A DNA stretch of 64,000 nucleotides, taken from Cohaesibacter marisflavi. Its GTDB lineage: Bacteria > Pseudomonadota > Alphaproteobacteria > Rhizobiales > Cohaesibacteraceae. Positions 1-64,000 of this stretch are shown piece by piece. Location: assembly GCF_900115225.1 (NCBI RefSeq), contig NZ_FOVR01000009.1, forward strand, positions 124,001-188,000, in the 5' to 3' direction. The position numbers and the translations under genes were made by a program. Below the pieces are notes generated by a model, which worked only from the letters and a program-made list of their open reading frames with translations, searched no databases and was not told the DNA's origin. Numbering within the stretch: position 1 is the first letter of the stretch; the number at the start of each line of letters is the position of its first letter.

Positions 1-110
1 CCATCATTCTCACGGTTCTGGGCCTCAATCTTCTGGGCGATGGCCTGCGCGACATGCTCGACCCGAAAATCCGTTCAAGCCTCGACATTGGCGGGAGCAA
101 AGCATCATGA
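1..110 (+). CDS. Dipeptide-type ABC transporter inner-membrane permease, C-terminal end only
   Basis: The last 35 codons of a gene that begins before the window are open in frame from base 3 and end in TGA. The translated tail contains LNLLGDGLRDMLDPKIRSS, the typical end of DppC/OppC/YejE permeases: a last membrane helix, the loop LGDGLRD, then a short cytoplasmic tail. The stop overlaps the start of the next gene by four bases (ATGA), so the two are translationally coupled parts of one peptide-type ABC importer. The same tail motif is seen in the complete permease at 54436-55371. The substrate cannot be told from this fragment. Confidence 0.85.
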   Translation, partial: IILTVLGLNLLGDGLRDMLDPKIRSSLDIGGSKAS

Positions 111-1756
111 GCCTGCTCACGTTGGAAAATGTCAGCCTCACTATTGGTGACAAGCCAATATTGAAGGATATCTCCTTCTCGTTGGAGCGGGGCCAATGTC
201 TCGGGCTCGTGGGCGAATCCGGCTCTGGCAAGAGCCTGACAGCCCTCTCTATCATGCAGCTGCTGCCGCGCCAGAGCCAACTTACCGGCGCCATCCATCT
301 GGCAGAAACCAATCTGGCCCATCTCTCCGAGCGGCAGTTGTGCAATTGGCGTGGCAACCGCATGGGCATGATCTTTCAGGAGCCCATGACCGCGCTCAAT
401 CCGCTAAAAGCCATTGGCGCGCAGGTGGAAGAATGCATCCTCCAGCACAGCTCGGTCACCCGCCATGAAGCGCAGGAGCAGGCCAGAAGCCAGCTGCAAC
501 GCGTTGGCCTCAACCCCGAGCATGTCGGGCCGGATCGCTTCCCCCATCAGCTCTCGGGCGGCCAGCGCCAGCGCGTCGTCATTGCCATGGCCATCGCCAT
601 GAAACCGGACCTCATCATCGCCGATGAGCCGACCACAGCGCTCGACGTCACCTCACAGGCCGAAATCCTGCAATTGCTCAAGGCCCTCATGGCCGAAGAC
701 CATTCCGCCTTGATGCTCATCTCCCATGATCTCGCGGTGGTGGCTGAAATGGCCAACTCGATAGCCATCATGAAAAAGGGTGCCATCGTCGAACAAGGCC
801 CACTACCGGGATTGTTCGACACCCTCAGCCACCCCTATAGCAAACGCCTGTTCGAGGCTTCGACCCATCAGCCCGCGCGGCAAAAGCCTCCCATTTTCAG
901 CGATGACCCGAGCCTTGCGCAAACGGCCCCCGTGCTTTCCGCCAACGCCCTTTTGCGCACCTACCCCTTGCCGCGCCAGTTCCCCTATCTTGAACGCCGC
1001 AGCACGCGCGCCGTGGATGGCGTAGACCTGACGATCCACAAGGGCCAGAGCATCGGGCTCGTGGGCGAATCCGGCTGTGGCAAGTCCACCCTTGCCCGCA
1101 CCCTTCTCGGGCTGGAAGCTCCACAAAAAGGCGGCATTCGCGTCGGCCAACACGATCCCTATTCCGCCAACAAGACCGATCTGCAACAGGTGCGTCGGGA
1201 TATCCAGATCGTCTTTCAAGACCCGAACGGCTCCTTCAATCCGCGTCACAAGGTGGGACGATCCATTGCCGAACCGCTCTATCTGTTTCAGAAGGAAGTG
1301 AACCGCGACGAGCGCGACGAACGCATCGCCACCAGCCTCACGCAGGTGGGGCTAGCACCAGAAGACGCGGAAAAATTCCCCCATGAATTCTCCGGAGGCG
1401 AGCGCCAGCGCATCGCCATCGCCCGGGCGCTTATCACCCGTCCCCGCATCATCATCGCCGATGAGCCCGTCTCGGCCCTCGACGTCTCCATTCGCGCCCA
1501 GATTCTGGATCTTTTCACCGATTTGCGTGACCGGCTAGACCTTGCCTATCTGTTCATCAGTCACGATCTTTCCGTTGTCCGCTCGGTGACAGACGAAGTC
1601 ATGGTCATGTATCGCGGCAAGATCATCGAGCGCGGCCGCACCGAAACCATTTTCAACTCCCCCCAAGAGCCCTACACCCAAGCCCTCATCAACGCCGCCC
1701 CCGACCTGCACAAAACCATTGCACGGCGACGGGACGGGATAGAAGAGCCCACCTGA
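107..1756 (+). CDS. Peptide ABC transporter, fused double ATP-binding protein (DppD-DppF type)
   Basis: A 549-residue protein with two complete ABC ATPase domains in tandem. The first has Walker A GESGSGKS near residue 36, signature LSGGQRQR near 149 and Walker B IIADEPTTALD. The second has Walker A GESGCGKS near residue 320, signature FSGGERQR and Walker B IIADEPVSALD. Each half carries the oligopeptide-binding family extension after the nucleotide domain. This is the layout of YejF, GsiA and other one-chain ATPases of peptide/nickel-type importers, which power two permease subunits from the cytoplasm. It overlaps the upstream permease by four bases and is the last gene of that operon. A second protein of the same kind lies at 55371-57056. 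The substrate is unknown. Confidence 0.93.
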   Translation: MSLLTLENVSLTIGDKPILKDISFSLERGQCLGLVGESGSGKSLTALSIMQLLPRQSQLTGAIHLAETNLAHLSERQLCNWRGNRMGMIFQEPMTALNPLKAIGAQVEECILQHSSVTRHEAQEQARSQLQRVGLNPEHVGPDRFPHQLSGGQRQRVVIAMAIAMKPDLIIADEPTTALDVTSQAEILQLLKALMAEDHSALMLISHDLAVVAEMANSIAIMKKGAIVEQGPLPGLFDTLSHPYSKRLFEASTHQPARQKPPIFSDDPSLAQTAPVLSANALLRTYPLPRQFPYLERRSTRAVDGVDLTIHKGQSIGLVGESGCGKSTLARTLLGLEAPQKGGIRVGQHDPYSANKTDLQQVRRDIQIVFQDPNGSFNPRHKVGRSIAEPLYLFQKEVNRDERDERIATSLTQVGLAPEDAEKFPHEFSGGERQRIAIARALITRPRIIIADEPVSALDVSIRAQILDLFTDLRDRLDLAYLFISHDLSVVRSVTDEVMVMYRGKIIERGRTETIFNSPQEPYTQALINAAPDLHKTIARRRDGIEEPT

Positions 1757-1939
1757 GAACGCGCCATGTCAGCTTTGCGGACGAAGGATACATTGGGTGC
1801 AGTGCCGAAATTTCATGGCGTCGGTGCGCGCTTATGGCAAAGCGAGCGGGAGGCGGTCATCTACTGCGGATGAGAGATTTGTGATGCTTCAAGAGGAAGC
1901 TGACATTTAGGGAATTAAGCAAAATACCTATTTGGCAGT

Positions 1940-2326
1940 TCAGCGGCCATGAAGGCGTTCTAGCGTCCCCAGAATAGCGCACCTGCTTTTGCCTTTTCTT
2001 AGCATCTCGCGGGCCACATCAGCATCGCGCCCACCCTTTCGAATGATGCTGAAAACATCCGATTCATCGAGCGTGACAGGATGCGCTAGCCCACAAATTT
2101 GAAAAACCTGCTTACTGGAGTGTGCCGCCATATCGAAGGGCGCCGCCATATCGGAGTATGGCGCCACCCTTTTGGACTGCTCCGAAAAGCCTGGACCTTC
2201 ATAGGTTTTGCTCAGAGGTCTCTCCACTGTGACGGTGAGAATTGGTATGTTGAGAAGAATATAAATACTGAACATGAACATCGAGGCGATCAAGACGATA
2301 CGCAGCGTTCTTGAGAAAGCGGACAT
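1940..2326 (-). CDS. Small membrane-anchored protein of unknown function
   Basis: A 128-residue protein I do not recognise. Residues about 6-30 form one hydrophobic segment (RIVLIASMFMFSIYILL), so it is probably anchored in the inner membrane with the rest in the periplasm. The C-terminal half is basic and carries two Cys residues (one in FQICGLAH, one in SRCAILG). The ATG used here has an AAAGG sequence about nine bases upstream; a GTG three codons earlier is also possible. It reads in the same direction as the EF-hand protein gene but is separated from it by about 90 bases. It could be a small helical periplasmic domain protein; nothing stronger can be said. Confidence 0.5.
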   Translation of the reverse strand: MSAFSRTLRIVLIASMFMFSIYILLNIPILTVTVERPLSKTYEGPGFSEQSKRVAPYSDMAAPFDMAAHSSKQVFQICGLAHPVTLDESDVFSIIRKGGRDADVAREMLRKGKSRCAILGTLERLHGR

Positions 2327-2417
2327 TCGCAGCACCTTTTGAAATGAGTGTAAAGATTTGTTCTAATGACTTTTCGAGGAAGTTTACGTTTGTTTTCAGA
2401 ACAAGGAATAGCAGCGC

Positions 2418-3899
2418 CTATTGCAGACATCTGAAACCGTCGAGACACTTGCCCGTGGCAAGGTCATAGACCACGGCATGTCCCAGGTCGCCTGCGGGAA
2501 GAGGAACCCCTTTTTCCAAGAGAAACGTACCGCCAAAGGCTCCGTGCATGCCTGCAGGAAAATGCGCTATCGGTTTTTTAATGATGAAGTATTCGTCTTC
2601 TGTAACGCTAAGTGATCCTGCATCAAGCAATTGTATCAGCCCTGCAATGTTAGGGAGAATGTCGTAAACTGCCACTTTTCCTGATGCGATCACATCAGCC
2701 ACCTCGAATTGTTCCACCCCATATGGGTAGAAACCTCGAAATTTATTCTCAATTTTGCTGCGCGGATCTCTCTTTGAATAGTCGATGCCTAAGCGTTCTC
2801 TTTTAGCGCTCGTGCCCGATGGAAGCCCGATATTCTGAATAGAGCGGGCGGCAATTACCTTGTCAATAGCGTGGCCCAGCACCAGCGACAAACGACTTTC
2901 CGCCAGCAGGGCTCTTCCGGATTTCGGGTTGCCTATATAGGGTGGAGCACAGTTTTTTTGTGCTGTGAACTCGACTTGATTGGCCTTGAGGCCAACGATC
3001 CCCTGACGCTTACCATCCAGTTCAGAAACGACAAGCTTTTCAATCCTGCTCGTTTCGCCGGTAAATTTCAGAACAACTGATCCGCTAAAAGCACTTATGA
3101 TGAAAAGGGGCTTGTCGCCGGATTCAATATTGATACTTGCAGCGGTTGTTTCTTCTTCAAAGCCATTCACGGCAACCGACGAGAGAGCCTTGGAGGCAGA
3201 TCCGCTCAGGAAGATGATTTCCGCCTTTTCCGAGGGTTGCGGCAAAATGCAGGCCTGTTTTTTAGTTTCAACGGCAGCAGCTTTCGTCTTTGGCGTCTGG
3301 GCTGGTTTTTCAGCCGTTTCCGTTTCCTCTGTCGATGGACTTTGCTTTACCGGAACCTGATCTAATGCTTGCAGGATATCTTCAAACACCACCTTTCCAT
3401 CATGGTCAGCGTCAAAACGCATGAGGCGGTCTTGCCTTTTTTTCTTGTCCTTATGATGCTGCGCTGCATCAGAAGAATATCGATACAATTCCTCAAATGA
3501 GACCTTGCCGTCTCCATTGCCTGCCTCGTCAATCTTGGAAAGAGTGGCTTGTACACTCTTGAGCTTGCGCTCAGACATGAGAGCGGAAAGACTGGCGTAA
3601 TCCTTGCCGTCAATGACGCGATCCGAATTGAAATCATATGAAAGTATGTCAGCCGCAAAAAATGCGCGTGCCTTTGCCAAGCTCCATTGCTCTTCCCTAT
3701 CCAACATGCTTTGCGTAAACACGCCGTCAGAAGCTCGTCTTTTAAACTCATCGTTGAGACGGATTAAGAATTTATCACGTCCCTTGGCGATCTGCTTCAG
3801 TTCATATTTGCTAAAAATGGATGGCGCTTCAGAGGCGCTCGCATAGGGCGCATTTAACAGCATCAGGGAAGCAACAAGCGATAGCATTTTGGTTTTCAC
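2418..3899 (-). CDS. Secreted EF-hand calcium-binding protein with unknown C-terminal domain
   Basis: A 493-residue protein with an N-terminal signal peptide (MKTKMLSLVASLMLLNAPYA, cleavage probably after ASA). Three EF-hand-like loops follow: D89-D100 (DFNSDRVIDGKD), a loop from D124 (DEAGNGDGKVSFEE) and D153-D164 (DADHDGKVVFED), all with Asp/Asn/Gly at calcium-ligand positions. A Pro/Thr/Lys-rich linker at about 185-210 leads to a domain of about 280 residues that I cannot name. It contains four Cys and ends in GKCLDGFRCLQ. The GTG start has a strong GGAGGG ribosome site about six bases upstream. The role is probably periplasmic or extracellular calcium-dependent binding, with no visible enzyme motif. 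Confidence 0.75.
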   Translation of the reverse strand: MKTKMLSLVASLMLLNAPYASASEAPSIFSKYELKQIAKGRDKFLIRLNDEFKRRASDGVFTQSMLDREEQWSLAKARAFFAADILSYDFNSDRVIDGKDYASLSALMSERKLKSVQATLSKIDEAGNGDGKVSFEELYRYSSDAAQHHKDKKKRQDRLMRFDADHDGKVVFEDILQALDQVPVKQSPSTEETETAEKPAQTPKTKAAAVETKKQACILPQPSEKAEIIFLSGSASKALSSVAVNGFEEETTAASINIESGDKPLFIISAFSGSVVLKFTGETSRIEKLVVSELDGKRQGIVGLKANQVEFTAQKNCAPPYIGNPKSGRALLAESRLSLVLGHAIDKVIAARSIQNIGLPSGTSAKRERLGIDYSKRDPRSKIENKFRGFYPYGVEQFEVADVIASGKVAVYDILPNIAGLIQLLDAGSLSVTEDEYFIIKKPIAHFPAGMHGAFGGTFLLEKGVPLPAGDLGHAVVYDLATGKCLDGFRCLQ

Positions 3900-4190
3900 A
3901 ATACACCCTCCAGATTGAATATTGTCTTGATATATTCAAAAGGTTGAGAGTAAGAAAACACTGAATGCACACTGTCAGTAATTTTGCTTTTGGTAAGTAA
4001 ATTGTAAAAATGATGCATCTTCGTAAAGGCTTGCGATGCTTCAATCGAATGGCAGGAATGGGGAAGCATGCATTTGGGATGTAGCCTCTACAGGGTGTCC
4101 GGTATGGACTGCGGTTTCCGGGCAGCTCTTTCGAGCATGGGAACGTGCCACCATTTTCAATGTCGCGTTTGGGCTCCAACCTCCCCTCCC
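3900..4190. other. Intergenic region before the EF-hand gene
   Basis: About 290 bases between the pgi terminator and the start of the EF-hand gene. It should hold the minus-strand promoter of that gene; an AT-rich stretch at about 3915-4020 lies in the right place, but no clear -35/-10 pair stands out. Short open frames of 69 to 116 codons on either strand have no ribosome site or recognisable composition and look like chance. Confidence 0.4.
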
Positions 4191-4225
4191 AAAAAAAGCA
4201 AAACCCGCCGGATTGCTCCGACGGG
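4191..4225 (-). terminator. Rho-independent terminator of pgi
   Basis: Read on the minus strand, CCCGTCGGA, loop GCAA, TCCGGCGGG forms a nine-pair stem with one G-U pair, followed by TTTTGCTTTTTTT. It lies about 45 bases past the pgi stop. Confidence 0.88.
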
Positions 4226-4269
4226 CTGGATCGTTATTCCGCTAAAAGCGTTGTTGCACCATTTGGTGC

Positions 4270-5895
4270 TTATTTGGCGCGGTAGGCTTTGAGGCGATCG
4301 AGAATGGCTGGGTCACCTTCGCCGCGTTCGGCGGATTTAACGGCAGGAGCCAGCTTGTTGGCCAGTTCCTTGCCAAGCTCGACGCCCCACTGATCATAGC
4401 TGTTCACGCCCCAGACGACGCCCTGAACGAACACCTTGTGCTCATAAAGCGCGATCAGGCGACCGAGCATTTTCGGGGTCAGCTTGTCATAGAAGAGCAG
4501 CGAGGTCGGGCGGTTGCCCGGGAACACCTTGTGCGGCACGAGGGCTGCGACCTCTTCGGCGGATTTGCCCGAGGCTTCCAGCTGCGCCTTGGCTTCATCT
4601 GCCGTGCGGCCAAAGGCCAGCGCTTCGACCTGCGCAAAGCAGTTGGAGAGCAGCAATTCATGCTGATGCTGGTCCGCGTCCGTCGGCTTTGCAGCAACGA
4701 GGAATTCGCATGGGATGATATCATGGCCCTGATGCAGTTCCTGATAGAAGGCATGCTGACCGTTGGTGCCAGACTGGCCCCAGATCACCGGACCGGACGC
4801 GCGTAGGATATCGGAGCCATCGCGGCGCACGCGCTTGCCGTTGGATTCCATATCCAGCTGTTGCAGGAAGGCGGAGAAGAATTCCAGCCGCTGGTCATAA
4901 GGCAACACGGCAACCGATGGGCAGGCCCAGATATTGCGATACCACAGGCCAAGCGCGGCCAGCAGCATGGGCAGATTCTCGCGGAATGGCGCTGTTTCGA
5001 AATGCTCGTCCATGGAGCGGGCACCAGCGAGAAACTCCTCAAACCCTTCCGGCCCGATGGCGATCATCACAGGCAGACCGATGGCCGACCAGACCGAATA
5101 GCGGCCGCCGACCCAATCCCAGAATTCAAACATCCGCTCGGTGCTGATGCCAAAGCCTTCCACACCTTCCTTGTTGGTGGAAAGCGCTGCAAAGTGATCG
5201 CCCACAGCATCATCGCCCAGAGCCGCGACAAGCCATTCCTTGGCCGCACGGGCGTTGGTCATGGTTTCCTGCGTGGTGAAGGTTTTGGAGGCAACGAGGA
5301 ACAGGGTACGAGCGGGATCCAGCACCTTCAGCGTATCGCCCATATGCGCGCCATCCACGTTGGAGACGAAATGCACGCGTGGACCATCATGATAGGCAGC
5401 CAGACCAGCGGTCACCATATGCGGCCCAAGGTCAGAGCCCCCAATGCCGATATTGACCACATCGGTGAAGGGCTTGCCATCTTTGGCAGCGATGGACCCA
5501 TCACGCACGCCTTTGGCAAACGCATAGAGCCGTTCCTTGACGGCATTCACATCAGCCGCAATTGCCTGCCCATCAACCACCAGATCATCATCAACACTGC
5601 CGCGCAGAGCGATATGCAGCACAGAGCGCCCTTCAGTATTGTTGATGGCAACGCCAGATTTCATCTCGGCATAGCGTTCGGCCACACCGGATTGCAGCAT
5701 CAGATTTTCGAGCAGCATCAGGGTTTTGTCCTGGATGCGGTTGCGCGAATAGTCGAGCGTTAGACATCCGTCCATTTCTGCAGAAAAGCGTTCGAACCTG
5801 TCAGCCTCTTCAGCGAAGGCTGAGCGCAGGTTAAAATCAGACAATTCCTGACGATGGCGGACCAAATCGGACCAGACGACTTCCAGAGAGCTCAT
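4270..5895 (-). CDS. pgi: Glucose-6-phosphate isomerase
   Basis: Interconverts glucose 6-phosphate and fructose 6-phosphate in the cytoplasm. The 541-residue protein is collinear with the bacterial family. It carries the phosphosugar-binding region [13 protein letters not shown], the signature [27 protein letters not shown], and the catalytic-site segment [18 protein letters not shown]. The ATG start (MSSLE) has GGGG seven bases upstream; a TTG four codons earlier is possible but less likely. It is a single-gene unit with its own terminator and a 300-base divergent gap upstream. There are no glycolytic neighbours. Confidence 0.97.
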
Positions 5896-6197
5896 TTTCA
5901 ACCCCAATCAATTGCTTTTGAAACTTTACAGACTTGTAGAACGAATATGTGACGAGTCATTTGAGTTCCATCAACAAATGAATTCAAGTGTGTAATTTTC
6001 CACGCCCGCCCTTTGACGGCCTTCAGAGGAAAAAAAGCGCCTTCGCTGCTAAAAAGCGTCAAAAAATAGCTGAATATGTCAAGCAGATTGTAGAAATTCA
6101 ACCTATGCAATTAATATGAAACAGTGAGCTGATTCGACCCCTCGAAGCCGCTCGCAAGGAAACAGGACAGGAAAAGCCGGATCGGCGGGAGAGTTTT
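5896..6197. promoter_or_regulatory. Divergent gap between pgi and the AsmA gene
   Basis: About 300 bases that must hold the promoters of both divergent genes. The only structure I see is an inverted repeat CATTTG-N11-CAAATG at 5958-5980, about 65 bases before the pgi start. No convincing -35/-10 boxes are visible. Confidence 0.35.
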
Positions 6198-9100
6198 GTG
6201 CGCAATATAGTCATTTCCATTGTTTCAGCGATCATTGTGGTTGTTCTGGCAATCCTTCTCCTACCCATGTTCCTTTCCACCGACTATCTCAAGGCGCAGG
6301 TGGTCAATCTAGTGAAAGACAAGACGGGCATGACGCTGGCCATTGGTGGCGATGTATCCCTGTCCTTCATCACCGGCGTTAAGCTCAACACCGAGAGCGT
6401 TTCGCTGGAAGATCAGGCGGGACAGCCGCTCTTCTCGGTGCGCGAACTGGATTTCGGGCTCGCCCTCTCTCCGCTATTGAGTGGCAAGGCAGACATCACC
6501 GGCATTACGTTGGATCGGCCGGTGGTGACCATTACGACGGGAGCGCCATCGCCCGCTGAAGGCCAACAGGGACAGACCAAGGCAGCCGATGGGGCTAGCG
6601 CCCAGACAGACACAGCGCCCGCCGCTTCGGGACAATCCGGCGAGATAGACCTTTCCGCCCTTAGCATCCGTCGCCTCAGCATCAATGACGCCCAGGTCGT
6701 TACCATCGATCAGGGTGGCCACGCACAAAACATCGTCTCCGGGCTTAACGCCACCGTGCGCATTCCCGATTTCAATGGTGTCTCCGAGATCGAGGCAACC
6801 CTGCCCTACAAGGGCCAATCCCTCTCCATTGCAGGAAAGCTGGCCAATACGGGACGCGCAATCAATGGCCAATCTTCGCGACTAGATCTCAACCTTGATA
6901 GCGAACTGATCAAGGCGACCATCGAGGGCAATCTTGCCTACAAGAACAACCAGATCTTCACGGCAAACTATGCCTCCAACATTGGTAATGTGAAGCAATT
7001 CATGAGCTGGTTAGGCCTGTCGCCAGACCTGCTGGATGTCAAGGCGGCGAGCGTCAAGGGCTCTGTGATCGCGAGAAAGAAAGAGATTCGCCTGCCCAGC
7101 CTGACCGTCTCGCTGGACAAGCAACAGCTGAACGCAGCAGCACGGCTTTTCATCGCCCCCAAAACGCAGCGCCCCGCCATTCGGCTGGCCGTGGATAGCT
7201 CTACCCTCAATATCGACACGCTTCTCAAGCCCGCAGCCGCAGCAAACGCGCAGGGCCAGGAAGCCACGTCTCAGGCGCAAGGCACCGCCGGCACACCGCC
7301 GGATCTGTCCATTCTCAACGACTTCAACGCCACGCTTGACTTCCGCTCTGGGCGCCTCACCTACAAGGGACAGTCGCTGCGCCAAGTCAAATTGCTGGCC
7401 CAGAACATCAATGGCAAACTTGGCATCAATCTCAAGTCCGCCAATCTGGCCAAGGGCAATGTGCGCGCCAAACTTTCGGGCGATGTCAACCAGCTTGTCT
7501 GGTCCGGCTCTCTGACAGCCAATGGGTTGGGGGTCAAGCAGATCGCAAAGCTGGTGGGGCAGACCAGCCCCTTGGCGGGCAAGCTTTCGGCCAATATCAA
7601 TTTCGCCGCACAGGGCCTGACCGTCGACGAAATCACCCAGAAGGGCAATCTGGCAGGCGAGATCACCCTTACAAACGGACAATATGCCAATCCGGCACTG
7701 CAACAGGCCGTACCAAAGCGCAAAACCGGTATGCTGCGCAAAATCTCCAGCCGCATCACCATCGCCAACCTCGATGATCCTATCGACATCAAGGGCAGCT
7801 TCAACTGGAATGGCGACACAATCCAATATAGCAGCACCATCGGCCTTGGCGAGTTGCTGTCCAATGCGCCGGTTCCTGCCAGCATTTCGGTTGAAGGCAA
7901 GCGCTTCGCCCTCGCCCTTGCGGGAAAGCTTGACCCTGCTAAAAGCAGCCTTTCAGGCAGCAAGCTGACCGTTGAAACCAAATCAAGCAAACAACTGCTG
8001 GCCTGGCTCGGGCGAGATGTCAACCGGGGCACACCGAACCTTCCGGTTTTCTTCTCCGGTCAGCTCGACCTTGGCGCCAACAAGAGCACGCTCAAAAATA
8101 TGACCCTGCGCATGGGCCAGACTAATGGCTCAGGCAACATCACCTATGTCGCGGGCACTATTCCAGCCATCTCGGGCTCGTTGGCCTTTGACAAACTGGA
8201 CGCGACCCCGTTCATGGGCGATGGCCAGCAGAGCGGGGGTGCGAAAAACAGGCAAGCGGCCAATCGACCAGCCACCCCGTCCGGCTGGGACAAAAGCCCC
8301 ATCGATTTCTCGGGCCTCAACAGCATCAAAGCCGATCTGGCCTTCTCGGCAAAATCCCTCGTTGCCCGCGACATCGTCATGGGGCCGGTGCAGCTCGCTG
8401 TGAAAATCGACAATGGCCAGCTCTCCACGGCACTGAACCAGATTTCGCTCTATCAGGGCAAAGGCAATGGACAGATCACGGTGGACGCACGGAGCAAACC
8501 GGCGAAACTGGCTGCCCAATTCGCCCTCTCGGGCATGAATATGCGCCCCTTCCTCACCGACACCATCGGCATGCGCAACTTGAGCGGCAAAGGCGGGGTC
8601 ACCCTCGATCTGACAGCACAAGGCGCAAGTCAGGCCGCCATCATCAGACAGCTCAATGGCACAAGCAAACTGGAAATGCGGGATGGACAGATCAATGGTA
8701 TCAACATTCCGCGTATGCTGCGCAGTCTGCGTGGCAATATTCTGGATGGCTGGGCCTCTGCCGATGCTCAAAGTACAGACTTCTCAGCCCTGACCGCCAG
8801 CTTCGTCTTCAAGAACGGCATTGCAAGCAACAATGACCTCAACATGCTCAGCCCGTTGTTGCGGCTGTCTGGTGCAGGCACCATCAACCTGCCACAGATG
8901 ACCATCAACTATAAGGCCATACCGAAGGTCATTGCCAAGCTCAAAGGGCAAGGCGGTCCGGTGGATGCGGATGGCATTCCCATCCCGATCATCATTGAAG
9001 GCAAGCTCAGCCAGCCGCGCATCTATCCCGATATTCCGGGCATTCTGGAAAACCCGCAAGCGATCCTCAAATCGCTTGAGCAGATGGGAGGAGCAGGTAA

Positions 9101-9305
9101 AGATGCCTCCAAGGCGATCCAAAAAATCGAAAAGAATGTCACCAAGGAGCTGCAAAAGCAGTCAGACAAGCTCGGCGTTGACCTGAACCAGATCTTGCAG
9201 CCACAAAAGGGCAATAATAATGGCAATAACAACGAGAGCCAGCAAAAGCCCAAGCTCGAAGAGCAACTCCTGCAAGGATTGACCAAGGGCCTGTTCGGCA
9301 ATTGA
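6198..9305 (+). CDS. AsmA-family protein (inner-membrane-anchored periplasmic protein)
   Basis: A 1035-residue protein with one N-terminal membrane helix (IVISIVSAIIVVVLAILLLP), after which the whole chain is predicted to lie in the periplasm. It has the AsmA N-terminal domain (FLSTDYLKAQVVNLVKDKTG) and the AsmA C-terminal region (SGAGTINLPQMTINYKAIPK, then IIIEGKLSQPRIYPDIPG). The tail is Asn/Gln-rich low complexity. AsmA-like proteins are repeat beta-groove proteins thought to help move phospholipids to, or keep order in, the outer membrane. It starts at GTG with GGCGGGAGAG just upstream. Two Ala/Gln-rich inserts (about 115-150 and 345-370) probably form flexible loops. It is a monocistronic gene with its own terminator. 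Confidence 0.92.
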   Translation: MRNIVISIVSAIIVVVLAILLLPMFLSTDYLKAQVVNLVKDKTGMTLAIGGDVSLSFITGVKLNTESVSLEDQAGQPLFSVRELDFGLALSPLLSGKADITGITLDRPVVTITTGAPSPAEGQQGQTKAADGASAQTDTAPAASGQSGEIDLSALSIRRLSINDAQVVTIDQGGHAQNIVSGLNATVRIPDFNGVSEIEATLPYKGQSLSIAGKLANTGRAINGQSSRLDLNLDSELIKATIEGNLAYKNNQIFTANYASNIGNVKQFMSWLGLSPDLLDVKAASVKGSVIARKKEIRLPSLTVSLDKQQLNAAARLFIAPKTQRPAIRLAVDSSTLNIDTLLKPAAAANAQGQEATSQAQGTAGTPPDLSILNDFNATLDFRSGRLTYKGQSLRQVKLLAQNINGKLGINLKSANLAKGNVRAKLSGDVNQLVWSGSLTANGLGVKQIAKLVGQTSPLAGKLSANINFAAQGLTVDEITQKGNLAGEITLTNGQYANPALQQAVPKRKTGMLRKISSRITIANLDDPIDIKGSFNWNGDTIQYSSTIGLGELLSNAPVPASISVEGKRFALALAGKLDPAKSSLSGSKLTVETKSSKQLLAWLGRDVNRGTPNLPVFFSGQLDLGANKSTLKNMTLRMGQTNGSGNITYVAGTIPAISGSLAFDKLDATPFMGDGQQSGGAKNRQAANRPATPSGWDKSPIDFSGLNSIKADLAFSAKSLVARDIVMGPVQLAVKIDNGQLSTALNQISLYQGKGNGQITVDARSKPAKLAAQFALSGMNMRPFLTDTIGMRNLSGKGGVTLDLTAQGASQAAIIRQLNGTSKLEMRDGQINGINIPRMLRSLRGNILDGWASADAQSTDFSALTASFVFKNGIASNNDLNMLSPLLRLSGAGTINLPQMTINYKAIPKVIAKLKGQGGPVDADGIPIPIIIEGKLSQPRIYPDIPGILENPQAILKSLEQMGGAGKDASKAIQKIEKNVTKELQKQSDKLGVDLNQILQPQKGNNNGNNNESQQKPKLEEQLLQGLTKGLFGN

Positions 9306-9325
9306 GCAAGCCGCATACCGACATC

Positions 9326-9354
9326 AAGGGTCGCCCATCGGCGGCCCTTTTTTT
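9326..9354 (+). terminator. Rho-independent terminator of the AsmA gene
   Basis: GGGTCGCC, loop CATC, GGCGGCCC (one G-T pair) followed by seven T, about 20 bases after the stop. Confidence 0.9.
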
Positions 9355-9382
9355 GTTGGAGACAGTCTCACTGCCAGACCAA

Positions 9383-9437
9383 TTGACAATTTGCACAAAG
9401 AGTTCTGACGATTTGCATTAATTCTGACAATTTTTAT
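9383..9437 (+). promoter_or_regulatory. Three direct repeats before the arginase gene
   Basis: Three copies of a T/CTGAC(A/G)ATTT(G/T)(C/T)A-type word occur at 9383-9396, 9404-9418 and 9423-9437, with starts 22 and 19 bases apart, that is about two helical turns. The third overlaps a possible -10 box (TATAAA at 9435-9440), with TTGCAT at 9413 as a possible -35. Tandem sites on one face of the helix suggest cooperative binding of a regulator of rocF. The regulator is unknown; Lrp-type proteins control arginase in some relatives. Confidence 0.45.
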
Positions 9438-9522
9438 AAAAGATAGCCTCTACCCGTTGATCAGCGAGTGCAGTTAAGTCCTCCCAAAAGACCAGCAAGC
9501 CGATCAAGGGAGCCATAGCACA

Positions 9523-10494
9523 ATGCCTGCACCAGAGAAAGCAACCCCGCCAACGATCCATCTTCTTGGGGTTCCGGTTCAAGATGGTACCCATGAAAAA
9601 GGATGCCTCATGGGGCCGGATGCTCTGCGCACTGCCGGATTGCGAGACACGCTTGAAGGACTTGGCTTTGATTGCGTGGATCATGGCAACCTTTCGCCCG
9701 CCGCCATTGATCCGATGCCCGCGGGAAAGGGCAACGCTTTGCAATTTGATGCTATCGCAAGCTGGACCCGCACCCTTGCTCCCAAAGCCTATGAGATGGC
9801 CAAGAACGGTTTTCCGCTCTTTATGGGCGGCGACCATTCGCTGTCTATGGGCTCGGTTGCTGGCATGGCACGCCATGCCGCCGAAGAAGGAAGAGAGCTC
9901 TTCGTGCTATGGCTTGACGCCCACACAGACTTCAACACCCCGCTGACATCGGAATCGGGCAATATGCACGGCATGTCTGTCGCCGCTTTTTGCGGTTTGC
10001 CCGAATTGAGCGGTCTTTACGAAGCCCCCCTTGATCATCCGGTCAATCCCGCTCAAGTCCATATGATGGGCATTCGCAGCATCGACCAGAAAGAGCGTGA
10101 TCTCTTGCGGCGGCACCATGTCAAGATCAACGACATGCGTGTACTTGACGAGATGGGCGTCATCCGCCCCTTGATGGAACTGATCGATGAAGTCAAATCA
10201 CGCAACGCCATGCTACATGTCAGCCTTGATGTGGACTTTCTCGACCCGGAGATTGCCCCAGCCGTCGGCACGACAGTACCGGGGGGCGCCACCCTGCGTG
10301 AAGCCCATCTGATCATGGAGCTACTGCATGAGAGCGGCTATGTCTCCTCGCTGGATCTGGTCGAGCTCAATCCGTTCCTTGATCATCGCGGCAAGACAGC
10401 GGAGCTGCTGACCGATCTCACAGCCTCCCTCTTCGGACGCACCATTTTCGACCGGCCAACCCGCCGCCCCGGCCCACGGCACAGAAGCGTCTAG
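9523..10494 (+). CDS. rocF: Arginase
   Basis: Hydrolyses L-arginine to ornithine and urea in the cytoplasm with a two-manganese centre. The 323-residue ureohydrolase carries the three metal motifs: GGDHSLSMGS, DAHTDFNT and SLDVDFLDP. The stretch after DAHTDFNT (PLTSESGNMHGMSVA) matches arginases rather than agmatinases, because the SGNxHGM segment binds the alpha-amino and carboxyl groups of arginine. The C-terminus (GRTIFDRPTRRPGP) is slightly longer than usual. It stands alone: no ornithine cyclodeaminase or urease lies nearby, so ornithine and urea must be used elsewhere. I see no clear terminator after it. Confidence 0.95.
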   Translation: MPAPEKATPPTIHLLGVPVQDGTHEKGCLMGPDALRTAGLRDTLEGLGFDCVDHGNLSPAAIDPMPAGKGNALQFDAIASWTRTLAPKAYEMAKNGFPLFMGGDHSLSMGSVAGMARHAAEEGRELFVLWLDAHTDFNTPLTSESGNMHGMSVAAFCGLPELSGLYEAPLDHPVNPAQVHMMGIRSIDQKERDLLRRHHVKINDMRVLDEMGVIRPLMELIDEVKSRNAMLHVSLDVDFLDPEIAPAVGTTVPGGATLREAHLIMELLHESGYVSSLDLVELNPFLDHRGKTAELLTDLTASLFGRTIFDRPTRRPGPRHRSV

Positions 10495-10689
10495 TCCACG
10501 GCCAACAAACAATTTGCTATCCCTTTCGGTAATTTTGTCGCTGCGTAACAGCCTGATCACGTTGATTAACTGGACAAAAATCATTTCCTGCCTAAAACTA
10601 GGATCAACGACAATGATCTGTCGTGTGAGAATGGCTCGCTATGGGTCAGGCTCAAAGGATAGATCACAACGGCACGAGGAAACGCACGC

Positions 10690-11118
10690 ATGCAAGACAA
10701 TGACAGCAAAGAGGATGATGCTCCGCTTCGCATCGCTCTGGTGGCCCATGATGCAAAGAAGGATGACATCGTGGATTGGGTTGGCAAACATCTCAATCTG
10801 CTGAGAAAAGCAACATTTGTCGGCACCGGCACCACCGGTGGACGCATCAAGAAGGCCTTTCCCGAGCTGGATCTCACGCCTTTGTTCTCCGGCCCTTTGG
10901 GTGGCGACCAGCAGATCGGCGCCATGATTGCCGAAGGCAAACTGGATGGTCTGATCTTCTTCGTCGACCCGCTTTCTCCCATGCCCCATGATGTGGACGT
11001 AAAAGCGCTCAACCGTCTGGCCGTCGTTTACGACCTGCCTATGGCCCAGAGCCGCCGCTCCGCCAACATGATCATTCGCGGCATGATGATGGAAAAATAC
11101 GGCACCATCGACTTGTAG
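10690..11118 (+). CDS. mgsA: Methylglyoxal synthase
   Basis: Converts dihydroxyacetone phosphate to methylglyoxal and phosphate, a bypass that frees phosphate when sugar phosphates build up. The 142-residue protein has the family landmarks: [12 protein letters not shown] (phosphate-binding His and Lys), [11 protein letters not shown], the catalytic segment [11 protein letters not shown] with its Asp, and [12 protein letters not shown] with the active-site His. Length is close to the 152 residues of the E. coli enzyme. GAGGA lies nine bases before the ATG. It is convergent with the UspA gene and shares a two-way terminator with it. No methylglyoxal detoxification gene is adjacent. Confidence 0.96.
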
Positions 11119-11156
11119 GATAGGCCCCCACAAAGCCCAAACGGATATTGCAAGAC

Positions 11157-11189
11157 AAAAGGCCGCCCGGTTCCCCGAGCGGCCTTTTT
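11157..11189. terminator. Two-way terminator between mgsA and the UspA gene
   Basis: AAAAGGCCGC pairs with GCGGCCTTTTT around a partly paired inner loop. The A-run on one side and T-run on the other let it work in both directions between convergent genes. Confidence 0.9.
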
Positions 11190-11211
11190 CATTTCGCGAT
11201 GCAGCCTGTCG

Positions 11212-11646
11212 CTAGTCTTCCCGCACAACATAGACCGAGCATTTGGAGTGGCGCACGACACGCGCCGCATTTGGACCAATCAGCATTTCGCGCAAGTCAG
11301 GCTTATGAGCACCGATCACGATCAGATCTGAATCAGCCTGCTCGGCGGTTTCCAGAATCTCCTCATAGATCGAGCCCGACGCCACGATGTGACGCAAATC
11401 GGCCACACCGTCTTCGCCAAGAATATCGGAGACACGCTTCTTCAACGCAACCTTGGCATCTTTGACCGCCTGATTCTGGAAATTCTCATCGAAATAGGAC
11501 CCGACGAGAGAGATCCGGAAATTGGGCACGACCGTTACGATATCCAGCCGTGCACCTTCAAGCTTGGCGATCTTGTTTGCCGTGTTCAGAACTTCGGCAT
11601 CATTTTTCTGACTGATGTCAAGGGCGCATAGGACCGTATTGATCAT
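11212..11646 (-). CDS. UspA-family protein, partner of the TRAP transporter
   Basis: A 144-residue universal stress protein domain: N-terminal strand MINTVLCALDIS, and a C-terminal part with DLIVIGAHKPDLREMLIGPNAARVVRHSKCSVYVVRED, a variant of the nucleotide-binding loop. The ATG overlaps the stop of the TRAP permease gene (ATGA), so it is translated in tandem with the transporter. This arrangement has a known precedent in the ectoine TRAP system TeaABCD, where TeaD is an ATP-binding UspA protein that modulates transport. The same role is likely here but is inferred. A longer reading that runs into the permease gene is rejected because of the overlap and the domain start. Confidence 0.9.
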   Translation of the reverse strand: MINTVLCALDISQKNDAEVLNTANKIAKLEGARLDIVTVVPNFRISLVGSYFDENFQNQAVKDAKVALKKRVSDILGEDGVADLRHIVASGSIYEEILETAEQADSDLIVIGAHKPDLREMLIGPNAARVVRHSKCSVYVVRED

Positions 11647-14255
11647 GCTGGTTTCTCCTCTTTGCGACCAACGCGTGCACGCTGAAGCAAATAAACACAT
11701 CCAAGCAGCAACAGCCCCGGAATATAGATCAGATCCTTGGGCAACTGGTCTGCCTTGATTTCCGCATGGGTAATCTGCACAGGGTCATCCGCGTAGAAGT
11801 CAAAGCCACCGAGCATTTCAAAGAAAGGTGTGCCCGGGAATGGCTCATCCAGCTTGGTCACACCATCTTCATCGAGAATGGTCAGGCCCTGAGCCTCGAG
11901 ACGTGCGTCCCCTCCCGCTTCTTCACCGGAGGTAATAACCAGGGTGGTTTCCTTGGTTGATCCTGTGTCGAAATCCGGCCCGGAGATGTTGAGCCGCATT
12001 TCATGCCCCGGAGGAATAGCCCCGAAGGCCTGGCTTACCTGCGCCGGTTCCACCACCTCGAAAGGAGGCTGTATCCGGTTCATGAAGAAGTCCGGACGGA
12101 ACAGAATAAAGGCAATCAGCACCAGAGCGACACTTTCATAGATGCGGCTCTTGGTCACGAAATAGCCCATCGTACCCGCTGTAAAGACCAGCACTGCTAT
12201 CATTCCGATCGCAGCAACCAGAAGCCCCTGATACCATGTGACATCATACCAGAGCAGATCGGTGTTGAAGATGAAGACGAATGGCAGAGCAACGGTCCGG
12301 AGCGAATAGAAGAAGGCTGTAAAGCCCGTCTTGATCGCATCGCCCCCCGACACCGCAGCCGCCGCAAAGGAGGCAAGCCCCACCGGCGGCGTCACATCGG
12401 CCATGATACCGAAATAGAAGACGAACAAGTGAACTGCGATAAGCGGCACCACCAGACCGGATTGCGCCCCGAGTTGAACAACCACACCGGCCATCAGCGA
12501 AGACACAACGATATAGTTGGCCGTTGTCGGCAGTCCCATACCCAGCACGAGCGACAGCATGGCCACAAAGATCAGCATCAAGACGAGGTTGCCCCCGGAC
12601 ATCAGCTCCACGAGATCCGCCATCACCTGTCCGATACCGGTTAGCGTCACCGTTCCCACGATCACACCAGCCGTTGCCGTGGCAAGACCGATACCGATCA
12701 TGTTGCGTGAGCCATCGATCATGCCGATACCCAGATCACCAACACCAGCCTTGAAGGCGTTCACATATTCATTTTCGCCGCGGAACATGGCCTTGAGCGG
12801 CCGCTGCGTCAGCAGGATAACGAACATCAGAGCCGTCGCCCAGAAAGCGGAAAGCCCCGGCGATTTCTGCTCGATCATCAGGAAGTAGACCAGAACCACG
12901 ATCGGCAGCAGATAGTAAAGACCGGTTTTGTAGATGTCCTTGACTTCCGGCAGCACGATATTCTCGTCATTTGGGTCGTCCGGTTTCAAGTCGTCCACCG
13001 ATGCCGCCAGCTTGAGCAGCAGCAGATAGGCCACGAAGGTGAGAGCAGCCAGAATCCAGCTTGCCCCTTCTGGTACCATAGAAACGATCAACCCGATCGG
13101 GTATTTGATGCCATAGCAAAGCAGGGCAAATCCGACGAAGAAAAACAACATGCCAAGAATGGTACGCGCCGTGGAAACAGCTTTCGTACCGATGGTGGGC
13201 ATATTCCGCTTCACCGCTTCCAGATGCACGATGTAAACCAGCGCAACATAGGACAGGATCGCAGGCAGGAAGGCATGCGTGATCACTTCCATGTAGGAAA
13301 TGCCCACATATTCCACCATCAGGAAGGCCGCAGCCCCCATCACCGGCGGCATGATCTGCCCGTTCACCGAAGAAGCCACCTCAACAGAGCCAGCCTGTTC
13401 GGAGGTAAAGCCCACCCGCTTCATGAGCGGAATGGTAAAAGTACCCGTCGTCACCACGTTGGCAATGGAAGAGCCGGAGATAAGACCGGTAGCTGCCGAG
13501 CCGACAACGGCTGCCTTGGCAGGTCCGCCCTTCAAATGCCCTAGAGCAGCGAAGGCCATCTTGATGAAATAGTTCCCCGCCCCGGCCTTGTCGAGTAACG
13601 AGCCGAACAGCACGAACAGGAACACGAACTTGGTGGAAACCCCCAGCGCGATACCGAACACGCCTTCGGATGTGATCCACATGTGGCTCATGGCTTTCTT
13701 GAGCGAAGCGCCCTTCCAGCGAATGACTTCCGGCACCCATTCAGAGGAGCCGAAAAAGACATAGACAAGGAAGATGACTGCGATGGTCGCCATAGCCGGA
13801 CCAAGCGCACGCCGGGCCGCTTCAAACAGCAGGATCAGGCCTGCAAGGGCGACCCACTTGTCGACATCATCGGCCAGACCGCCATTATTGACGACCTTCT
13901 GATAGAAGAAGAAGCCATAGAGCGCGATAAAGGTGCCCGCCAACGCGAAGATCCAGTCCTGAACCGGAATATGATGGCGTGGACTGCTTTTCAGCGCGGG
14001 ATAAGCCATATAGGCCAGGAAAATGGCAAAGGCCAGATGCACCTGACGCGAGTTGTTGATCAGATCGGACGGAAGGACATAGTTGGAAATCGGCGAAGCC
14101 AGCAAGACCTGAAAGGCAGCCCAAACAAGGGCAACGATAGCCAAAAAGGTTCCCACCGGGCCGATCGGATTACGCGCTCCCGCATCCGTAGAGGCAACCA
14201 GGTCCTGAAGCTCTTCCTCAGAAAGTGGACGCCCAGACGCATTTTTCTGTGACAT
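11643..14255 (-). CDS. TRAP transporter fused permease (4TM/12TM), TAXI type
   Basis: An 870-residue polytopic membrane protein that joins the small (DctQ-like) and large (DctM-like) TRAP subunits in one chain, as is usual for TAXI systems. About 18 to 20 hydrophobic segments are visible. The core contains repeats typical of DctM, such as GSAATGLISGSSIANVVTTG and GLPTTANYIVVSSL, and near the C-terminus a periplasmic domain of about 100 residues lies between the last two helices. It should use an ion gradient to import a substrate handed over by the TAXI binding protein. The ATG (MSQKN) has GGGGG about ten bases upstream; the longer reading adds 25 residues without support. Confidence 0.94.
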   Translation of the reverse strand: MSQKNASGRPLSEEELQDLVASTDAGARNPIGPVGTFLAIVALVWAAFQVLLASPISNYVLPSDLINNSRQVHLAFAIFLAYMAYPALKSSPRHHIPVQDWIFALAGTFIALYGFFFYQKVVNNGGLADDVDKWVALAGLILLFEAARRALGPAMATIAVIFLVYVFFGSSEWVPEVIRWKGASLKKAMSHMWITSEGVFGIALGVSTKFVFLFVLFGSLLDKAGAGNYFIKMAFAALGHLKGGPAKAAVVGSAATGLISGSSIANVVTTGTFTIPLMKRVGFTSEQAGSVEVASSVNGQIMPPVMGAAAFLMVEYVGISYMEVITHAFLPAILSYVALVYIVHLEAVKRNMPTIGTKAVSTARTILGMLFFFVGFALLCYGIKYPIGLIVSMVPEGASWILAALTFVAYLLLLKLAASVDDLKPDDPNDENIVLPEVKDIYKTGLYYLLPIVVLVYFLMIEQKSPGLSAFWATALMFVILLTQRPLKAMFRGENEYVNAFKAGVGDLGIGMIDGSRNMIGIGLATATAGVIVGTVTLTGIGQVMADLVELMSGGNLVLMLIFVAMLSLVLGMGLPTTANYIVVSSLMAGVVVQLGAQSGLVVPLIAVHLFVFYFGIMADVTPPVGLASFAAAAVSGGDAIKTGFTAFFYSLRTVALPFVFIFNTDLLWYDVTWYQGLLVAAIGMIAVLVFTAGTMGYFVTKSRIYESVALVLIAFILFRPDFFMNRIQPPFEVVEPAQVSQAFGAIPPGHEMRLNISGPDFDTGSTKETTLVITSGEEAGGDARLEAQGLTILDEDGVTKLDEPFPGTPFFEMLGGFDFYADDPVQITHAEIKADQLPKDLIYIPGLLLLGCVYLLQRARVGRKEEKPA

Positions 14256-14405
14256 AGATTGCAGCCCCCAGCCATCGCTCCCAAGCGCGATTACAACCAA
14301 GCTGAAACCGTCAAACAGTTTCACCAGCACTGATCGGCGATAGCATATTATTAATTATGGAAAACCGAACCCGGTCTTGCCGGGTCCAGTCACAGCAATT
14401 GCAAA

Positions 14406-14433
14406 AGGCCTCGGACACAAAAGCCCGAAGCCT
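14406..14433 (-). other. Intercistronic hairpin between TAXI binding protein and permease genes
   Basis: On the minus strand AGGCTTCGG pairs with CCGAGGCCT (one G-T pair) around a ten-base loop, followed only by TTTTGC. It lies 15 bases past the binding-protein stop inside the transporter operon, so it is more likely an mRNA-stabilising or partial-termination hairpin than a full terminator. Confidence 0.6.
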
Positions 14434-14447
14434 GAAATCAGCGAGAC

Positions 14448-15413
14448 TTACATCCAGCCTTTTTCTTTGTAATATTTCACAGCACCCGGATGCAGAGGAG
14501 CAGACAGGCCGTCCTTGATCATTTCTTCCGGTTTCAGGTGAGCAAATGCAGGATGCAGTTTCTTGAAGGCATCGAAGTTTTCGAAGACGGATTTCACAAG
14601 CGTGTAAACAGCGTCATCGGAAACGGCAGCGGAGGTCACCAGAGTTGCGCCAACACCGAAGGTTTTCACATCTTCATCGTTTCCGCGATACATGCCACCA
14701 GGAATGGTAGCGGAGCGGTAGTAGGCATTGTCGGAGATCAGTTTTTCAACGGCAGGGCCGTCAACCGTTACCAGAACGGAATCACAAGCTGTGGTGGCTT
14801 CCTGAATGGAACCGGATGGGTGACCAACGGTGTAAACCATGGCATCGATCTGGTTATCACACAGAGCAGCAGACTGTTCAGCAGCCTTCAACTCGGTAGC
14901 CAGTGCGAAATCGTCGGTGGTCCAGCCAAGGGCTTCCATCAGAACTTCCATGGTGCCACGCTGACCAGATCCCGGGTTACCGATATTGACGCGTTTGCCT
15001 TTGAGGTCGGCGAAGTTTTTCACGCCGGCATCAGCACGGGCAACCACGGTGAATGGTTCCGGATGGATGGAGAACACAGCGCGCAGATCCTCGAAAGCGC
15101 CTTTGTCTTCAAATTTGGAGGTACCATGATAAGCGTGATACTGCCAGTCAGACTGGGCAACACCGAACTGCAGTTCGCCATCACGAATCGTGTTGATGTT
15201 GTAAACGGAACCACCGGTTGATTCGACAGAGCAGCGAATCCCATGGTCTTTACGGCCTTTATTGACCAGACGGCAGATAGCGCCACCCGTTGGATAATAT
15301 ACGCCCGTTACACCGCCGGTACCGATGGAAATAAAGCTCTCGGCAAACGCCGCTTGAGAAAAGCTCAAGCCAGCTGCGACCGCAGCTGCAGTGATTGTCA
15401 ATTTTTTCAACAT
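14448..15413 (-). CDS. TAXI-family TRAP transporter substrate-binding protein
   Basis: A 321-residue periplasmic binding protein with a clear signal peptide ([20 protein letters not shown], cleaved after AFA). The mature start [20 protein letters not shown] is the hallmark of TAXI proteins (PF16868). Further family landmarks are [34 protein letters not shown] and [20 protein letters not shown]. Four Cys may form disulfides. TAXI proteins are known mainly for glutamate-like acids, but most ligands are unknown. It is the first gene of the operon with the fused permease and UspA gene, and its own promoter should lie in 15414-15455. Confidence 0.94.
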
Positions 15414-15455
15414 AAAGTTCTCCCTGAGTTGATCGAAAGGTTAATCCAAGTCTAT

Positions 15456-16316
15456 TCAATCCCAAAACTCACCATATCGGTGATTCCGGGTTTCAACTTC
15501 TTCAATTCTGGCGCGAGCACTATCCCCTGCCCTAGCAACCAGCATTCCGATAAGAGTTTCAATTAGCACAAGCGTGGCTGCATAAGAAGAGAAGAATTGT
15601 GGACTCTCTGTCGGCACGATAAAATTTGCAGATGCATGTGCAAGAGCCGGGCAGGAAATATCATCCGTAATAACAAGTACATAGGCGCCAGCGTCGGCGG
15701 CCATCTGGGCAGCAACAATCGCGCGTCGGGCATAAGGAGCCTTGGTCAGTATGATGACGGCGTCCTTCTCGTTAAGCCCCACCATGGCCGAGCTCAAAGA
15801 TGCCCCCATCCGCCCGGCAACCTTCCAGTTATCGGCAAAATAGCGCGCAAGATATCCCAGATATTCCATAAAACCCGTTGAACTGAAGGCCCCGAACAAA
15901 AGCACCTGACGGGCATCATTCAGACGATCCGCCACAGCGACCAGCTGTTCCTGATTGATATCCCGTTCCAGTTTCCCAAGATTTTCAAGGCTGGCGGATA
16001 CCTGTCGTTCGAAGAAGGATCGAGCGCTGCTGCCGGCTCCATCCTCGACAAGCAAGCTCGCGCGTTCAGAAAATGACATGGCCTGACGCCCGATGCGCTG
16101 ACGGCACATGTCTCTCATTTCTTCATAGTTGGAAAATCCCAGCGCCTGAGAAAGCCGTGTAAAAGTGGACGGAGCCAAGCCTGCCATACCGGATACCGAG
16201 CGCAACGAGTGAGTCGCTATCTCGACTTCGTGGTCAACCACAAAGTCTGCGGCCTGTTTCAACCGCCCGCTCAGTTGGCCATAGTGACCAGAAATCCTGT
16301 CCTGTATCGACTGCAT
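15456..16316 (-). CDS. RpiR/MurR-family transcriptional regulator (HTH plus SIS domain)
   Basis: A 286-residue regulator. Residues 1-75 form the RpiR helix-turn-helix (LRSVSGMAGLAPSTFTRLSQ, then ALGFSNYEEMRD). Residues about 120-260 form a SIS domain with QVLLFGAFSSTGFMEYLGYL and KDAVIILTKAPYARRA. SIS domains usually bind phosphosugars, but RpiR proteins also control amino-acid and amine catabolism. It lies between the TAXI transporter genes (same strand) and the divergent aminotransferase/BKACE pair, so it probably controls both. Palindromic sequences in the divergent gap are candidate operators. Confidence 0.92.
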   Translation of the reverse strand: MQSIQDRISGHYGQLSGRLKQAADFVVDHEVEIATHSLRSVSGMAGLAPSTFTRLSQALGFSNYEEMRDMCRQRIGRQAMSFSERASLLVEDGAGSSARSFFERQVSASLENLGKLERDINQEQLVAVADRLNDARQVLLFGAFSSTGFMEYLGYLARYFADNWKVAGRMGASLSSAMVGLNEKDAVIILTKAPYARRAIVAAQMAADAGAYVLVITDDISCPALAHASANFIVPTESPQFFSSYAATLVLIETLIGMLVARAGDSARARIEEVETRNHRYGEFWD

Positions 16317-16362
16317 ACCCGTAATATTGGCTCCACCCTAGTCTCATGACGCCTCAGTAAAA

Positions 16363-16406
16363 TTTCAATTGTTTTAACTAAAGTCAATAGTTGAAACAAA
16401 TGTTTC
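16363..16406. promoter_or_regulatory. Candidate RpiR operator in the divergent gap
   Basis: A perfect inverted repeat GAAACA-AA-TGTTTC (16393-16406) lies next to TTTCAA at 16363 and TTGAAA at 16391, which face each other across 22 bases. The site sits between the divergent regulator and aminotransferase genes. GAAA/TTTC palindromes are common RpiR-family sites. The assignment is by position and symmetry only. Confidence 0.45.
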
Positions 16407-16511
16407 TTTGTTATATAACCCACCCCTTGGGTCAAACGGTCCAATAACCCCGCGCGACCCGCTAAAACCATTGCTGCGGAGGCCATCTCCGCCCTATCAG
16501 CAGGCACAGCC

Positions 16512-17834
16512 ATGTCCCACATATTCCCTCGCCATACCAAATCCAATCTCCCCACTGTAGACCACGGAAAAGGCGTTTATCTCTTTGACACCGAAGGGAA
16601 ATGCTATCTGGACGGGTCCGGAGGAGCGGCTGTCTCCTGTCTGGGTCATGGCGATCAAGATGTCATCGAAGCGATCAAACAACAGCTTGACGCTGTGCCA
16701 TTCGCGCACACCAGCTTTTTCACCTCCAAACCGGCCGAAGCGCTCGCCGACAAGCTGATCGCGCATGCCCCTGAAGGGCTGGACCGGGTCTATTTTGTTT
16801 CAGGTGGTTCGGAAGCCGTCGAATCGGCCATCAAGCTGGCACGTCAGTATTTTCTTGAAATCGGCCAGCCGCAGCGCCGCCATATCATCGCCCGCCGCCA
16901 GAGCTATCATGGCAACACCCTTGGTGCGCTTGCAACGGGCGGCAACCTTTGGCGCCGCGAACCTTTCGCGCCCCTGATGATCGATACAAGCCACATCTCT
17001 CCCTGCTATGAATATCGCGACCGCAAGGAAGACGAGAGCGCCTTTGATTATGGCCAGCGCGTTGCCAATGAGCTGGAAGATGAAATCCTGCGTGTCGGGG
17101 CCGAAAATGTCATGGCCTTCTTTGCTGAACCGGTTGTCGGTGCAACGGCCGGTGCATTGCCGCCGGTTGAGGGCTATTTCAAACGTATTCGTGAGATTTG
17201 CGATCAATATGGCATCCTCCTGGTGCTGGACGAAGTCATGTGCGGTATGGGCCGTACCGGTACGCTCTTTGCCTGTGAACAGGACGGCATCGCACCGGAC
17301 ATCCTGACAACCGCCAAAGGGTTGGGCGCAGGCTATCAACCCATCGGGGCCATGATCTGCACCGATACGATCTACAAGGCGATTGAGGATGGCACCGGCT
17401 TCTTCCAGCATGGCCACACCTATATCGGCCACCCCACGGCAGCGGCAGGAGCGCTGGCGGTTTTGACCAAGCTGACCGACGGCGGTCTTGTGAAGCGCGC
17501 TGCGGAAACCGGCACCAAACTGCGAGCAGCCCTCGATGATGCCTTTGGTACCCATCCCTACGTGGGTGACATCCGAGGCCGCGGCATGTTCCTTGGCATC
17601 GAGTTTGTTGAAGACAAAGAGAGCAAGAAGCCTTTTGATCCGGCCCTTGCAACCGCCAAACACCTCAAGAAAGCGGCCTTTGAAGCAGGCCTTATCTGCT
17701 ACCCGATGAGCGGAACGATCGATGGCAAATTCGGCGATCACATTCTGCTGGCCCCTCCCTTCATCTATGAAGACGCGCATATCGAAGAGCTGGTCGGAAA
17801 ACTGAAGATTGCCATGGACAAGGTGCTGCCATGA
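16512..17834 (+). CDS. Class III pyridoxal-phosphate aminotransferase
   Basis: A 440-residue fold-type I, class III aminotransferase. PLP contacts are visible: VSGGSEAVESAIKLARQY, RRQSYHGNTLGALATGG, the Asp of LLVLDEVMCGMGRTG, and the Schiff-base lysine K269 in TTAKGLGAGYQPIGAM. Class III enzymes transfer amino groups from omega- or beta-amino acids, amines or diamines. The next gene overlaps by four bases and encodes a beta-keto acid cleavage enzyme, so the product here may be a beta-keto acid. The donor cannot be fixed from sequence. Cytoplasmic, and divergent from the RpiR regulator. Confidence 0.93.
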   Translation: MSHIFPRHTKSNLPTVDHGKGVYLFDTEGKCYLDGSGGAAVSCLGHGDQDVIEAIKQQLDAVPFAHTSFFTSKPAEALADKLIAHAPEGLDRVYFVSGGSEAVESAIKLARQYFLEIGQPQRRHIIARRQSYHGNTLGALATGGNLWRREPFAPLMIDTSHISPCYEYRDRKEDESAFDYGQRVANELEDEILRVGAENVMAFFAEPVVGATAGALPPVEGYFKRIREICDQYGILLVLDEVMCGMGRTGTLFACEQDGIAPDILTTAKGLGAGYQPIGAMICTDTIYKAIEDGTGFFQHGHTYIGHPTAAAGALAVLTKLTDGGLVKRAAETGTKLRAALDDAFGTHPYVGDIRGRGMFLGIEFVEDKESKKPFDPALATAKHLKKAAFEAGLICYPMSGTIDGKFGDHILLAPPFIYEDAHIEELVGKLKIAMDKVLP

Positions 17835-18634
17835 CCTTGACTGCAGGCCAATCTCCCCTGCCGGCGATCATGATCGCGCCCAACGGGGCACGCAAGGGCA
17901 AGGCGGATCATCCCGCCCTGCCTGTTACCATTGCCGAAACCGTTAAAACGGCCCTTGCCTGCCAAGAGGCGGGAGCCGACGGCATCCATGCCCATGTGCG
18001 TGATGCCAAGGGCAAACATATTCTTGATGCCGGCCTCTACAGCGAATTGCTCGATGAGCTGACGAAGCAGACCCCGGACCTTTATGCCCAGATCACGACC
18101 GAAGCCGTGGGTCAATATAGCCCCGCCGAACAGAGAGCAGTTGTCGAAGCGGTGGAGCCAACCGCTGTATCCATTTCTGTCAAGGAAATGCTGAGCGATG
18201 GCGAAACTGCGGACGTCAAACGCTTCTATCACGCGCAGGCAGAAAAGGGCGTCGCCATCCAGCACATCCTTTATGATCAGCAACAGGTCCTTTTCCTGCT
18301 TGATCTCTGCCGTCGGGACATAATCCCCGCCCGGAACCTCCATCTGCTCTTTGTTCTAGGCCGATACACCGATGGTCAGGTTTCATCCCCCGACGATCTG
18401 CTGCCATTCATCAAGGCCAAACAAAGCCTTGAAGAAGCGTTGCAGATCAAGGCGGACTGGGCCTGCTGCGCCTTCGGAGCGCAAGAGACCGACTGTCTTC
18501 TCAAGGCGGAAAGTCTGCAAGGGAAGGTTCGGATCGGATTTGAAAACAACATGACCAACAAGGATGGCACCATTGCAAGGGACAATGCCGAACGTGTAGT
18601 CGACCTTATCAAGGCCCGACCGACAGCGCATTAA
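17831..18634 (+). CDS. Beta-keto acid cleavage enzyme (BKACE, DUF849)
   Basis: A 267-residue TIM-barrel protein of PF05853, the family founded by Kce, which condenses a beta-keto acid with acetyl-CoA to give acetoacetate plus a new acyl-CoA. The zinc-binding motif is H53-A-H55-V-R (GIHAHVRDAKG). The N-terminal APNGARKGK and the C-terminal GFENNMTNKDGTIARDNAE, which closes the CoA and metal site, are also typical. It is a little shorter than most members (about 275-310). Its coupling with the aminotransferase suggests deamination of an amino acid to the beta-keto acid that this enzyme then cleaves. Which of the many BKACE substrates applies is open. Confidence 0.9.
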   Translation: MTLTAGQSPLPAIMIAPNGARKGKADHPALPVTIAETVKTALACQEAGADGIHAHVRDAKGKHILDAGLYSELLDELTKQTPDLYAQITTEAVGQYSPAEQRAVVEAVEPTAVSISVKEMLSDGETADVKRFYHAQAEKGVAIQHILYDQQQVLFLLDLCRRDIIPARNLHLLFVLGRYTDGQVSSPDDLLPFIKAKQSLEEALQIKADWACCAFGAQETDCLLKAESLQGKVRIGFENNMTNKDGTIARDNAERVVDLIKARPTAH

Positions 18635-18749
18635 CGCTCTGCTTACCATAGCCAAAGAAAGAGAGAGGTCGCCAGCGCAACTGGCATTATTGCTCAACTT
18701 TTCACTTCTATAGTCCGCTTGAAGATAATGTAAAAAATTCGGACTTATA

Positions 18750-21551
18750 ATGAAGCGGGCACCTCTCTATCGCATATTGACGCTTCTGGTCGTTCTTGTT
18801 TGCTGCGTGCTGGCAAATAGGGAAGGCTGGTTCGACCATATTGATCATGTGCTCACGGATCATCGTATGGCCACTCGAGCCATGCCCGCTTCCGGCGAAA
18901 TCGTCCTTCTGGAAATTGATAACAAGAGCCTCTCCGCCATTGGCGTCTGGCCGTGGAAGCGCTCGATCTATGCCGATATCCTTGATAAGGCCTTTAAGGC
19001 CGGGGCACAGGAGCTGGCCTTCGATATCGATTTTTCATCCAGTTCAACCCCCGATGAAGATCAAGCCTTTGCCGCGGCGCTCGAACAGGCGGAAGGGCCG
19101 GTAACCCTTGCGGTTTTCCAGCAATTTGCCACCTCGAGCATGGAGGCAGGCGAACAACGCTTCAACCGGCCCATCGCTTCTCTGGCCACACAGGCCTGGC
19201 TGGCTACGGTCAATGTGATCGCAGATTCAGATGGCTATGTGCGGTCCTTTCCTCTGGCGCAAACCATTGGTGACGAGCTGCTCCCCTCCCTTACCAGCTC
19301 CCTGAGTGGATATCAGGAGATTGTGGAGAAACAGCAGATCATCAATTTCAATATCAATCCGGACACGATCCCCACCTATTCGGTCATAGACCTGTTGGAG
19401 GGCACCCTCCCGGAAAGGGCGCTTGATAACCGGAAGATCCTGGTCGGTGCGGGCGCAGCAGAACTGCGCGACACGATGGCCGTCCCCGTCTTTGGCGTTC
19501 TCAGTGGACCGCAATTGCAAGTCATCGCCGCAGAAAATCTGTTACAGGGCACCAATGTCCATCAGGCTCCAGAGCGCTGGACCTATGGCCTGATGCTGCT
19601 GTTGCTATTGCCCATGGGATTGATCCTCCTTCTCAGAAAGTTCAATAGTTATGGCCGACTAGCGGGCCTTTTCGCGCTGGCTGCTGGCGTGGAATATCTG
19701 GGTTTTACCCTCTATGCCGATCATCATCGGCTGCTGGATACGGCCATGATTCAAGCGACCATCCTGATGACGGGTGTCGCCCTGACGCTGACCGAAGTGG
19801 GCTTCAAGTCTGTACTGCTCAATCTTTCCCACAAGCATGGCCAGAGCATATCCGATCTGCTGGACACCATTGTCACCGACAGCCTGACAGGCATTGTGAT
19901 TGTTGATTCCGAACGCCGCATCCTCAGCGTCAGTCAGCAGGCACAGCAAACATTCGCGCGTCTCGGTTATGACGCCCACAAAGGGGCTCTTATGGAGCAA
20001 TCCATCCCATCCGAGTTTGGCAGCAAGATCAGGGAATGCCTCGACAAAATTCATTGGCACCATAACGGACAGAGCACCCACCTGCTTGAAATCAAACGCA
20101 GGGGCGGAAGGCGCGTTTACGAATATTCCATAACACCGTCCTCCATTGCCCCCGATGGCGATGAGCAACAGGAAGAAAGCAAGGTCGTAACCCTTCTGTT
20201 TCACGATATCACGGATGTCTATCTGGAGCAGAAGCGTCTCGCCTACATCGCAGATCATGATCCCATCACGAACCTGTACAACATGCAGGGCTTTTGCAAT
20301 CAGATAGAAGAAACTTCGTCTTCCGAAGCCGCTCTAGACACCACAATCATTCTGGCCTGTCAGGGAAGACGCATCGAAAAAGTCAACCAGATGTTGGGCC
20401 CGGACTATGTCGAGAGCCTCTTGCGTCAGATCGGCCAATCCCTCATAGCCCTGCAGCAATTTGACTGCATTGGCTGCTGCACCAATCGCAAGACCTTCTT
20501 GCTTGCCAAGAGGAATGCAAGCCCGTCCGACATGCACGCATTGGCCGAGATGGTTCAAGCATGTCTGGATGCTCCGTTCGACGTGCGCGGGCACAGCATC
20601 ATGGTTGGCTCGCAAATCGGAGGAGCCAGATTTGACAGCGCGACCATGAAAAGCGCCACCGATCTGACCAATGCAGCCATCATTGCCCTTGATCACGCTC
20701 AGGAAACGGGAGAAGACTGTACCGTCTATTCAACCAGTCTCGCCGCCGACGTTCAGCGCAAACGGTTTCTGGAAAACGAGATACCGGGTGCGTTCAAGCG
20801 CGAGGAATTCGAGCTTTACTATCAGCCGCAGGTCGATCTGAAAACAGAAGAGCCCGTGGGCTGCGAAGCACTGGTTCGCTGGAACCACAAGGAACTGGGC
20901 CTCATTCGCCCAGACCATTTCATTCCCATTCTGGAAGAAACAGGCAAGATTGTCGAGCTGGGCCACTGGCTTTTAAGAACAGCTTGTTCTCAGGCGATGA
21001 GTTGGCCAAAGCCGGTGCCTGTCGCGGTCAATATTTCAGCGGTACAGTTCCAGCGCTCCAACATTCTTGAAGAGATTGAGGAGGCTCTGGCGTTTTCCGG
21101 ACTGCCGCATGACCGCCTTCATATCGAGATCACGGAATCTCTTTTCATAGCAGATCCCGAAGCCGTTCTTGAGCAACTCACTGCCATCAGAAACAGGGGC
21201 ATCAAGATCGCACTGGATGATTTCGGCACGGGCTACTCATCCCTGAGCTATATTCATCGGTTCCCTCTGGACAAGATCAAGATAGACCGCGCCTTTGTCA
21301 AAGATCTGCCCTACTCAGCGGATTCCATGGCCGTCATCAATGCGGTAACAGCACTCGCCCATGGCTTTGATATGAAGATCGTTGCCGAAGGCATGGAAAA
21401 CCAACAACAGGCCGATGTCTTGCGTGTTGCTGGCTGCCATCAGGGGCAAGGCTTCCTATTTGGCAAACCCATGAAAAGCGATCAGTTTGCATCCTATCTT
21501 TCACTCAGCACAACGGTCAGCGCGGAGGGGAAACAGCGCCAAATCGGTTGA
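18750..21551 (+). CDS. CHASE2-PAS-degenerate GGDEF-EAL membrane protein, probable c-di-GMP phosphodiesterase
   Basis: A 933-residue sensor protein. After an N-terminal membrane helix, a periplasmic CHASE2 domain (about 30-270) is followed by three helices (about 275-356), a PAS domain (about 370-490), a GGDEF-like domain (about 500-655) and an EAL domain (about 675-920). The GGDEF motif is replaced by CCTNRKTFLL near residue 575, so cyclase activity is not expected. The EAL domain keeps its metal and catalytic residues: E-A-L at 706-708, NISAVQF, IEITES, ALDDFGTGYSSL, DKIKID, AEGME and QGFLFGKPM. It should lower c-di-GMP in response to a periplasmic signal. No clear ribosome site precedes the ATG. 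Confidence 0.9.
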   Translation: MKRAPLYRILTLLVVLVCCVLANREGWFDHIDHVLTDHRMATRAMPASGEIVLLEIDNKSLSAIGVWPWKRSIYADILDKAFKAGAQELAFDIDFSSSSTPDEDQAFAAALEQAEGPVTLAVFQQFATSSMEAGEQRFNRPIASLATQAWLATVNVIADSDGYVRSFPLAQTIGDELLPSLTSSLSGYQEIVEKQQIINFNINPDTIPTYSVIDLLEGTLPERALDNRKILVGAGAAELRDTMAVPVFGVLSGPQLQVIAAENLLQGTNVHQAPERWTYGLMLLLLLPMGLILLLRKFNSYGRLAGLFALAAGVEYLGFTLYADHHRLLDTAMIQATILMTGVALTLTEVGFKSVLLNLSHKHGQSISDLLDTIVTDSLTGIVIVDSERRILSVSQQAQQTFARLGYDAHKGALMEQSIPSEFGSKIRECLDKIHWHHNGQSTHLLEIKRRGGRRVYEYSITPSSIAPDGDEQQEESKVVTLLFHDITDVYLEQKRLAYIADHDPITNLYNMQGFCNQIEETSSSEAALDTTIILACQGRRIEKVNQMLGPDYVESLLRQIGQSLIALQQFDCIGCCTNRKTFLLAKRNASPSDMHALAEMVQACLDAPFDVRGHSIMVGSQIGGARFDSATMKSATDLTNAAIIALDHAQETGEDCTVYSTSLAADVQRKRFLENEIPGAFKREEFELYYQPQVDLKTEEPVGCEALVRWNHKELGLIRPDHFIPILEETGKIVELGHWLLRTACSQAMSWPKPVPVAVNISAVQFQRSNILEEIEEALAFSGLPHDRLHIEITESLFIADPEAVLEQLTAIRNRGIKIALDDFGTGYSSLSYIHRFPLDKIKIDRAFVKDLPYSADSMAVINAVTALAHGFDMKIVAEGMENQQQADVLRVAGCHQGQGFLFGKPMKSDQFASYLSLSTTVSAEGKQRQIG

Positions 21552-21819
21552 GCAAGAGATCAGTTCGACTCATGATTTTTAGGCAAGTAAACACCTTCAA
21601 TGCCCCCCTGTTTATCCCGCAAAACAACAGAACTTGGCAATCTTGACGAGGTAAAAGCCCGGTAAAATCTATATAGCTTGTGGATTCTTAGTAGTATCGC
21701 GGTATCCAAACAGCTGAAGAATGTGATCTGCTTAGTGAGTCGCGGCGTCGCCAAGACAAATTGCGGGTTTTCAACCAGCATTACAGCCTCAACTATAAAA
21801 ACAAATATGGTGACATTGA

Positions 21820-22158
21820 ATGTCCACACGCATTTTCAGTGAGGATATCGACGAGACTTCCTTGGAAAAAATGGCGGGCGTTGCATCGCAAGCCTCCAGC
21901 TTCCTCAAGGCAATCGGACATGACGGACGACTGATGATTCTTTGCCATCTAGCAACAGGCGAAAAATCGGTTACTGAATTGGAAGATTTATTGTCAGCTC
22001 GTCAGGCTGCTGTTTCCCAGCAGCTCTCTCGACTACGTCTTGAGGGTTTAATTGAATCACGCCGAGAAGGTAAATCGATTTACTATCACCTCACCGACAA
22101 TCGGGCAAAACGGGTCATGGACCTCGTTTACGACTTATTCTGTGGCAGCACCACATAG
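21820..22158 (+). CDS. ArsR-family thiol-redox regulator of BigR/SqrR type
   Basis: A 112-residue winged-helix repressor. The recognition helix is in LLSARQAAVSQQLSRLRLEG and the wing in SRREGKSIYYHL. It lacks the metal-binding ELCVCDL box of arsenic or cadmium sensors. It has exactly two Cys, C42 (MILCHLATGE) and C108 (DLFCGS), the same positions as the disulfide- or polysulfide-forming pair I recall for Xylella BigR and, shifted by one, SqrR. It is therefore likely a reactive-sulfur or redox sensor rather than a metal sensor. No sulfide quinone oxidoreductase or persulfide dioxygenase gene lies next to it, so its targets are probably elsewhere. Confidence 0.88.
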   Translation: MSTRIFSEDIDETSLEKMAGVASQASSFLKAIGHDGRLMILCHLATGEKSVTELEDLLSARQAAVSQQLSRLRLEGLIESRREGKSIYYHLTDNRAKRVMDLVYDLFCGSTT

Positions 22159-22186
22159 AGCTGCCACGATAACAATCGGGAGGAAT

Positions 22187-22212
22187 AAAAAAGGCCGCTC
22201 ACGCGGCCTTTT
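22187..22212. terminator. Two-way terminator between the ArsR gene and iolG
   Basis: A perfect stem AAAAGGCCGC, loop TCAC, GCGGCCTTTT between two convergent genes. A smaller hairpin, GTGGCAG paired with CTGCCAC, lies just before it at 22142-22167 over the ArsR stop region. Confidence 0.9.
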
Positions 22213-22243
22213 CCTGTTTCATGAAGCTATTCTTGCCCGGATG

Positions 22244-23236
22244 CTATTCGCCGATCTTGATCATGCGGCCTTTTCTGTAGGATTCCCAGGCTGCCTCTGC
22301 CAGTTCGATAGCCTTCAGACCATCAATATGGTCTGGGTGCTTTTCGTCCTGACCGGAAATCACGCGGCAGAAAGTCTGCAACTCGGCCTTATAGGAAACG
22401 GCATAACGCTCCTGGAAATAGTCGAGCAGCGGATCGCTGCGATAGCCGGTGGAGTTGGCCAGCGTAACCGACGTGCCACGCAGGTTGTTCGCCCGAACCA
22501 TGCCCTTGGAGCCATGCACTTCGACGCGCTGGTCATAGCCATAACTGGAGCGGCGGCTGTTGGTAATCACGGCAACGCGGCCCTTGGCAGACTTCAGCGT
22601 TGCGGTCGCGGTATCCAGATCGCCAATCTTGCCGATTGCCGGATCGGTCAGCACGGAACCGGTGGCATAGACTTCAACAATCTCATCGTCGAGAACATAG
22701 CGCGCCATGTCGAAGTCATGAATCATCATGTCGACGAAAATGCCGCCGGATGATTTCAGATAATCCATGGATGGGGCGGACGGGTCACGCGAGGTGATCT
22801 GAACGAGTTCAACTTCCCCGACTTCGCCATTTTCGATGTTGCGCTTGACCGCATTGAAGTTGGTATCGAAACGGTGGTTGAAACCAACCATCATTTTCAC
22901 ACCGGCCTTCTCAACGGCAGCCACGCATTCACGCACCTTGTTCATGTCGAGATCGATCGGCTTTTCGCAGAAAATATGCTTGCCCCCATTAGCCGCTTCC
23001 ATAATCTGCTCTGCATGCTGCATTGCAGGCGAAGCAATGATCACAGCATCGATATCGGGGTCGTCCACGATTTCCAATAGCGACGCACGGGCTGCGCCGG
23101 TCATGGCTTGAACATATGCGGCAGCCTCATCGGCCGGATCATGAATCGCGACAATTTCAACATTGTCGAGCGCATTGACTGATCTGGCATGAATTTGGCC
23201 AATACGGCCAGCTCCCAAAAGACCGATACGGATCAT
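22244..23236 (-). CDS. iolG: Inositol 2-dehydrogenase (Gfo/Idh/MocA family)
   Basis: A 330-residue NAD-dependent dehydrogenase that oxidises myo-inositol to scyllo-inosose. The Rossmann motif GLLGAGRIGQIHA is at the N-terminus, then the family motif FCEKPIDLD with the catalytic Lys. GFNHRFDTNF and GGIFVDMMIHDFDMARYVL follow, the second holding the Asp/His pair typical of inositol dehydrogenases. GGAGAA lies about eight bases before the ATG. The rest of the iol pathway is absent, so it may serve as an orphan iolG or act on a related polyol. An inverted repeat sits upstream. Confidence 0.87.
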   Translation of the reverse strand: MIRIGLLGAGRIGQIHARSVNALDNVEIVAIHDPADEAAAYVQAMTGAARASLLEIVDDPDIDAVIIASPAMQHAEQIMEAANGGKHIFCEKPIDLDMNKVRECVAAVEKAGVKMMVGFNHRFDTNFNAVKRNIENGEVGEVELVQITSRDPSAPSMDYLKSSGGIFVDMMIHDFDMARYVLDDEIVEVYATGSVLTDPAIGKIGDLDTATATLKSAKGRVAVITNSRRSSYGYDQRVEVHGSKGMVRANNLRGTSVTLANSTGYRSDPLLDYFQERYAVSYKAELQTFCRVISGQDEKHPDHIDGLKAIELAEAAWESYRKGRMIKIGE

Positions 23237-23594
23237 ATATATTTCTCCAAGTTGCGTTTCTGCACGGGTATTAGCGACGCAGGATCGCGCAGATATGACA
23301 GATTCGTCATAACGCGTCGGTTCCGGCGTATGTCCACCGATTAATTCAGACTAGCACACAGGCGTAAGTGAGTTAGACCTTGGTATGGCTCAAATGCCAC
23401 ATTCCAGGGCGGAAAGTCAAATAGATGGTCAATGCTAATGGTCACTTCCGGCAGTCTTCTAGCATATAGTCGTTTTCACGAATAGCGACGCCTGGATGAT
23501 AGAAGCTATGCAACAAGCTCATATCTCACCTGATTGGATATGATCTTCAGAAACATCTGATCAAACGCGCACAGCCGGGGCTGAAGCTTTTCAT
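23237..23594. promoter_or_regulatory. Gap before iolG with an inverted repeat
   Basis: About 360 bases between the icd terminator and the iolG start, both on the minus strand. It contains an inverted repeat TATGAC-N6-GTCATA at 23294-23311, about 60 to 75 bases upstream of iolG and so a possible operator. Elsewhere I see no gene and no repeat worth naming. Confidence 0.4.
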
Positions 23595-23624
23595 AAAAAA
23601 AGCACCCGGACCAAATCCGGGTGC
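23595..23624 (-). terminator. Rho-independent terminator of icd
   Basis: On the minus strand GCACCCGGA, loop ATTTG-like, TCCGGGTGC forms a perfect nine-pair stem followed by TTTTTTT, about 50 bases after the icd stop. Confidence 0.92.
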
Positions 23625-23674
23625 CATTTGTCTTGCTAACCTGCGTAAGGCAGGTGTTGGACTATTATCCGCGC

Positions 23675-25897
23675 TTAGCTGAAGATTGCGTTCAGAGTCG
23701 CACTTGGACGCATGACGGCCGCTTTCTTCTCTACGGATGGGTGATAGTAACCACCGATATCACCAGCCCCGCCTTGCGCCTCAGCCAATTCCTTGAGGAT
23801 GTCGCTTTCCTTCTCGGCAAGCGCCTTGGCAATCGGAGCAAAATGTGCTGCCAGCTCAGAGTCATCGGACTGTGCAGCCAGAGCATCGGCCCAATAGCGG
23901 GCAAACCAATAGTGGCTGTCGCGGTTATCCGGCTCACCAACCTTGCGCGATGGTGACCTGTTATTGTCCAGAATGCCCTGAGTAGCAGCCTCAGCCGCAG
24001 CGCCGAGCACAGCAGCCTTACTGTTGCCCTTGCTATCAGCAAGGAAATTCAGGCTCTCGCCAAGAGCGCAGAATTCACCCATGGAATCCCAGCGCAGATG
24101 GTTCTGCTCGATCAGCTGCTGAACATGCTTTGGAGCCGAGCCGCCAGCACCGGTTTCAAACAGACCTCCACCATTCATCAGTTTGACGATGGAGAGCATC
24201 TTGGCCGACGTACCCAACTCAAGGATCGGGAACAGGTCCGTGAGATAGTCACGCAGCACATTGCCGGTGATAGCGATGCTATCCTTACCCGCTGTGATGG
24301 TTTCAAGCGAGGCGCGGGTTGCTTCACGCGGTGCCATGATCTGGAACTTGTCGGCCACGCCAGCAGCCTCCAGAGCAGGTTTCACATAGTTGATCAGCTC
24401 TGCATCATGGGCGCGATTGGCATCAAGCCAGAAGATGGCTTCAAAGCCGGTCAAGCGCTGACGATCAAGCGCAAGCTGGATCCAGTTTTCAATCGGCGCC
24501 TTTTTAGCAGTGGAAGAGCGCCAGATATCGCCAGCTTCCACTTCATGGCTATGCAGAACATCACCATTGGCCAGAACAATACGGATGGTGCCATCGGCAG
24601 GAGCTTCAAAGGTCGTCGGATGAGAGCCATATTCCTCGGCCTTCTGCGCCATGAGGCCTACATTCTGCACGGTACCGGCGGTTGACGGATCAAGCGCCCC
24701 GTTGGCTTTGAAGAAACTGATGGCCTCATCATAGATGGATGCATAGCAATTGTCCGGGATGACGCAATTGACGTCGCCCTTCTCACCCTTGGCATCCCAG
24801 CCCTTGCCACCGGCGCGAATGAGCGCTGGCATGGAAGCATCAATGATCACGTCGGACGGCACATGCAGGTTGGTGATGCCCTTGTCGCTATCAACCATAT
24901 AGATTGCCGGACGGTCCGCAGCCAAAGCGTCGATCTCGGCCTGAATTTCAGCAGCATTGGGCAGACTTGCGATGCGAGCGAGTACATCGCCCATACCGGA
25001 ATTGGGCGAAATGCCTGCGCTGGCGAAAGCTTCACCATATTTTTCGAAGATCGGCCCCATCCATGCCTTGACCGCATGGCCGAAGATGATCGGGTCAGAG
25101 ACTTTCATCATGGTCGCTTTCATATGCAGCGAGAACATGATGCCGTCATTCTTGGTCTTCTCGATTTCGTTAGCGAGAAAGGCATCCAGCGCCTTGGCCG
25201 ACAGGAAGGTTGCATCGACAACTTCGCCATCGGTGAGCATCCAGCCATCCTTTAGAATCGAGATGCTGCCATCCTTGGCAACGAATTCGATTTTTGCAGC
25301 GCCTGCCTGATCAGCAGAAAGCGTTGCGGATGCCTCGTTGGCATAGAAATCATCACCCGGCATGGAAGACACATGGGTCTTGCTGTCAGAGGACCATTTG
25401 CCCATGGAATGCGGGTTCTTCTGCGCGTAATTCTTGACGGCCTTGGCTGCACGACGATCGGAGTTGCCTTCGCGCAGAACCGGGTTCACGGCAGAGCCCT
25501 TGATCCCGTCATAGCGCGCACGCACGGCCTTTTCTTCATCAGTTTTCGGCTCGGCAGGATAGTCCGGCAGATCATAGCCCTGTGCCTTCAGCTCTTCGAT
25601 GGCCGCAACAAGCTGTGGCACGGAGGCGGAAATATTCGGAAGCTTGATAACATTGGCGCCGGGTGTTTTAACCAGTTCGCCAAGTTCAGCCAGATCATCA
25701 CTCTGGCGCTGTTCTTCGGTCAGCTTTTCCGGGAAAGTTGCAATGATACGCCCGGCAAGGGAAATGTCCTTTGTACCGACCTTGATGCCAGCAGCATCAG
25801 CGAAAGACCGTATGATCGGCAAGAAGGATGCGCTCGCCAATTCCGGCGCTTCGTCCACAATAGTATAGATGATATCTGGGTTAGACTGATCGGCCAT
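23675..25897 (-). CDS. icd: NADP-dependent isocitrate dehydrogenase, monomeric type
   Basis: A 740-residue single-chain IDH-II enzyme that makes 2-oxoglutarate, CO2 and NADPH in the TCA cycle. The length equals the roughly 740 residues of monomeric IDHs and is nearly twice that of the common dimeric type. Diagnostic segments are [35 protein letters not shown], the metal site region [15 protein letters not shown] and, near the end, [20 protein letters not shown]. The ATG (MADQSN) has GGAAAGG about eight bases upstream, so a longer reading that adds 39 residues is rejected. Single-gene unit. Confidence 0.96.
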
Positions 25898-26487
25898 ATG
25901 ATTTACCTTTCCGGTTCCCGAATTCCTGACCATCAGGCAGCTCCCCTGCCGGGTCAGGAAAAATGAGCTCCGCAACCTCTCCCTCAAGGAAAAGCCCGAA
26001 GTGAGCAAGAGCACTATGCGTCAACCACTGATTGACATTCAAGTTAGCAAAATGATGTCATTCGCCGTTATTTGCCATTGACGCCCTTGTTATTGAGCAC
26101 GCTCTTTTTTCGATCAAGTGTCTAGTCACTCTAAGGCCTTATTCCAATTCAACATCCGTCGCATGCCACCCTCAAACATGGCAAGATTTGTCAGTTGCAG
26201 GAAATTGCCGGAAGCTGGCGGTGCAAGACCTGCCCAGAATGCCTTTCCTTGCGAATCTCCTCACGCAGATTGCACAAAGCGCCAAGTACACCAAATACAA
26301 CTCAAAGAGACACCAAGACACGCAAAGGTTTTAGCCAAAGGAAAGAAAACAAAAATTGAATTCACACATTCGGATATCAGAAATCACAGAAACAAATACT
26401 TAAGGAAAATTCGCTACACTCTTACCTAAGCAAAATTATCAATAACCAGTAAAAACGCCCGGTAGCACCGAAAAAGAGATCTGCGCC
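25898..26487. promoter_or_regulatory. Long divergent gap between icd and the chemoreceptor gene
   Basis: About 590 bases without a supported gene. It must hold promoters for icd (minus) and the chemoreceptor (plus). The right half, about 26300-26480, is clearly AT-rich. A 103-codon open frame at 26118-26429 has no ribosome site and an unusual composition, and I do not call it. No clear -35/-10 pairs or repeats are seen. Confidence 0.4.
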
Positions 26488-28602
26488 ATGTTTTCAAGAA
26501 TGATGATAACAACCAAAATGCTCGTAGCAAGCATATTGACCCTTATCGTGGTCCTCGCTGCAGGCATTACATTTATCGGTTGGCAAAGCTCCTCCATCAC
26601 CAAGGAAACGACCTTCAGGGAAGCCAAGGCCGTTACCGAAACGCAAGTTGCAGAGGTCAAGAATACTCTGCAATATGGCCTGACCTCTGCTGGCAACATT
26701 GCCAACGCTCTTACAAGCCTAAAGCAGGATGACATGACCAACCGGCAAGCCTGGTCGGGTATGCTGCTGCATATGCTGGAAAAGACTCCTGAGCTTTCCG
26801 GCACATGGGGCGCCGTCATCGACAACAAGCTTGATGGTGAAGACACAAAGGCCGCCAATTCCGAGTATCATGATGCCTCGGGCGTCTGGCGCCCATATTT
26901 CTTCCGTAACCCGGACGGTTCTATCGGTTTCCGCACCATCGCGGATATGGATAGCAAATCCCGCGAAGAGCTGAGCTGGTTCTATGGCGCCTATGATAGC
27001 GGCAAGCCTTACGCCACTGAGCCCTACAGTTGGGACATGGGCGGCAAGACCGTGACCGGTGTTTCTCTGGCTGTTCCCATCAAGGACGCCAGCGACAACA
27101 TCATCGGTGTAGCCGGTACAGATATTATCCTGACCGAGCTTTCAGATTATCTGTCTTCGATAAAGCCTCTTGGCAGCGGCACCGTGCAGCTTATTTCGCA
27201 AGAAGGCAAATGGATTGCCCATTCGGACAGCACTCTTCTTGGCAAAAACTGGAACGAGGGACGCAGCGAAGCGGATCTGTCTCATCAGGCCGAACTGTTC
27301 AACGCCATCAAGTCTGGCAAGCCGTTGACCTTCGAGGGATACTCCAACACTCTGGCTACAGACGTCATCCGGTTTATCGATCCGGTTCCCGTTGGCAACA
27401 CGGGCAATTCCCTTGCCCTCATCGTTTCCATTCCGGTTGATAGCGTCTATGCGGCAAGCCGTCAGATCACCATGTCTGTCGTCATCACGGGTCTGGTTCT
27501 GATCCTTGCCGTCTCCTTGGCCCTGTTCCTTGTCGGTCAATCCGTGATCCGCAAGCCATTGGCTGCGACCACCGAAACCATCAAGGCCCTGATCAATCGC
27601 CAGTATGACGTCACCATTGGCTATCTCAACCGCAAGGATGAAATCGGCCAGATCAACCATGCTCTTGAAATCTTCCGCGAAAGCTCCCTGCGGGCCGAAC
27701 AGCTCACCAAGGAGCAGGAGAAGGAAAAAGAGGAACAGTTGCGTCGGGCAGCCAAGGTCAACGAACTCGCCCAGGCTTTCGATGCCCAGATCTCTGGCCT
27801 GCTGGATACGGTTTCCAGCTCTGTTGAGCGTCTGGATCTGACCTCACAACAATTGACACAGGGCGCTGACAGCACCTCCATGAGGTCCAACGCTGTGGCA
27901 GCGGCCTCCGAAGAGGCCTCAGCCAACGTGGAAGCCGTTGCATCGGCTGCCGAGGAGCTATTCGCTTCGGTCAATGAAATCAACCGTCAGGTGGATCAAT
28001 CCAACCAGATTGCGTCCGAGGCGGTGATGCAGGCCAATCGCACCAACAGCAAGATCGAAGGCCTTTCCAACGCGGCAACCCGCATCGGAGAGGTGGTCAA
28101 GCTGATCACGGATGTGGCCGAACAGACCAACCTGCTCGCACTCAACGCGACCATCGAGGCCGCACGCGCTGGCGAAGCTGGCAAGGGCTTTGCGGTTGTC
28201 GCCGCAGAGGTCAAAGGCCTTGCGGAGCAGACTTCCAAGGCAACGGACGAGATCGCACAGCAGATTCAAGCGGTTCAGAACGAAACCGATGGAGCGGTTA
28301 CCGCTATCGGCGAAATCTCGGCCACCATCGAACATATGAACCAGATTGCCGCTGCCATCACCGAAGCGGTGCAGCAGCAAGGGCAAGCCACTCAGGAAAT
28401 CGCACGCAACATTCAGGAAGCCTCCGCAGGCACGCGGGAAGTTTCTTCCAACATTGCAGGCGTCTCCACCTCGGCTAGTGAAACCGGCGAAGCAGCTCGT
28501 CACGTTAGTGAATCTGCAAGCGAGCTGACCAACGAATCCAGCAACCTGCGCAGAAGCGTCAGCGGCTTCTTTGAAGACATCCGCAAGGTTGTCGGTTCCT
28601 GA
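26488..28602 (+). CDS. Methyl-accepting chemotaxis protein with dCache sensor
   Basis: A 704-residue chemoreceptor. TM1 (about 9-30) leads to a periplasmic double-Cache domain (about 35-315) with the typical [22 protein letters not shown] and [18 protein letters not shown]2 (about 325-350) is followed by HAMP ([18 protein letters not shown]) and the signalling hairpin with its conserved tip [20 protein letters not shown]. Cache domains usually bind amino acids or organic acids directly. There is no C-terminal CheR-binding pentapeptide; the chain ends [11 protein letters not shown]. It stands alone, with no che genes nearby. The ligand is unknown. Confidence 0.95.
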
Positions 28603-28633
28603 TCCCTTCGCCCATACAAAGCAAAAACACGAT

Positions 28634-28662
28634 AAAAGGTCGCCCATGGCGGCCTTTTTTAT
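28634..28662 (+). terminator. Rho-independent terminator of the chemoreceptor gene
   Basis: AAAGGTCGCC, loop CAT, GGCGGCCTTTTTT with one G-T pair. Confidence 0.88.
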
Positions 28663-28820
28663 TGCCCCCTCTTTTGCGCGCCCTTCACACAATAACCGTC
28701 ATCAATAGGCATGGCTTGCGATACTGAAGGTGATCCCTTAGGGTCAACACGATTTTCAAGACGCACCGGGCCTGTCAGATATCGACCCGGACAAATTTAC
28801 CGCGCGAAAGACATAATGAC

Positions 28821-30263
28821 ATGAACCTTAAAGACAAAAGCCTTCTAGAACCCCGCGCCTATATTAATGGCGAATGGAAACAACTCGACGCCACTTTCGA
28901 TGTCACCAACCCCGCGACGGGCGACGTAATCGCCAAGGTTTCCGATTGCAGCATTGACGATGTCAAGGCCGCCATTGATGCTGCCTATGAAGCCCAGAAG
29001 GAATGGGCCAAGCGCACGGGCAAGGAACGTGGCACCATCTTGCGCAAATGGTTCGACCTGATGGTCGAAAATGCCGACGATCTCGGCCAGATCCTGTGCG
29101 CAGAAATGGGCAAGCCCCTGCCTGAAGCCATTGGAGAAATTCATTATGGCGCCTCCTTCATCGAATGGTTCTCCGAGGAAGCCAAACGGGTTTATGGCGA
29201 TATCATTCCCGGCCATCAGCGCGACAAGCGCATCATGGTGCTCAAGCAGCCAGTTGGCGTCGTCGGCTCCATCACACCCTGGAACTTCCCCAACGCCATG
29301 ATTGCCCGCAAGGTCGCTCCGGCGCTGGCTGTGGGCTGCGCCTTTGTGGCGCGCCCGGCAGAACTTACGCCACTGTCTGCCATGGCCATGGCTGTTCTGG
29401 CCGAGCGCGCAGGCGTGCCAAAAGGCGTCTTCAATGTGGTGCCGAACAGCCATTCTGCCGCAACAGGGCAAGAGCTGTGCGCCAATCCGAAAATTTCCAA
29501 GATCACCTTCACCGGCTCCACCCGCGTGGGCAAAATCCTCATGCGCCAGTGCGCAGACAGCATCAAGAAGATGAGCATGGAGCTTGGTGGCAACGCCCCC
29601 TTCATCGTTTTCGACGATGCCGATCTGGACGCCGCCGTGGAAGGCGCCATGATCGCCAAATATCGCAACAATGGCCAGACCTGCGTCTGTGCCAACCGCC
29701 TCTATGTGCAGGAAGGCGTCTATGATGCCTTTGCCGAAAAACTCACCGCAGCCGTGGCGAAACTTAAACCCGGCAACGGCATGGACGAAGGCGTCACCGT
29801 CGGTCCGCTCATCAATATGGATGCCGTTGAAAAGGTCGAGACCCATTTAAAGGATGCCTCGGAAAAAGGCGCCAAGGTGCTCACCGGTGGCTCTCGCCTT
29901 GACGGCACCTTCTTTGAACCGACGGTCATTGCGGACGTCCCGGCTGACGCGCTCGTCTCCAACGAGGAAACCTTCGGACCGGTCGCCCCGCTCATCCGCT
30001 TCAAAACCGAAGAGGAAGTCATTACGTTGGCGAACGACACCGAATTCGGCCTTGCTGGCTATTTCTTCGCCAATGATCTCTCCCGCGTCTGGCGCGTTGC
30101 TGAAGCGATTGAAACCGGCATGGTTGGCGTCAATACCGGCCTTATCTCTACTGAGGTGGCTCCGTTCGGCGGCATCAAGCAGTCCGGTCTTGGCCGTGAA
30201 GGCTCCAAATATGGCATCGAGGACTATCTCGAAGTCAAATATGTGTGCCTTGGCGGCATTTAA
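28821..30263 (+). CDS. gabD: Succinate-semialdehyde dehydrogenase, NAD(P)-dependent
   Basis: A 480-residue aldehyde dehydrogenase, closest by eye to GabD, which oxidises succinate semialdehyde to succinate at the end of the GABA route. Landmarks: TPWNFPNAMIARKVAPALA, FTGSTRVGKILM, general base Glu in MELGGNAPFIVFDDADLD, and catalytic C288 in NGQTCVCANRLYVQ, the same position as in E. coli GabD. The nucleotide-site Lys of the usual KPAE motif is Arg here (VARPAELTPLS). No GABA aminotransferase gene is adjacent, though the class III aminotransferase at 16512 is within 13 kb. Related glutarate-semialdehyde activity cannot be excluded. Confidence 0.9.
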   Translation: MNLKDKSLLEPRAYINGEWKQLDATFDVTNPATGDVIAKVSDCSIDDVKAAIDAAYEAQKEWAKRTGKERGTILRKWFDLMVENADDLGQILCAEMGKPLPEAIGEIHYGASFIEWFSEEAKRVYGDIIPGHQRDKRIMVLKQPVGVVGSITPWNFPNAMIARKVAPALAVGCAFVARPAELTPLSAMAMAVLAERAGVPKGVFNVVPNSHSAATGQELCANPKISKITFTGSTRVGKILMRQCADSIKKMSMELGGNAPFIVFDDADLDAAVEGAMIAKYRNNGQTCVCANRLYVQEGVYDAFAEKLTAAVAKLKPGNGMDEGVTVGPLINMDAVEKVETHLKDASEKGAKVLTGGSRLDGTFFEPTVIADVPADALVSNEETFGPVAPLIRFKTEEEVITLANDTEFGLAGYFFANDLSRVWRVAEAIETGMVGVNTGLISTEVAPFGGIKQSGLGREGSKYGIEDYLEVKYVCLGGI

Positions 30264-30301
30264 CAGGCCAAAGAAAAGCCCAAAAATCAGAACTTGAAAG
30301 A

Positions 30302-30329
30302 GCCCGCCTCCCGACAGGGGCGGGTTTTT
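30302..30329 (+). terminator. Rho-independent terminator of gabD
   Basis: CCCGCC pairs with GGCGGG around a ten-base loop and is followed by TTTTT, about 40 bases after the stop. Confidence 0.85.
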
Positions 30330-30440
30330 CGCGCCAAACGCCAAGGAAAGCGCAAATCCCTGTTGTACTCGATGAGACAACGTGGCACTGAGACACCAAC
30401 CAAGCCCCTGCCCTATGGGCAAAGAGAGATAGGACCCGCC

Positions 30441-30785
30441 ATGAGCGAACTACCACCCTGCCCGCAATGCGGCAGCACCTACACTTACGAAGACGGCGCC
30501 CTGCTGATCTGCCCTGAATGCGCCCACGAGTGGTCGCTCACACAGGCGACAGAAGAAGATGGCGAAGAGATTGTTCGGGACGCAAACGGCACCCCGCTTG
30601 CCGATGGCGACACCGTCACTGTCATCAAGGATCTCAAGATCAAGGGCACCAACGATGTCGTCAAGGTCGGCACCAAGGTGAAGAATATTCGCGTCGTTGG
30701 CGGCGACCATGACATCGATTGCCGCATTCCGGGCATTGGCCCAATGGGGCTGAAATCGGAATTCATCAAGAAGGTGAATGAGTAA
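30441..30785 (+). CDS. yjdM: Zinc-ribbon protein of the YjdM (former PhnA) family
   Basis: A 114-residue cytoplasmic protein. The N-terminal zinc ribbon has two Cys pairs ([15 protein letters not shown] and [10 protein letters not shown]). The C-terminal domain [20 protein letters not shown], then [19 protein letters not shown], is an SH3-like KOW-type barrel. The family was once linked to phosphonate use by gene position in E. coli, but its function is unknown. AGGA about eight bases before the ATG supports this start over a longer reading, which would begin before the gabD terminator. Single gene between two terminators. Confidence 0.92.
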
Positions 30786-30791
30786 GCAAAC

Positions 30792-30816
30792 AAGGCCTCC
30801 GAATGGAGGCCTTTTT
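30792..30816 (+). terminator. Rho-independent terminator of yjdM
   Basis: A perfect stem AAGGCCTCC, loop GAAT, GGAGGCCTT followed by TTT, seven bases after the stop. It may also act on the convergent reductase gene. Confidence 0.88.
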
Positions 30817-30874
30817 CATATCCCGACTGAGCGTTATCGGCGCGGATCAAACCAGATACACACGACTGGGTGCA

Positions 30875-31711
30875 TCAGAGCATCATGGAATGGTTGAGAC
30901 CGCCATTCACATAGATCACCTCTCCGGTCATCCCGCCCGAAGCATCGCTCAGCAGAAATTCCACGCTACCCGCAATCTCTTCAGTGGTCACCGGACGCCG
31001 CAGGAAGGACCGGCGGCTCAAGATGGAATGCACCTTGCTGAAATCAGGCAACACGCGCGAGGCTGGCGTGCGCAGCGAACCGGCAGAAACGATATTGGCG
31101 CGAATGCCGCGATCTCCGAGCTCACAGGCAAGAATACGGTTGGTCTGTTCAAGCGCAGCCTTGGCCACCCCGATCGCATCATAGCCGGGAATAACCTTCT
31201 CCCCACCGAGGAAAGACAACCCGACAATCGACTTGATATTGGGATTCCGCTTGAGCGCTTCATCGATCACGGCGATGTAGGAATAGCAGCTATCGCTCAT
31301 CGTCTGCAAAAATTCATCGCGGCTGGTGCCAAGCAGACCCTTGGTCGTCGTCACATTCGACTTGGCGATGCAATAGACAAGACCGGTCACATCATTGAGA
31401 TCATCCAGATCATCAAAAGATCTCTGATAATCGAGCTCACGCACCTCGTGACGCTGAGAAATATGCATGAACTTGTCTTTGCGACGCGTTGTCACCACGG
31501 TATTCCAACCATGGTCAGCCAGATGTTCAGCAATACCGAAGCCGATGGAACGCCGCGAGCTCACACCCACGATCATGGCCTTGCCGGCAGGAGCCACAGC
31601 CTTTTCCTCGCGCACGTCCTGTCTCGGAGCCTCATTATCGGGCACCGGAGCCAAAAAATTCCGTTTGTCGAGAAATGCACTATATTTCAGGACTTGTCCT
31701 TGCCAACCCAT
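30875..31711 (-). CDS. Divergent FabI-like short-chain reductase
   Basis: A Rossmann-fold SDR protein of about 278 residues. The order of motifs is that of enoyl-ACP reductase FabI: GVSSRRSIGFGIAEHLADHG for the cofactor, then SFLGGEKVIPGYDAIGVAKA with Tyr-x6-Lys, and the end GGMTGEVIYVNGGLNHSMML. It differs from true FabI in three ways: the second conserved Tyr (SYLG) is Phe, the HSIG segment is YCIAKSN, and about 40 extra residues precede the fold. The start is uncertain; a TTG 14 codons earlier is possible. It follows fabV on the same strand after about 640 bases. The role may be enoyl reduction or another ketone/alkene reduction. Confidence 0.78.
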   Translation of the reverse strand: MGWQGQVLKYSAFLDKRNFLAPVPDNEAPRQDVREEKAVAPAGKAMIVGVSSRRSIGFGIAEHLADHGWNTVVTTRRKDKFMHISQRHEVRELDYQRSFDDLDDLNDVTGLVYCIAKSNVTTTKGLLGTSRDEFLQTMSDSCYSYIAVIDEALKRNPNIKSIVGLSFLGGEKVIPGYDAIGVAKAALEQTNRILACELGDRGIRANIVSAGSLRTPASRVLPDFSKVHSILSRRSFLRRPVTTEEIAGSVEFLLSDASGGMTGEVIYVNGGLNHSMML

Positions 31712-31753
31712 CGCCAATCGATCCACTTCTTCATCCTGAACGGATGGTCCCAA

Positions 31754-32347
31754 GACACCGGAGACAATACGCCTTCATCAAAAGGTCACGGATGAATGCG
31801 TCAAAACTCCAATTGATTCAAAACTCAACAAGCGCCTCAAGTCTTCAAGACCCGAAAGGCCGCCTTAGATACCACGCGTTCCAAACTTCAATATGACAAA
31901 ATGACGGCACAGTGTGGATTTGTGACAGGGCTGTCCAAGATCCACATCCACCTACAACTCCCGGCAAGATCTGCTTCAATCTTACCGACGCGGAGCAATC
32001 AAAATGTTCGCTGAACATGTTAGTTAAATATATGGGACAAATCGTGAAATGCCAACAGAGGCGCCCGGGCAGGAGTGAACATCAAGACACCCAAAAGCGT
32101 CATCAAGAGCAACCCCACACAAAATCCAAGAAAATCAAACAAGTTATTGTAAATATTGAACTTTCAAGAAATTCTGGAGCAAAAAACCGCTTACCTTGAC
32201 CTTGCGAGACGGTCGAACATTACCATTTCCAACACAATTTGAAACAATATGTGATTACCCTGAGAGGGCATTTTCAACCCTCAAAAGGCGTGAAGGGCTG
32301 GCAAGCCAGAATCAAACAGGGACGCCGCCGCGAAACCCGCCAGCTCC
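31754..32347. other. Long gap between fabV and the FabI-like gene
   Basis: About 590 bases without a supported gene. The part around 32100-32260 is AT-rich and could contain the promoter of the FabI-like gene on the minus strand. A 95-codon open frame at 31912-32199 has no ribosome site and is rich in Lys/Gln/Asn in a way that looks non-coding. No terminator for fabV is evident; there is only a short CTGGC/GCCAG stem near 32296-32310. Confidence 0.4.
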
Positions 32348-33544
32348 CTATTCCATCCTGTAGCGGTCAAGATCCACATCCGCCTCATAGTCGACGCTCT
32401 CCAGTCCGAAGCCGTTGAGCTTCATGAAGTCGCCCTTGTAGCCTTCATAATCACCGATGGAGCGGAAGGTCTCAGGTGTCATCTTGTCCAGAAGCGCGGC
32501 AACCTTCTCCTGCACATCGGCGCGCTGCTCCCTGTCGTCAATTCGCACCAACCGCTCGGCATCAACCGGAATGGTGCCATCCGCGCGGTAGAGTGTGTCC
32601 GCATAAAGCCGCTGCATCTGCTCGATGCAGCCTTCATGCAGTCCCATTTCCTTCATCACGCGAAACAGCGCCAGCAGATAGGGCGACAGACCTGGAATAA
32701 ACACACTGGCCTTTGTCACCAGAGCCTTGCAGACAACCACATGGGCCTGACCCTTTTGCGCCTTCAGCGCCGCATCAATCCGGTCTGCGGTTTGATGCAG
32801 ATCAGCCTTGGCCCGCCCGAGCGTGCCATGATGGTAGATGTCGTAAGTGCGTTCCGGCCCGATATAGGAAAAGGCCAGCGTTTCAAAGCCTTCCGCGAGC
32901 AGACCTTCGCCTTTCAGAAACGATATCCAGCTTTGCCAGTCCTCGCCACCCATCACCTTGACGGTATCCTTGATCTCCTGATCTGTCGCAGGTTCCAGAC
33001 ATTGCTCTTCCAGAAAATCCTTTTCCAGATTGATGGTATAGCCGCGCGTCGCAGTTCCTATCGGCTTGATGGTGGAACGCACGAGTTCACCCGTTTCCGG
33101 ATCGGGCCTTGCTCCGGTGGCCAGAGAATAAACCACCAGATCCACCGATCCGCCAAATTCATTGCGAATATAGTCAGCGACTTTCGCCCGCATGTCCGGA
33201 GCAAAGGCGTCGCCAACAAAATTGCGCGCGATCAGCCCTTCCTTGCGGGCCATGTGACTGAAATGAATGAGATTATACCAGCCGGCCGAGCCGACGCCCT
33301 TGTCCGAAGGCCCGCGCTCGAAGGCGACACCGATGGTATCGGCCCGTGCTCCGCCAAAGGCCAATGAGATCCGCGAGGCAAGCCCGAAGCCCGAAGACGC
33401 CCCCAACACCAGAACCTTGCGTGGCCCTTTGGCAATTTGCGGGGCGCGGCTCACATATGCAATCTGTTCAGCAACCGCCTGGCCACAGCCAACCGGGTGG
33501 CAGGATTTGGCAACCTGCCCCTTGATAACGGGATGAATAATCAT
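32348..33544 (-). CDS. fabV: Enoyl-ACP/trans-2-enoyl-CoA reductase FabV
   Basis: A 398-residue single-chain NADH-dependent reductase that saturates trans-2-enoyl thioesters in fatty acid synthesis or crotonyl-CoA reduction. The long SDR has the N-terminal MIIHPVIKGQVAKSCHPVGC with its conserved Cys, the cofactor loop VLVLGASSGFGLASRI, and the FabV active site Tyr-x8-Lys in YIGPERTYDIYHHGTLGRAK. The C-terminal part (MQRLYADTLYRADGTIPVD) is also diagnostic. FabV enzymes are naturally insensitive to triclosan. It lies downstream of hutC on the same strand, with a terminator between them, so it is not part of the hut unit. Confidence 0.96.
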   Translation of the reverse strand: MIIHPVIKGQVAKSCHPVGCGQAVAEQIAYVSRAPQIAKGPRKVLVLGASSGFGLASRISLAFGGARADTIGVAFERGPSDKGVGSAGWYNLIHFSHMARKEGLIARNFVGDAFAPDMRAKVADYIRNEFGGSVDLVVYSLATGARPDPETGELVRSTIKPIGTATRGYTINLEKDFLEEQCLEPATDQEIKDTVKVMGGEDWQSWISFLKGEGLLAEGFETLAFSYIGPERTYDIYHHGTLGRAKADLHQTADRIDAALKAQKGQAHVVVCKALVTKASVFIPGLSPYLLALFRVMKEMGLHEGCIEQMQRLYADTLYRADGTIPVDAERLVRIDDREQRADVQEKVAALLDKMTPETFRSIGDYEGYKGDFMKLNGFGLESVDYEADVDLDRYRME

Positions 33545-33654
33545 GATAGTCCAAGCAGCAATGCGTGATCAAAAACAGGGGCTCATCCATCTTGGGCCCG
33601 ACACAAGCAAAATAGCGCAACCAAGCAACTGAAAAAAGTGGCCACACTTAACCA

Positions 33655-33680
33655 AAAGACCCCTGTTAAAAAACAGAGGC
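33655..33680 (-). terminator. Probable terminator of hutC
   Basis: On the minus strand CCTCTGTT, loop TTTT, AACAGGGG (one G-T pair) followed by TCTTTTGG, about 75 bases after the hutC stop. The T-run is short. Confidence 0.6.
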
Positions 33681-33754
33681 CCACGATCCGGTGCATTCGC
33701 TCCTGAGAGCCCGAATAGATGCCAGAAGCAAGATAGAGGCAAGGAAGATGCAGC

Positions 33755-34462
33755 CTAGAAGCTGGTGCGCATCCGGTAGCCGGGATGATAAACCAGCCGC
33801 ACATGGGTGATCGGTTTTTCCGCAAACCATGTATTGCGCTCGGTTGCAAACAAGGCGCCGCCGATAGGAATATCAAAGGCTCTGGCCAGCTTGGCATCGG
33901 CCGAAACGGCAAAGAAACTCGCATCGCCACCCGAATAAGGCGCATTCTGAACGAGCCATTCGTTTGCCGTCACCTTTTCCAGATCGGCAGCCTCGAAATC
34001 AGGAACCGCATCAAGGCTGGTATAGCGTTCTTCATAGATAAAGGGCTGATTGTCGTAAAAATGCACAGTCTCGGTGTAAAGAAGCGGCGTATCATCACCG
34101 ACACGGAAGGCCCCAGCCAAAAAGGCAGGCAGGGAACGATTTTCACGGATCAGCAGATTCTGCCGATAGAATGCACCCTTGGCCTCGACTTCCTCGCGAA
34201 TGATCGGAATGGTCAGGATTGCCTTGTGTGGCGGATTGACGGCAACCCGAGTGCCCGCCTTGCGCTTGCGCGTCACGATGCCTGATGTCGCCAGCTCTCG
34301 AAGGGCACGGTTGACCGTCGTTCTGGCGCAGTGAAATTCCTCGGCCAGCTCTGACTCATTGGGAATTATCTCACCGGGCTGCCAAATTCGCTCATTGATC
34401 CGCCGAAGCACTTCTTCTCTGATCTGGGTCCAACTGGTACCCTCTTTTGTCTTCTCGCTCAA
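33755..34462 (-). CDS. hutC: Histidine utilization repressor (GntR family, UTRA domain)
   Basis: A 235-residue repressor. The N-terminal GntR winged helix contains RINERIWQPGEIIPNESELA and HCARTTVNRALRELATSGIV; the UTRA effector domain follows from about residue 90 (AFYRQNLLIRENRSLPAFLA) to the end (PGYRMRTSF). HutC is known to be released by urocanate. The start is TTG, which overlaps the hutF stop (TTGA), with AGGCAGGA just upstream; no other start fits the domain. It is co-transcribed after hutF and probably represses both arms of the locus through the palindrome at 35921-35942. Confidence 0.93.
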   Translation of the reverse strand: MSEKTKEGTSWTQIREEVLRRINERIWQPGEIIPNESELAEEFHCARTTVNRALRELATSGIVTRKRKAGTRVAVNPPHKAILTIPIIREEVEAKGAFYRQNLLIRENRSLPAFLAGAFRVGDDTPLLYTETVHFYDNQPFIYEERYTSLDAVPDFEAADLEKVTANEWLVQNAPYSGGDASFFAVSADAKLARAFDIPIGGALFATERNTWFAEKPITHVRLVYHPGYRMRTSF

Positions 34463-35838
34463 AATTCCTGCCTCAGCCGTCTCATTACCTGGATATAGCG
34501 TGCGCGAATCTCTTCTCCCCTCGTGTGTTTTCCATCTATAACCAAATGCCGCCCCGCAGACCAGACATCTGTTATCAAACGATCATCGCCAGCAAAAATC
34601 CAGCTATCCAGAATTTCGTCCCCCGCGCAGCCATCCAGCATCACAGATGATGCATCAAGCGCCAGCAGGTCTGCATAGTGCCCCTCGGCAAGCGCTCCGG
34701 CAGCACGACCAGCAGCCTGAGCCCCACCGGTTACGGCCGCATCAAACAGCACCCGCCCTGTGGAGCGCTCCGCTGTGGCAACACTCGCCCGGCAACGATC
34801 ACGCAAACGCTGCGAATATTCCAGCGTTCTCAATTCTTCAGACAGGGAAATGCGGATGTTGGAATCCGACCCGAGCCCCAGCTTGCCGCCCTTGGCCAGA
34901 TAGCGCACCCCATTGAAGATACCATCCCCAAGGCTGGATTCAGTCATCGGGCAAAGTCCGGCAACAGCACCGGTTGCCGCAAGCGCGTCAGTCTCGTCGT
35001 CGCTCATCTGCGTGCAATGGATAAGACACCAGTTCGACGCCACATCATGGGTATCAAGCAGCCAGTCGACGGGCCGTTTGCCCCAGGCAGCTTCCACTTC
35101 TTCCACTTCCTTGACCTGCTCGGCCAAATGCATATGCAACGGGCGCTCTCCTACCAAGGCCACACAAGAGGCCAGAGCATCGGGCGAAACAGCCCGCAGA
35201 GAATGGGGTGCAACGCCAATGAGGCTATCGCCCCCAAGATGCGCCACAGCCTTTGACGCTCCTTCATGCAGTCGTGCAAAGCGCTCGAAATCATTGCCAA
35301 ACCGGATCTGCCCAGCCCCGAGAGGCCGCTGATCACAGCCGCCATATTGATAAAGCACAGGCAGCAGCGTCAATCCGATGCCGGATGTCTCGGCGGCAGA
35401 AACCACCCGCTCGGACAGTTCGGCCAGATTGTCATAGGGCGTCCCGTCCGCTTGATGATGCACATAATGGAATTCGGTGTTGCAGGCATAGCCCGCTTCC
35501 AGCATTTCCATCTGCACAAAGCTCGTAATGGCTTCAATGTCGTCGGGCGTCAGAATATCAAGGAAGCGATACATGATCTGGCGCCAGGTCCAGAAGGTAT
35601 CGAGCGGTTCGGGCCCGCGTTTCTCGCTCATGCCGGCCATGGCGCGTTGGAAGGCATGGCTATGCAGATTGGTCGGCGCAGGCAACAGAATATCCACTCT
35701 GCTCTCAGCCTCGCTTGCGCGCGCGGCATCAACATCGCTCTCGATCTGTGCTATCTTGCCATCCGCGCCAATCGACACAAGAGCATCATTCTGCCAGCCA
35801 TTCGGCAGCAACGCCTTTTCTGCATAAATTTTCATCAC
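34459..35838 (-). CDS. hutF: Formimidoylglutamate deiminase
   Basis: Converts N-formimidoyl-L-glutamate to N-formyl-L-glutamate and ammonia, the fourth step of the five-step histidine pathway. A 458 to 459-residue amidohydrolase-fold enzyme with metal ligands in PTNLHSHAFQRAMAG, the substrate region CNTEFHYVHHQADGTPYDNL, HMHLAEQVKEVEE and CLIHCTQMSDDET, and the Asp in GLGSDSNIRISL. Its presence means that HutG here is a deformylase, not a formiminoglutamase. Start: GTG and ATG codons are adjacent; GGAG lies eight bases before the GTG. It is divergent from hutI and coupled to hutC. Confidence 0.95.
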   Translation of the reverse strand: MMKIYAEKALLPNGWQNDALVSIGADGKIAQIESDVDAARASEAESRVDILLPAPTNLHSHAFQRAMAGMSEKRGPEPLDTFWTWRQIMYRFLDILTPDDIEAITSFVQMEMLEAGYACNTEFHYVHHQADGTPYDNLAELSERVVSAAETSGIGLTLLPVLYQYGGCDQRPLGAGQIRFGNDFERFARLHEGASKAVAHLGGDSLIGVAPHSLRAVSPDALASCVALVGERPLHMHLAEQVKEVEEVEAAWGKRPVDWLLDTHDVASNWCLIHCTQMSDDETDALAATGAVAGLCPMTESSLGDGIFNGVRYLAKGGKLGLGSDSNIRISLSEELRTLEYSQRLRDRCRASVATAERSTGRVLFDAAVTGGAQAAGRAAGALAEGHYADLLALDASSVMLDGCAGDEILDSWIFAGDDRLITDVWSAGRHLVIDGKHTRGEEIRARYIQVMRRLRQEF

Positions 35839-35904
35839 TTACTATTCTCCAACGCGATCGTGATCAGTTTTGCCGATAATAGCGGCATTAATTCGAGAGT
35901 CTCG

Positions 35905-35942
35905 TTGACAGCCTCATTATTATGTGCATGTATATTCACATA
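35905..35942 (+). promoter_or_regulatory. hutI promoter with candidate HutC operator
   Basis: A perfect inverted repeat TATGTG-N10-CACATA (35921-35942) lies in the gap between divergent hutF and hutI. TTGACA at 35905-35910 fits a -35 box, with TGTATA or TATATT at 35929-35936 as the -10, so the palindrome covers the -10 region and would block hutI transcription. HutC assignment is inferred from position and symmetry. Confidence 0.6.
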
Positions 35943-35975
35943 AATCGCAACATAATCAAGCACGGATTGCAATCA

Positions 35976-37178
35976 GTGACGCGACTTTTGATAAAAAACG
36001 CCACCTTGGCAACAATGGTAACAGGCGCGGAGCCCTATGGCCTCATCCCCGATGGAGCGCTCGCCATAGAGAACGAGACAATCGCCTATTGCGGCCCGCT
36101 TGCCACTCTTCCAGAAGACATGAAGGACTGGCCGAGCCGCGACGTAGATGGCGCATTGGTCACACCCGCTCTGGTCGATTGCCACACGCACATTGTTTTT
36201 GGGGGCAATCGTGCGCGCGAATTTGAAATGCGTCTTGAAGGAGCCACCTATGAAGAGATTGCCCGTGCAGGTGGCGGCATTGTTTCCACGGTAACAGCCA
36301 CCCGCGCAGCCAGCGAAGACGACCTGCTTGCCAGCGCCCTGCCCCGCGTTGATACCTTGATCGCAGAAGGCGTCACCACCCTTGAAATCAAATCCGGTTA
36401 TGGCCTCGATATCGAGAGCGAACTAAAAATGCTGCGCGTTGCCAAGCGGATCGCCAAGGAGCGTCCGGTCACCGTGCGCACCAGCTATCTTGGCGCCCAT
36501 GCCGTACCGGCCGACTATAAAGGCAAGTCGGATCTCTATCTTGATGAGGTTTGTCTGCCAGCCCTCAAACAGGCCCATGAAGAGGGCCTTGTGGATGCGG
36601 TTGATGGCTTCTGTGAGGGCATTGCCTTCTCACCTGAGCAGATTGCTGGTGTATTTGCAGCGGCCAAGGCACTCGGCCTGCCGGTCAAACTCCATGCCGA
36701 ACAGCTCTCCAATCTGGGTGGCGCAGCGCTTGCTGCCAAATTCGGCGCACTTTCCTCCGATCATCTGGAACATCTCGATGAAGCTGGCGTAAAAGCCATG
36801 GCCGAGGCCGATACGGTTGCCGTTTTGCTGCCCGGAGCCTTCTATACCCTGCGCGAAACCCAAAGCCCACCGGTTGACCTGTTGCGTAAGCATGGCGTCT
36901 CCATGGCCATCTCGACAGATTGCAATCCGGGCACATCGCCGCTCACATCCCTTCTGCTGACCATCAACATGGCCTGCACCCTTTTCCGCCTGACGCCAGA
37001 AGAAGCGCTCAGCGGTGTCACCCGCAACGCAGCCAAGGCCCTCGGCCTTGCCGATCGGGGCATGTTGCAAAAAGGCCTTCGTGCCGATATCGCCATCTGG
37101 AATGCCGCTCATCCGGCAGAGCTGGCCTATCGCATCGGCTTCAACCCGCTAGAAGATCGCATCTGGGGAGGTGCATAA
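35976..37178 (+). CDS. hutI: Imidazolonepropionase
   Basis: Hydrolyses 4-imidazolone-5-propionate to N-formimidoylglutamate. With the GTG start used here it is 400 residues, the usual size. Metal-site motifs are [50 protein letters not shown] and the Asp of [13 protein letters not shown]. An upstream ATG would add 18 residues but lies inside the operator palindrome and gives no family-like sequence, so [14 protein letters not shown] is taken as the true N-terminus. hutH follows four bases after the stop. Confidence 0.94.
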
Positions 37179-37182
37179 TAAA

Positions 37183-38739
37183 ATGGCTACCGTTTCTCTC
37201 GTTCCCGGCGCCGTAACGCTCAAGGATCTTGAATCCATTTATCGTCAGAGTCACTCTGTCACCATTGACCGCAGCGCCAAACCAGCCATTGAAGAAGCCG
37301 CCAATCGCGTGCGCCTTGCTGCCCTTGGTGAAGAAGCCGTCTATGGCGTCAACACCGGCTTTGGCAAACTGGCCAGCGTCAAAATCGCACCGGAAGACAC
37401 CGCCACCCTGCAGCGCAATCTCATTCTCTCCCATTGCTGCGGCGTGGGCGAAGAGATGGAACCGGCCACCGTGCGTCTCGTCATGACGCTGAAGCTGTTG
37501 TCTTTGGCCCGCGGCGCATCGGGCGTTCGATGGGAAATTCTCGAGCTGATCGAAAATTGCCTTGCAAAGGGCGTGACCCCCATCATCCCAAGCCAAGGGT
37601 CGGTTGGGGCTTCAGGCGACCTTGCCCCACTGGCGCACATGACCGCCGTGCTGATCGGCGAAGGCGAAGCCACCTATGAGGGCGCCCGCCTGTCTGGCGC
37701 GCAAGCCCTTGCCCAAGCGGGCCTTACACCAGTCACCCTTGGCCCCAAAGAAGGCCTCGGCCTCATTAACGGCACGCAGGTTTCCACCGCCTTTGCGCTG
37801 GTCGGACTGTTTGGCGCCCTGCGAATGGCCGAAGCCTGCCTCGTGACCGCCTCCCTGTCCACGGATGCCATCATGGGCTCCACAGCGCCCCTGCTACCGG
37901 AAATCCACGCGCTCCGTGGCCATCGCGGCCAGATCGAAGTGGCCAGCGCCATGCGCAAGCTGATGGAAGGCTCTGAAATCCGCGAAAGCCATCGCGATGG
38001 CGATGCCCGTGTGCAGGACCCCTATTGCATCCGCTGCCAGCCACAAGTGGCAGGCGCCTGCGTTGACCTTCTGCGCATGTCCGCCCAGACTTTGCAGATC
38101 GAAGCCAATGCCGCCACCGACAACCCGCTCGTGCTCATTGAGGCTGATCGCATCGTTTCGGGTGGCAACTTCCACGCCGAGCCGGTTGCCTTTGCCGCCG
38201 ACCAGATCGCCCTTGCCATTTCCGAGATTGGTGCCATTGCCCAGAGGCGTATTGCGCTCATGGTAGACCCGGCCCTCTCCTTTGATCTTCCGCCCTTCCT
38301 TGCCAAGGATCCCGGCCTCAACTCAGGCCTGATGATTGCTGAAGTGACGACCGCTGCCCTGATGAGCGAGAACAAGCATCTGGCCAACCCCTGCTCGACG
38401 GACAGCACGCCCACAAGCGCCAATCAGGAAGACCATGTCTCCATGGCCGCTCATGGGGCCCGCCGCCTCAAGCGCATGACGGACAATCTTGCCAACATTC
38501 TGGGCGTGGAGCTGCTCTGTGCGGCCATGGGTGTGGAGCATCGCTTGCCACTCAAGACGAGCCCATGCCTGCAAACGGCCATTGCCCGCCTGAGAGACGA
38601 CATTCCGAGCCTTGAGACCGACCGCTTCATGGCACCGGACCTCAAAGCCGCCTGCGCCCTGATCGCAGACCGCACCCTGCTTGATGCAATTTCCAAAGAC
38701 TATCTGATTTCACTGGAGGCGCTCGATGCAGCCCTTTGA
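37183..38739 (+). CDS. hutH: Histidine ammonia-lyase
   Basis: Removes ammonia from L-histidine to give trans-urocanate, the first step of the pathway. The 518-residue protein has the self-processing Ala-Ser-Gly triad at A143-S144-G145 ([14 protein letters not shown]), which forms the MIO electrophile. The active-site Tyr is in [12 protein letters not shown], and [15 protein letters not shown] and NHLIxN-like [14 protein letters not shown] segments follow. The ATG has GGGGAGG about 11 bases upstream. It sits four bases after hutI and overlaps hutG by 14 bases, so translation of the hut genes is coupled. Confidence 0.96.
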
Positions 38740-39535
38740 CCTTACCGAAGGCACAAGCCCGATTATCCTGGCCTTCCCCCATGTGGGCACCTATCTGCCT
38801 GACGCGGTAGAAGAAAAGCTCAATGAAACGGGCAAGGTCCTTGCCGACACCGACTGGTTTGTCGACCGGCTCTATTCGGGTCTATTGGAAGGCGCAACCA
38901 TGGTGCGCGCCAATTTCCATCGCTACGTGATCGACGCCAACCGCGCCCCGAGCGACGAGTCGCTTTATCCGGGCCAGAATACCACAGGCCTTTGCCCCAT
39001 CACCGATTTTGACGGCAAGCCGATCTACAAGGATGGCATGGAGCCCGACGCTGAAGAGATAGAAGCCCGCCGCCTTGCCTGGCACAAGCCCTATCATGAT
39101 GCCCTTGCGGCCCAGATCGAGCGGGTCAAGGCCATTCATGGCTTCGCAATTCTCTATGATTGTCACTCGATCCGCTCCCATATTCCTTTCCTTTTTGAAG
39201 GCAAGCTGCCCGATTTCAACATCGGGACCAATGAGGGCAAAACCTGCTGCAAATGCGTTGAGAAGACCGTCGCCACCCACGCCATGGGCGCTGAGGGCTA
39301 CACCGCCGCGCTCAATGGTCGCTTCAAGGGCGGCTGGACGACGCGCCATTATGGCGATCCGGACAACAAGGTCCATGTAATCCAGATGGAACTGGCACAG
39401 GATACCCATCTGGTCCGCGAAGAGCCCCCGTTTGACTATGATGACAAAAAGGCCGAAGCGCTGCGCGTGCATTTGAAGGCGATCCTGACCGATCTGGCCG
39501 CACTCGCACCCCACCTTTCCGGCAAAGAACAATAA
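38726..39535 (+). CDS. hutG: N-formylglutamate deformylase
   Basis: Hydrolyses N-formyl-L-glutamate to glutamate and formate, the last step of the five-step pathway. The 269-residue protein belongs to the FGase family (PF05013), with [63 protein letters not shown] and [18 protein letters not shown]. His and Asp residues in these segments form the probable metal and catalytic site. It is not the arginase-like formiminoglutamase that shares the hutG name, which agrees with hutF being present. It overlaps the end of hutH. Confidence 0.95.
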
Positions 39536-39552
39536 GACTTGAGGAGACAGCA

Positions 39553-41229
39553 ATGGTTGACAGCCGCCACAACGAACGTGATGTTTTCCCGCCGACCGGC
39601 CCGGAACTGAACGCCAAATCCTGGCTCACCGAAGCGCCCCTGCGCATGCTCATGAACAACCTGCATCCGGATGTGGCCGAACGCCCGCACGAACTGGTTG
39701 TCTATGGTGGCATCGGTCGCGCCGCCCGCACCTGGCAGGATTTCGACAAGATTACACAAACCCTCAAGACGCTGGAAGACAACGAGACCCTATTGGTCCA
39801 GTCTGGCAAGCCGGTTGGTGTGTTCCGCACCCACAAGGATGCGCCGCGGGTTCTCATCGCCAACTCCAACATTGTGCCCCACTGGGCCAACTGGGACCAT
39901 TTCAACGAGCTCGATAAAAAGGGCCTTATGATGTATGGCCAGATGACCGCTGGCTCGTGGATCTATATCGGCGCACAGGGCATCGTGCAGGGCACCTATG
40001 AAACCTTCGCCGAAGCAGGCCGTCAGCATTATGAAGGCGACCTGAAGGGCAAATGGATTCTGACCGGTGGTCTTGGCGGCATGGGTGGCGCCCAGCCACT
40101 GGCAGCCGTCATGGCAGGCGCCTGTTGCCTTGCCGTTGAATGCGACGAGAGCCGCATCGATTTCCGCATGCGCACCCGCTATGTGGACGAAAAGGCCCAC
40201 ACCCTCGACGAAGCTCTGGAGATGATCAAGAAATGGACCGCCGCAGGCGAAGCCAAATCGGTCGGCCTCGTAGGCAACGCCGCTGACATCTTCCCCGAGT
40301 TGGTCGCACGCGGCGTCAAACCGGACATCGTCACCGACCAGACCTCTGCCCATGACCCTGTTCATGGCTATCTGCCCAAGGGCTGGAGCGTTGCCGAATG
40401 GCGCGCCAAGCAGGAAACCGAGCCCAAAGTGGTCGAAAAAGCGGCCCGCGCTTCCATGCGAGATCATGTCGAAGCCATGGTTGCCTTTTCCGACATGGGC
40501 ATCCCGACCTTGGACTACGGCAACAATATCCGTCAGATGGCACTGGAAGAAGGCTTAGAGAATGCCTTTGCCTTCCCAGGCTTCGTGCCCGCCTATATTC
40601 GTCCGCTCTTTTGCCGTGGCGTGGGCCCCTTCCGCTGGGCAGCCCTCTCCGGCGATCCAGAAGATATCTACAAGACCGACGCCAAGGTGAAGGAACTCAT
40701 CCCCGATGATCCGCATCTGCACAACTGGCTCGATATGGCCCGTGAGCGAATCGCCTTCCAGGGCCTTCCTTCCCGCATTTGCTGGGTTGGCCTTGGCCAG
40801 CGCCATCGTCTCGGCCTTGCCTTTAACGAAATGGTGCGCAATGGCGAGCTGAAAGCGCCGATCGTCATCGGCCGCGACCATCTGGACAGTGGCTCGGTTG
40901 CTTCGCCAAACCGCGAAACCGAAGCCATGAAAGATGGTTCGGATGCCGTTTCCGACTGGCCGCTACTCAACGCTCTGCTCAACACAGCCTCGGGCGCCAC
41001 ATGGGTGTCGCTGCATCATGGCGGCGGCGTCGGCATGGGCTTCTCCCAGCATGCGGGCATGGTCATTTGTTGCGATGGCACAAAAGATGCAGACGAACGC
41101 CTGGAACGCGTGCTATGGAACGATCCTGCAACCGGTGTGATGCGTCATGCCGATGCGGGCTATGAAATCGCTGTGGAATGCGCTAAGGAACACAAGTTGA
41201 ATCTTCCGGGCATCCTTTCAGACGAATAA
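39553..41229 (+). CDS. hutU: Urocanate hydratase
   Basis: Adds water to urocanate to form 4-imidazolone-5-propionate, using tightly bound NAD as an electrophile. A 558-residue urocanase with the NAD-binding [18 protein letters not shown] and the signature around [20 protein letters not shown] near the C-terminus. [20 protein letters not shown] holds the active-site region. GAGGAGA precedes the ATG. It lies 17 bases after hutG and ends about 57 bases before the ABC binding-protein gene, so the transporter may be read with the hut genes. Confidence 0.97.
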
Positions 41230-41285
41230 TATAATAACGAAAACAATACCCTCCAACCTTCCAGAAATTTAGGAGTACAGCTACA

Positions 41286-42104
41286 ATGAAAAAGACAATC
41301 CTCAGCTTTGTTGCTGCTGCAACCATCGGTCTGAGCTTTGCCAGTGCGGCACAGGCCGACCTTTTGTCCGACATCAAGGCAAAAGGCGAAATCGTAGCCG
41401 CAACCGAGATGCACTACGCGCCATTCGACCTTCTCAAGGATGGTGAATATGTAGGTATCGACCGTGATCTGTTTGACGAAATTGCCAAAGATCTGGGCGT
41501 CAAGGCCAAATATCTCGACCTGCCATGGAACTCCATTCTGCCGGGTCTGGAAGCAGGCAAATTCGACTTCGTCGTTGCCCCGGTCACCATCACCGCAGAA
41601 CGCATGAAGCGCTACAACTTCACCCTGCCTATTGGCAACGCCACCGTTGCTTTGGCCAAGAAGGCTGGCGACACGTCCATCTCCAAGCCTGAAGACATTT
41701 CTGGCAAGGTCGTCGGCACCCAGAAGGGTACCGCTCAGCTCGAACAGCTCAAGGCTTTTTCCGAATCGCTGGCAACGCCAGCTGAGATCCGTGAATACAC
41801 AAACGTCGACGAAGCGCTCGCTGACATGGCAGCAGGCCGCATCTCCGGCGTTGCCAACTCCCTGCCTCTGATGGGGTATGCCGCAGTACAGCGCCCAGGC
41901 CTGTTCGAACTCGTCATGCCTCCATTCGGCGATCCGAAATTCTTCGGCTGGGTCGCAACGGGTGACGAAAACAGCAAAAGCCTGATTGAGGCAATCAACG
42001 CCAGCCTTCTCAAAATGCATGAAGACGGTCGCCTGAAAGCCATCAACGAAAAATGGCTCGGCAGCAATCCGGACCTTCCGACAACCATGCCGGACGTAAA
42101 ATAA
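41286..42104 (+). CDS. Polar amino acid ABC transporter substrate-binding protein
   Basis: A 272-residue periplasmic binding protein of family 3 (PF00497). The signal peptide (KKTILSFVAAATIGLSFASA) is cleaved after AQA. The mature part begins DLLSDIKAKGEIVAATEMHY and has the carboxylate-binding Arg/Asp region FDFVVAPVTITAERMKRYNF. Directly after hutU, it probably binds histidine, urocanate or a close relative, but this rests on position. It has no Cys, unlike HisJ-type proteins with disulfides. A hairpin separates it from the first permease gene. Confidence 0.93.
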   Translation: MKKTILSFVAAATIGLSFASAAQADLLSDIKAKGEIVAATEMHYAPFDLLKDGEYVGIDRDLFDEIAKDLGVKAKYLDLPWNSILPGLEAGKFDFVVAPVTITAERMKRYNFTLPIGNATVALAKKAGDTSISKPEDISGKVVGTQKGTAQLEQLKAFSESLATPAEIREYTNVDEALADMAAGRISGVANSLPLMGYAAVQRPGLFELVMPPFGDPKFFGWVATGDENSKSLIEAINASLLKMHEDGRLKAINEKWLGSNPDLPTTMPDVK

Positions 42105-42113
42105 TGAAAACAG

Positions 42114-42139
42114 CGCCCGGCAGGTCACCTTGCCGGGCG
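42114..42139 (+). other. Intercistronic hairpin after the amino acid binding-protein gene
   Basis: CGCCCGGCA pairs perfectly with TGCCGGGCG around an eight-base loop, followed by TATGCTTTT rather than a clean T-run. It lies ten bases past the stop, inside the transporter operon. Confidence 0.6.
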
Positions 42140-42296
42140 TATGCTTTTCATTAGATTGCCAATACAGCCAAGCGAGTCATGCCTTTATGCCTCGCCCTTT
42201 CTGTTTAACAATCATATAAGTCTTCTCTACGACAGATCAGCCCGCCTCATGACACTTGACCGGGGGAAGTGGCTCATCGAGCGGAGATTGCGATCA

Positions 42297-42950
42297 ATGA
42301 ATTTTTCCTTTGATACGATCTGGCACAATCTGCCCTATCTGCTGGCAGCTGCGCGCTGGACCATCCTTATTTCGGTCAGCGGCATGGCGATTAGCCTTGT
42401 GTGGGGCACAGCCCTGTGCGCGACCCGGCTTTCGGCCAACCCCTTTTTACGTGGAGCCGCCGTCCTCTATATCAGTTTCTTCCGTGGCGTACCGCTGCTT
42501 GTCCAGTTGCTGCTATTCTATTACGCCTTGCCTTATGTCGGCCTGGACCTTCCGGCCGTTCAGGCTGCCATTCTGGCAACGGGCCTATGTTCGGCGGCCT
42601 ATACCGCTGAAATCCTGCGCGGTGCCTTGCAGAGCATCCCCAGCGGACAAACGGAAGCTGCCTATGCGCTGGGCATTCCGTCTTTTTCGCTCTGGCGTCG
42701 CATTCTGGTGCCGCAGGCGGTGCGCATCGGTATGCCTTCCCTTGTCAACGAGCTGATCCTTCTGGTCAAGGTTTCCTCTCTGGCATCCGTTGTCGGCATC
42801 GGCGAACTCACGCGCATCTCGCAGAATATCACCGGTGAGACCTATCGCCCGCTGGAAATCTACATCACCGCTGCTGTCATTTACTTCGCGATCAACTGGG
42901 TTCTGTCCATCAGTGGCCGACTGATCGAAAAGAAACTACAGATCGGATAG
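42297..42950 (+). CDS. Polar amino acid ABC transporter permease (first subunit)
   Basis: A 217-residue HisM/GlnP-type inner-membrane protein with about five helices. The permease coupling motif EAAYALGIPSFSLWRRILVPQA contacts the ATPase, and the N-terminal part has the family segment YISFFRGVPLLVQLLLFYYA. The ATG used here has GGAG ten bases upstream and gives MNFSFDTIWHNLPYLLAAAR, a usual start; a reading 52 codons longer runs back into the hairpin and is rejected. Pairs with the next gene product to form the channel. Confidence 0.92.
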   Translation: MNFSFDTIWHNLPYLLAAARWTILISVSGMAISLVWGTALCATRLSANPFLRGAAVLYISFFRGVPLLVQLLLFYYALPYVGLDLPAVQAAILATGLCSAAYTAEILRGALQSIPSGQTEAAYALGIPSFSLWRRILVPQAVRIGMPSLVNELILLVKVSSLASVVGIGELTRISQNITGETYRPLEIYITAAVIYFAINWVLSISGRLIEKKLQIG

Positions 42951-42959
42951 GAGCGCGTC

Positions 42960-43619
42960 ATGGAAACAGAACTTTTTGTCCGTTACGGACCCGCCCTGCT
43001 CTACGGTTTCGGCATCACCATCCTGTGCTGGTTGGCAGGCTCCATTGGTGGCGTGATCGTCGGCTTCATTTTGGCCTGCCTCAACCGCTGGGGCCCGCAT
43101 GCGCTCAGTTGGGTGATCTATGTCTATGTTGAGATCATTCGCGGCACGCCTTTCATGATCCAGCTGTTCATCCTCTATTATGGCGGCCCCTATATCGGTC
43201 TGGTGCTCTCGCCGGTGCAGGCTGGCATTACAAGCTTTGTGGTCTATGGCAGCCCCTATTTTGCCGAGATCTTCCGCTCTGGCTTTAACGCCATTCCCAA
43301 GGGCCAGATCGAGGCGGCCCGCTGCGTCGGCATGCCTGAAACCCGCATCCTGTGGCGGATCATCCTGCCGCAAATGCTGGTGCCGATCACCGCACCACTC
43401 ACCAACTTCTTCATCATCCTGACCAAGGAAACCGCTATTCTTTCCGTCGTCACCGTGCCGGAACTGCTGTTCCAGACCCAGACAATGGCTGCGGAAACCT
43501 TCACCTTTGTCGAGCCGTTCCTCGCGCTGTCCCTGTTCTACTGGCTGATGGTGCTGGTAACCGGCTGGATTGGCGCCAAGGTGGAACAGCGCGTTACCCG
43601 CCACCTGAAACGGGCCTGA
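42960..43619 (+). CDS. Polar amino acid ABC transporter permease (second subunit)
   Basis: A 219-residue permease of the same family with about five helices. It shows [20 protein letters not shown] and the coupling loop [20 protein letters not shown]. It begins nine bases after the first permease gene, with GGAG just before the ATG. Together the two permeases are the heterodimeric channel usual for histidine/glutamine-type importers. Confidence 0.94.
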
Positions 43620-43623
43620 CAAG

Positions 43624-44463
43624 ATGAACGCACAAGCAAGTGAGACCAAGATGTCGAAAGAACAGATGACCACCACCGCTGACGATGCGATCATCACAGT
43701 CCGCAATCTCAGCAAATATTTTGACGATTTCGAAGCCCTGCGCGACATCACGCTGGATGTCAAACGCTCCGAAGTGCTCTGCCTCATTGGCCCGTCCGGC
43801 TCCGGCAAGAGCACGCTGCTGCGCTGCCTCAACTTTCTTGAGCAATATGACGGCGGCGAAGTGCATCTGGATGGCGAACTGATCGGCTGGCAGGATATCA
43901 GCCACAATCCGCGCAAGCCGCTTTCCGGTGAAGCCCTGCGCAAACAGCGCCAACATATCGGCATGGTGTTCCAGCATTTCCATCTCTGGCCGCATATGAG
44001 CGCACTGGACAATGTCGCCGAAGCCCTGACAAGCGTAAAGAAGTTATCCAAAAAGAAAGCCAAGGAAGCTGCCATGGCAGCGCTCACCAAGGTGCATCTG
44101 GAAGACAAGGCAGAGAATTACCCGGCGAACCTCTCGGGAGGTCAACAGCAGCGTGTCGCTATCGCCCGCGCCATTGCCATGGAACCGCAGGTGATGCTGT
44201 TTGACGAACCCACGTCGGCGCTCGACCCGGAACTGGTGGGCGAAGTGCTCTCGGTGATGAAGGATCTGGCGGCCGAAGGCATGACCATGGTCGTGGTTAC
44301 CCACGAAATGGGCTTTGCCGCCCATGTGGCCGACCGCGTCGCCTTCCTTGATAGCGGACGACTGGTCACCTGCGTTCCGCCTGAAGAAATGTTCGGGCGC
44401 GAGCCGGACGACGCCCGCGTGCGTTCCTTCCTGCAGACCTATCGCGAGCGCAACGTGGTTTAG
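43624..44463 (+). CDS. Polar amino acid ABC transporter ATP-binding protein
   Basis: A 279-residue HisP/GlnQ-type ATPase. Walker [10 protein letters not shown] is near residue 57, the signature [16 protein letters not shown] and Walker [21 protein letters not shown] follow, and the H-loop is in [15 protein letters not shown]. The N-terminal 20 residues before the ABC fold are an extra tail; a start at MSKEQ or MTTTA is also possible. It closes the four-gene transporter unit linked to the hut genes and is followed by a terminator. Confidence 0.95.
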
Positions 44464-44490
44464 GCTTTGCGCTTAATCTTGCTTGAAAAA

Positions 44491-44528
44491 TGGCCGCTTT
44501 CTCTCCAGGAAGGCGGCCTTTGTCTTTT
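44491..44528 (+). terminator. Terminator of the hut/ABC transporter operon
   Basis: GGCCGC pairs with GCGGCC around a loop with further partial pairing (CTTTC with GGAAG), followed by TTTGTCTTTT. About 30 bases after the last stop. Confidence 0.82.
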
Positions 44529-44713
44529 AAAGAGGGCACCCAATCTATCCCACCGGTGGAAAGACGCATGCCTGAAGCGGAAAGACCCTAAAGGGGGCTG
44601 GAAATGGCGTGCCTGCCCTTTATGATGACTGGATAACACGACTAATTCATTGCCCCATTCCCTTGCCCTTTCACACTAGCAAGGCCCCCATTTCAAACCT
44701 TAAAGAGAGAACC

Positions 44714-46393
44714 ATGGCAACCTCGTCTGCCCCATCCAGAGCCCACACGCCCATCGCTTCCCATACGACGCCCATTGCCGATATCATTCTGCATAACGGC
44801 CCCATCTGGCGTGGTTTTGAAGAAGGCACAACGCAAGCGCTGGCTCTTTGGCAAGGGCGGGTTCTGGCAACGGGCACACTGGATGAACTCTCCCCTTACA
44901 AGGGGGACCACACCCGCATAATCGATCTTGAGGGCAGGCTGGCCACACCGGGCTTTACCGATGCCCATCTGCATCCCACCTATTTGGGCGTGGTCATGGA
45001 TTGGGTCGATATCACGCCGCAAAAGGCCCCAACCCTTGAAGCGTTGCTTTCTGCCGTCAAGGCGCGGGTAGAGCAGAGTGCGCCGGGCGACTGGGTCTTT
45101 GCCAGCGGCTATGACCAGACCAAGCTCGACGTCAAACGACACCCGACGCTTGCAGAACTGGACGCCATCGCGCCGAATAATCCGGTAATGCTGATCCGTA
45201 CCTGCACACATGTGCAGATTGCCAACAGTCTGGCCATGAAGGCAGGCGGAATTGATGACAGCACACCTGACCCGGATGGCGGACAGATTGGCAAGGAAAA
45301 TGGCAAACTGACCGGCTTTCTGGCCGAGAATGCCTCGGCACCGGTCTTTGATGCCGTGCCGCCACTCAGCAGAGACGCTGCCATTGATGCCATAGAACGA
45401 GCCGGGAATTACTGTCTCTCGGTCGGCATCACATCCGTGATGGATGCTGCCATCGGCATGAAGGCAGGCTTTGAGGAAATCGCTGCCTATAACGAGGCCA
45501 AGCGGACAGGTCGCCTGCCGGTGCGCACATGGATGGCGCTCAGAGCCACCCCCGCGCATGATAATATCGTGCCCCAATGCGAGGCCGTCGGCCTTGTCTC
45601 CGGCGTTGGCGACGACATGCTGATGGTCGGCTCTGTGAAGCTGTTTCTGGATGGCTCGATCGGCGGCGCAACAGCCTGGATGACCGAAGGATATCTAGCC
45701 GACAAGGACAATCACGGCCTGCAGATGATCCCCACCCAAGAGCTGGAAGCCATGGTGCTGGAGTATCATGAGAAGGGCTACCAGATTTGCGCCCACGCCA
45801 TTGGCGATGGCGCCATCGAACAGCTCATCACCGCCTATGAAAAGGCACTCACCGCCTACCCCGATCCGGACCGGCGCCACCGCGTGGAGCATAGCGGCTT
45901 TCTGGCCCCTGACCACAATGAGCGCATGCAGAAGGCAGGCATCATCCCCTCGCCGCAACAGGTGTTTCTCTATGATTTCGGCGATGCCTACATCACCATG
46001 ATCGGCAAGGAACGGGTCTATAGTTCCTATCCGCAGAAAACATGGACAGACATGGGCCTGAAACCACCTGCCGGCAGTGATAGCCCCGTCTGTGACCCTG
46101 CCCCGTGGACCAACCTTTATGCCATGCTAACCCGCAAGACGGGCGCAGGCACCCAGTTAGACCCGTCCGAATGCCTCTCGATTGAAGAAGCCCTGCAATC
46201 CTACACCGAATATGGGGCCTATTCGCAAAAGCAGGAACATGTGCGTGGCAAGCTGATGCCGGGTTATTTGGCCGACGTCGCCGTCTTCTCGCGCAATCTC
46301 CTGGAGGCAACGCCGGAAGAGATTCTCAATGACACGCTCTGCGACCTCACTATTCTAAATGGCAAGGTCTTCTATGAGCGCAAAGAGGGCTGA
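44714..46393 (+). CDS. YtcJ-type amidohydrolase
   Basis: A 559-residue metal-dependent amidohydrolase of the Amidohydro_3 group (PF07969). The His-x-His of strand 1 is in FTDAHLHPTYLGVV. Further ligand regions are VKLFLDGSIGGATAWMTEGY, ICAHAIGDGAIEQLI, RRHRVEHSGFLAPD and the Asp of PPAGSDSPVCDPAPW. Relatives are annotated as exoenzyme-regulatory or formamide/N-acyl hydrolases, and the reaction is not known for most. The ATG with AGAGAGA just before it is chosen over a longer reading. It has no signal peptide. It is convergent with the UspA/TRAP genes, which may bring in its substrate, but this is a guess. Confidence 0.88.
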   Translation: MATSSAPSRAHTPIASHTTPIADIILHNGPIWRGFEEGTTQALALWQGRVLATGTLDELSPYKGDHTRIIDLEGRLATPGFTDAHLHPTYLGVVMDWVDITPQKAPTLEALLSAVKARVEQSAPGDWVFASGYDQTKLDVKRHPTLAELDAIAPNNPVMLIRTCTHVQIANSLAMKAGGIDDSTPDPDGGQIGKENGKLTGFLAENASAPVFDAVPPLSRDAAIDAIERAGNYCLSVGITSVMDAAIGMKAGFEEIAAYNEAKRTGRLPVRTWMALRATPAHDNIVPQCEAVGLVSGVGDDMLMVGSVKLFLDGSIGGATAWMTEGYLADKDNHGLQMIPTQELEAMVLEYHEKGYQICAHAIGDGAIEQLITAYEKALTAYPDPDRRHRVEHSGFLAPDHNERMQKAGIIPSPQQVFLYDFGDAYITMIGKERVYSSYPQKTWTDMGLKPPAGSDSPVCDPAPWTNLYAMLTRKTGAGTQLDPSECLSIEEALQSYTEYGAYSQKQEHVRGKLMPGYLADVAVFSRNLLEATPEEILNDTLCDLTILNGKVFYERKEG

Positions 46394-46408
46394 TTGCAGC
46401 CCTCTTGT
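46384..46408 (+). terminator. Probable terminator of the amidohydrolase gene
   Basis: A perfect nine-pair stem AGAGGGCTG, loop ATTG, CAGCCCTCT; the TGA stop codon is part of the stem. The following sequence TTGTCACTCTTT is only moderately T-rich. Confidence 0.6.
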
Positions 46409-46459
46409 CACTCTTTCCCGCGACTCATCAAATCCTCTGCAAGTGAAGGAGCCCTGCTC

Positions 46460-46885
46460 CTAGCGCACGATCAACAGACTACAAGGCGCAAGATGGGCGA
46501 GTTGGGCCGTCACTGGCCCGGCAATACCCGTCATCGCGTCCGGCTGGCTGGCATTGACGATGAGATAGGATGGGGCCAACGTCTCGGCGAGCAGCAGGAT
46601 CTGCTGATGAACGCCGCCCTTCAGGACATGCCGATAGACCAGCTCATCGGAGAGGCCAGCCTCCTTTACGAGCGCCACAAGCTCCATCTTGACGTGAGCG
46701 ATGCTGTCCTTGACCACCTCTTCCACCAGAAAGGGCTTCACATAGTCATAAAAGCCATAGGCCAGCACATAGCAGACATGGATTTCGCCATTGACGCATT
46801 GCGCAAGCTTAGCTGCCTCCTTGAGGGCCTTGACCGCATTGGCCTGATGTTCAATGTCAATCGCAACGAGAATCTTGGGGTCCAT
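46460..46885 (-). CDS. UspA-family protein, second TRAP-linked copy
   Basis: A 141-residue universal stress protein domain, from MDPKILVAIDIEHQANAVKA to SYLIVNASQPDAMTGIAGPV and TAQLAHLAPCSLLIVR. The ATG with GGAGAG four bases upstream is preferred over starts nine codons earlier. It follows the TRAP large-permease gene by 46 bases on the same strand, so it is the last gene of the DctPQM operon. As with the UspA gene at 11212, a TeaD-like regulatory or nucleotide-sensing role for the transporter is plausible but not shown. Confidence 0.87.
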   Translation of the reverse strand: MDPKILVAIDIEHQANAVKALKEAAKLAQCVNGEIHVCYVLAYGFYDYVKPFLVEEVVKDSIAHVKMELVALVKEAGLSDELVYRHVLKGGVHQQILLLAETLAPSYLIVNASQPDAMTGIAGPVTAQLAHLAPCSLLIVR

Positions 46886-46931
46886 GGGTCTCTCCGCAGG
46901 GTTCATCGCCACCTATCCAGAGGCCGATTGT

Positions 46932-48227
46932 CTATTTCAATACACTCGGCAACCAGAGCGCCAGATCCGGGAAGATCACCAGCAGCACCACAAACAGGCA
47001 CATGACGAGGAAGCTCGGAACCGCTGCCCGCGCAATGACCCCGATATCGTGCCCCGTCATCCCTTGCAGCACAAACAGGTTGAACCCGATTGGCGGCGTT
47101 ATCTGTGCCATCTCGACCACGATCATCAGATAGACTCCGAACCAGAGCATATCAAATCCGGCAGCCCGGACCATCGGCTCGATGACGGCCATTGTCAGAA
47201 CAATGGACGAAATGCCGTCCAGAAAACAACCCAGCAAGATGTAGAAGACCGTCAGCGTCATGATCAGAGCCAGCGGCGATGGATCCCACGTGGAAATCAC
47301 CTCGGCCAGCGCCTTGGGAATCCCGGTAAAGCCCATAGCCAGCGACAGGAAGCCCGACCCCATCAGAATGAACATGACCATCGTGGTGGTGCGCACCGCA
47401 CCCAAGACGGACTCAACGAAAGTGTCCCGCGTCAATGTCTTCTGCAGGAAGGCGAGCACAAAAGACCCGAGCACCCCGAGCGCAGCCGCTTCGGTTGCCG
47501 TTGCGACGCCGCCATAAATAGAGCCGATCACTGCAACAATGAGCGCCACAACGGGCAGCAGCCCCAAAAAGGCTGAAAGCTTTTCGCTCCAGTTGGTCGA
47601 TGGATCCATCTGCATCTTCTCGCCATGGCGTAGCCCCCAGAGGGCGATATAGCCCATGAAAAGCAGCGCCAGACACACACCGGGGATCATCGCCGCCATG
47701 AAGAGCTTGGCGATGCTCTCATTGACGGTCACCCCATAGATAATCATCGAAATGCTGGGTGGAATGAGCAGCCCGAGCGTGCCTGCCCCCGCGAGCGACC
47801 CGACGATCTGCCTTTCCGGATAGCCACGTTTGCGCAACTCCGGAATGGCCATTTTACCAACTGTGGCCACCGTGGCTGCAGAAGAGCCGGAGATAGCAGC
47901 AAAAATGGCAGAAGCCCCCACATTTACATGCAGCAATCCGCCGGGCATGCGCCGCATAAAGGGAGCGATGCCACGAAACAGGGTCTCGGACAGGTTTGTT
48001 CGATAGAGAATTTCACCCATCCAGATGAAAAGAGGCAAAGCCGTCAGGGTCCAGGAAGATTGGCTGCCCCAGACGGTCAACGCCAGCGCGTCCCCGATGG
48101 GTGCAGAGGTAAACAGATACATGCCCAACATCGCCGTGAGCAACAGCGATGCCCCCACCCAGACACTGGTGCCAAGCAGGAAAAACAGGGCGAACAGGAA
48201 AATCGAAATGGAAAGCGCTTCATTCAT
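46932..48227 (-). CDS. TRAP transporter large permease subunit (DctM)
   Basis: A 431-residue membrane protein with about 12 helices. Typical features are FAAISGSSAATVATVGKMAI, the GSLAGAGTLGLLIPPSISMIIYG region that lines the transport path, and GGVATATEAAALGVLGSFVL. It forms the ion-coupled pathway of a DctP-type TRAP importer. Its start overlaps the DctQ gene by four bases. Confidence 0.96.
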   Translation of the reverse strand: MNEALSISIFLFALFFLLGTSVWVGASLLLTAMLGMYLFTSAPIGDALALTVWGSQSSWTLTALPLFIWMGEILYRTNLSETLFRGIAPFMRRMPGGLLHVNVGASAIFAAISGSSAATVATVGKMAIPELRKRGYPERQIVGSLAGAGTLGLLIPPSISMIIYGVTVNESIAKLFMAAMIPGVCLALLFMGYIALWGLRHGEKMQMDPSTNWSEKLSAFLGLLPVVALIVAVIGSIYGGVATATEAAALGVLGSFVLAFLQKTLTRDTFVESVLGAVRTTTMVMFILMGSGFLSLAMGFTGIPKALAEVISTWDPSPLALIMTLTVFYILLGCFLDGISSIVLTMAVIEPMVRAAGFDMLWFGVYLMIVVEMAQITPPIGFNLFVLQGMTGHDIGVIARAAVPSFLVMCLFVVLLVIFPDLALWLPSVLK

Positions 48228-48751
48228 ACTTCTTGCGGCCCCCCGGCCTCGCCCTGTTCAGGATCTATCGACTTGTAATCGAACAGAACGATCAGCAAGA
48301 CATGAATGGTCGACAGCGCGAACAATATGGAGCCCAGCGCCACTGGCGTCTGCGGTATCCACAAAAGGATCGCATCGGCGCCTTCGCTGCGCTCACCATA
48401 GTCATAGGAATCAATCACCAGTCGCATCATGTAGAAGGCCAGAAAGCTGGCAACACCGGAGATAACCAGATGCGCCCAGATTTCCAAAGCCCGCCTCTTG
48501 GCCCCTTCCAGCCTCTGGGAGAGGATCGATACACGAATATGCCCCTGTGAGCGGAAGGTATAGGCCAGAGCCATGAAGCTGCTGGTTGCCATGGCATAGC
48601 CAGCCACATCAGATGCCCCACCGGCGAACCATCCAACAAGACGCGCCAGGATGCTATAAAGCACCAACAGACACAGCAGCACCAAGAGCGCCCCCGCAAG
48701 CCAGGCTCCCAAAAGATAGATGCGGTCCATAAACCGACTGATAGTAGTCAT
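48224..48751 (-). CDS. TRAP transporter small permease subunit (DctQ)
   Basis: A 175-residue protein with four helices. Segments such as LLGAWLAGALLVLLCLLVLYS and the amphipathic FRSQGHIRVSILSQRLEG are usual for DctQ, which supports the large subunit in the membrane. It lies between the binding-protein and DctM genes in the standard P-Q-M order. The last residues overlap the DctM start. Confidence 0.93.
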   Translation of the reverse strand: MTTISRFMDRIYLLGAWLAGALLVLLCLLVLYSILARLVGWFAGGASDVAGYAMATSSFMALAYTFRSQGHIRVSILSQRLEGAKRRALEIWAHLVISGVASFLAFYMMRLVIDSYDYGERSEGADAILLWIPQTPVALGSILFALSTIHVLLIVLFDYKSIDPEQGEAGGPQEV

Positions 48752-48810
48752 GCATTCGTCCCGAGGCTTGCGCCTCTCAATAAGACCGGATTACCTGCGA
48801 ACAGATATGC

Positions 48811-48837
48811 ATCGGGGAGGCACGAGGCCTCCCCGAT
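48811..48837 (-). other. Intercistronic hairpin after the DctP gene
   Basis: ATCGGGGAGGC and GCCTCCCCGAT form a perfect 11-pair stem with a five-base loop seven bases past the binding-protein stop. No T-run follows on the minus strand, so it should stabilise the upstream mRNA rather than end it. Confidence 0.65.
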
Positions 48838-48844
48838 ATTTCGG

Positions 48845-49816
48845 TTACATTTCTTCGTAGGCTTTCAAAGCGGCAGCGCCTTCTTCTCCGGCGCGCTCAA
48901 GCCATTCAGCTTTCAGCTTTGCACCGGCATCTTCAAAGGCTTTCTTCATTTCAGGCGAAGCAGGAGCAACGGTCATGCCCTTTTCCTTGAACTGCTCAAC
49001 ATACCAGCTGTCCAGCTCTTCCGATTTTGCCCAGCACTTGGCTTCTGCATTGGCAGCTGCGTCTTTGACAACTGCTTTGACGCCATCATCCAACCGATCC
49101 CATGCACGGGTGTTGACGATGACCATGTTGCGCGGCAACCAGGCTTTCACATCATAATAGTAACTCACATGCTCCCAAAGCTTACGGTCATAGCCAGTCG
49201 CGCCAGAAGAAATCATGGCTTCTGCCACACCTGTTGCGAAAGCCTGAGACAGTTCGGCAGCTTCGATCTTGGTCGGCGCCATACCCAGATATTCGGCGAT
49301 CTTGGATGTTGTCGGATTGTAAGCACGGAATTTCAGGCCTTCAACATCAGCAGGCACCTTGGCTTCCTTGATGGAATAGAAGCCCTGCGGCGGCCATGGG
49401 CAGGAATAAAGCAGCGTGACGCGTGACTTGGCCAGAGTTTCTTCTAGAGTTGGTTTGGTTGCCTTGTAAAGCTTCATGGCATCATCAAAAGAAGTTGCCA
49501 GAAACGGAATGGAATCCATTTCATAGATCGGGCTTTCATTGCCAAGCGCAGAAATCAGGCGCTCACCAATCGGCACCAAACCTTTACGCACGGCACCGAA
49601 AATTTCAGCCCCGCCAAACAAAGACCCTGACGGGTGGGTGGTGATTTCAAGCGCGCCATCACTCTTCTCGGCCACTTCCTTGGCAAATTCAGCAGCCATT
49701 TCGGAATGGAAGTTTGTGGCCGAATAAGCCAGAGCCATATCCCACTTTTCAGCATGGGAGAGCGATGTCGAGGCCGCAAGCGCTGCGACCGAGGCAAGGA
49801 GAAATTTGAGTTTCAT
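48845..49816 (-). CDS. TRAP transporter substrate-binding protein (DctP family)
   Basis: A 323-residue periplasmic binding protein. The signal peptide MKLKFLLASVAALAASTSLS is cleaved after SHA. The mature part has AAEFAKEVAEKSDGALEITT, HPSGSLFGG, KGLVPIGERL, and the ligand-region KFRAYNPTTSKIAEYLGM with the conserved Arg that binds a carboxylate. Its ligand is thus probably an organic or amino acid anion. The ATG has AGAGGA seven bases upstream; a longer reading would place 24 residues before the signal peptide. It is the first gene of the TRAP operon. Confidence 0.94.
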   Translation of the reverse strand: MKLKFLLASVAALAASTSLSHAEKWDMALAYSATNFHSEMAAEFAKEVAEKSDGALEITTHPSGSLFGGAEIFGAVRKGLVPIGERLISALGNESPIYEMDSIPFLATSFDDAMKLYKATKPTLEETLAKSRVTLLYSCPWPPQGFYSIKEAKVPADVEGLKFRAYNPTTSKIAEYLGMAPTKIEAAELSQAFATGVAEAMISSGATGYDRKLWEHVSYYYDVKAWLPRNMVIVNTRAWDRLDDGVKAVVKDAAANAEAKCWAKSEELDSWYVEQFKEKGMTVAPASPEMKKAFEDAGAKLKAEWLERAGEEGAAALKAYEEM

Positions 49817-50314
49817 TTGGTATTCCTCTGGATGGTGGTGCTTTTTAAAAATGAAAGATTGAACCGTAAGAAAAGGACGGCTCGGCAATCCTGTTATTTT
49901 TCCGACCTGTTATCCGATCGGTGAAAAATTTGCGATATCAGGGGCTTTCCCTGATTGGCGCAGGTGTCTGCTGGCTTAAAGTGTTAGAAAATGTGGAAAG
50001 CGTCAAGATCTATGAGGCTTATCCTGTTGGGCAGAAGCGCCAGCGCGATCAGCACGCCCCTTGTTCATGCTCCGCAATCCAGACCATCCTTGACCATACT
50101 GCATACTCCACTTGACGCTTACCGGACTGGCGGCCCGCCCTTGATCTCATTCAAAATTGCAAAGATAAAAGGACAAGGCAAAGACCGAATGAAGCCCCTG
50201 CCAACCCTTTGCCTGCGAATAAAATGCCGTCCGGCTTTCTTTTGCCGGTCTCCACGTGCAAAAACCATGCCCCATTGACAAATTTGGAAATATCGCTGCT
50301 ATTTCGCACAAGCA
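49817..50314. promoter_or_regulatory. Divergent gap between the TRAP operon and the racemase-family gene
   Basis: About 500 bases that must hold the promoters of both units. I see an eight-base palindrome CCGATCGG at 49914-49921 and a small hairpin ATCAGGG/CCCTGAT at about 49936-49954. Short open frames of 64 to 96 codons here have no ribosome sites and are not called. Confidence 0.35.
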
Positions 50315-51094
50315 ATGCGATTTCCAGTTATAAAATCAACAGCTTTGACCGGAATGGGCATTCGTCACCAACAAGGAATGGCAAATATTTTGGCACCAAC
50401 TGTTCAAAATGATCCTTTTCTAGGCATCCTGATGCTGGATACACGTTTCAAGCGCCCAATCGGAGACGCGGGCAACGCCGCCAGTTATGCCATACCGGCC
50501 CGTATCGAAGTGATCGCCGGAGCGGGCAGTCCTGACATTGTCAGGAATGGGCGCCCTCTGCCGGGTCTGGTAGAAGCGTTCAAGGAGAAGGCGCGTAAGC
50601 TGGAACGGGAAGGCGCCTGCGCTTTGACCTCGACCTGCGGTTTTCTCGCGACCATTCAGAAGGAAATGGAAGAGACAGTCTCGATCCCCGTGATGCTGTC
50701 TGCGCTTTGCCTCTACACGGATATACGCTCCAAACATCCCGAGGGGCCGATCGGCATTCTCACGGCGTCCGCGAGAAGTCTGGGCGCAGACGTGCTCAAG
50801 GCCGCAAATATCAGGCCCGAGGATGTGATCATCCGCGGCATGGAAGATTGCCCCGCTTTTGCCACCGCCATTCTGGGCGCCAAGCAAGAGCAGTCATTGA
50901 AACTGGATCGGACAGCCATAGAGGCCGACATCATCTGCAAGGCGCAAGATATGCTCGCTCACCATCCAGATCTTGCGGCCTTTCTGCTCGAATGCGGCAA
51001 TTTGCCTCCCTATCAGCAGACCATAGGCAAGGCCACCGGCAAGCCGGTCTATTCCATTCTGGATGGGGTCAATGCCCTAATCAAAGGGCAATAA
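50315..51094 (+). CDS. Asp/Glu/hydantoin racemase-superfamily protein
   Basis: A protein of up to 259 residues of the two-Cys racemase fold. LGILMLDTRFKRPIGDAGNA opens the domain, the first active-site Cys is in ALTSTCGFLATIQKEM and the second in FLLECGNLPPYQQTIGKATG. Such enzymes epimerise acidic amino acids or hydantoins, isomerise maleate, or decarboxylate arylmalonates. The start is unclear: ATGs also occur 13 and 21 codons in, and AAGGA touches the third. It is divergent from the TRAP operon and convergent with the GntR gene. It may act on the TRAP substrate, but no evidence beyond position is visible. Confidence 0.82.
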   Translation: MRFPVIKSTALTGMGIRHQQGMANILAPTVQNDPFLGILMLDTRFKRPIGDAGNAASYAIPARIEVIAGAGSPDIVRNGRPLPGLVEAFKEKARKLEREGACALTSTCGFLATIQKEMEETVSIPVMLSALCLYTDIRSKHPEGPIGILTASARSLGADVLKAANIRPEDVIIRGMEDCPAFATAILGAKQEQSLKLDRTAIEADIICKAQDMLAHHPDLAAFLLECGNLPPYQQTIGKATGKPVYSILDGVNALIKGQ

Positions 51095-51130
51095 CACGCC
51101 TCTCTTCGACTAAACCGACCGCCCAATCTT

Positions 51131-51808
51131 CTATAGATTCATGATATCGGCGGGCACTTCTTCAAGCGCGGCAAGATACTGATCATAGGTGTTGCCAAGC
51201 GTGTAGATATGTTTGCGCATCAGCTCGGCAGCCTTCTCCTCGTCACCTTCATCCATCGCGGCTAGAATATCGTCATGCTCTTGCATGGACTGCTCAAGGC
51301 GTCCGCTCACATCGAGCTGCTTGCGCCGGAAGGGTCTGAGGCGCCGGTGCATGCGCAAGGTTTCTTCTTCCAGCACCGCATTGCCCGAGGCCTGATAGAT
51401 CATGCCATGAAGCCTGTTGTTTGCTTCATAATAGTCATCATTCTTGCCTTCCTTCAGCGCCCGCGCGCAATCGCTCGCGGCACGCTTGAGATAAAGCTGC
51501 TGAGCTGAAGTGAGACGGCGGGTTGCCAGCTTGACACACCAGGCTTCCAACTCAGCCATGAATTCGAACATCTCCACAAGGCGGGTCATTGAAGGCCTGC
51601 GAACGAAGGCACCACGGTTGGGTATAAGTTCCACAAGACCGATGCCATCCAGAATCTGAAAGGCCTCTCTCAGCGGTGTGCGCGACACATTGAACTGCTC
51701 GGAAAGCGCAGCTTCATTGAGTTTTTCGCCATCTTTGTAGGCACCGGTGGCTATTTTCTGCTCAATTTCCGAGCAAATCAGGGCTGATGCTTTGTATTTA
51801 TTAGTCAT
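51131..51808 (-). CDS. GntR-family regulator with FCD effector domain
   Basis: A 225-residue repressor or activator. The N-terminal winged helix (IATGAYKDGEKLNEAALSEQ, FNVSRTPLREAFQILDGIGL) is followed by an all-helical FCD domain (about 85-215). There, Asp/His residues in YYEANNRLHGMIYQASGN and MQEHDDILAAMDEGDEEKAA can bind a metal and a carboxylic acid ligand. The ATG (MTNKYK) is chosen because a longer reading is a hydrophobic run with no domain. It is divergent from the long import and degradation operon and probably controls it. Confidence 0.93.
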   Translation of the reverse strand: MTNKYKASALICSEIEQKIATGAYKDGEKLNEAALSEQFNVSRTPLREAFQILDGIGLVELIPNRGAFVRRPSMTRLVEMFEFMAELEAWCVKLATRRLTSAQQLYLKRAASDCARALKEGKNDDYYEANNRLHGMIYQASGNAVLEEETLRMHRRLRPFRRKQLDVSGRLEQSMQEHDDILAAMDEGDEEKAAELMRKHIYTLGNTYDQYLAALEEVPADIMNL

Positions 51809-51822
51809 GGTACCATTATCGC

Positions 51823-51860
51823 TTGACAGTATACATTTCACACAGATTATATACAATCTT
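51823..51860 (+). promoter_or_regulatory. Promoter of the peptide-import operon with GntR-like half sites
   Basis: TTGACA at 51823-51828 is followed after 19 bases by TATATA (51848-51853). Two GTATAC/ATATAC words (51829-51834 and 51849-51854), 20 bases apart, overlap the promoter. TNGTATACNA-like words are common FCD-type GntR sites, so this is the likely operator region. Confidence 0.5.
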
Positions 51861-51920
51861 ATAAAAATCAATACAAATAACCTTCCAAGCACAAACCCGA
51901 GCTTCAACAGGGGAACGAAT

Positions 51921-53432
51921 ATGAAGATATCCAAACTGGTATTGAGTACTGCGGTCTACTTGGCGCTTTCGGCGACGTCCTACGCTGATAAAGCGAGCGA
52001 CACCGTCAATATGGCATTTCTGAAAGAACTCGAATCTGCCGACGTCTTTTTCAACACGGCACGCGAAGGTCTTCTTCTGAACAATTCGGTATGGGATGGT
52101 CTGCTTTATCGCGATCCAGACTCCGGTGAATATAAGGGCAACCTCGCAGAATCCTGGGAATGGATTAACGACACCACAATCGAATTCAAGCTGCGTAAGG
52201 GCATCAAATTCCACAATGGCGAGCCATTCAACGCAGATGACGTAGTCTACACTGTCAACTTCGTGTCTGACAAAGCCAATGGCGTGAAAAGCCAGACCAA
52301 TGTGAGCTGGATGGATCACGCAGAAAAGGTAGATGACTTCACGGTCCGTATCATTGCCGACGCTCCATTCCCGGCCGCTGAAGAGTTCCTCGCAGGCCCC
52401 GTTGCGATGTATCCCAACGAATACTACGCCAAAGTCGGCCCCAAAGGCATGGCTGCCCATCCAGTCGGCACCGGTCCTTTCAAGGTCACGGAGCTGGAAC
52501 CCGGCAAGCATTTTGTACTTGAGAAAAACGAAGACTATTTCAACGGCCCCAAAGGCATGGCCAAGGTGTCAAAAGTTGACATCCGCACCATTCCGGACAT
52601 GAACACCCAAATCGCCGAATTCTTCAACGGCACATTGGACTTCCTCTGGAACATCCCTGCCGACCAGGCTGAAAAGCTCGCCGCTATGGGCAAGTTCGAT
52701 GTGGTCAATGCTCCGGCAATCCGCGTTGGCTATATCACAATGGATGCTGCAGGCCGCTTTGATCCGGACGGCCCGATGACCAAGAAAAAGGTTCGTCAGG
52801 CCATCTATCACGCCATTGACCGCAAGGCGATCGTCGAAGCTCTCGTGAAAGGCTCTTCCACCGTCATCGACAGCGCCTGTTCTCCAGTTCAGTTTGCCTG
52901 TGCTCAGGACCTGCCGACCTACGACTATGACCCGGCAAAAGCCAAGGCCCTTCTGGCCGAAGCTGGCTATCCGGATGGCTTCACCACCGATTTCTATGCA
53001 TACCGCAACCGTCCGTATGCCGAAGCCATGATGGGCTTCCTTAACGAAGTCGGCATCAAGACCAACTTCAGCTACCTGAAATATGCTGCCCTGCGTGAGA
53101 AGCGCGCCAAGGGTGAAGTGCCGATTTCCTTCCAGACATGGGGCTCTTACTCCATCGCAGATGCGTCCGCCATTACCTCCGAATTCTTCACCGGCGGCGA
53201 CTGGGATGATGCCCGCGATCCGGAAATCAAGGAATGGCTGACGGAAGCTGACAAGACCACAGACAAGGAAGCACGTAAGGCCCTTTACAAAAAGGCCCTG
53301 ACCAAGATTGTCGAGGAAGCCTACTGGGTTCCGATGTTCACCTACAATGTGAACTACGCCATGAGCAAAGAACTCGATTACAAGGCAACCCCGGACGAGC
53401 TGGTGCGTTTCTTCACCTTCGGCTGGAAATAA
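51921..53432 (+). CDS. Peptide-type ABC transporter substrate-binding protein (family 5)
   Basis: A 503-residue periplasmic protein of PF00496. The signal peptide (MKISKLVLSTAVYLALSATS) is cleaved after SYA. Family features are VWDGLLYRDPDSGEYKGNLA, KLRKGIKFHNGEPFNADDVV, VGTGPFKVTELEPGKHFVLE and VRQAIYHAIDRKAIVEAL. Relatives bind peptides, glutathione, opines or nickel. GGGGAAC precedes the ATG by five bases. It is the first gene of a ten-gene run, so its ligand is probably what the downstream hydrolases and lyase break down. Confidence 0.95.
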   Translation: MKISKLVLSTAVYLALSATSYADKASDTVNMAFLKELESADVFFNTAREGLLLNNSVWDGLLYRDPDSGEYKGNLAESWEWINDTTIEFKLRKGIKFHNGEPFNADDVVYTVNFVSDKANGVKSQTNVSWMDHAEKVDDFTVRIIADAPFPAAEEFLAGPVAMYPNEYYAKVGPKGMAAHPVGTGPFKVTELEPGKHFVLEKNEDYFNGPKGMAKVSKVDIRTIPDMNTQIAEFFNGTLDFLWNIPADQAEKLAAMGKFDVVNAPAIRVGYITMDAAGRFDPDGPMTKKKVRQAIYHAIDRKAIVEALVKGSSTVIDSACSPVQFACAQDLPTYDYDPAKAKALLAEAGYPDGFTTDFYAYRNRPYAEAMMGFLNEVGIKTNFSYLKYAALREKRAKGEVPISFQTWGSYSIADASAITSEFFTGGDWDDARDPEIKEWLTEADKTTDKEARKALYKKALTKIVEEAYWVPMFTYNVNYAMSKELDYKATPDELVRFFTFGWK

Positions 53433-53441
53433 CGAGCAATC

Positions 53442-53464
53442 GGGGCCGGATACCATCCGGCCCC
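53442..53464 (+). other. Intercistronic hairpin after the family 5 binding-protein gene
   Basis: GGGGCCGGAT and ATCCGGCCCC form a perfect ten-pair stem with loop ACC, nine bases past the stop. It is followed by C-rich sequence, not T, so it should not terminate fully. Confidence 0.65.
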
Positions 53465-53499
53465 CACCCCTCCCCCAATAATGAGAATTCGAGGTCGGA

Positions 53500-54417
53500 A
53501 TGTATATCTATATTCTGAAACGGCTTGGTCTTGCCTTACTGGTGGCTTTCACCGTATCCGCAATCAGCTTCAGCCTGCTCTTCATGGCCGGTGATCCCGC
53601 CATCGCAATTGCAGGAGAAAACGCGTCCATGGAAGACATCCAGATGGTCAATGACCGCTATGGATTTGATCGCCCCATCGTCGTGCAATATTTCGAATGG
53701 CTGGGCAAGGCTGCCTCTGGAGACCTGGGCAACAGCTGGTATTTCGATCTGCCTGTTTCCGACCTCATTGTAGATCGCTTGAGCGTTACCATGCTTCTGG
53801 GATTGCTCAGCATCAGTTTCGCGCTTTTGCTGGCCATCCCCATGGGCGTTGCCGCAGCGATGAAACCAAACTCCCTCATCGACCGCGCCGCCCTGTTCAT
53901 CTCGGTGGTCGGTCAGGCCATCCCGTCCTTCTGGTTCGGGCTGATCCTGATCGTGGTCTTTTCCATCAAGCTGGGGCTTGTACCCGCCTCCGGCTCGACA
54001 AGCTGGGCTCATTTCATCCTGCCCACGATCGTTCTAGGCTATTACGCCACCCCGGCCATCATGCGCCTCACCCGAGCAGGCATGCTCGAAGTGTTGAGCG
54101 CAGATTATATCCGCACCGCGCGCGCCAAGGGGTTGGACAGTCGCAAGATCATGTTCAAGCACGCCCTGCGCAATGCCATCATTCCGGTGATCAGTCTTGC
54201 TGCCGTGCAGATGGGCTTCATGCTGGGTGGGTCCATTGTGGTGGAAAGCATTTTCGCGCTGCATGGCGCGGGCTTCCTCGCCTGGGAATCCATTTCCCGA
54301 AATGACCTGCCAACCATGCAGGCCCTCATCCTCATCTTCTCGATGTTCTACATCTTCTTCACCTTCCTGGCAGATATCCTCAACGCCTGGATGGATCCAC
54401 GCCTGCGCATCGCCTGA
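53500..54417 (+). CDS. Peptide-type ABC transporter permease (DppB type)
   Basis: A 305-residue inner-membrane protein with six helices. The N-terminal helix MYIYILKRLGLALLVAFTVS, the periplasmic segment NDRYGFDRPIVVQYFEWLGK and the coupling loop YIRTARAKGLDSRKIMFKHA are typical of DppB/GsiC. It pairs with the next permease. Confidence 0.95.
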   Translation: MYIYILKRLGLALLVAFTVSAISFSLLFMAGDPAIAIAGENASMEDIQMVNDRYGFDRPIVVQYFEWLGKAASGDLGNSWYFDLPVSDLIVDRLSVTMLLGLLSISFALLLAIPMGVAAAMKPNSLIDRAALFISVVGQAIPSFWFGLILIVVFSIKLGLVPASGSTSWAHFILPTIVLGYYATPAIMRLTRAGMLEVLSADYIRTARAKGLDSRKIMFKHALRNAIIPVISLAAVQMGFMLGGSIVVESIFALHGAGFLAWESISRNDLPTMQALILIFSMFYIFFTFLADILNAWMDPRLRIA

Positions 54418-54435
54418 TAGGGAACGGAGAAAATC

Positions 54436-55371
54436 ATGTCAGAGACATCCATCACCTCGGCCTCGACCGAGAAAAAGGCATCTGCCCCCAAAAAGCAGAA
54501 GACGCCGGTTCATCAGCTTTCACCGCGCGCCAAGATGTTGCATCGGGCGCTGCGCCACAAAGGCTTGCTGTTTGGCCTGTTCGTCATGGCGATCATCGTG
54601 ATTGTCGCCCTGTTCGCGCCGCTGCTTGCCGGTCATGACCCCTATAGCCAAAGCCTGCTCGCCCGCATGAAGCCGCCAGTCTTTCTTGGTGGCACATGGG
54701 AGCACCCACTCGGCACGGACGCCCTTGGCCGCGACTATCTTGCCCGCCTTGTCTATGGCGCCCGCATTTCGCTGCTGATTGGCCTCATCGCAGCCACTAT
54801 CTCGGCATGCATCGGCACCTTCATGGGCGTTCTGGCCGGCTATTTCGGCGGCCGTATCGACCTGATTGTGACCTTCTTCATCAATGTGCGCCTCGCCATG
54901 CCGGTGGTTCTGGTGGCGCTGGCTGTCGTGGCCCTGTTTGGCGGGTCTCTGCTCGTTGTCGTCTCCGTGCTTGGCCTGCTGCTCTGGGATCGCTTCGCCG
55001 TGGTCATGCGCGCAGCCACCATGCAGGTACGCAAGCTGGAATATGTTGCCGCAGCTCAAGTGCTCGGAGCCTCTCTGCCGCGCGTGCTTATCAAGGATAT
55101 CCTGCCGAACGTGATGAACCATCTGATCGTCATATTCACGCTTGAAATGGCCCATGCCATCATTCTTGAAGCCGCCCTCAGCTTCCTTGGCCTTGGCGTT
55201 CAGCCACCAACCCCGTCCTGGGGCCTGATGATCTCTGAAGGCAAAGAAATGCTGCTGTTCGAAAGCTGGCTGATCACCATCCCGGGTATCGCCCTGTTCT
55301 TTCTCGTCCTGTCCATCAACATGCTTGGCGACGGCATCCGCGACGTCACCGCACCGGAGGGCCGCAACTGA
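54436..55371 (+). CDS. Peptide-type ABC transporter permease (DppC type)
   Basis: A 311-residue permease. A Lys/Thr-rich cytoplasmic N-terminus of about 45 residues precedes the first helix. HPLGTDALGRDYLARLVYGA, YVAAAQVLGASLPRVLIKDI (coupling loop) and EAALSFLGLGVQPPTPSWGL are all hallmarks of DppC/GsiD. Its stop shares a base with the start of the ATPase gene (TGATG). Confidence 0.95.
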   Translation: MSETSITSASTEKKASAPKKQKTPVHQLSPRAKMLHRALRHKGLLFGLFVMAIIVIVALFAPLLAGHDPYSQSLLARMKPPVFLGGTWEHPLGTDALGRDYLARLVYGARISLLIGLIAATISACIGTFMGVLAGYFGGRIDLIVTFFINVRLAMPVVLVALAVVALFGGSLLVVVSVLGLLLWDRFAVVMRAATMQVRKLEYVAAAQVLGASLPRVLIKDILPNVMNHLIVIFTLEMAHAIILEAALSFLGLGVQPPTPSWGLMISEGKEMLLFESWLITIPGIALFFLVLSINMLGDGIRDVTAPEGRN

Positions 55372-57056
55372 TGACCGACCCTATTCTCACCATCAAGAAT
55401 CTGACCGTCGATCTGCCAGAAGGCGGCGATCGCCCCCATGCGGTCGAGAAGCTCTCGGTTGACATTGCCCCAAAGGAAATCGTCTGCATCGTCGGCGAAT
55501 CCGGTTCGGGCAAGTCCATCACCTCCTTCACCACCATGGGCCTCTTGCCGAAGGCTCTGAAGCCTTCAACCGGTGAAGTGATCTTTGAAGGGCAGGATGT
55601 GCTCAAGCTCTCCCCGAGGGAACATGCCAAGCTGCGCGGTAGCCGCATGGCCATGATCTTTCAGGAACCTATGAGCGCACTCAATCCCTGCTACACTGTC
55701 GGAGATCAGATCGAGGAAGTGTTCGAGCAGCATACCAGCCTGTCCAAAGCCGAACGCAAGGCCAAGACCATCAAGCTGCTGGACGAAGTACAGCTTCCGG
55801 AACCGGAACGGATCTACTCCTCCTATCCCCATCAGCTCTCCGGTGGTCAGCGCCAGCGCATCGTCATCGCCATTGCCCTTGCGCTCGATCCGTCCCTGCT
55901 GATCGCAGACGAACCGACCACCGCGCTCGACCTGTCCACGCAGGCCCAGATTCTCCATCTGTTCAAGGAACTGCGCGAAAAACATTCCGCCGGCATCATG
56001 TTCGTGACCCACGACTTCGACGTGGTGGCAGAGATTGCCGACAAGGTTGTCGTCATGAAAGAGGGCAAGATCGTTGAGCAGGGCACAGCCGAAGAAGTGC
56101 TCAACCGCCCCAAACATCCCTACACCCGCAAGCTGATTGACGCAGTGCCCCGCCGTACAGGCTCAGTGAATGCCCACATGACGGAAAAACACAAGGTGAT
56201 GGAAGTACTTGGCCTCAACAAGACCTTCCACACAAAGGGCACCATGTTCAAACCGTCCCGCACGGTGCATGCCTGCAAGGATATCAACTTCATCGTCCAT
56301 CGCGGCGAAACGCTGGGCATCGTGGGCGAATCCGGCTCGGGTAAATCAACGCTCGTCAAATGCCTCATTCGCCTTGAAGATCCAGACAGCGGCTCGGTCA
56401 TCATCGACGGCAGCGATATCGCGCAATTCACGCCAAAGCTACTGCATCCCTATCGCAAGAGCATCCAGATCGTCTTTCAGGACCCTTATGGCTCGCTCAA
56501 CCCGCGCCGCACGATCGGCGACCAGCTGGTAGAGGGACCGATCAATTTCGGCGAAGACCGCGCCCATGCCATGGAACGGGCCAAGAAGCTGATGGAAATC
56601 GTCCGGTTGGAGCAGGATGCGCTCTATCGCTATCCCGCCCAGTTCTCCGGCGGTCAGCGCCAGCGCATCTGCATCGCTCGCGCGCTGATGGTCGAGCCCG
56701 AAGTGCTCATTGCCGACGAAGCCGTCTCGGCGCTGGACGTGTCCGTGCAGAAGGAAGTGCTCAAGCTGCTCAACGAGATTCGTGATGAAATGGGCCTGAC
56801 GGTTCTCTTCATCACCCATGACCTGCGCGTTGCCGCCCAGATCTGCGACAATCTTGTGGTCATGCAGAATGGCGAAATCGTGGAACGGGGCAATGTCGAC
56901 GAAGTCTTCGGACATCCCAAACACGACTATACCAAGAAATTGCTCTCGGCCCAGCCCGGCCAGAACTGGAATGTCCCTGACATCTCCAAACTCCCCCCCG
57001 TTGATCCGGCTTTGCTGGATCAGGCCTTGAACCAGCCCATGGGGGCGGTCAGATGA
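55371..57056 (+). CDS. Peptide ABC transporter, fused double ATP-binding protein
   Basis: A 561-residue protein with two ABC domains. The first has Walker A GESGSGKSIT, signature LSGGQRQRIVIAIALAL and Walker B IADEPTTALDLS. The second has [33 protein letters not shown] and IADEAVSALDVS. In the second Walker B, Ala replaces the Pro of the usual DEP, a mild change that keeps the catalytic Glu. It is the same type as the ATPase at 107-1756. It energises the two permeases before it and overlaps the gamma-glutamyltransferase-family gene by four bases, which ties import to breakdown. Confidence 0.95.
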   Translation: MTDPILTIKNLTVDLPEGGDRPHAVEKLSVDIAPKEIVCIVGESGSGKSITSFTTMGLLPKALKPSTGEVIFEGQDVLKLSPREHAKLRGSRMAMIFQEPMSALNPCYTVGDQIEEVFEQHTSLSKAERKAKTIKLLDEVQLPEPERIYSSYPHQLSGGQRQRIVIAIALALDPSLLIADEPTTALDLSTQAQILHLFKELREKHSAGIMFVTHDFDVVAEIADKVVVMKEGKIVEQGTAEEVLNRPKHPYTRKLIDAVPRRTGSVNAHMTEKHKVMEVLGLNKTFHTKGTMFKPSRTVHACKDINFIVHRGETLGIVGESGSGKSTLVKCLIRLEDPDSGSVIIDGSDIAQFTPKLLHPYRKSIQIVFQDPYGSLNPRRTIGDQLVEGPINFGEDRAHAMERAKKLMEIVRLEQDALYRYPAQFSGGQRQRICIARALMVEPEVLIADEAVSALDVSVQKEVLKLLNEIRDEMGLTVLFITHDLRVAAQICDNLVVMQNGEIVERGNVDEVFGHPKHDYTKKLLSAQPGQNWNVPDISKLPPVDPALLDQALNQPMGAVR

Positions 57057-58630
57057 GTGGCAATTTCTCTCGCTCTCAATCCACCCGCAAACCGGGTGTA
57101 ACAGCAACAAGCGGCGGCGTTGTCGCCGCCCAACATGCTCTGGCCGCTGAAGCTGGAGCCCAAGTTCTGGCCGCCGGTGGCGACGCGGTGGACGCAGCCG
57201 TAGCCGTTAGTTTCGCCATCGGCGTGCTGGAGCCCTGGATGTCCGGCCCCATGGGGGGCGGCGCGATGATGCTCTGGCGAGCGGACGAGAAAAAGCCTTA
57301 TGCCCTACACTATGGCATGCGGTCCTCAACCAGCCTTGATGTGTCCCACTATCCCCTCTCTGGAGCAGGCAAGGCATCGGATCTCTTTCCCTGGGAAGCC
57401 GTGGTTGAGGATCGCAATGTCACAGGCGCATCCTCTATCGCCGTGCCCGGCACGGTGGCCGGTGCGGCAGAAGCCCATCGACGCTTCGGAAAGCTGCCAT
57501 GGCGTGATCTGCTGCAGCCAGCCATTGCCCATGCCAAAGCCGGCATGCATGTGGACTGGTACGCGGCCCTCATCATCGCCTCTTCGGCCAGAGAGCTGGC
57601 AAAGGACAAGGACGCCGCGGCATTGTTCCTTGAAGATGGTCAATGGCCCAAGATCTTTGGCTGGACGGCTCTTTCCGATATCCGCCTTGACCAGTCCGGA
57701 CATGCTGCAACCCTTGAGCGCCTTGCCGAAGCGGGAGCCGAGGATTTCTATACCGGCGACATTGGCGCGGCCCTTATCAAGGATGTAACCGACAAGGGCG
57801 GGTTCCTCACTGCCGAGGATATGGCCAGCTACCGCGCCGAGTGGCAGGATCCGCTGCATATCCCTTACAATGGCGCCAACATCTGGGCCGTTCCGACCCT
57901 CACTGCAGGCCCCACTCTTGCGCACGCCATAAGCCACTGGCAAAGCGCCTACACACCATCAACTGTGCCAGACGGAACGAGCTTTGCCGCCATGGCCGAA
58001 GCCATGCGTGCCGCCTATGAGGATCGCCTCACCAATATGGGCGATCATGAAAGCGCCAAGGCCCCGGGCTGCACCACCCATTTCTCCATCGTCGACAAAG
58101 ACGGCAACATGGTCGCCATGACGCAGACCCTGCTCTCCATCTTCGGCTCGCGCACCCTGTCGCCCTCCACCGGCCTGATGATGAATAATGGCATCATGTG
58201 GTTCGATCCCGAGCAGGGAAAACCCAATTCCCTGGCTCCGGGCAAACGCTGCCTGATGAATGTCTGCCCCGTGATTGGCGAAAAAGGCGAACGCCGTTTT
58301 GCACTGGGCGCTTCAGGCGGACGCAAGATCATGCCCGCAGTGGGACAAATCTCGTCATTCCTGCTTGACTATGGCATGTCAATGCAGGATGCCATAGAGG
58401 CCCCTCGTATCGACGTTTCAGGCGGCGACACGATCGTCGCCGACGAGCGCCTTTCAGATGATGTCACCGACGCCCTGTCGGCCCGCTGGTCTCTGGCAAC
58501 AGCAAAGCGCATGCCCTTCCCCTATGCCTTCGCCTGCCCGGCTGGCGTTTTGCGTGACGGAAGCACCAATTCCGGCACCACAGAAACCTTTTCCCCATGG
58601 GGCGATGGCATTGCAGAAGTCAGGGACTGA
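57053..58630 (+). CDS. Gamma-glutamyltransferase-family Ntn hydrolase, cytoplasmic
   Basis: A 525-residue protein of PF01019. The family start GVVAAQHALAAEAGAQVLAA and GGDAVDAAVAVSFAIGVLEP is clear. The self-cleavage nucleophile is T341 in GCTTHFSIVDKDGNMVAMTQ, followed by the oxyanion region LGASGGRKIMPAVGQ. It has no signal peptide, unlike the periplasmic GGT of E. coli, so it should act after import, like YwrD-type members. It would split a gamma-glutamyl or similar amide bond. Relatives also include cephalosporin and glutaryl acylases, so the exact bond is open. Translationally coupled to the ATPase gene. Confidence 0.9.
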   Translation: MSGNFSRSQSTRKPGVTATSGGVVAAQHALAAEAGAQVLAAGGDAVDAAVAVSFAIGVLEPWMSGPMGGGAMMLWRADEKKPYALHYGMRSSTSLDVSHYPLSGAGKASDLFPWEAVVEDRNVTGASSIAVPGTVAGAAEAHRRFGKLPWRDLLQPAIAHAKAGMHVDWYAALIIASSARELAKDKDAAALFLEDGQWPKIFGWTALSDIRLDQSGHAATLERLAEAGAEDFYTGDIGAALIKDVTDKGGFLTAEDMASYRAEWQDPLHIPYNGANIWAVPTLTAGPTLAHAISHWQSAYTPSTVPDGTSFAAMAEAMRAAYEDRLTNMGDHESAKAPGCTTHFSIVDKDGNMVAMTQTLLSIFGSRTLSPSTGLMMNNGIMWFDPEQGKPNSLAPGKRCLMNVCPVIGEKGERRFALGASGGRKIMPAVGQISSFLLDYGMSMQDAIEAPRIDVSGGDTIVADERLSDDVTDALSARWSLATAKRMPFPYAFACPAGVLRDGSTNSGTTETFSPWGDGIAEVRD

Positions 58631-58721
58631 CCTGACCTCTGCCCCCGCCATTGCCCTGAGCCCGCCCGGACGGTCGCCGCCCGAAACCGTTTAAAATTTG
58701 ACAAGAATAGAGAGCAGACAG

Positions 58722-60122
58722 ATGAGTGATCGCAATAAGGCTCTGGCCATCAGCGCCAGCTATTTTGATGAGGGCACCTTCCTCTCGGACATCAAGCGCC
58801 TTGTCTCACACCCGACCGAAAGTCAGGACCCGCGCGGCAAGCCTTATCTTCTGGCCTATCTCACGGACGAAATGCAGCCCCTACTTGAAGGCCTCGGCTT
58901 CAGCTGTAAAATCTTTGACAACCCTCAGGAAGATGCGCCTCCCATCATGGTGGCCGAGCGCATGGAAGATCCGGCCCTGCCAACGGTGCTGAGCTACGGT
59001 CATGGCGATGTCATCCGCGCGCAGGAAACCCAGTGGCGCGAAGGGCTCTCCCCCTTTGACATGGTTGAAGAGGGTGACAAGGTCTATGGCCGTGGCGCTG
59101 CCGACAACAAGGGCCAGCATCTCATCAACATCAAATCCATGGCGGCCGTCATCGAGGCAGAAGGCAAGCTGGGATTCAACGCCAAGATCCTGCTGGAAAT
59201 GGCTGAAGAGTGCGGCTCCCCTGGGCTAAAGACCTTCTGCGAACAGCATAAGGAGCTGCTCGCCGCCGATGTGCTCATCGCATCCGATGGCCCGCGCCTT
59301 TCCCCCGCAGCTCCAACCATCTTCACCGGCTCGCGCGGTGGCGAACTGTTCGACATGGTGGTGGACCTGCGTGAAAGTGCCAATCATTCGGGCAACTTTG
59401 GCGGCCTGATTGCCGATCCGGCCATCATTCTGGCCCACGCGATTGCTTCCATCACCGATGAACGTGGCCAGATCCAGATCCCAGAATGGCGCCCGACCAG
59501 CCTCACCCCGCGCATTCGCGAAGTGATCTCGGCGCTACCACCCGTCGACACTGGCTCCATCGAGATCGATGAGAACTGGGGCGAAGAAAGCCTCACCCCG
59601 CAGGAACGTGTCCTTGGCTGGAACAGCTTTGCCGTGCTCGCCATGAAATCCGGCGTGCCGGAGGCCCCCGTCAACGCCATTTCCGGCTATGCCAAAGCCA
59701 CCTGCCAATTGCGCTTCGTTGTTGGCACCGACCCCGATGACATTATTCCGGCGCTGCGTCGTCATCTGGCAGCCAAAGGCTTTGACAAGGTCGAGGTCGT
59801 CAAGGCCGAACGCCATGCCTTCCCGGCCACGCGCCTTGATCCGGACCATCCATGGGTCCGCTTTGCCGCCAAATCCCTCGAAGCATCCACAGGCACCAAG
59901 CCGCACATCCTGCCAAACCTTGGCGGCTCCCTGCCCAATGACTGCTTTGCCGATGTGCTGGGCCTGCCAACCATCTGGATTCCGCACAGCTATGCGGCCT
60001 GCAGCCAGCATGCCCCCAACGAGCATATCCTCAAATCCCTTTCCCGACAGGCCCTGCAAGGCATGACGGGGCTGTTCTGGGACATCGCCGCCAAAGGGGC
60101 GGTGCCTTCCGAAGGAGAATAA
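58722..60122 (+). CDS. M20-family metallopeptidase
   Basis: A 466-residue zinc peptidase of the ArgE/DapE/carnosinase group. Metal ligands are visible in YGHGDVIRAQETQW (His, Asp two apart), YGRGAADNKGQHL (bridging Asp), the Glu-Glu pair in EMAEECGSPG and the late His in CSQHAPNEHILKS. The lid/dimer domain lies at about 190-340. Enzymes of this group cut dipeptides or remove N-acyl groups. The ATG (MSDRNK) is used; a TTG eight codons earlier is less likely. It would be the second hydrolytic step after the GGT-family protein. Confidence 0.92.
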   Translation: MSDRNKALAISASYFDEGTFLSDIKRLVSHPTESQDPRGKPYLLAYLTDEMQPLLEGLGFSCKIFDNPQEDAPPIMVAERMEDPALPTVLSYGHGDVIRAQETQWREGLSPFDMVEEGDKVYGRGAADNKGQHLINIKSMAAVIEAEGKLGFNAKILLEMAEECGSPGLKTFCEQHKELLAADVLIASDGPRLSPAAPTIFTGSRGGELFDMVVDLRESANHSGNFGGLIADPAIILAHAIASITDERGQIQIPEWRPTSLTPRIREVISALPPVDTGSIEIDENWGEESLTPQERVLGWNSFAVLAMKSGVPEAPVNAISGYAKATCQLRFVVGTDPDDIIPALRRHLAAKGFDKVEVVKAERHAFPATRLDPDHPWVRFAAKSLEASTGTKPHILPNLGGSLPNDCFADVLGLPTIWIPHSYAACSQHAPNEHILKSLSRQALQGMTGLFWDIAAKGAVPSEGE

Positions 60123-60125
60123 AAC

Positions 60126-60941
60126 ATGGCAGCAACCCTCACGCTTTTTGCAGTCATCGCTGGCGCGGGTGCCATTGCGGGCATCATCTCAGGCCTTCTG
60201 GGCGTGGGAGGCGGTATCATCCTTGTGCCCGCCTTCTTCTATGCCTTCTCTTCTTTGGGTTACCAGCCCGAACAGCTCATGCAAATTTGCGTGGCGACTT
60301 CCACGGGCACCATCATATTCACCTCGATCCGCTCGGTGCTGGCACACAACAAACGCGGCGCGGTTAGCGTCGAGTTGATCAAGACATGGGGCCCGTTCAT
60401 TGCCTTTGGATCGGTGGTTGGTGTGTTCGCGGCAGCCTCCCTGCGCTCCCATGAGCTGCAACTTGTCTTTGGCTGCATCGGCATCATGCTGGGCCTTTAC
60501 ATGCTGCTCGGCAAGAAGGACTGGCGCCTTTCAACCGAATTGCCCGGCCGCATCCTCAGCAAGATCTACCCCATCATAATCGGCTTCTTCTCGGCTCTCA
60601 TGGGCATTGGCGGCGGCTCATTCACCGTGCCACTGCTGACCGCCTATAACGTACCCCCGCACAAGGCTGTCGGCACGTCCCCCGGCTTCGGGCTGATGAT
60701 TTCCATCCCCGGCTTCATCACCTTTCTCACGCAAGGCTGGGATATCACCGGCAAGCCTCCCTTCACCGTCGGCTATGTCAACCTGCCCGCGGTTGTCGTC
60801 ATCGTCATGACCACCATGCTGACCGTACCGCTTGGGGTGCGTCTGGCCCATTCCCTCTCGCCCAAGCAGCTGCGCATCGTCTTTGCCTTCACAATCCTTA
60901 TCCTGACAGGCAACATGCTCCGAAAGGCGCTGATGGCATGA
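60126..60941 (+). CDS. TauE/SafE-family membrane exporter
   Basis: A 271-residue membrane protein with about eight helices of PF01925. The two internal repeats begin ISGLLGVGGGIILVPAFFYA and ALMGIGGGSFTVPLLTAYNV, as in TauE, CuyZ and SafE. Members export sulfite, sulfoacetate or other organosulfur anions in several sulfonate pathways, though many are unassigned. It starts four bases after the peptidase gene and overlaps the lyase gene, so it belongs to the same pathway. If the pathway frees sulfite, this would be its exit route. Confidence 0.93.
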   Translation: MAATLTLFAVIAGAGAIAGIISGLLGVGGGIILVPAFFYAFSSLGYQPEQLMQICVATSTGTIIFTSIRSVLAHNKRGAVSVELIKTWGPFIAFGSVVGVFAAASLRSHELQLVFGCIGIMLGLYMLLGKKDWRLSTELPGRILSKIYPIIIGFFSALMGIGGGSFTVPLLTAYNVPPHKAVGTSPGFGLMISIPGFITFLTQGWDITGKPPFTVGYVNLPAVVVIVMTTMLTVPLGVRLAHSLSPKQLRIVFAFTILILTGNMLRKALMA

Positions 60942-62278
60942 CGCATTCTTCTCCTTTCCTCAGCAATGACGCCCTTCTAGAGCAGCTAAGGGCCGCAGAA
61001 CCAACCCTCTGGTGCAATCCTGATTATGCGCCCCAGCGTGACGATGAGGCGCAAGCTGGCTTGCAGCAGGCCGTCGAGAATTGGCGCATGCTGGCGCCAC
61101 TCCTCCAGCTTATTTTCCCCGAGCTGGAAGATACAGCTGGCACCATTACCTCCGATCTCATCGAAGTGGATGCTCTTCGCGCCCCTCTTGGTTATCTGGA
61201 TCGCACCTTCGGGCGCCTGTTTGTCAAGGCTGACCATGCCTTGCCGGTTGCCGGATCAGTCAAGGCCCGCGGTGGCATCTATGAGGTCCTCATGACCGCC
61301 GTGAATGAAGCCCGATCCTCTGGCTTCATCGCCCCCACGGATCCTGTCTCCGCCCTCACAGGCGCGGCCGCACACAGTTTCTTTGCCGAACGCACCATTG
61401 CTGTCGGCTCGACCGGCAATCTTGGTCTCAGCGTGGGCATTGCCGCCAGAACCCTTGGCTATAATGCCGTTGTGCATATGTCTGCCGACGCCAAGCCCTG
61501 GAAGATCGAGCGCCTGCGCCGCTTCGGTGTCAAGGTCAAGCAGCATCGTGGAGACTATAACCTCGCCGTTTCCGCAGCCCGTGATGCTGCCAGCAAAGAC
61601 CCTATGGTCTATTTTGTCGATGACGAGGATTCAGAGCTGCTCTTTTCCGGCTACAGCGCCGCTGCGCTGGAACTGGCGAGCCAGTTGATCGAGGCTGGCA
61701 TCAATATCGGCCCTGATTGCCCGCTCTTTCTCTATCTTCCCTGCGGCATCGGCGGCGCACCGGGCGGCATCGCCTATGGCGCGCGCGGTGTGTTTGGTTC
61801 CAATGTGCATTGCTTCTTTGCCGAGCCAGTGCAATCGCCTTCCGCTATGGTGCAGATGATGCATGGTCTGGAAAAGCCAATGTCTGTTTATGATATCGGC
61901 CTGACCAACAAGACCGAAGCCGATGGCATGGCGGTTGCCACCATGTCCCATATCGTTGCCCAGAAAATGCAGCAACGCCTTGCTGGCGTTTATACCGTTG
62001 GCGATGATGATTTGATGCGACTGCTCTCCATTGCCTACGGCGCAGCCAATCTCAAGCTAGAGCCCTCAGCCACCATCGGCTTTGCTGGCCCGCATTTCAT
62101 GCTTGAAACCGCGCAGGGTCAGGCTTTCAGCAGTCAGCATCTCACTCCCAAAGCGATGGAAAACGCAATTCATGTCGTCTGGACGACCGGCGGTTCTTTC
62201 GTTCCCGAGTTGCAATTCCAGTCTTTCGTGGACAAGGGCAATGCGCTTGCACCCCAATTCGATTTGAAAAAAGGATAA
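60938..62278 (+). CDS. dsdA: D-serine ammonia-lyase-type PLP enzyme
   Basis: A 446-residue fold-type II PLP enzyme. The Schiff-base Lys is K109 in LPVAGSVKARGGIYEVLM, the phosphate loop is GSTGNLGLSVGIAA, and LPCGIGGAPGGIAYGARGVF follows, all matching DsdA. Known DsdA enzymes eliminate water from D-serine to give 2-aminoacrylate, then pyruvate and ammonia. The N-terminal region (LWCNPDYAP) is also that of DsdA. Because of the sulfite-type exporter beside it, a beta-substituted alanine other than D-serine is possible. The RidA gene downstream fits an aminoacrylate-forming reaction. Confidence 0.9.
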   Translation: MTHSSPFLSNDALLEQLRAAEPTLWCNPDYAPQRDDEAQAGLQQAVENWRMLAPLLQLIFPELEDTAGTITSDLIEVDALRAPLGYLDRTFGRLFVKADHALPVAGSVKARGGIYEVLMTAVNEARSSGFIAPTDPVSALTGAAAHSFFAERTIAVGSTGNLGLSVGIAARTLGYNAVVHMSADAKPWKIERLRRFGVKVKQHRGDYNLAVSAARDAASKDPMVYFVDDEDSELLFSGYSAAALELASQLIEAGINIGPDCPLFLYLPCGIGGAPGGIAYGARGVFGSNVHCFFAEPVQSPSAMVQMMHGLEKPMSVYDIGLTNKTEADGMAVATMSHIVAQKMQQRLAGVYTVGDDDLMRLLSIAYGAANLKLEPSATIGFAGPHFMLETAQGQAFSSQHLTPKAMENAIHVVWTTGGSFVPELQFQSFVDKGNALAPQFDLKKG

Positions 62279-62283
62279 AGAAA

Positions 62284-63792
62284 ATGGTCAAGCAAACCGC
62301 GACGAACCCCGCAGATCTGGGCGCAATCGAGGCGCGTCAGCTGATCGCTCGCAAGGCCCTTTCTCCGGTTGAACTCGCCAATGCCTGCATCGAGCGGGTC
62401 GAAGCTGTAGACCATGCCGTCAACGCGCTGGTCGCACGCCGCTTCGAAGCCCTCTCAGATGAAGCCAAGGCCGCCGAGCAGGCCGTCATGGATGGTGAAC
62501 CGCTTGGAGCCCTGCATGGCCTGCCTTTCGGCGTCAAGGACATGATCGATGTGAAGGGCCTGCCGACCACCTTCGGCTCTGAGGCTTTCAAGGACAATAT
62601 CGCAACGCGGGATGACCCAATCGTTGCCGCCATGCGCAAGGCCGGCGCCATGCCCATGGGCAAGACCAACAATCCCGAATGGAGCGCAGGCGGCAACACC
62701 CGCAACCGGGTTTATGGCGTCACCGCCAACCCCCACGACCTCACCCGCACCTGCGCTGGCTCTTCAGGCGGGTCTGCCGTCAGCCTTGCCTGCGGTTATG
62801 CGCCCTTGGCAACCGGCTCGGACACGGGCGGCTCCCTGCGCAATCCGGCGGCTTTCTGCGGCATTGTCGGCTACCGCCCCAGCCCGGGCGTTGTCCCCGG
62901 CGATAGCCGCGCCGCAGCCCTCATTCCGATGCCAACCTCTGGCCCCATGGGCCGCACAGTTGCCGATACAGCCCTGATGCTCTCCGTTCTGGCACGTCCC
63001 GATGGCAAAGATCCCTATACCATCATCACTGATGGCAAGACCCCGTGGGATCCGGAAAGCTTTGCGAATCTGCCACGCGCAGATCTCTCTTCGCTCAAGA
63101 TTGCGGTGACCGAAGATTATGATTTCGCCCCGACGGAAAGCATCGTCCGCGATCATTTCCGAACGATAATGCCACAGCTGGCCCCCTTCTTTGGCACAAT
63201 CGAACAGACAAGCCCCAAATGCACGGACGCAGATCGCATATTTTCTGTGCTGCGCGGTGTTCAATTCTTGGGCATTCATGCAACTTTAGTAGACACCAAA
63301 CCCGAATTGGTCGGCCCGAACGCCACCGAGAATGTGAAAGAGGGCCGCAGCTATTCCGCCGAAGATGTCGCCCAAGCCATGTTCGCCCAGAGCCGTTACT
63401 ATCGCGACTGGCAGAAATTCTTTGAAAATCACGACTATCTGATCTCACCGGCTGTAACCATTAGCCCGCGCCCGTGGCGGGAGCTATATCCGGCTGAAAT
63501 CGACGGAAAGCCCACAAAGAGCTATTATCATTGGCTGGCCATGGCCTATGCCTCGACCATCCCCGGCCACCCATCCATCACAATTCCCTGCGGCTTTGAC
63601 GCCAACAACATGCCCTTCGGCCTACAGATTGTCGGGCGCCGCCACGATGATCTGGGTGTCCTTGCGGTCGCCAACGAGCTGGAAGCGATCATCGCGTCCA
63701 TTTCGGATCTCGCACCAAAAGGCCCGGATCTTGCATTGCTCAAATCGGCAGCGCCAATCAGCCAAGCCGAGGGGTTTTTGAGTTTCGAATAA
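62284..63792 (+). CDS. Amidase-signature family hydrolase
   Basis: A 502-residue amidase of PF01425. The Ser-cis-Ser-Lys triad is K85 (PFGVKDMIDV), S160 (CAGSSGGSAVSL) and S184 (GSDTGGSLRNPA), with spacings equal to those of FAAH and GatA. It is not GatA, as it lacks GatB/GatC partners. It would hydrolyse a carboxamide or N-acyl bond in the same pathway. It starts five bases after the lyase stop. The late position of an amide hydrolase is unusual for simple peptide use and hints at a substrate with more than one amide bond. Confidence 0.92.
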   Translation: MVKQTATNPADLGAIEARQLIARKALSPVELANACIERVEAVDHAVNALVARRFEALSDEAKAAEQAVMDGEPLGALHGLPFGVKDMIDVKGLPTTFGSEAFKDNIATRDDPIVAAMRKAGAMPMGKTNNPEWSAGGNTRNRVYGVTANPHDLTRTCAGSSGGSAVSLACGYAPLATGSDTGGSLRNPAAFCGIVGYRPSPGVVPGDSRAAALIPMPTSGPMGRTVADTALMLSVLARPDGKDPYTIITDGKTPWDPESFANLPRADLSSLKIAVTEDYDFAPTESIVRDHFRTIMPQLAPFFGTIEQTSPKCTDADRIFSVLRGVQFLGIHATLVDTKPELVGPNATENVKEGRSYSAEDVAQAMFAQSRYYRDWQKFFENHDYLISPAVTISPRPWRELYPAEIDGKPTKSYYHWLAMAYASTIPGHPSITIPCGFDANNMPFGLQIVGRRHDDLGVLAVANELEAIIASISDLAPKGPDLALLKSAAPISQAEGFLSFE

Positions 63793-63845
63793 CACCGTCT
63801 GAATCCTCCCGACTAAAGACCAAATAACCTCCCAAGGACTACACT

Positions 63846-64000
63846 ATGGCCAATCTACCCTTCTCCAAAGTCCGCCGCTCCGGCTCCACCGTCTATCTGT
63901 CCGGTGAAATCGGCTTCAATGCGGATGGCTCCCTGCCCGAGGGCATCGAAGCGCAGACCAAAAACTGCCTCGAAGGCATCAAGAAGACACTGGAAGGCGA
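63846..64000 (+). CDS. RidA-family protein, start only
   Basis: The first 51 codons of a gene that runs off the window. The translation (MANLPFSKVRRSGSTVYLSG, then EIGFNADGSLPEGIEAQTKN) is the N-terminal half of a YjgF/YER057c/UK114 (RidA) protein. RidA proteins hydrolyse reactive enamines and imines such as 2-aminoacrylate. In the same run as a DsdA-type lyase, it fits as the enzyme that clears its product. The key Arg near residue 105 lies beyond the window and cannot be checked. Confidence 0.85.
   Translation, partial: MANLPFSKVRRSGSTVYLSGEIGFNADGSLPEGIEAQTKNCLEGIKKTLEG

Follow-up and report, generated by a model that had tools for sequence, protein, structure and literature searches.

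A Cohaesibacter operon that may import and deconjugate N-acylated or peptide-bound small D-amino acids

DsdA of E. coli, the partners of which are DsdX and DsdC, belongs to the same enzyme family as the lyase of the Cohaesibacter operon described here, which also passes both curated cut-offs for D-serine ammonia-lyase but lies inside an import-and-deconjugation operon. The γ-glutamyltransferase (GGT) family (PF01019), with E. coli GGT, 4y23, HpxW (5hft) and the cephalosporin acylases, has its fold and catalytic Thr in common with a second product of the operon. A cluster for TRIS degradation, which includes mSHMT and D-serine dehydratase, likewise has DsdA at the end of a plasmid-borne catabolic patchwork; its upstream chemistry is different, and a peptide importer, GGT and M20 are not named in the available text of that report (PMC10848231). 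The acdR/acdS unit of plant-associated bacteria resembles the linked clusters considered below in having an Lrp-type gene beside acdS and in the diagnostic residues that are kept. However, acdS is linked in these clusters to DsdA, TauE, M20 and importer genes, and in the genome studied here it lies on another contig, unlinked to the operon. Plants attach malonyl groups to ACC as well as to D-amino acids, and D-amino acids were found by several laboratories to inhibit ACC malonylation (PMC7820975, PMC7432710); malonyl-ACC is given there as the most abundant plant ACC derivative (review PMC7820975). No account of microbial use of malonyl-ACC was found in the literature searched.

Layout of the operon and its gene products

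The window is a 64,000-nucleotide stretch of DNA from the marine bacterium C. marisflavi, and the operon occupies its end. The genes that the initial annotation placed at 51131..64000 were all found in the order and on the strand claimed: a divergent GntR regulator, a family-5 ABC importer, a GGT-fold hydrolase, M20, TauE/SafE, DsdA, an amidase and RidA. The final gene, for a DadA-like FAD enzyme, had not been included; it lies beyond the window. Overlaps between the second permease and ATPase genes (1 base, at 55371), the ATPase and GGT genes (ATGA, 57053-57056) and the TauE and DsdA genes (ATGA, 60938-60941) were borne out by the coordinates. The description of the genes as following one another without real gaps is nearly right, except for spacings of 67 bp between the binding protein and permease genes and 91 bp between GGT and M20, the latter measured to the M20 ATG at 58722.

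The GntR/FCD regulator (51131..51808, minus strand) was identified from its translation and from Pfam FCD and GntR matches over cut-off. Its longest open reading frame reaches 51934 via a TTG start; the start, as judged by eye, is probably the ATG at 51808, with which the divergent gap is 112 bp (51809..51920). This gap includes one promoter-like site, TTGACA-16-GATTAT at 51823-51850, a consensus match only; the region contains eight sites of this type, where shuffles lead one to expect 6.0. On the other side of the regulator lies a plus-strand gene for an Asp/Glu-racemase-like protein (50315..51094), which scored below cut-off with both PRK07475 (200.6 bits, cut-off 231) and Asp_Glu_race (25.1 bits, cut-off 31). 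It is outside the operon and is possibly a neighbour of the D-amino acid module. A gene of this type is also close to DsdA in loci L178 and L180, both of which lack the operon.

All further genes are on the plus strand. The importer, assigned by family matches, comprises an SBP_bac_5 periplasmic binding protein (51921..53432) with a signal peptide recognised by eye, permeases of DppB/NikB type (53500..54417) and DppC/NikC type (54436..55371), and a fused double ATPase (55371..57056) with two ABC_tran stretches in Pfam. The binding protein has Tyr in the column of DppA Asp408, which we take to be the Asp contacting the free amino end of the ligand. Among 20 aligned binding proteins this column holds Tyr in 15, a gap in three, Arg in one and Phe in one, and never Asp; the column of Arg355 at the carboxylate site is a gap in all 20. 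The missing amine-binding Asp is what an N-acylated ligand would predict.

The GGT-fold Ntn hydrolase (57053..58630), recognised by Pfam, alignment and structure comparison, scores 339.2 bits with PF01019 (cut-off 27) and gives a TM-score of 0.83/0.79 against B. licheniformis GGT 4y23. The nucleophile Thr341 is kept, and a catalytic Thr is present in 79/79 aligned relatives. Unlike E. coli GGT, the protein has no signal peptide and scores below the TIGR00066 cut-off. Asp433, Asn411 and Ser463 of E. coli GGT are replaced by Trp, Leu and Asn, respectively, in all 79 relatives, none of which has Arg in the Arg114 column, and Gln430 is likewise replaced across the aligned subfamily. PMC8062742 reports that the Arg is also missing from GGTs of extremophiles and that mutants of the Asp retain some hydrolysis. 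HpxW, an oxamate amidohydrolase, was rejected as the closest relative, the match being weak (5hft, E 2.8e-11; structure rank 48).

M20 (58722..60122) belongs to the PRK07079 metallopeptidase subfamily (692.7 bits, cut-off 330). The amidase-signature hydrolase (62284..63792), recognised by Pfam, reaches the cut-off with none of the 25 NCBIfam models listed for it. No characterised close relative of the operon hydrolases was found in the libraries searched. The TauE/SafE family membrane protein (60126..60941) was also assigned by Pfam. DsdA (60938..62278) scores 512.7 bits with NF002823 (cut-off 246) and 433.3 with TIGR02035 (cut-off 368.25), and is the sole copy over cut-off in its genome; both cut-offs are also passed by the DsdA copies of L169, L177 and L190. 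RidA (63846..64181), found by gene call and family match, passes the window end at 64000 and is followed by the DAO/DadA-like FAD oxidoreductase (64209-65456, family match; 14209-15456 in the extended stretch L004). The initial picture of a single compact operon for import and hydrolysis, with 2-aminoacrylate chemistry and RidA at its end, was supported.

Distribution of the gene set and linkage to acdS

The full set of genes occurs in eight Cohaesibacter genomes, including this one, and the Rhodobacterales copies are incomplete. Since the whole set recurs in the former and partial sets in the latter, the arrangement is not due to chance. In a sample of 397 genomes of the order, 19 have DsdA, eight of them with the full operon and one with the operon in fragments plus acdR/acdS. 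Only two of 289 genomes of the class have DsdA (E 1e-60), and both copies adjoin a family-5 importer and M20. Genes were called in GC-rich loci by codon scoring; the records examined comprised 11 of 107 plasmid records with GGT, six plasmid records with DsdA from 60 listed of 129, and three of 45 Pseudosulfitobacter records.

Gene losses look modular more than gene by gene. The importer, GGT and M20 occur alone in 18 loci, with no gene of the D-amino acid module at the thresholds of the locus table; therefore, this core works without that module. Conversely, DsdA is accompanied by TauE, DadA or acdS, but by neither importer nor GGT, in L177, L178 and L180, of which L177 has M20, TauE, DsdA, DadA and acdS. 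L190 includes the importer, M20, TauE, DsdA, the amidase and acdS without GGT, L169 lacks both GGT and the amidase, and L091 has the amidase and DadA without DsdA, which was not found within the stretches L037, L040 and L091. Four genomes (G288, G023, G070 and G106) have DsdA without operon partner genes. GGT, TauE and DsdA are thus each absent from some related operons, a pattern that the initial annotation had itself named as speaking against its single-pathway idea, and that idea in its strict form was given up.

The GGT subfamily is present in 32 of 61 genomes of a sampled order other than Rhodobacterales. M20 was dropped as a pathway marker because it is too widespread, occurring in 48 of the 289 genomes of the class, and is rarely close to the GGT subfamily: of the 31 genomes with both, only four have them no more than 12 kb apart (a hand count, in which contig breaks may hide some cases). 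A kynureninase link was also set aside, as the gene is on the same strand in L047 and L048 only, a single lineage.

In a DsdA-seeded search, acdS was found in five of 19 stretches around DsdA. If one acdS is assumed for every 4.5 Mb, with 20 kb read, the chance of this is 1.8e-8, uncorrected for kinship. The gene is close to the operon in Sulfitobacter, Pseudosulfitobacter and Paroceanicella, as well as on one Salipiger plasmid out of two; none lies within 10 kb of the Salipiger L116 operon, and the genomes of L037 and L039 lack it. In 18 Cohaesibacter genomes counted by hand, acdS is present in 13/14 with DsdA and 0/4 without (0.0016 in a one-sided Fisher test without correction for kinship; among the four DsdA-less genomes, one is only 64% complete). 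Among named genomes it occurs in three of five with a long operon and five of 15 others; where the class sample has it together with M20, in ten genomes, the two are linked in only one, and among six plasmid DsdA loci examined it is present in L190 only. Five residues diagnostic of ACC deaminase, by the rule given in PMC4563596, are kept in 8/8 acdS products aligned, a set drawn from loci other than L177-L179, L189 and L190, and 4/4 products scored exceed TIGR01274. The linked cases stem from few lineages. The repeated occurrence of acdS near operon genes in relatives hints at a route for which no description was found in the literature searched.

Possible substrates of the operon

A glutathione-conjugate or mercapturate-like route, proposed initially, would account for the presence of GGT- and M20-family enzymes, for a PLP lyase alongside RidA and for the TauE family name. 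It is now very improbable: the γ-Glu recognition residues are gone in 79/79 relatives, the lyase is DsdA by cut-off and no Cys-S-conjugate β-lyase, L190 and L169 lack GGT, and the operon has no sign of sulfur beyond the TauE name. CuyA and CuyZ are a sulfite-releasing lyase and its TauE-type exporter. The list of 23 families for the window lyase does not include the CuyA model NF052482 (cysteate sulfo-lyase family), and sulfite export via TauE after a sulfur-releasing lyase was rejected on the grounds that the lyase is DsdA and that L037 has TauE without DsdA. The second alternative raised initially, D-amino acid conjugates, was supported.

A possible but somewhat unlikely explanation is that the operon scavenges peptides containing D-amino acids in general, such as those derived from peptidoglycan or from microbial peptides, and has nothing to do with plant conjugates. 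This explanation agrees with the Dpp-like importer, the M20 dipeptidase-like fold, DsdA and the DadA-like enzyme, and the GGT subfamily is near other M20 and MlrC-like genes (MlrC named by eye) at L035, L042, L053 and upstream of L165. However, it leaves the repeated acdS and malonyl-CoA genes unexplained, and the binding protein lacks the Asp presumably used for free amino ends. Two unrelated pathways under one promoter, one in which the importer, GGT and M20 handle some amide and the other a D-amino acid module in its own right, would fit the 18 loci with the former alone and the D-module without it in L178, L180 and L184. This is unlikely, as the combination recurs in varied make-up in L190, L169 and L091.

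A more specific reading, which we regard as tentative and rather doubtful, is that the operon with acdS serves to break down N-malonyl-ACC and N-malonyl-D-amino acids of plant or algal origin, perhaps also γ-glutamyl-ACC. A hydrolase would strip the malonyl group, MatB and malonyl-CoA decarboxylase (MCD) would burn malonate, and DsdA, DadA and ACC deaminase would burn the amino acid. Malonyl-CoA synthase and decarboxylase genes adjoin the operon in L038, L040, L118, L120 and the SMR1 plasmid (L119/L175), all of Sulfitobacter/Pseudosulfitobacter and all carrying acdS as well; the binding protein suits an N-acylated ligand; and TauE and MatB/MCD never occur together in any locus of the table, as though malonate were exported in some loci and burned in others. 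Against this, the adjacency is confined to one related group and absent from the other loci of the table, the malonyl-CoA decarboxylase in the genome of the window is a distant one (53% identity) and unlinked to the operon, and no malonyl-amide hydrolase from these enzyme families was found. Were it correct, a dedicated bacterial route would recycle a conjugated ethylene precursor and D-amino acids, with an adapted GGT-fold, M20 or amidase enzyme taking off the malonyl group. Some operon copies are plasmid-borne in diatom- and mangrove-associated bacteria.

The preferred reading, to which we give a probability of about one half, is that the operon takes up small D-amino acids in N-acylated or peptide-bound form and deconjugates them, D-serine foremost and ACC in some lineages, the substrates being predicted from sequence. 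As read from the gene families, the binding-protein importer would bring the conjugate in, and any of three cytoplasmic amidohydrolases (M20, the amidase-signature enzyme and the GGT-fold Ntn hydrolase) could free the amino acid; the GGT-fold enzyme would widen the substrate range and not be the defining step. DsdA would convert freed D-serine to 2-aminoacrylate and on to pyruvate and ammonia, RidA would clear the 2-aminoacrylate enamine/imine, and the DadA-like enzyme would oxidise other D-amino acids. ACC deaminase, linked or encoded elsewhere in the genome, would turn freed ACC into 2-oxobutyrate, and TauE/SafE might conceivably export a by-product acid.

In many alphaproteobacteria a protein of the kind found here is annotated as γ-glutamyltransferase, and it may have no activity on γ-glutamyl compounds. 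The tie of an importer to ACC deaminase and D-serine lyase in one gene set makes microbial use of malonyl-ACC directly testable.

Extent of the operon

All genes named in the initial annotation are present in the window (G000:C11:124001-188000; assembly size 5.3 Mb), and the gene overlaps at 55371, 57053 and 60938 were seen directly in the sequence. RidA ends at 64181, hence the operon runs beyond the window, and is followed at 64209-65456 by a gene for a DadA-like FAD enzyme of the DAO family that scores 142 of 383 bits, under the curated D-amino acid dehydrogenase cut-offs. A perfect hairpin with a 9-bp stem (15468-15488 of L004, the stretch past the window end) lies immediately 3' of this gene; it has a terminator-like score on the minus strand in a scan, and no T run follows it on the operon strand. 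At 50315-51094 is a racemase-like gene, matching PRK07475 under cut-off, which is found near D-amino acid genes in several Cohaesibacter, including where the operon is missing.

Enzymes and substrate class

The lyase clears both curated D-serine ammonia-lyase cut-offs, with 512.7 bits against 246 and 433.3 against 368.25. Its best structural-database matches are solved D-serine dehydratases, and it is the single DsdA above cut-off in the C. marisflavi genome. The M20 protein is assigned to PRK07079, an uncharacterised subfamily, and the amidase falls under the cut-off of every model shown in the profile search. In a low-identity alignment of 20 binding proteins, none has Asp at the column of DppA Asp408, the residue that binds the free amino end of the ligand, and 3 have a gap there.

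No signal peptide is visible by eye in the GGT-fold protein, which at 270.1 of 357.85 bits is under the TIGR00066 cut-off; its predicted structure (pLDDT 88.4) matches GGT structures. It was aligned with 78 matches (E 1e-30 or better, at least 380 residues spanned; shorter matches left out) and E. coli GGT, the numbering of which is used here. The nucleophile Thr391 and two oxyanion glycines are conserved in 79/79 subfamily sequences. Arg114 is replaced by Gly in 72 and retained in none of the 79, the Gln430 column holds Gly in 78, and the Asn411, Asp433 and Ser463 columns hold Leu, Trp and Asn, respectively, throughout. In this alignment, the subfamily has substitutions at the positions that contact the gamma-glutamyl group in E. 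coli GGT. The roles of Arg114 and Asp433 follow PMC8062742, which also describes extremophile GGTs missing the Arg as well as one serine pair, and Asp mutants that retain part of the hydrolysis. Thus, the residue changes make gamma-glutamyl activity less likely, not impossible.

The C. marisflavi genome encodes a second GGT-family protein without a signal peptide (by eye; G000:C32:35966-37435, L001), likewise lacking Arg and Asp at the 114 and 433 columns; its gene adjoins a tripartite-tricarboxylate-type permease (named by eye). In Bradyrhizobium (L057, L058, L059, L062), a gene of the operon's GGT subfamily follows RidA in an otherwise different neighbourhood.

A glutathione-conjugate or mercapturate-like route had been proposed, with D-amino acid gamma-glutamyl peptides as the alternative substrates. 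Given the lyase scores and the replaced residues, glutathione-type chemistry is unlikely. The D-amino acid alternative is favoured over it.

Gene company in other genomes

The operon is real, conserved, modular and catabolic. The full operon is found in 8 Cohaesibacter genomes (C. marisflavi counted); among other loci DsdA, RidA, DadA, TauE and GGT vary.

The GGT-seeded survey (48 named loci, 20 genome stretches and 11 plasmid regions) finds GGT by design and hence is no test of its linkage. Importer, GGT and M20 occur without any D-module gene (threshold-based) in 18 loci (L043-L052, L092-L094, L121-L125); in Neptunicoccus and a related MAG, a kynureninase gene (named by eye) lies directly 3' of them (L047 13144-14394; L048 13143). 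The Cohaesibacter set, L037, L038, L040, L091, L116-L118, L120 and L179 all combine importer, M20 and amidase, as does the SMR1 plasmid if L119 and L175 are joined. Among such loci DsdA, RidA, DadA and TauE vary; in this survey DsdA is absent from L037, L040 and L091, and TauE from L038, L040 and L118-L120. L039 has GGT, M20, DsdA and amidase with an importer of another kind nearby, and L035 and L095-L097 pair GGT with the amidase without the PRK07079-type M20. Against a fixed link between them, GGT and M20 are both present in 31/289 class genomes, within 12 kb of each other in 4 (hand count).

DsdA was found in 2/289 alphaproteobacterial genomes of an even sample (C. marisflavi and G117) and in 19/397 genomes of the order, where some 19-21 kb around DsdA was examined in every one of the 19. 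Besides the Cohaesibacter operons, G585 has the operon in pieces with acdR/acdS immediately beside GntR; several genes of this locus (L179) match in pieces only, which might reflect decay, divergence or poor assembly. G084 has acdS, acdR, DadA, DsdA, TauE and M20; G119 has DadA, a racemase-like gene, DsdA, TauE, acdR and acdS; G219 and G582 have DsdA with DadA, and G117 and G684 DsdA with acdR/acdS. DsdA lacks these partners in the stretches of G288, G023, G070 and G106. The G117 locus (L169) reads DsdA, acdR/acdS, a LysR-type gene (by eye), SBP, two permeases, M20 and ATPase, with neither GGT nor amidase, and nothing in the whole G117 genome matches the GGT subfamily at E 1e-80. A Paroceanicella plasmid (L190) carries GntR, importer, M20, TauE, DsdA and amidase, then acdS/acdR, with GGT absent from the stretch. 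A Thioclava plasmid (L191) has DsdA and amidase and no acdS, and both acdS and operon-type M20 are missing from four further plasmid DsdA loci (L192-L195).

ACC deaminase and the proposed pathway

acdS lies in 5/19 DsdA stretches, which come from two genera and show several arrangements (chance 1.8e-8, assuming an acdS density of one per 4.5 Mb and some 20 kb examined, uncorrected for kinship). Among 18 Cohaesibacter genomes it occurs in 13/14 with DsdA (the exception is G288) and 0/4 without (hand count). In C. marisflavi, acdR/acdS lie on another contig than the operon (G000:C19:151100), the acdS copy being 89% identical to the plasmid copy. The diagnostic Lys, Ser, Tyr, Glu and Leu are found, at the positions numbered in PMC4563596 or one residue further, in 8/8 aligned products, the C. 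marisflavi copy among them, and 4/4 tested score above TIGR01274. By these sequence criteria the linked products checked are ACC deaminases, and D-cysteine desulfhydrase identity was ruled out. Against a fixed link, acdS is present in the genomes of 3/5 named long-operon loci and 5/15 others; acdS occurs in 17/289 class genomes (E 1e-110), and of the 10 with both acdS and M20 only G117 has them linked. The Salipiger plasmid L116 has the operon and no acdS within 10 kb.

In three lineages (L117 20122-21560, L177 4706-7090, L190 12972-15362), acdS adjoins a gene for an AceE-like/transketolase-like protein (about 795 aa), with 79% identity to the L190 copy. This protein may be the E1 component of a dehydrogenase for 2-oxobutyrate or pyruvate. 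Malonyl-CoA synthase and decarboxylase genes flank the operon in L038, L040, L118, L120 and the SMR1 plasmid, all of one related group.

From family membership, import would be followed by hydrolysis and then by DsdA, RidA and DadA. The D-specific enzymes, the three amidohydrolases and the binding proteins without Asp at the DppA Asp408 column together suggest an N-acylated or peptide-bound D-amino acid as the compound taken up. Gene linkage points to ACC as an additional product. Neither such a pathway nor an ACC deaminase link to the operon or DsdA was found in the published literature searched, most subscription papers being outside the search; the single paper found to contain acdS and dsdA both as whole words (PMC4053727) has them in unrelated tables. 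According to PMC7820975, PMC4227472 and PMC7432710, plants form malonyl, gamma-glutamyl and jasmonyl conjugates of ACC and malonylate D-amino acids, so that it would be reasonable for a single importer to serve the two product types.
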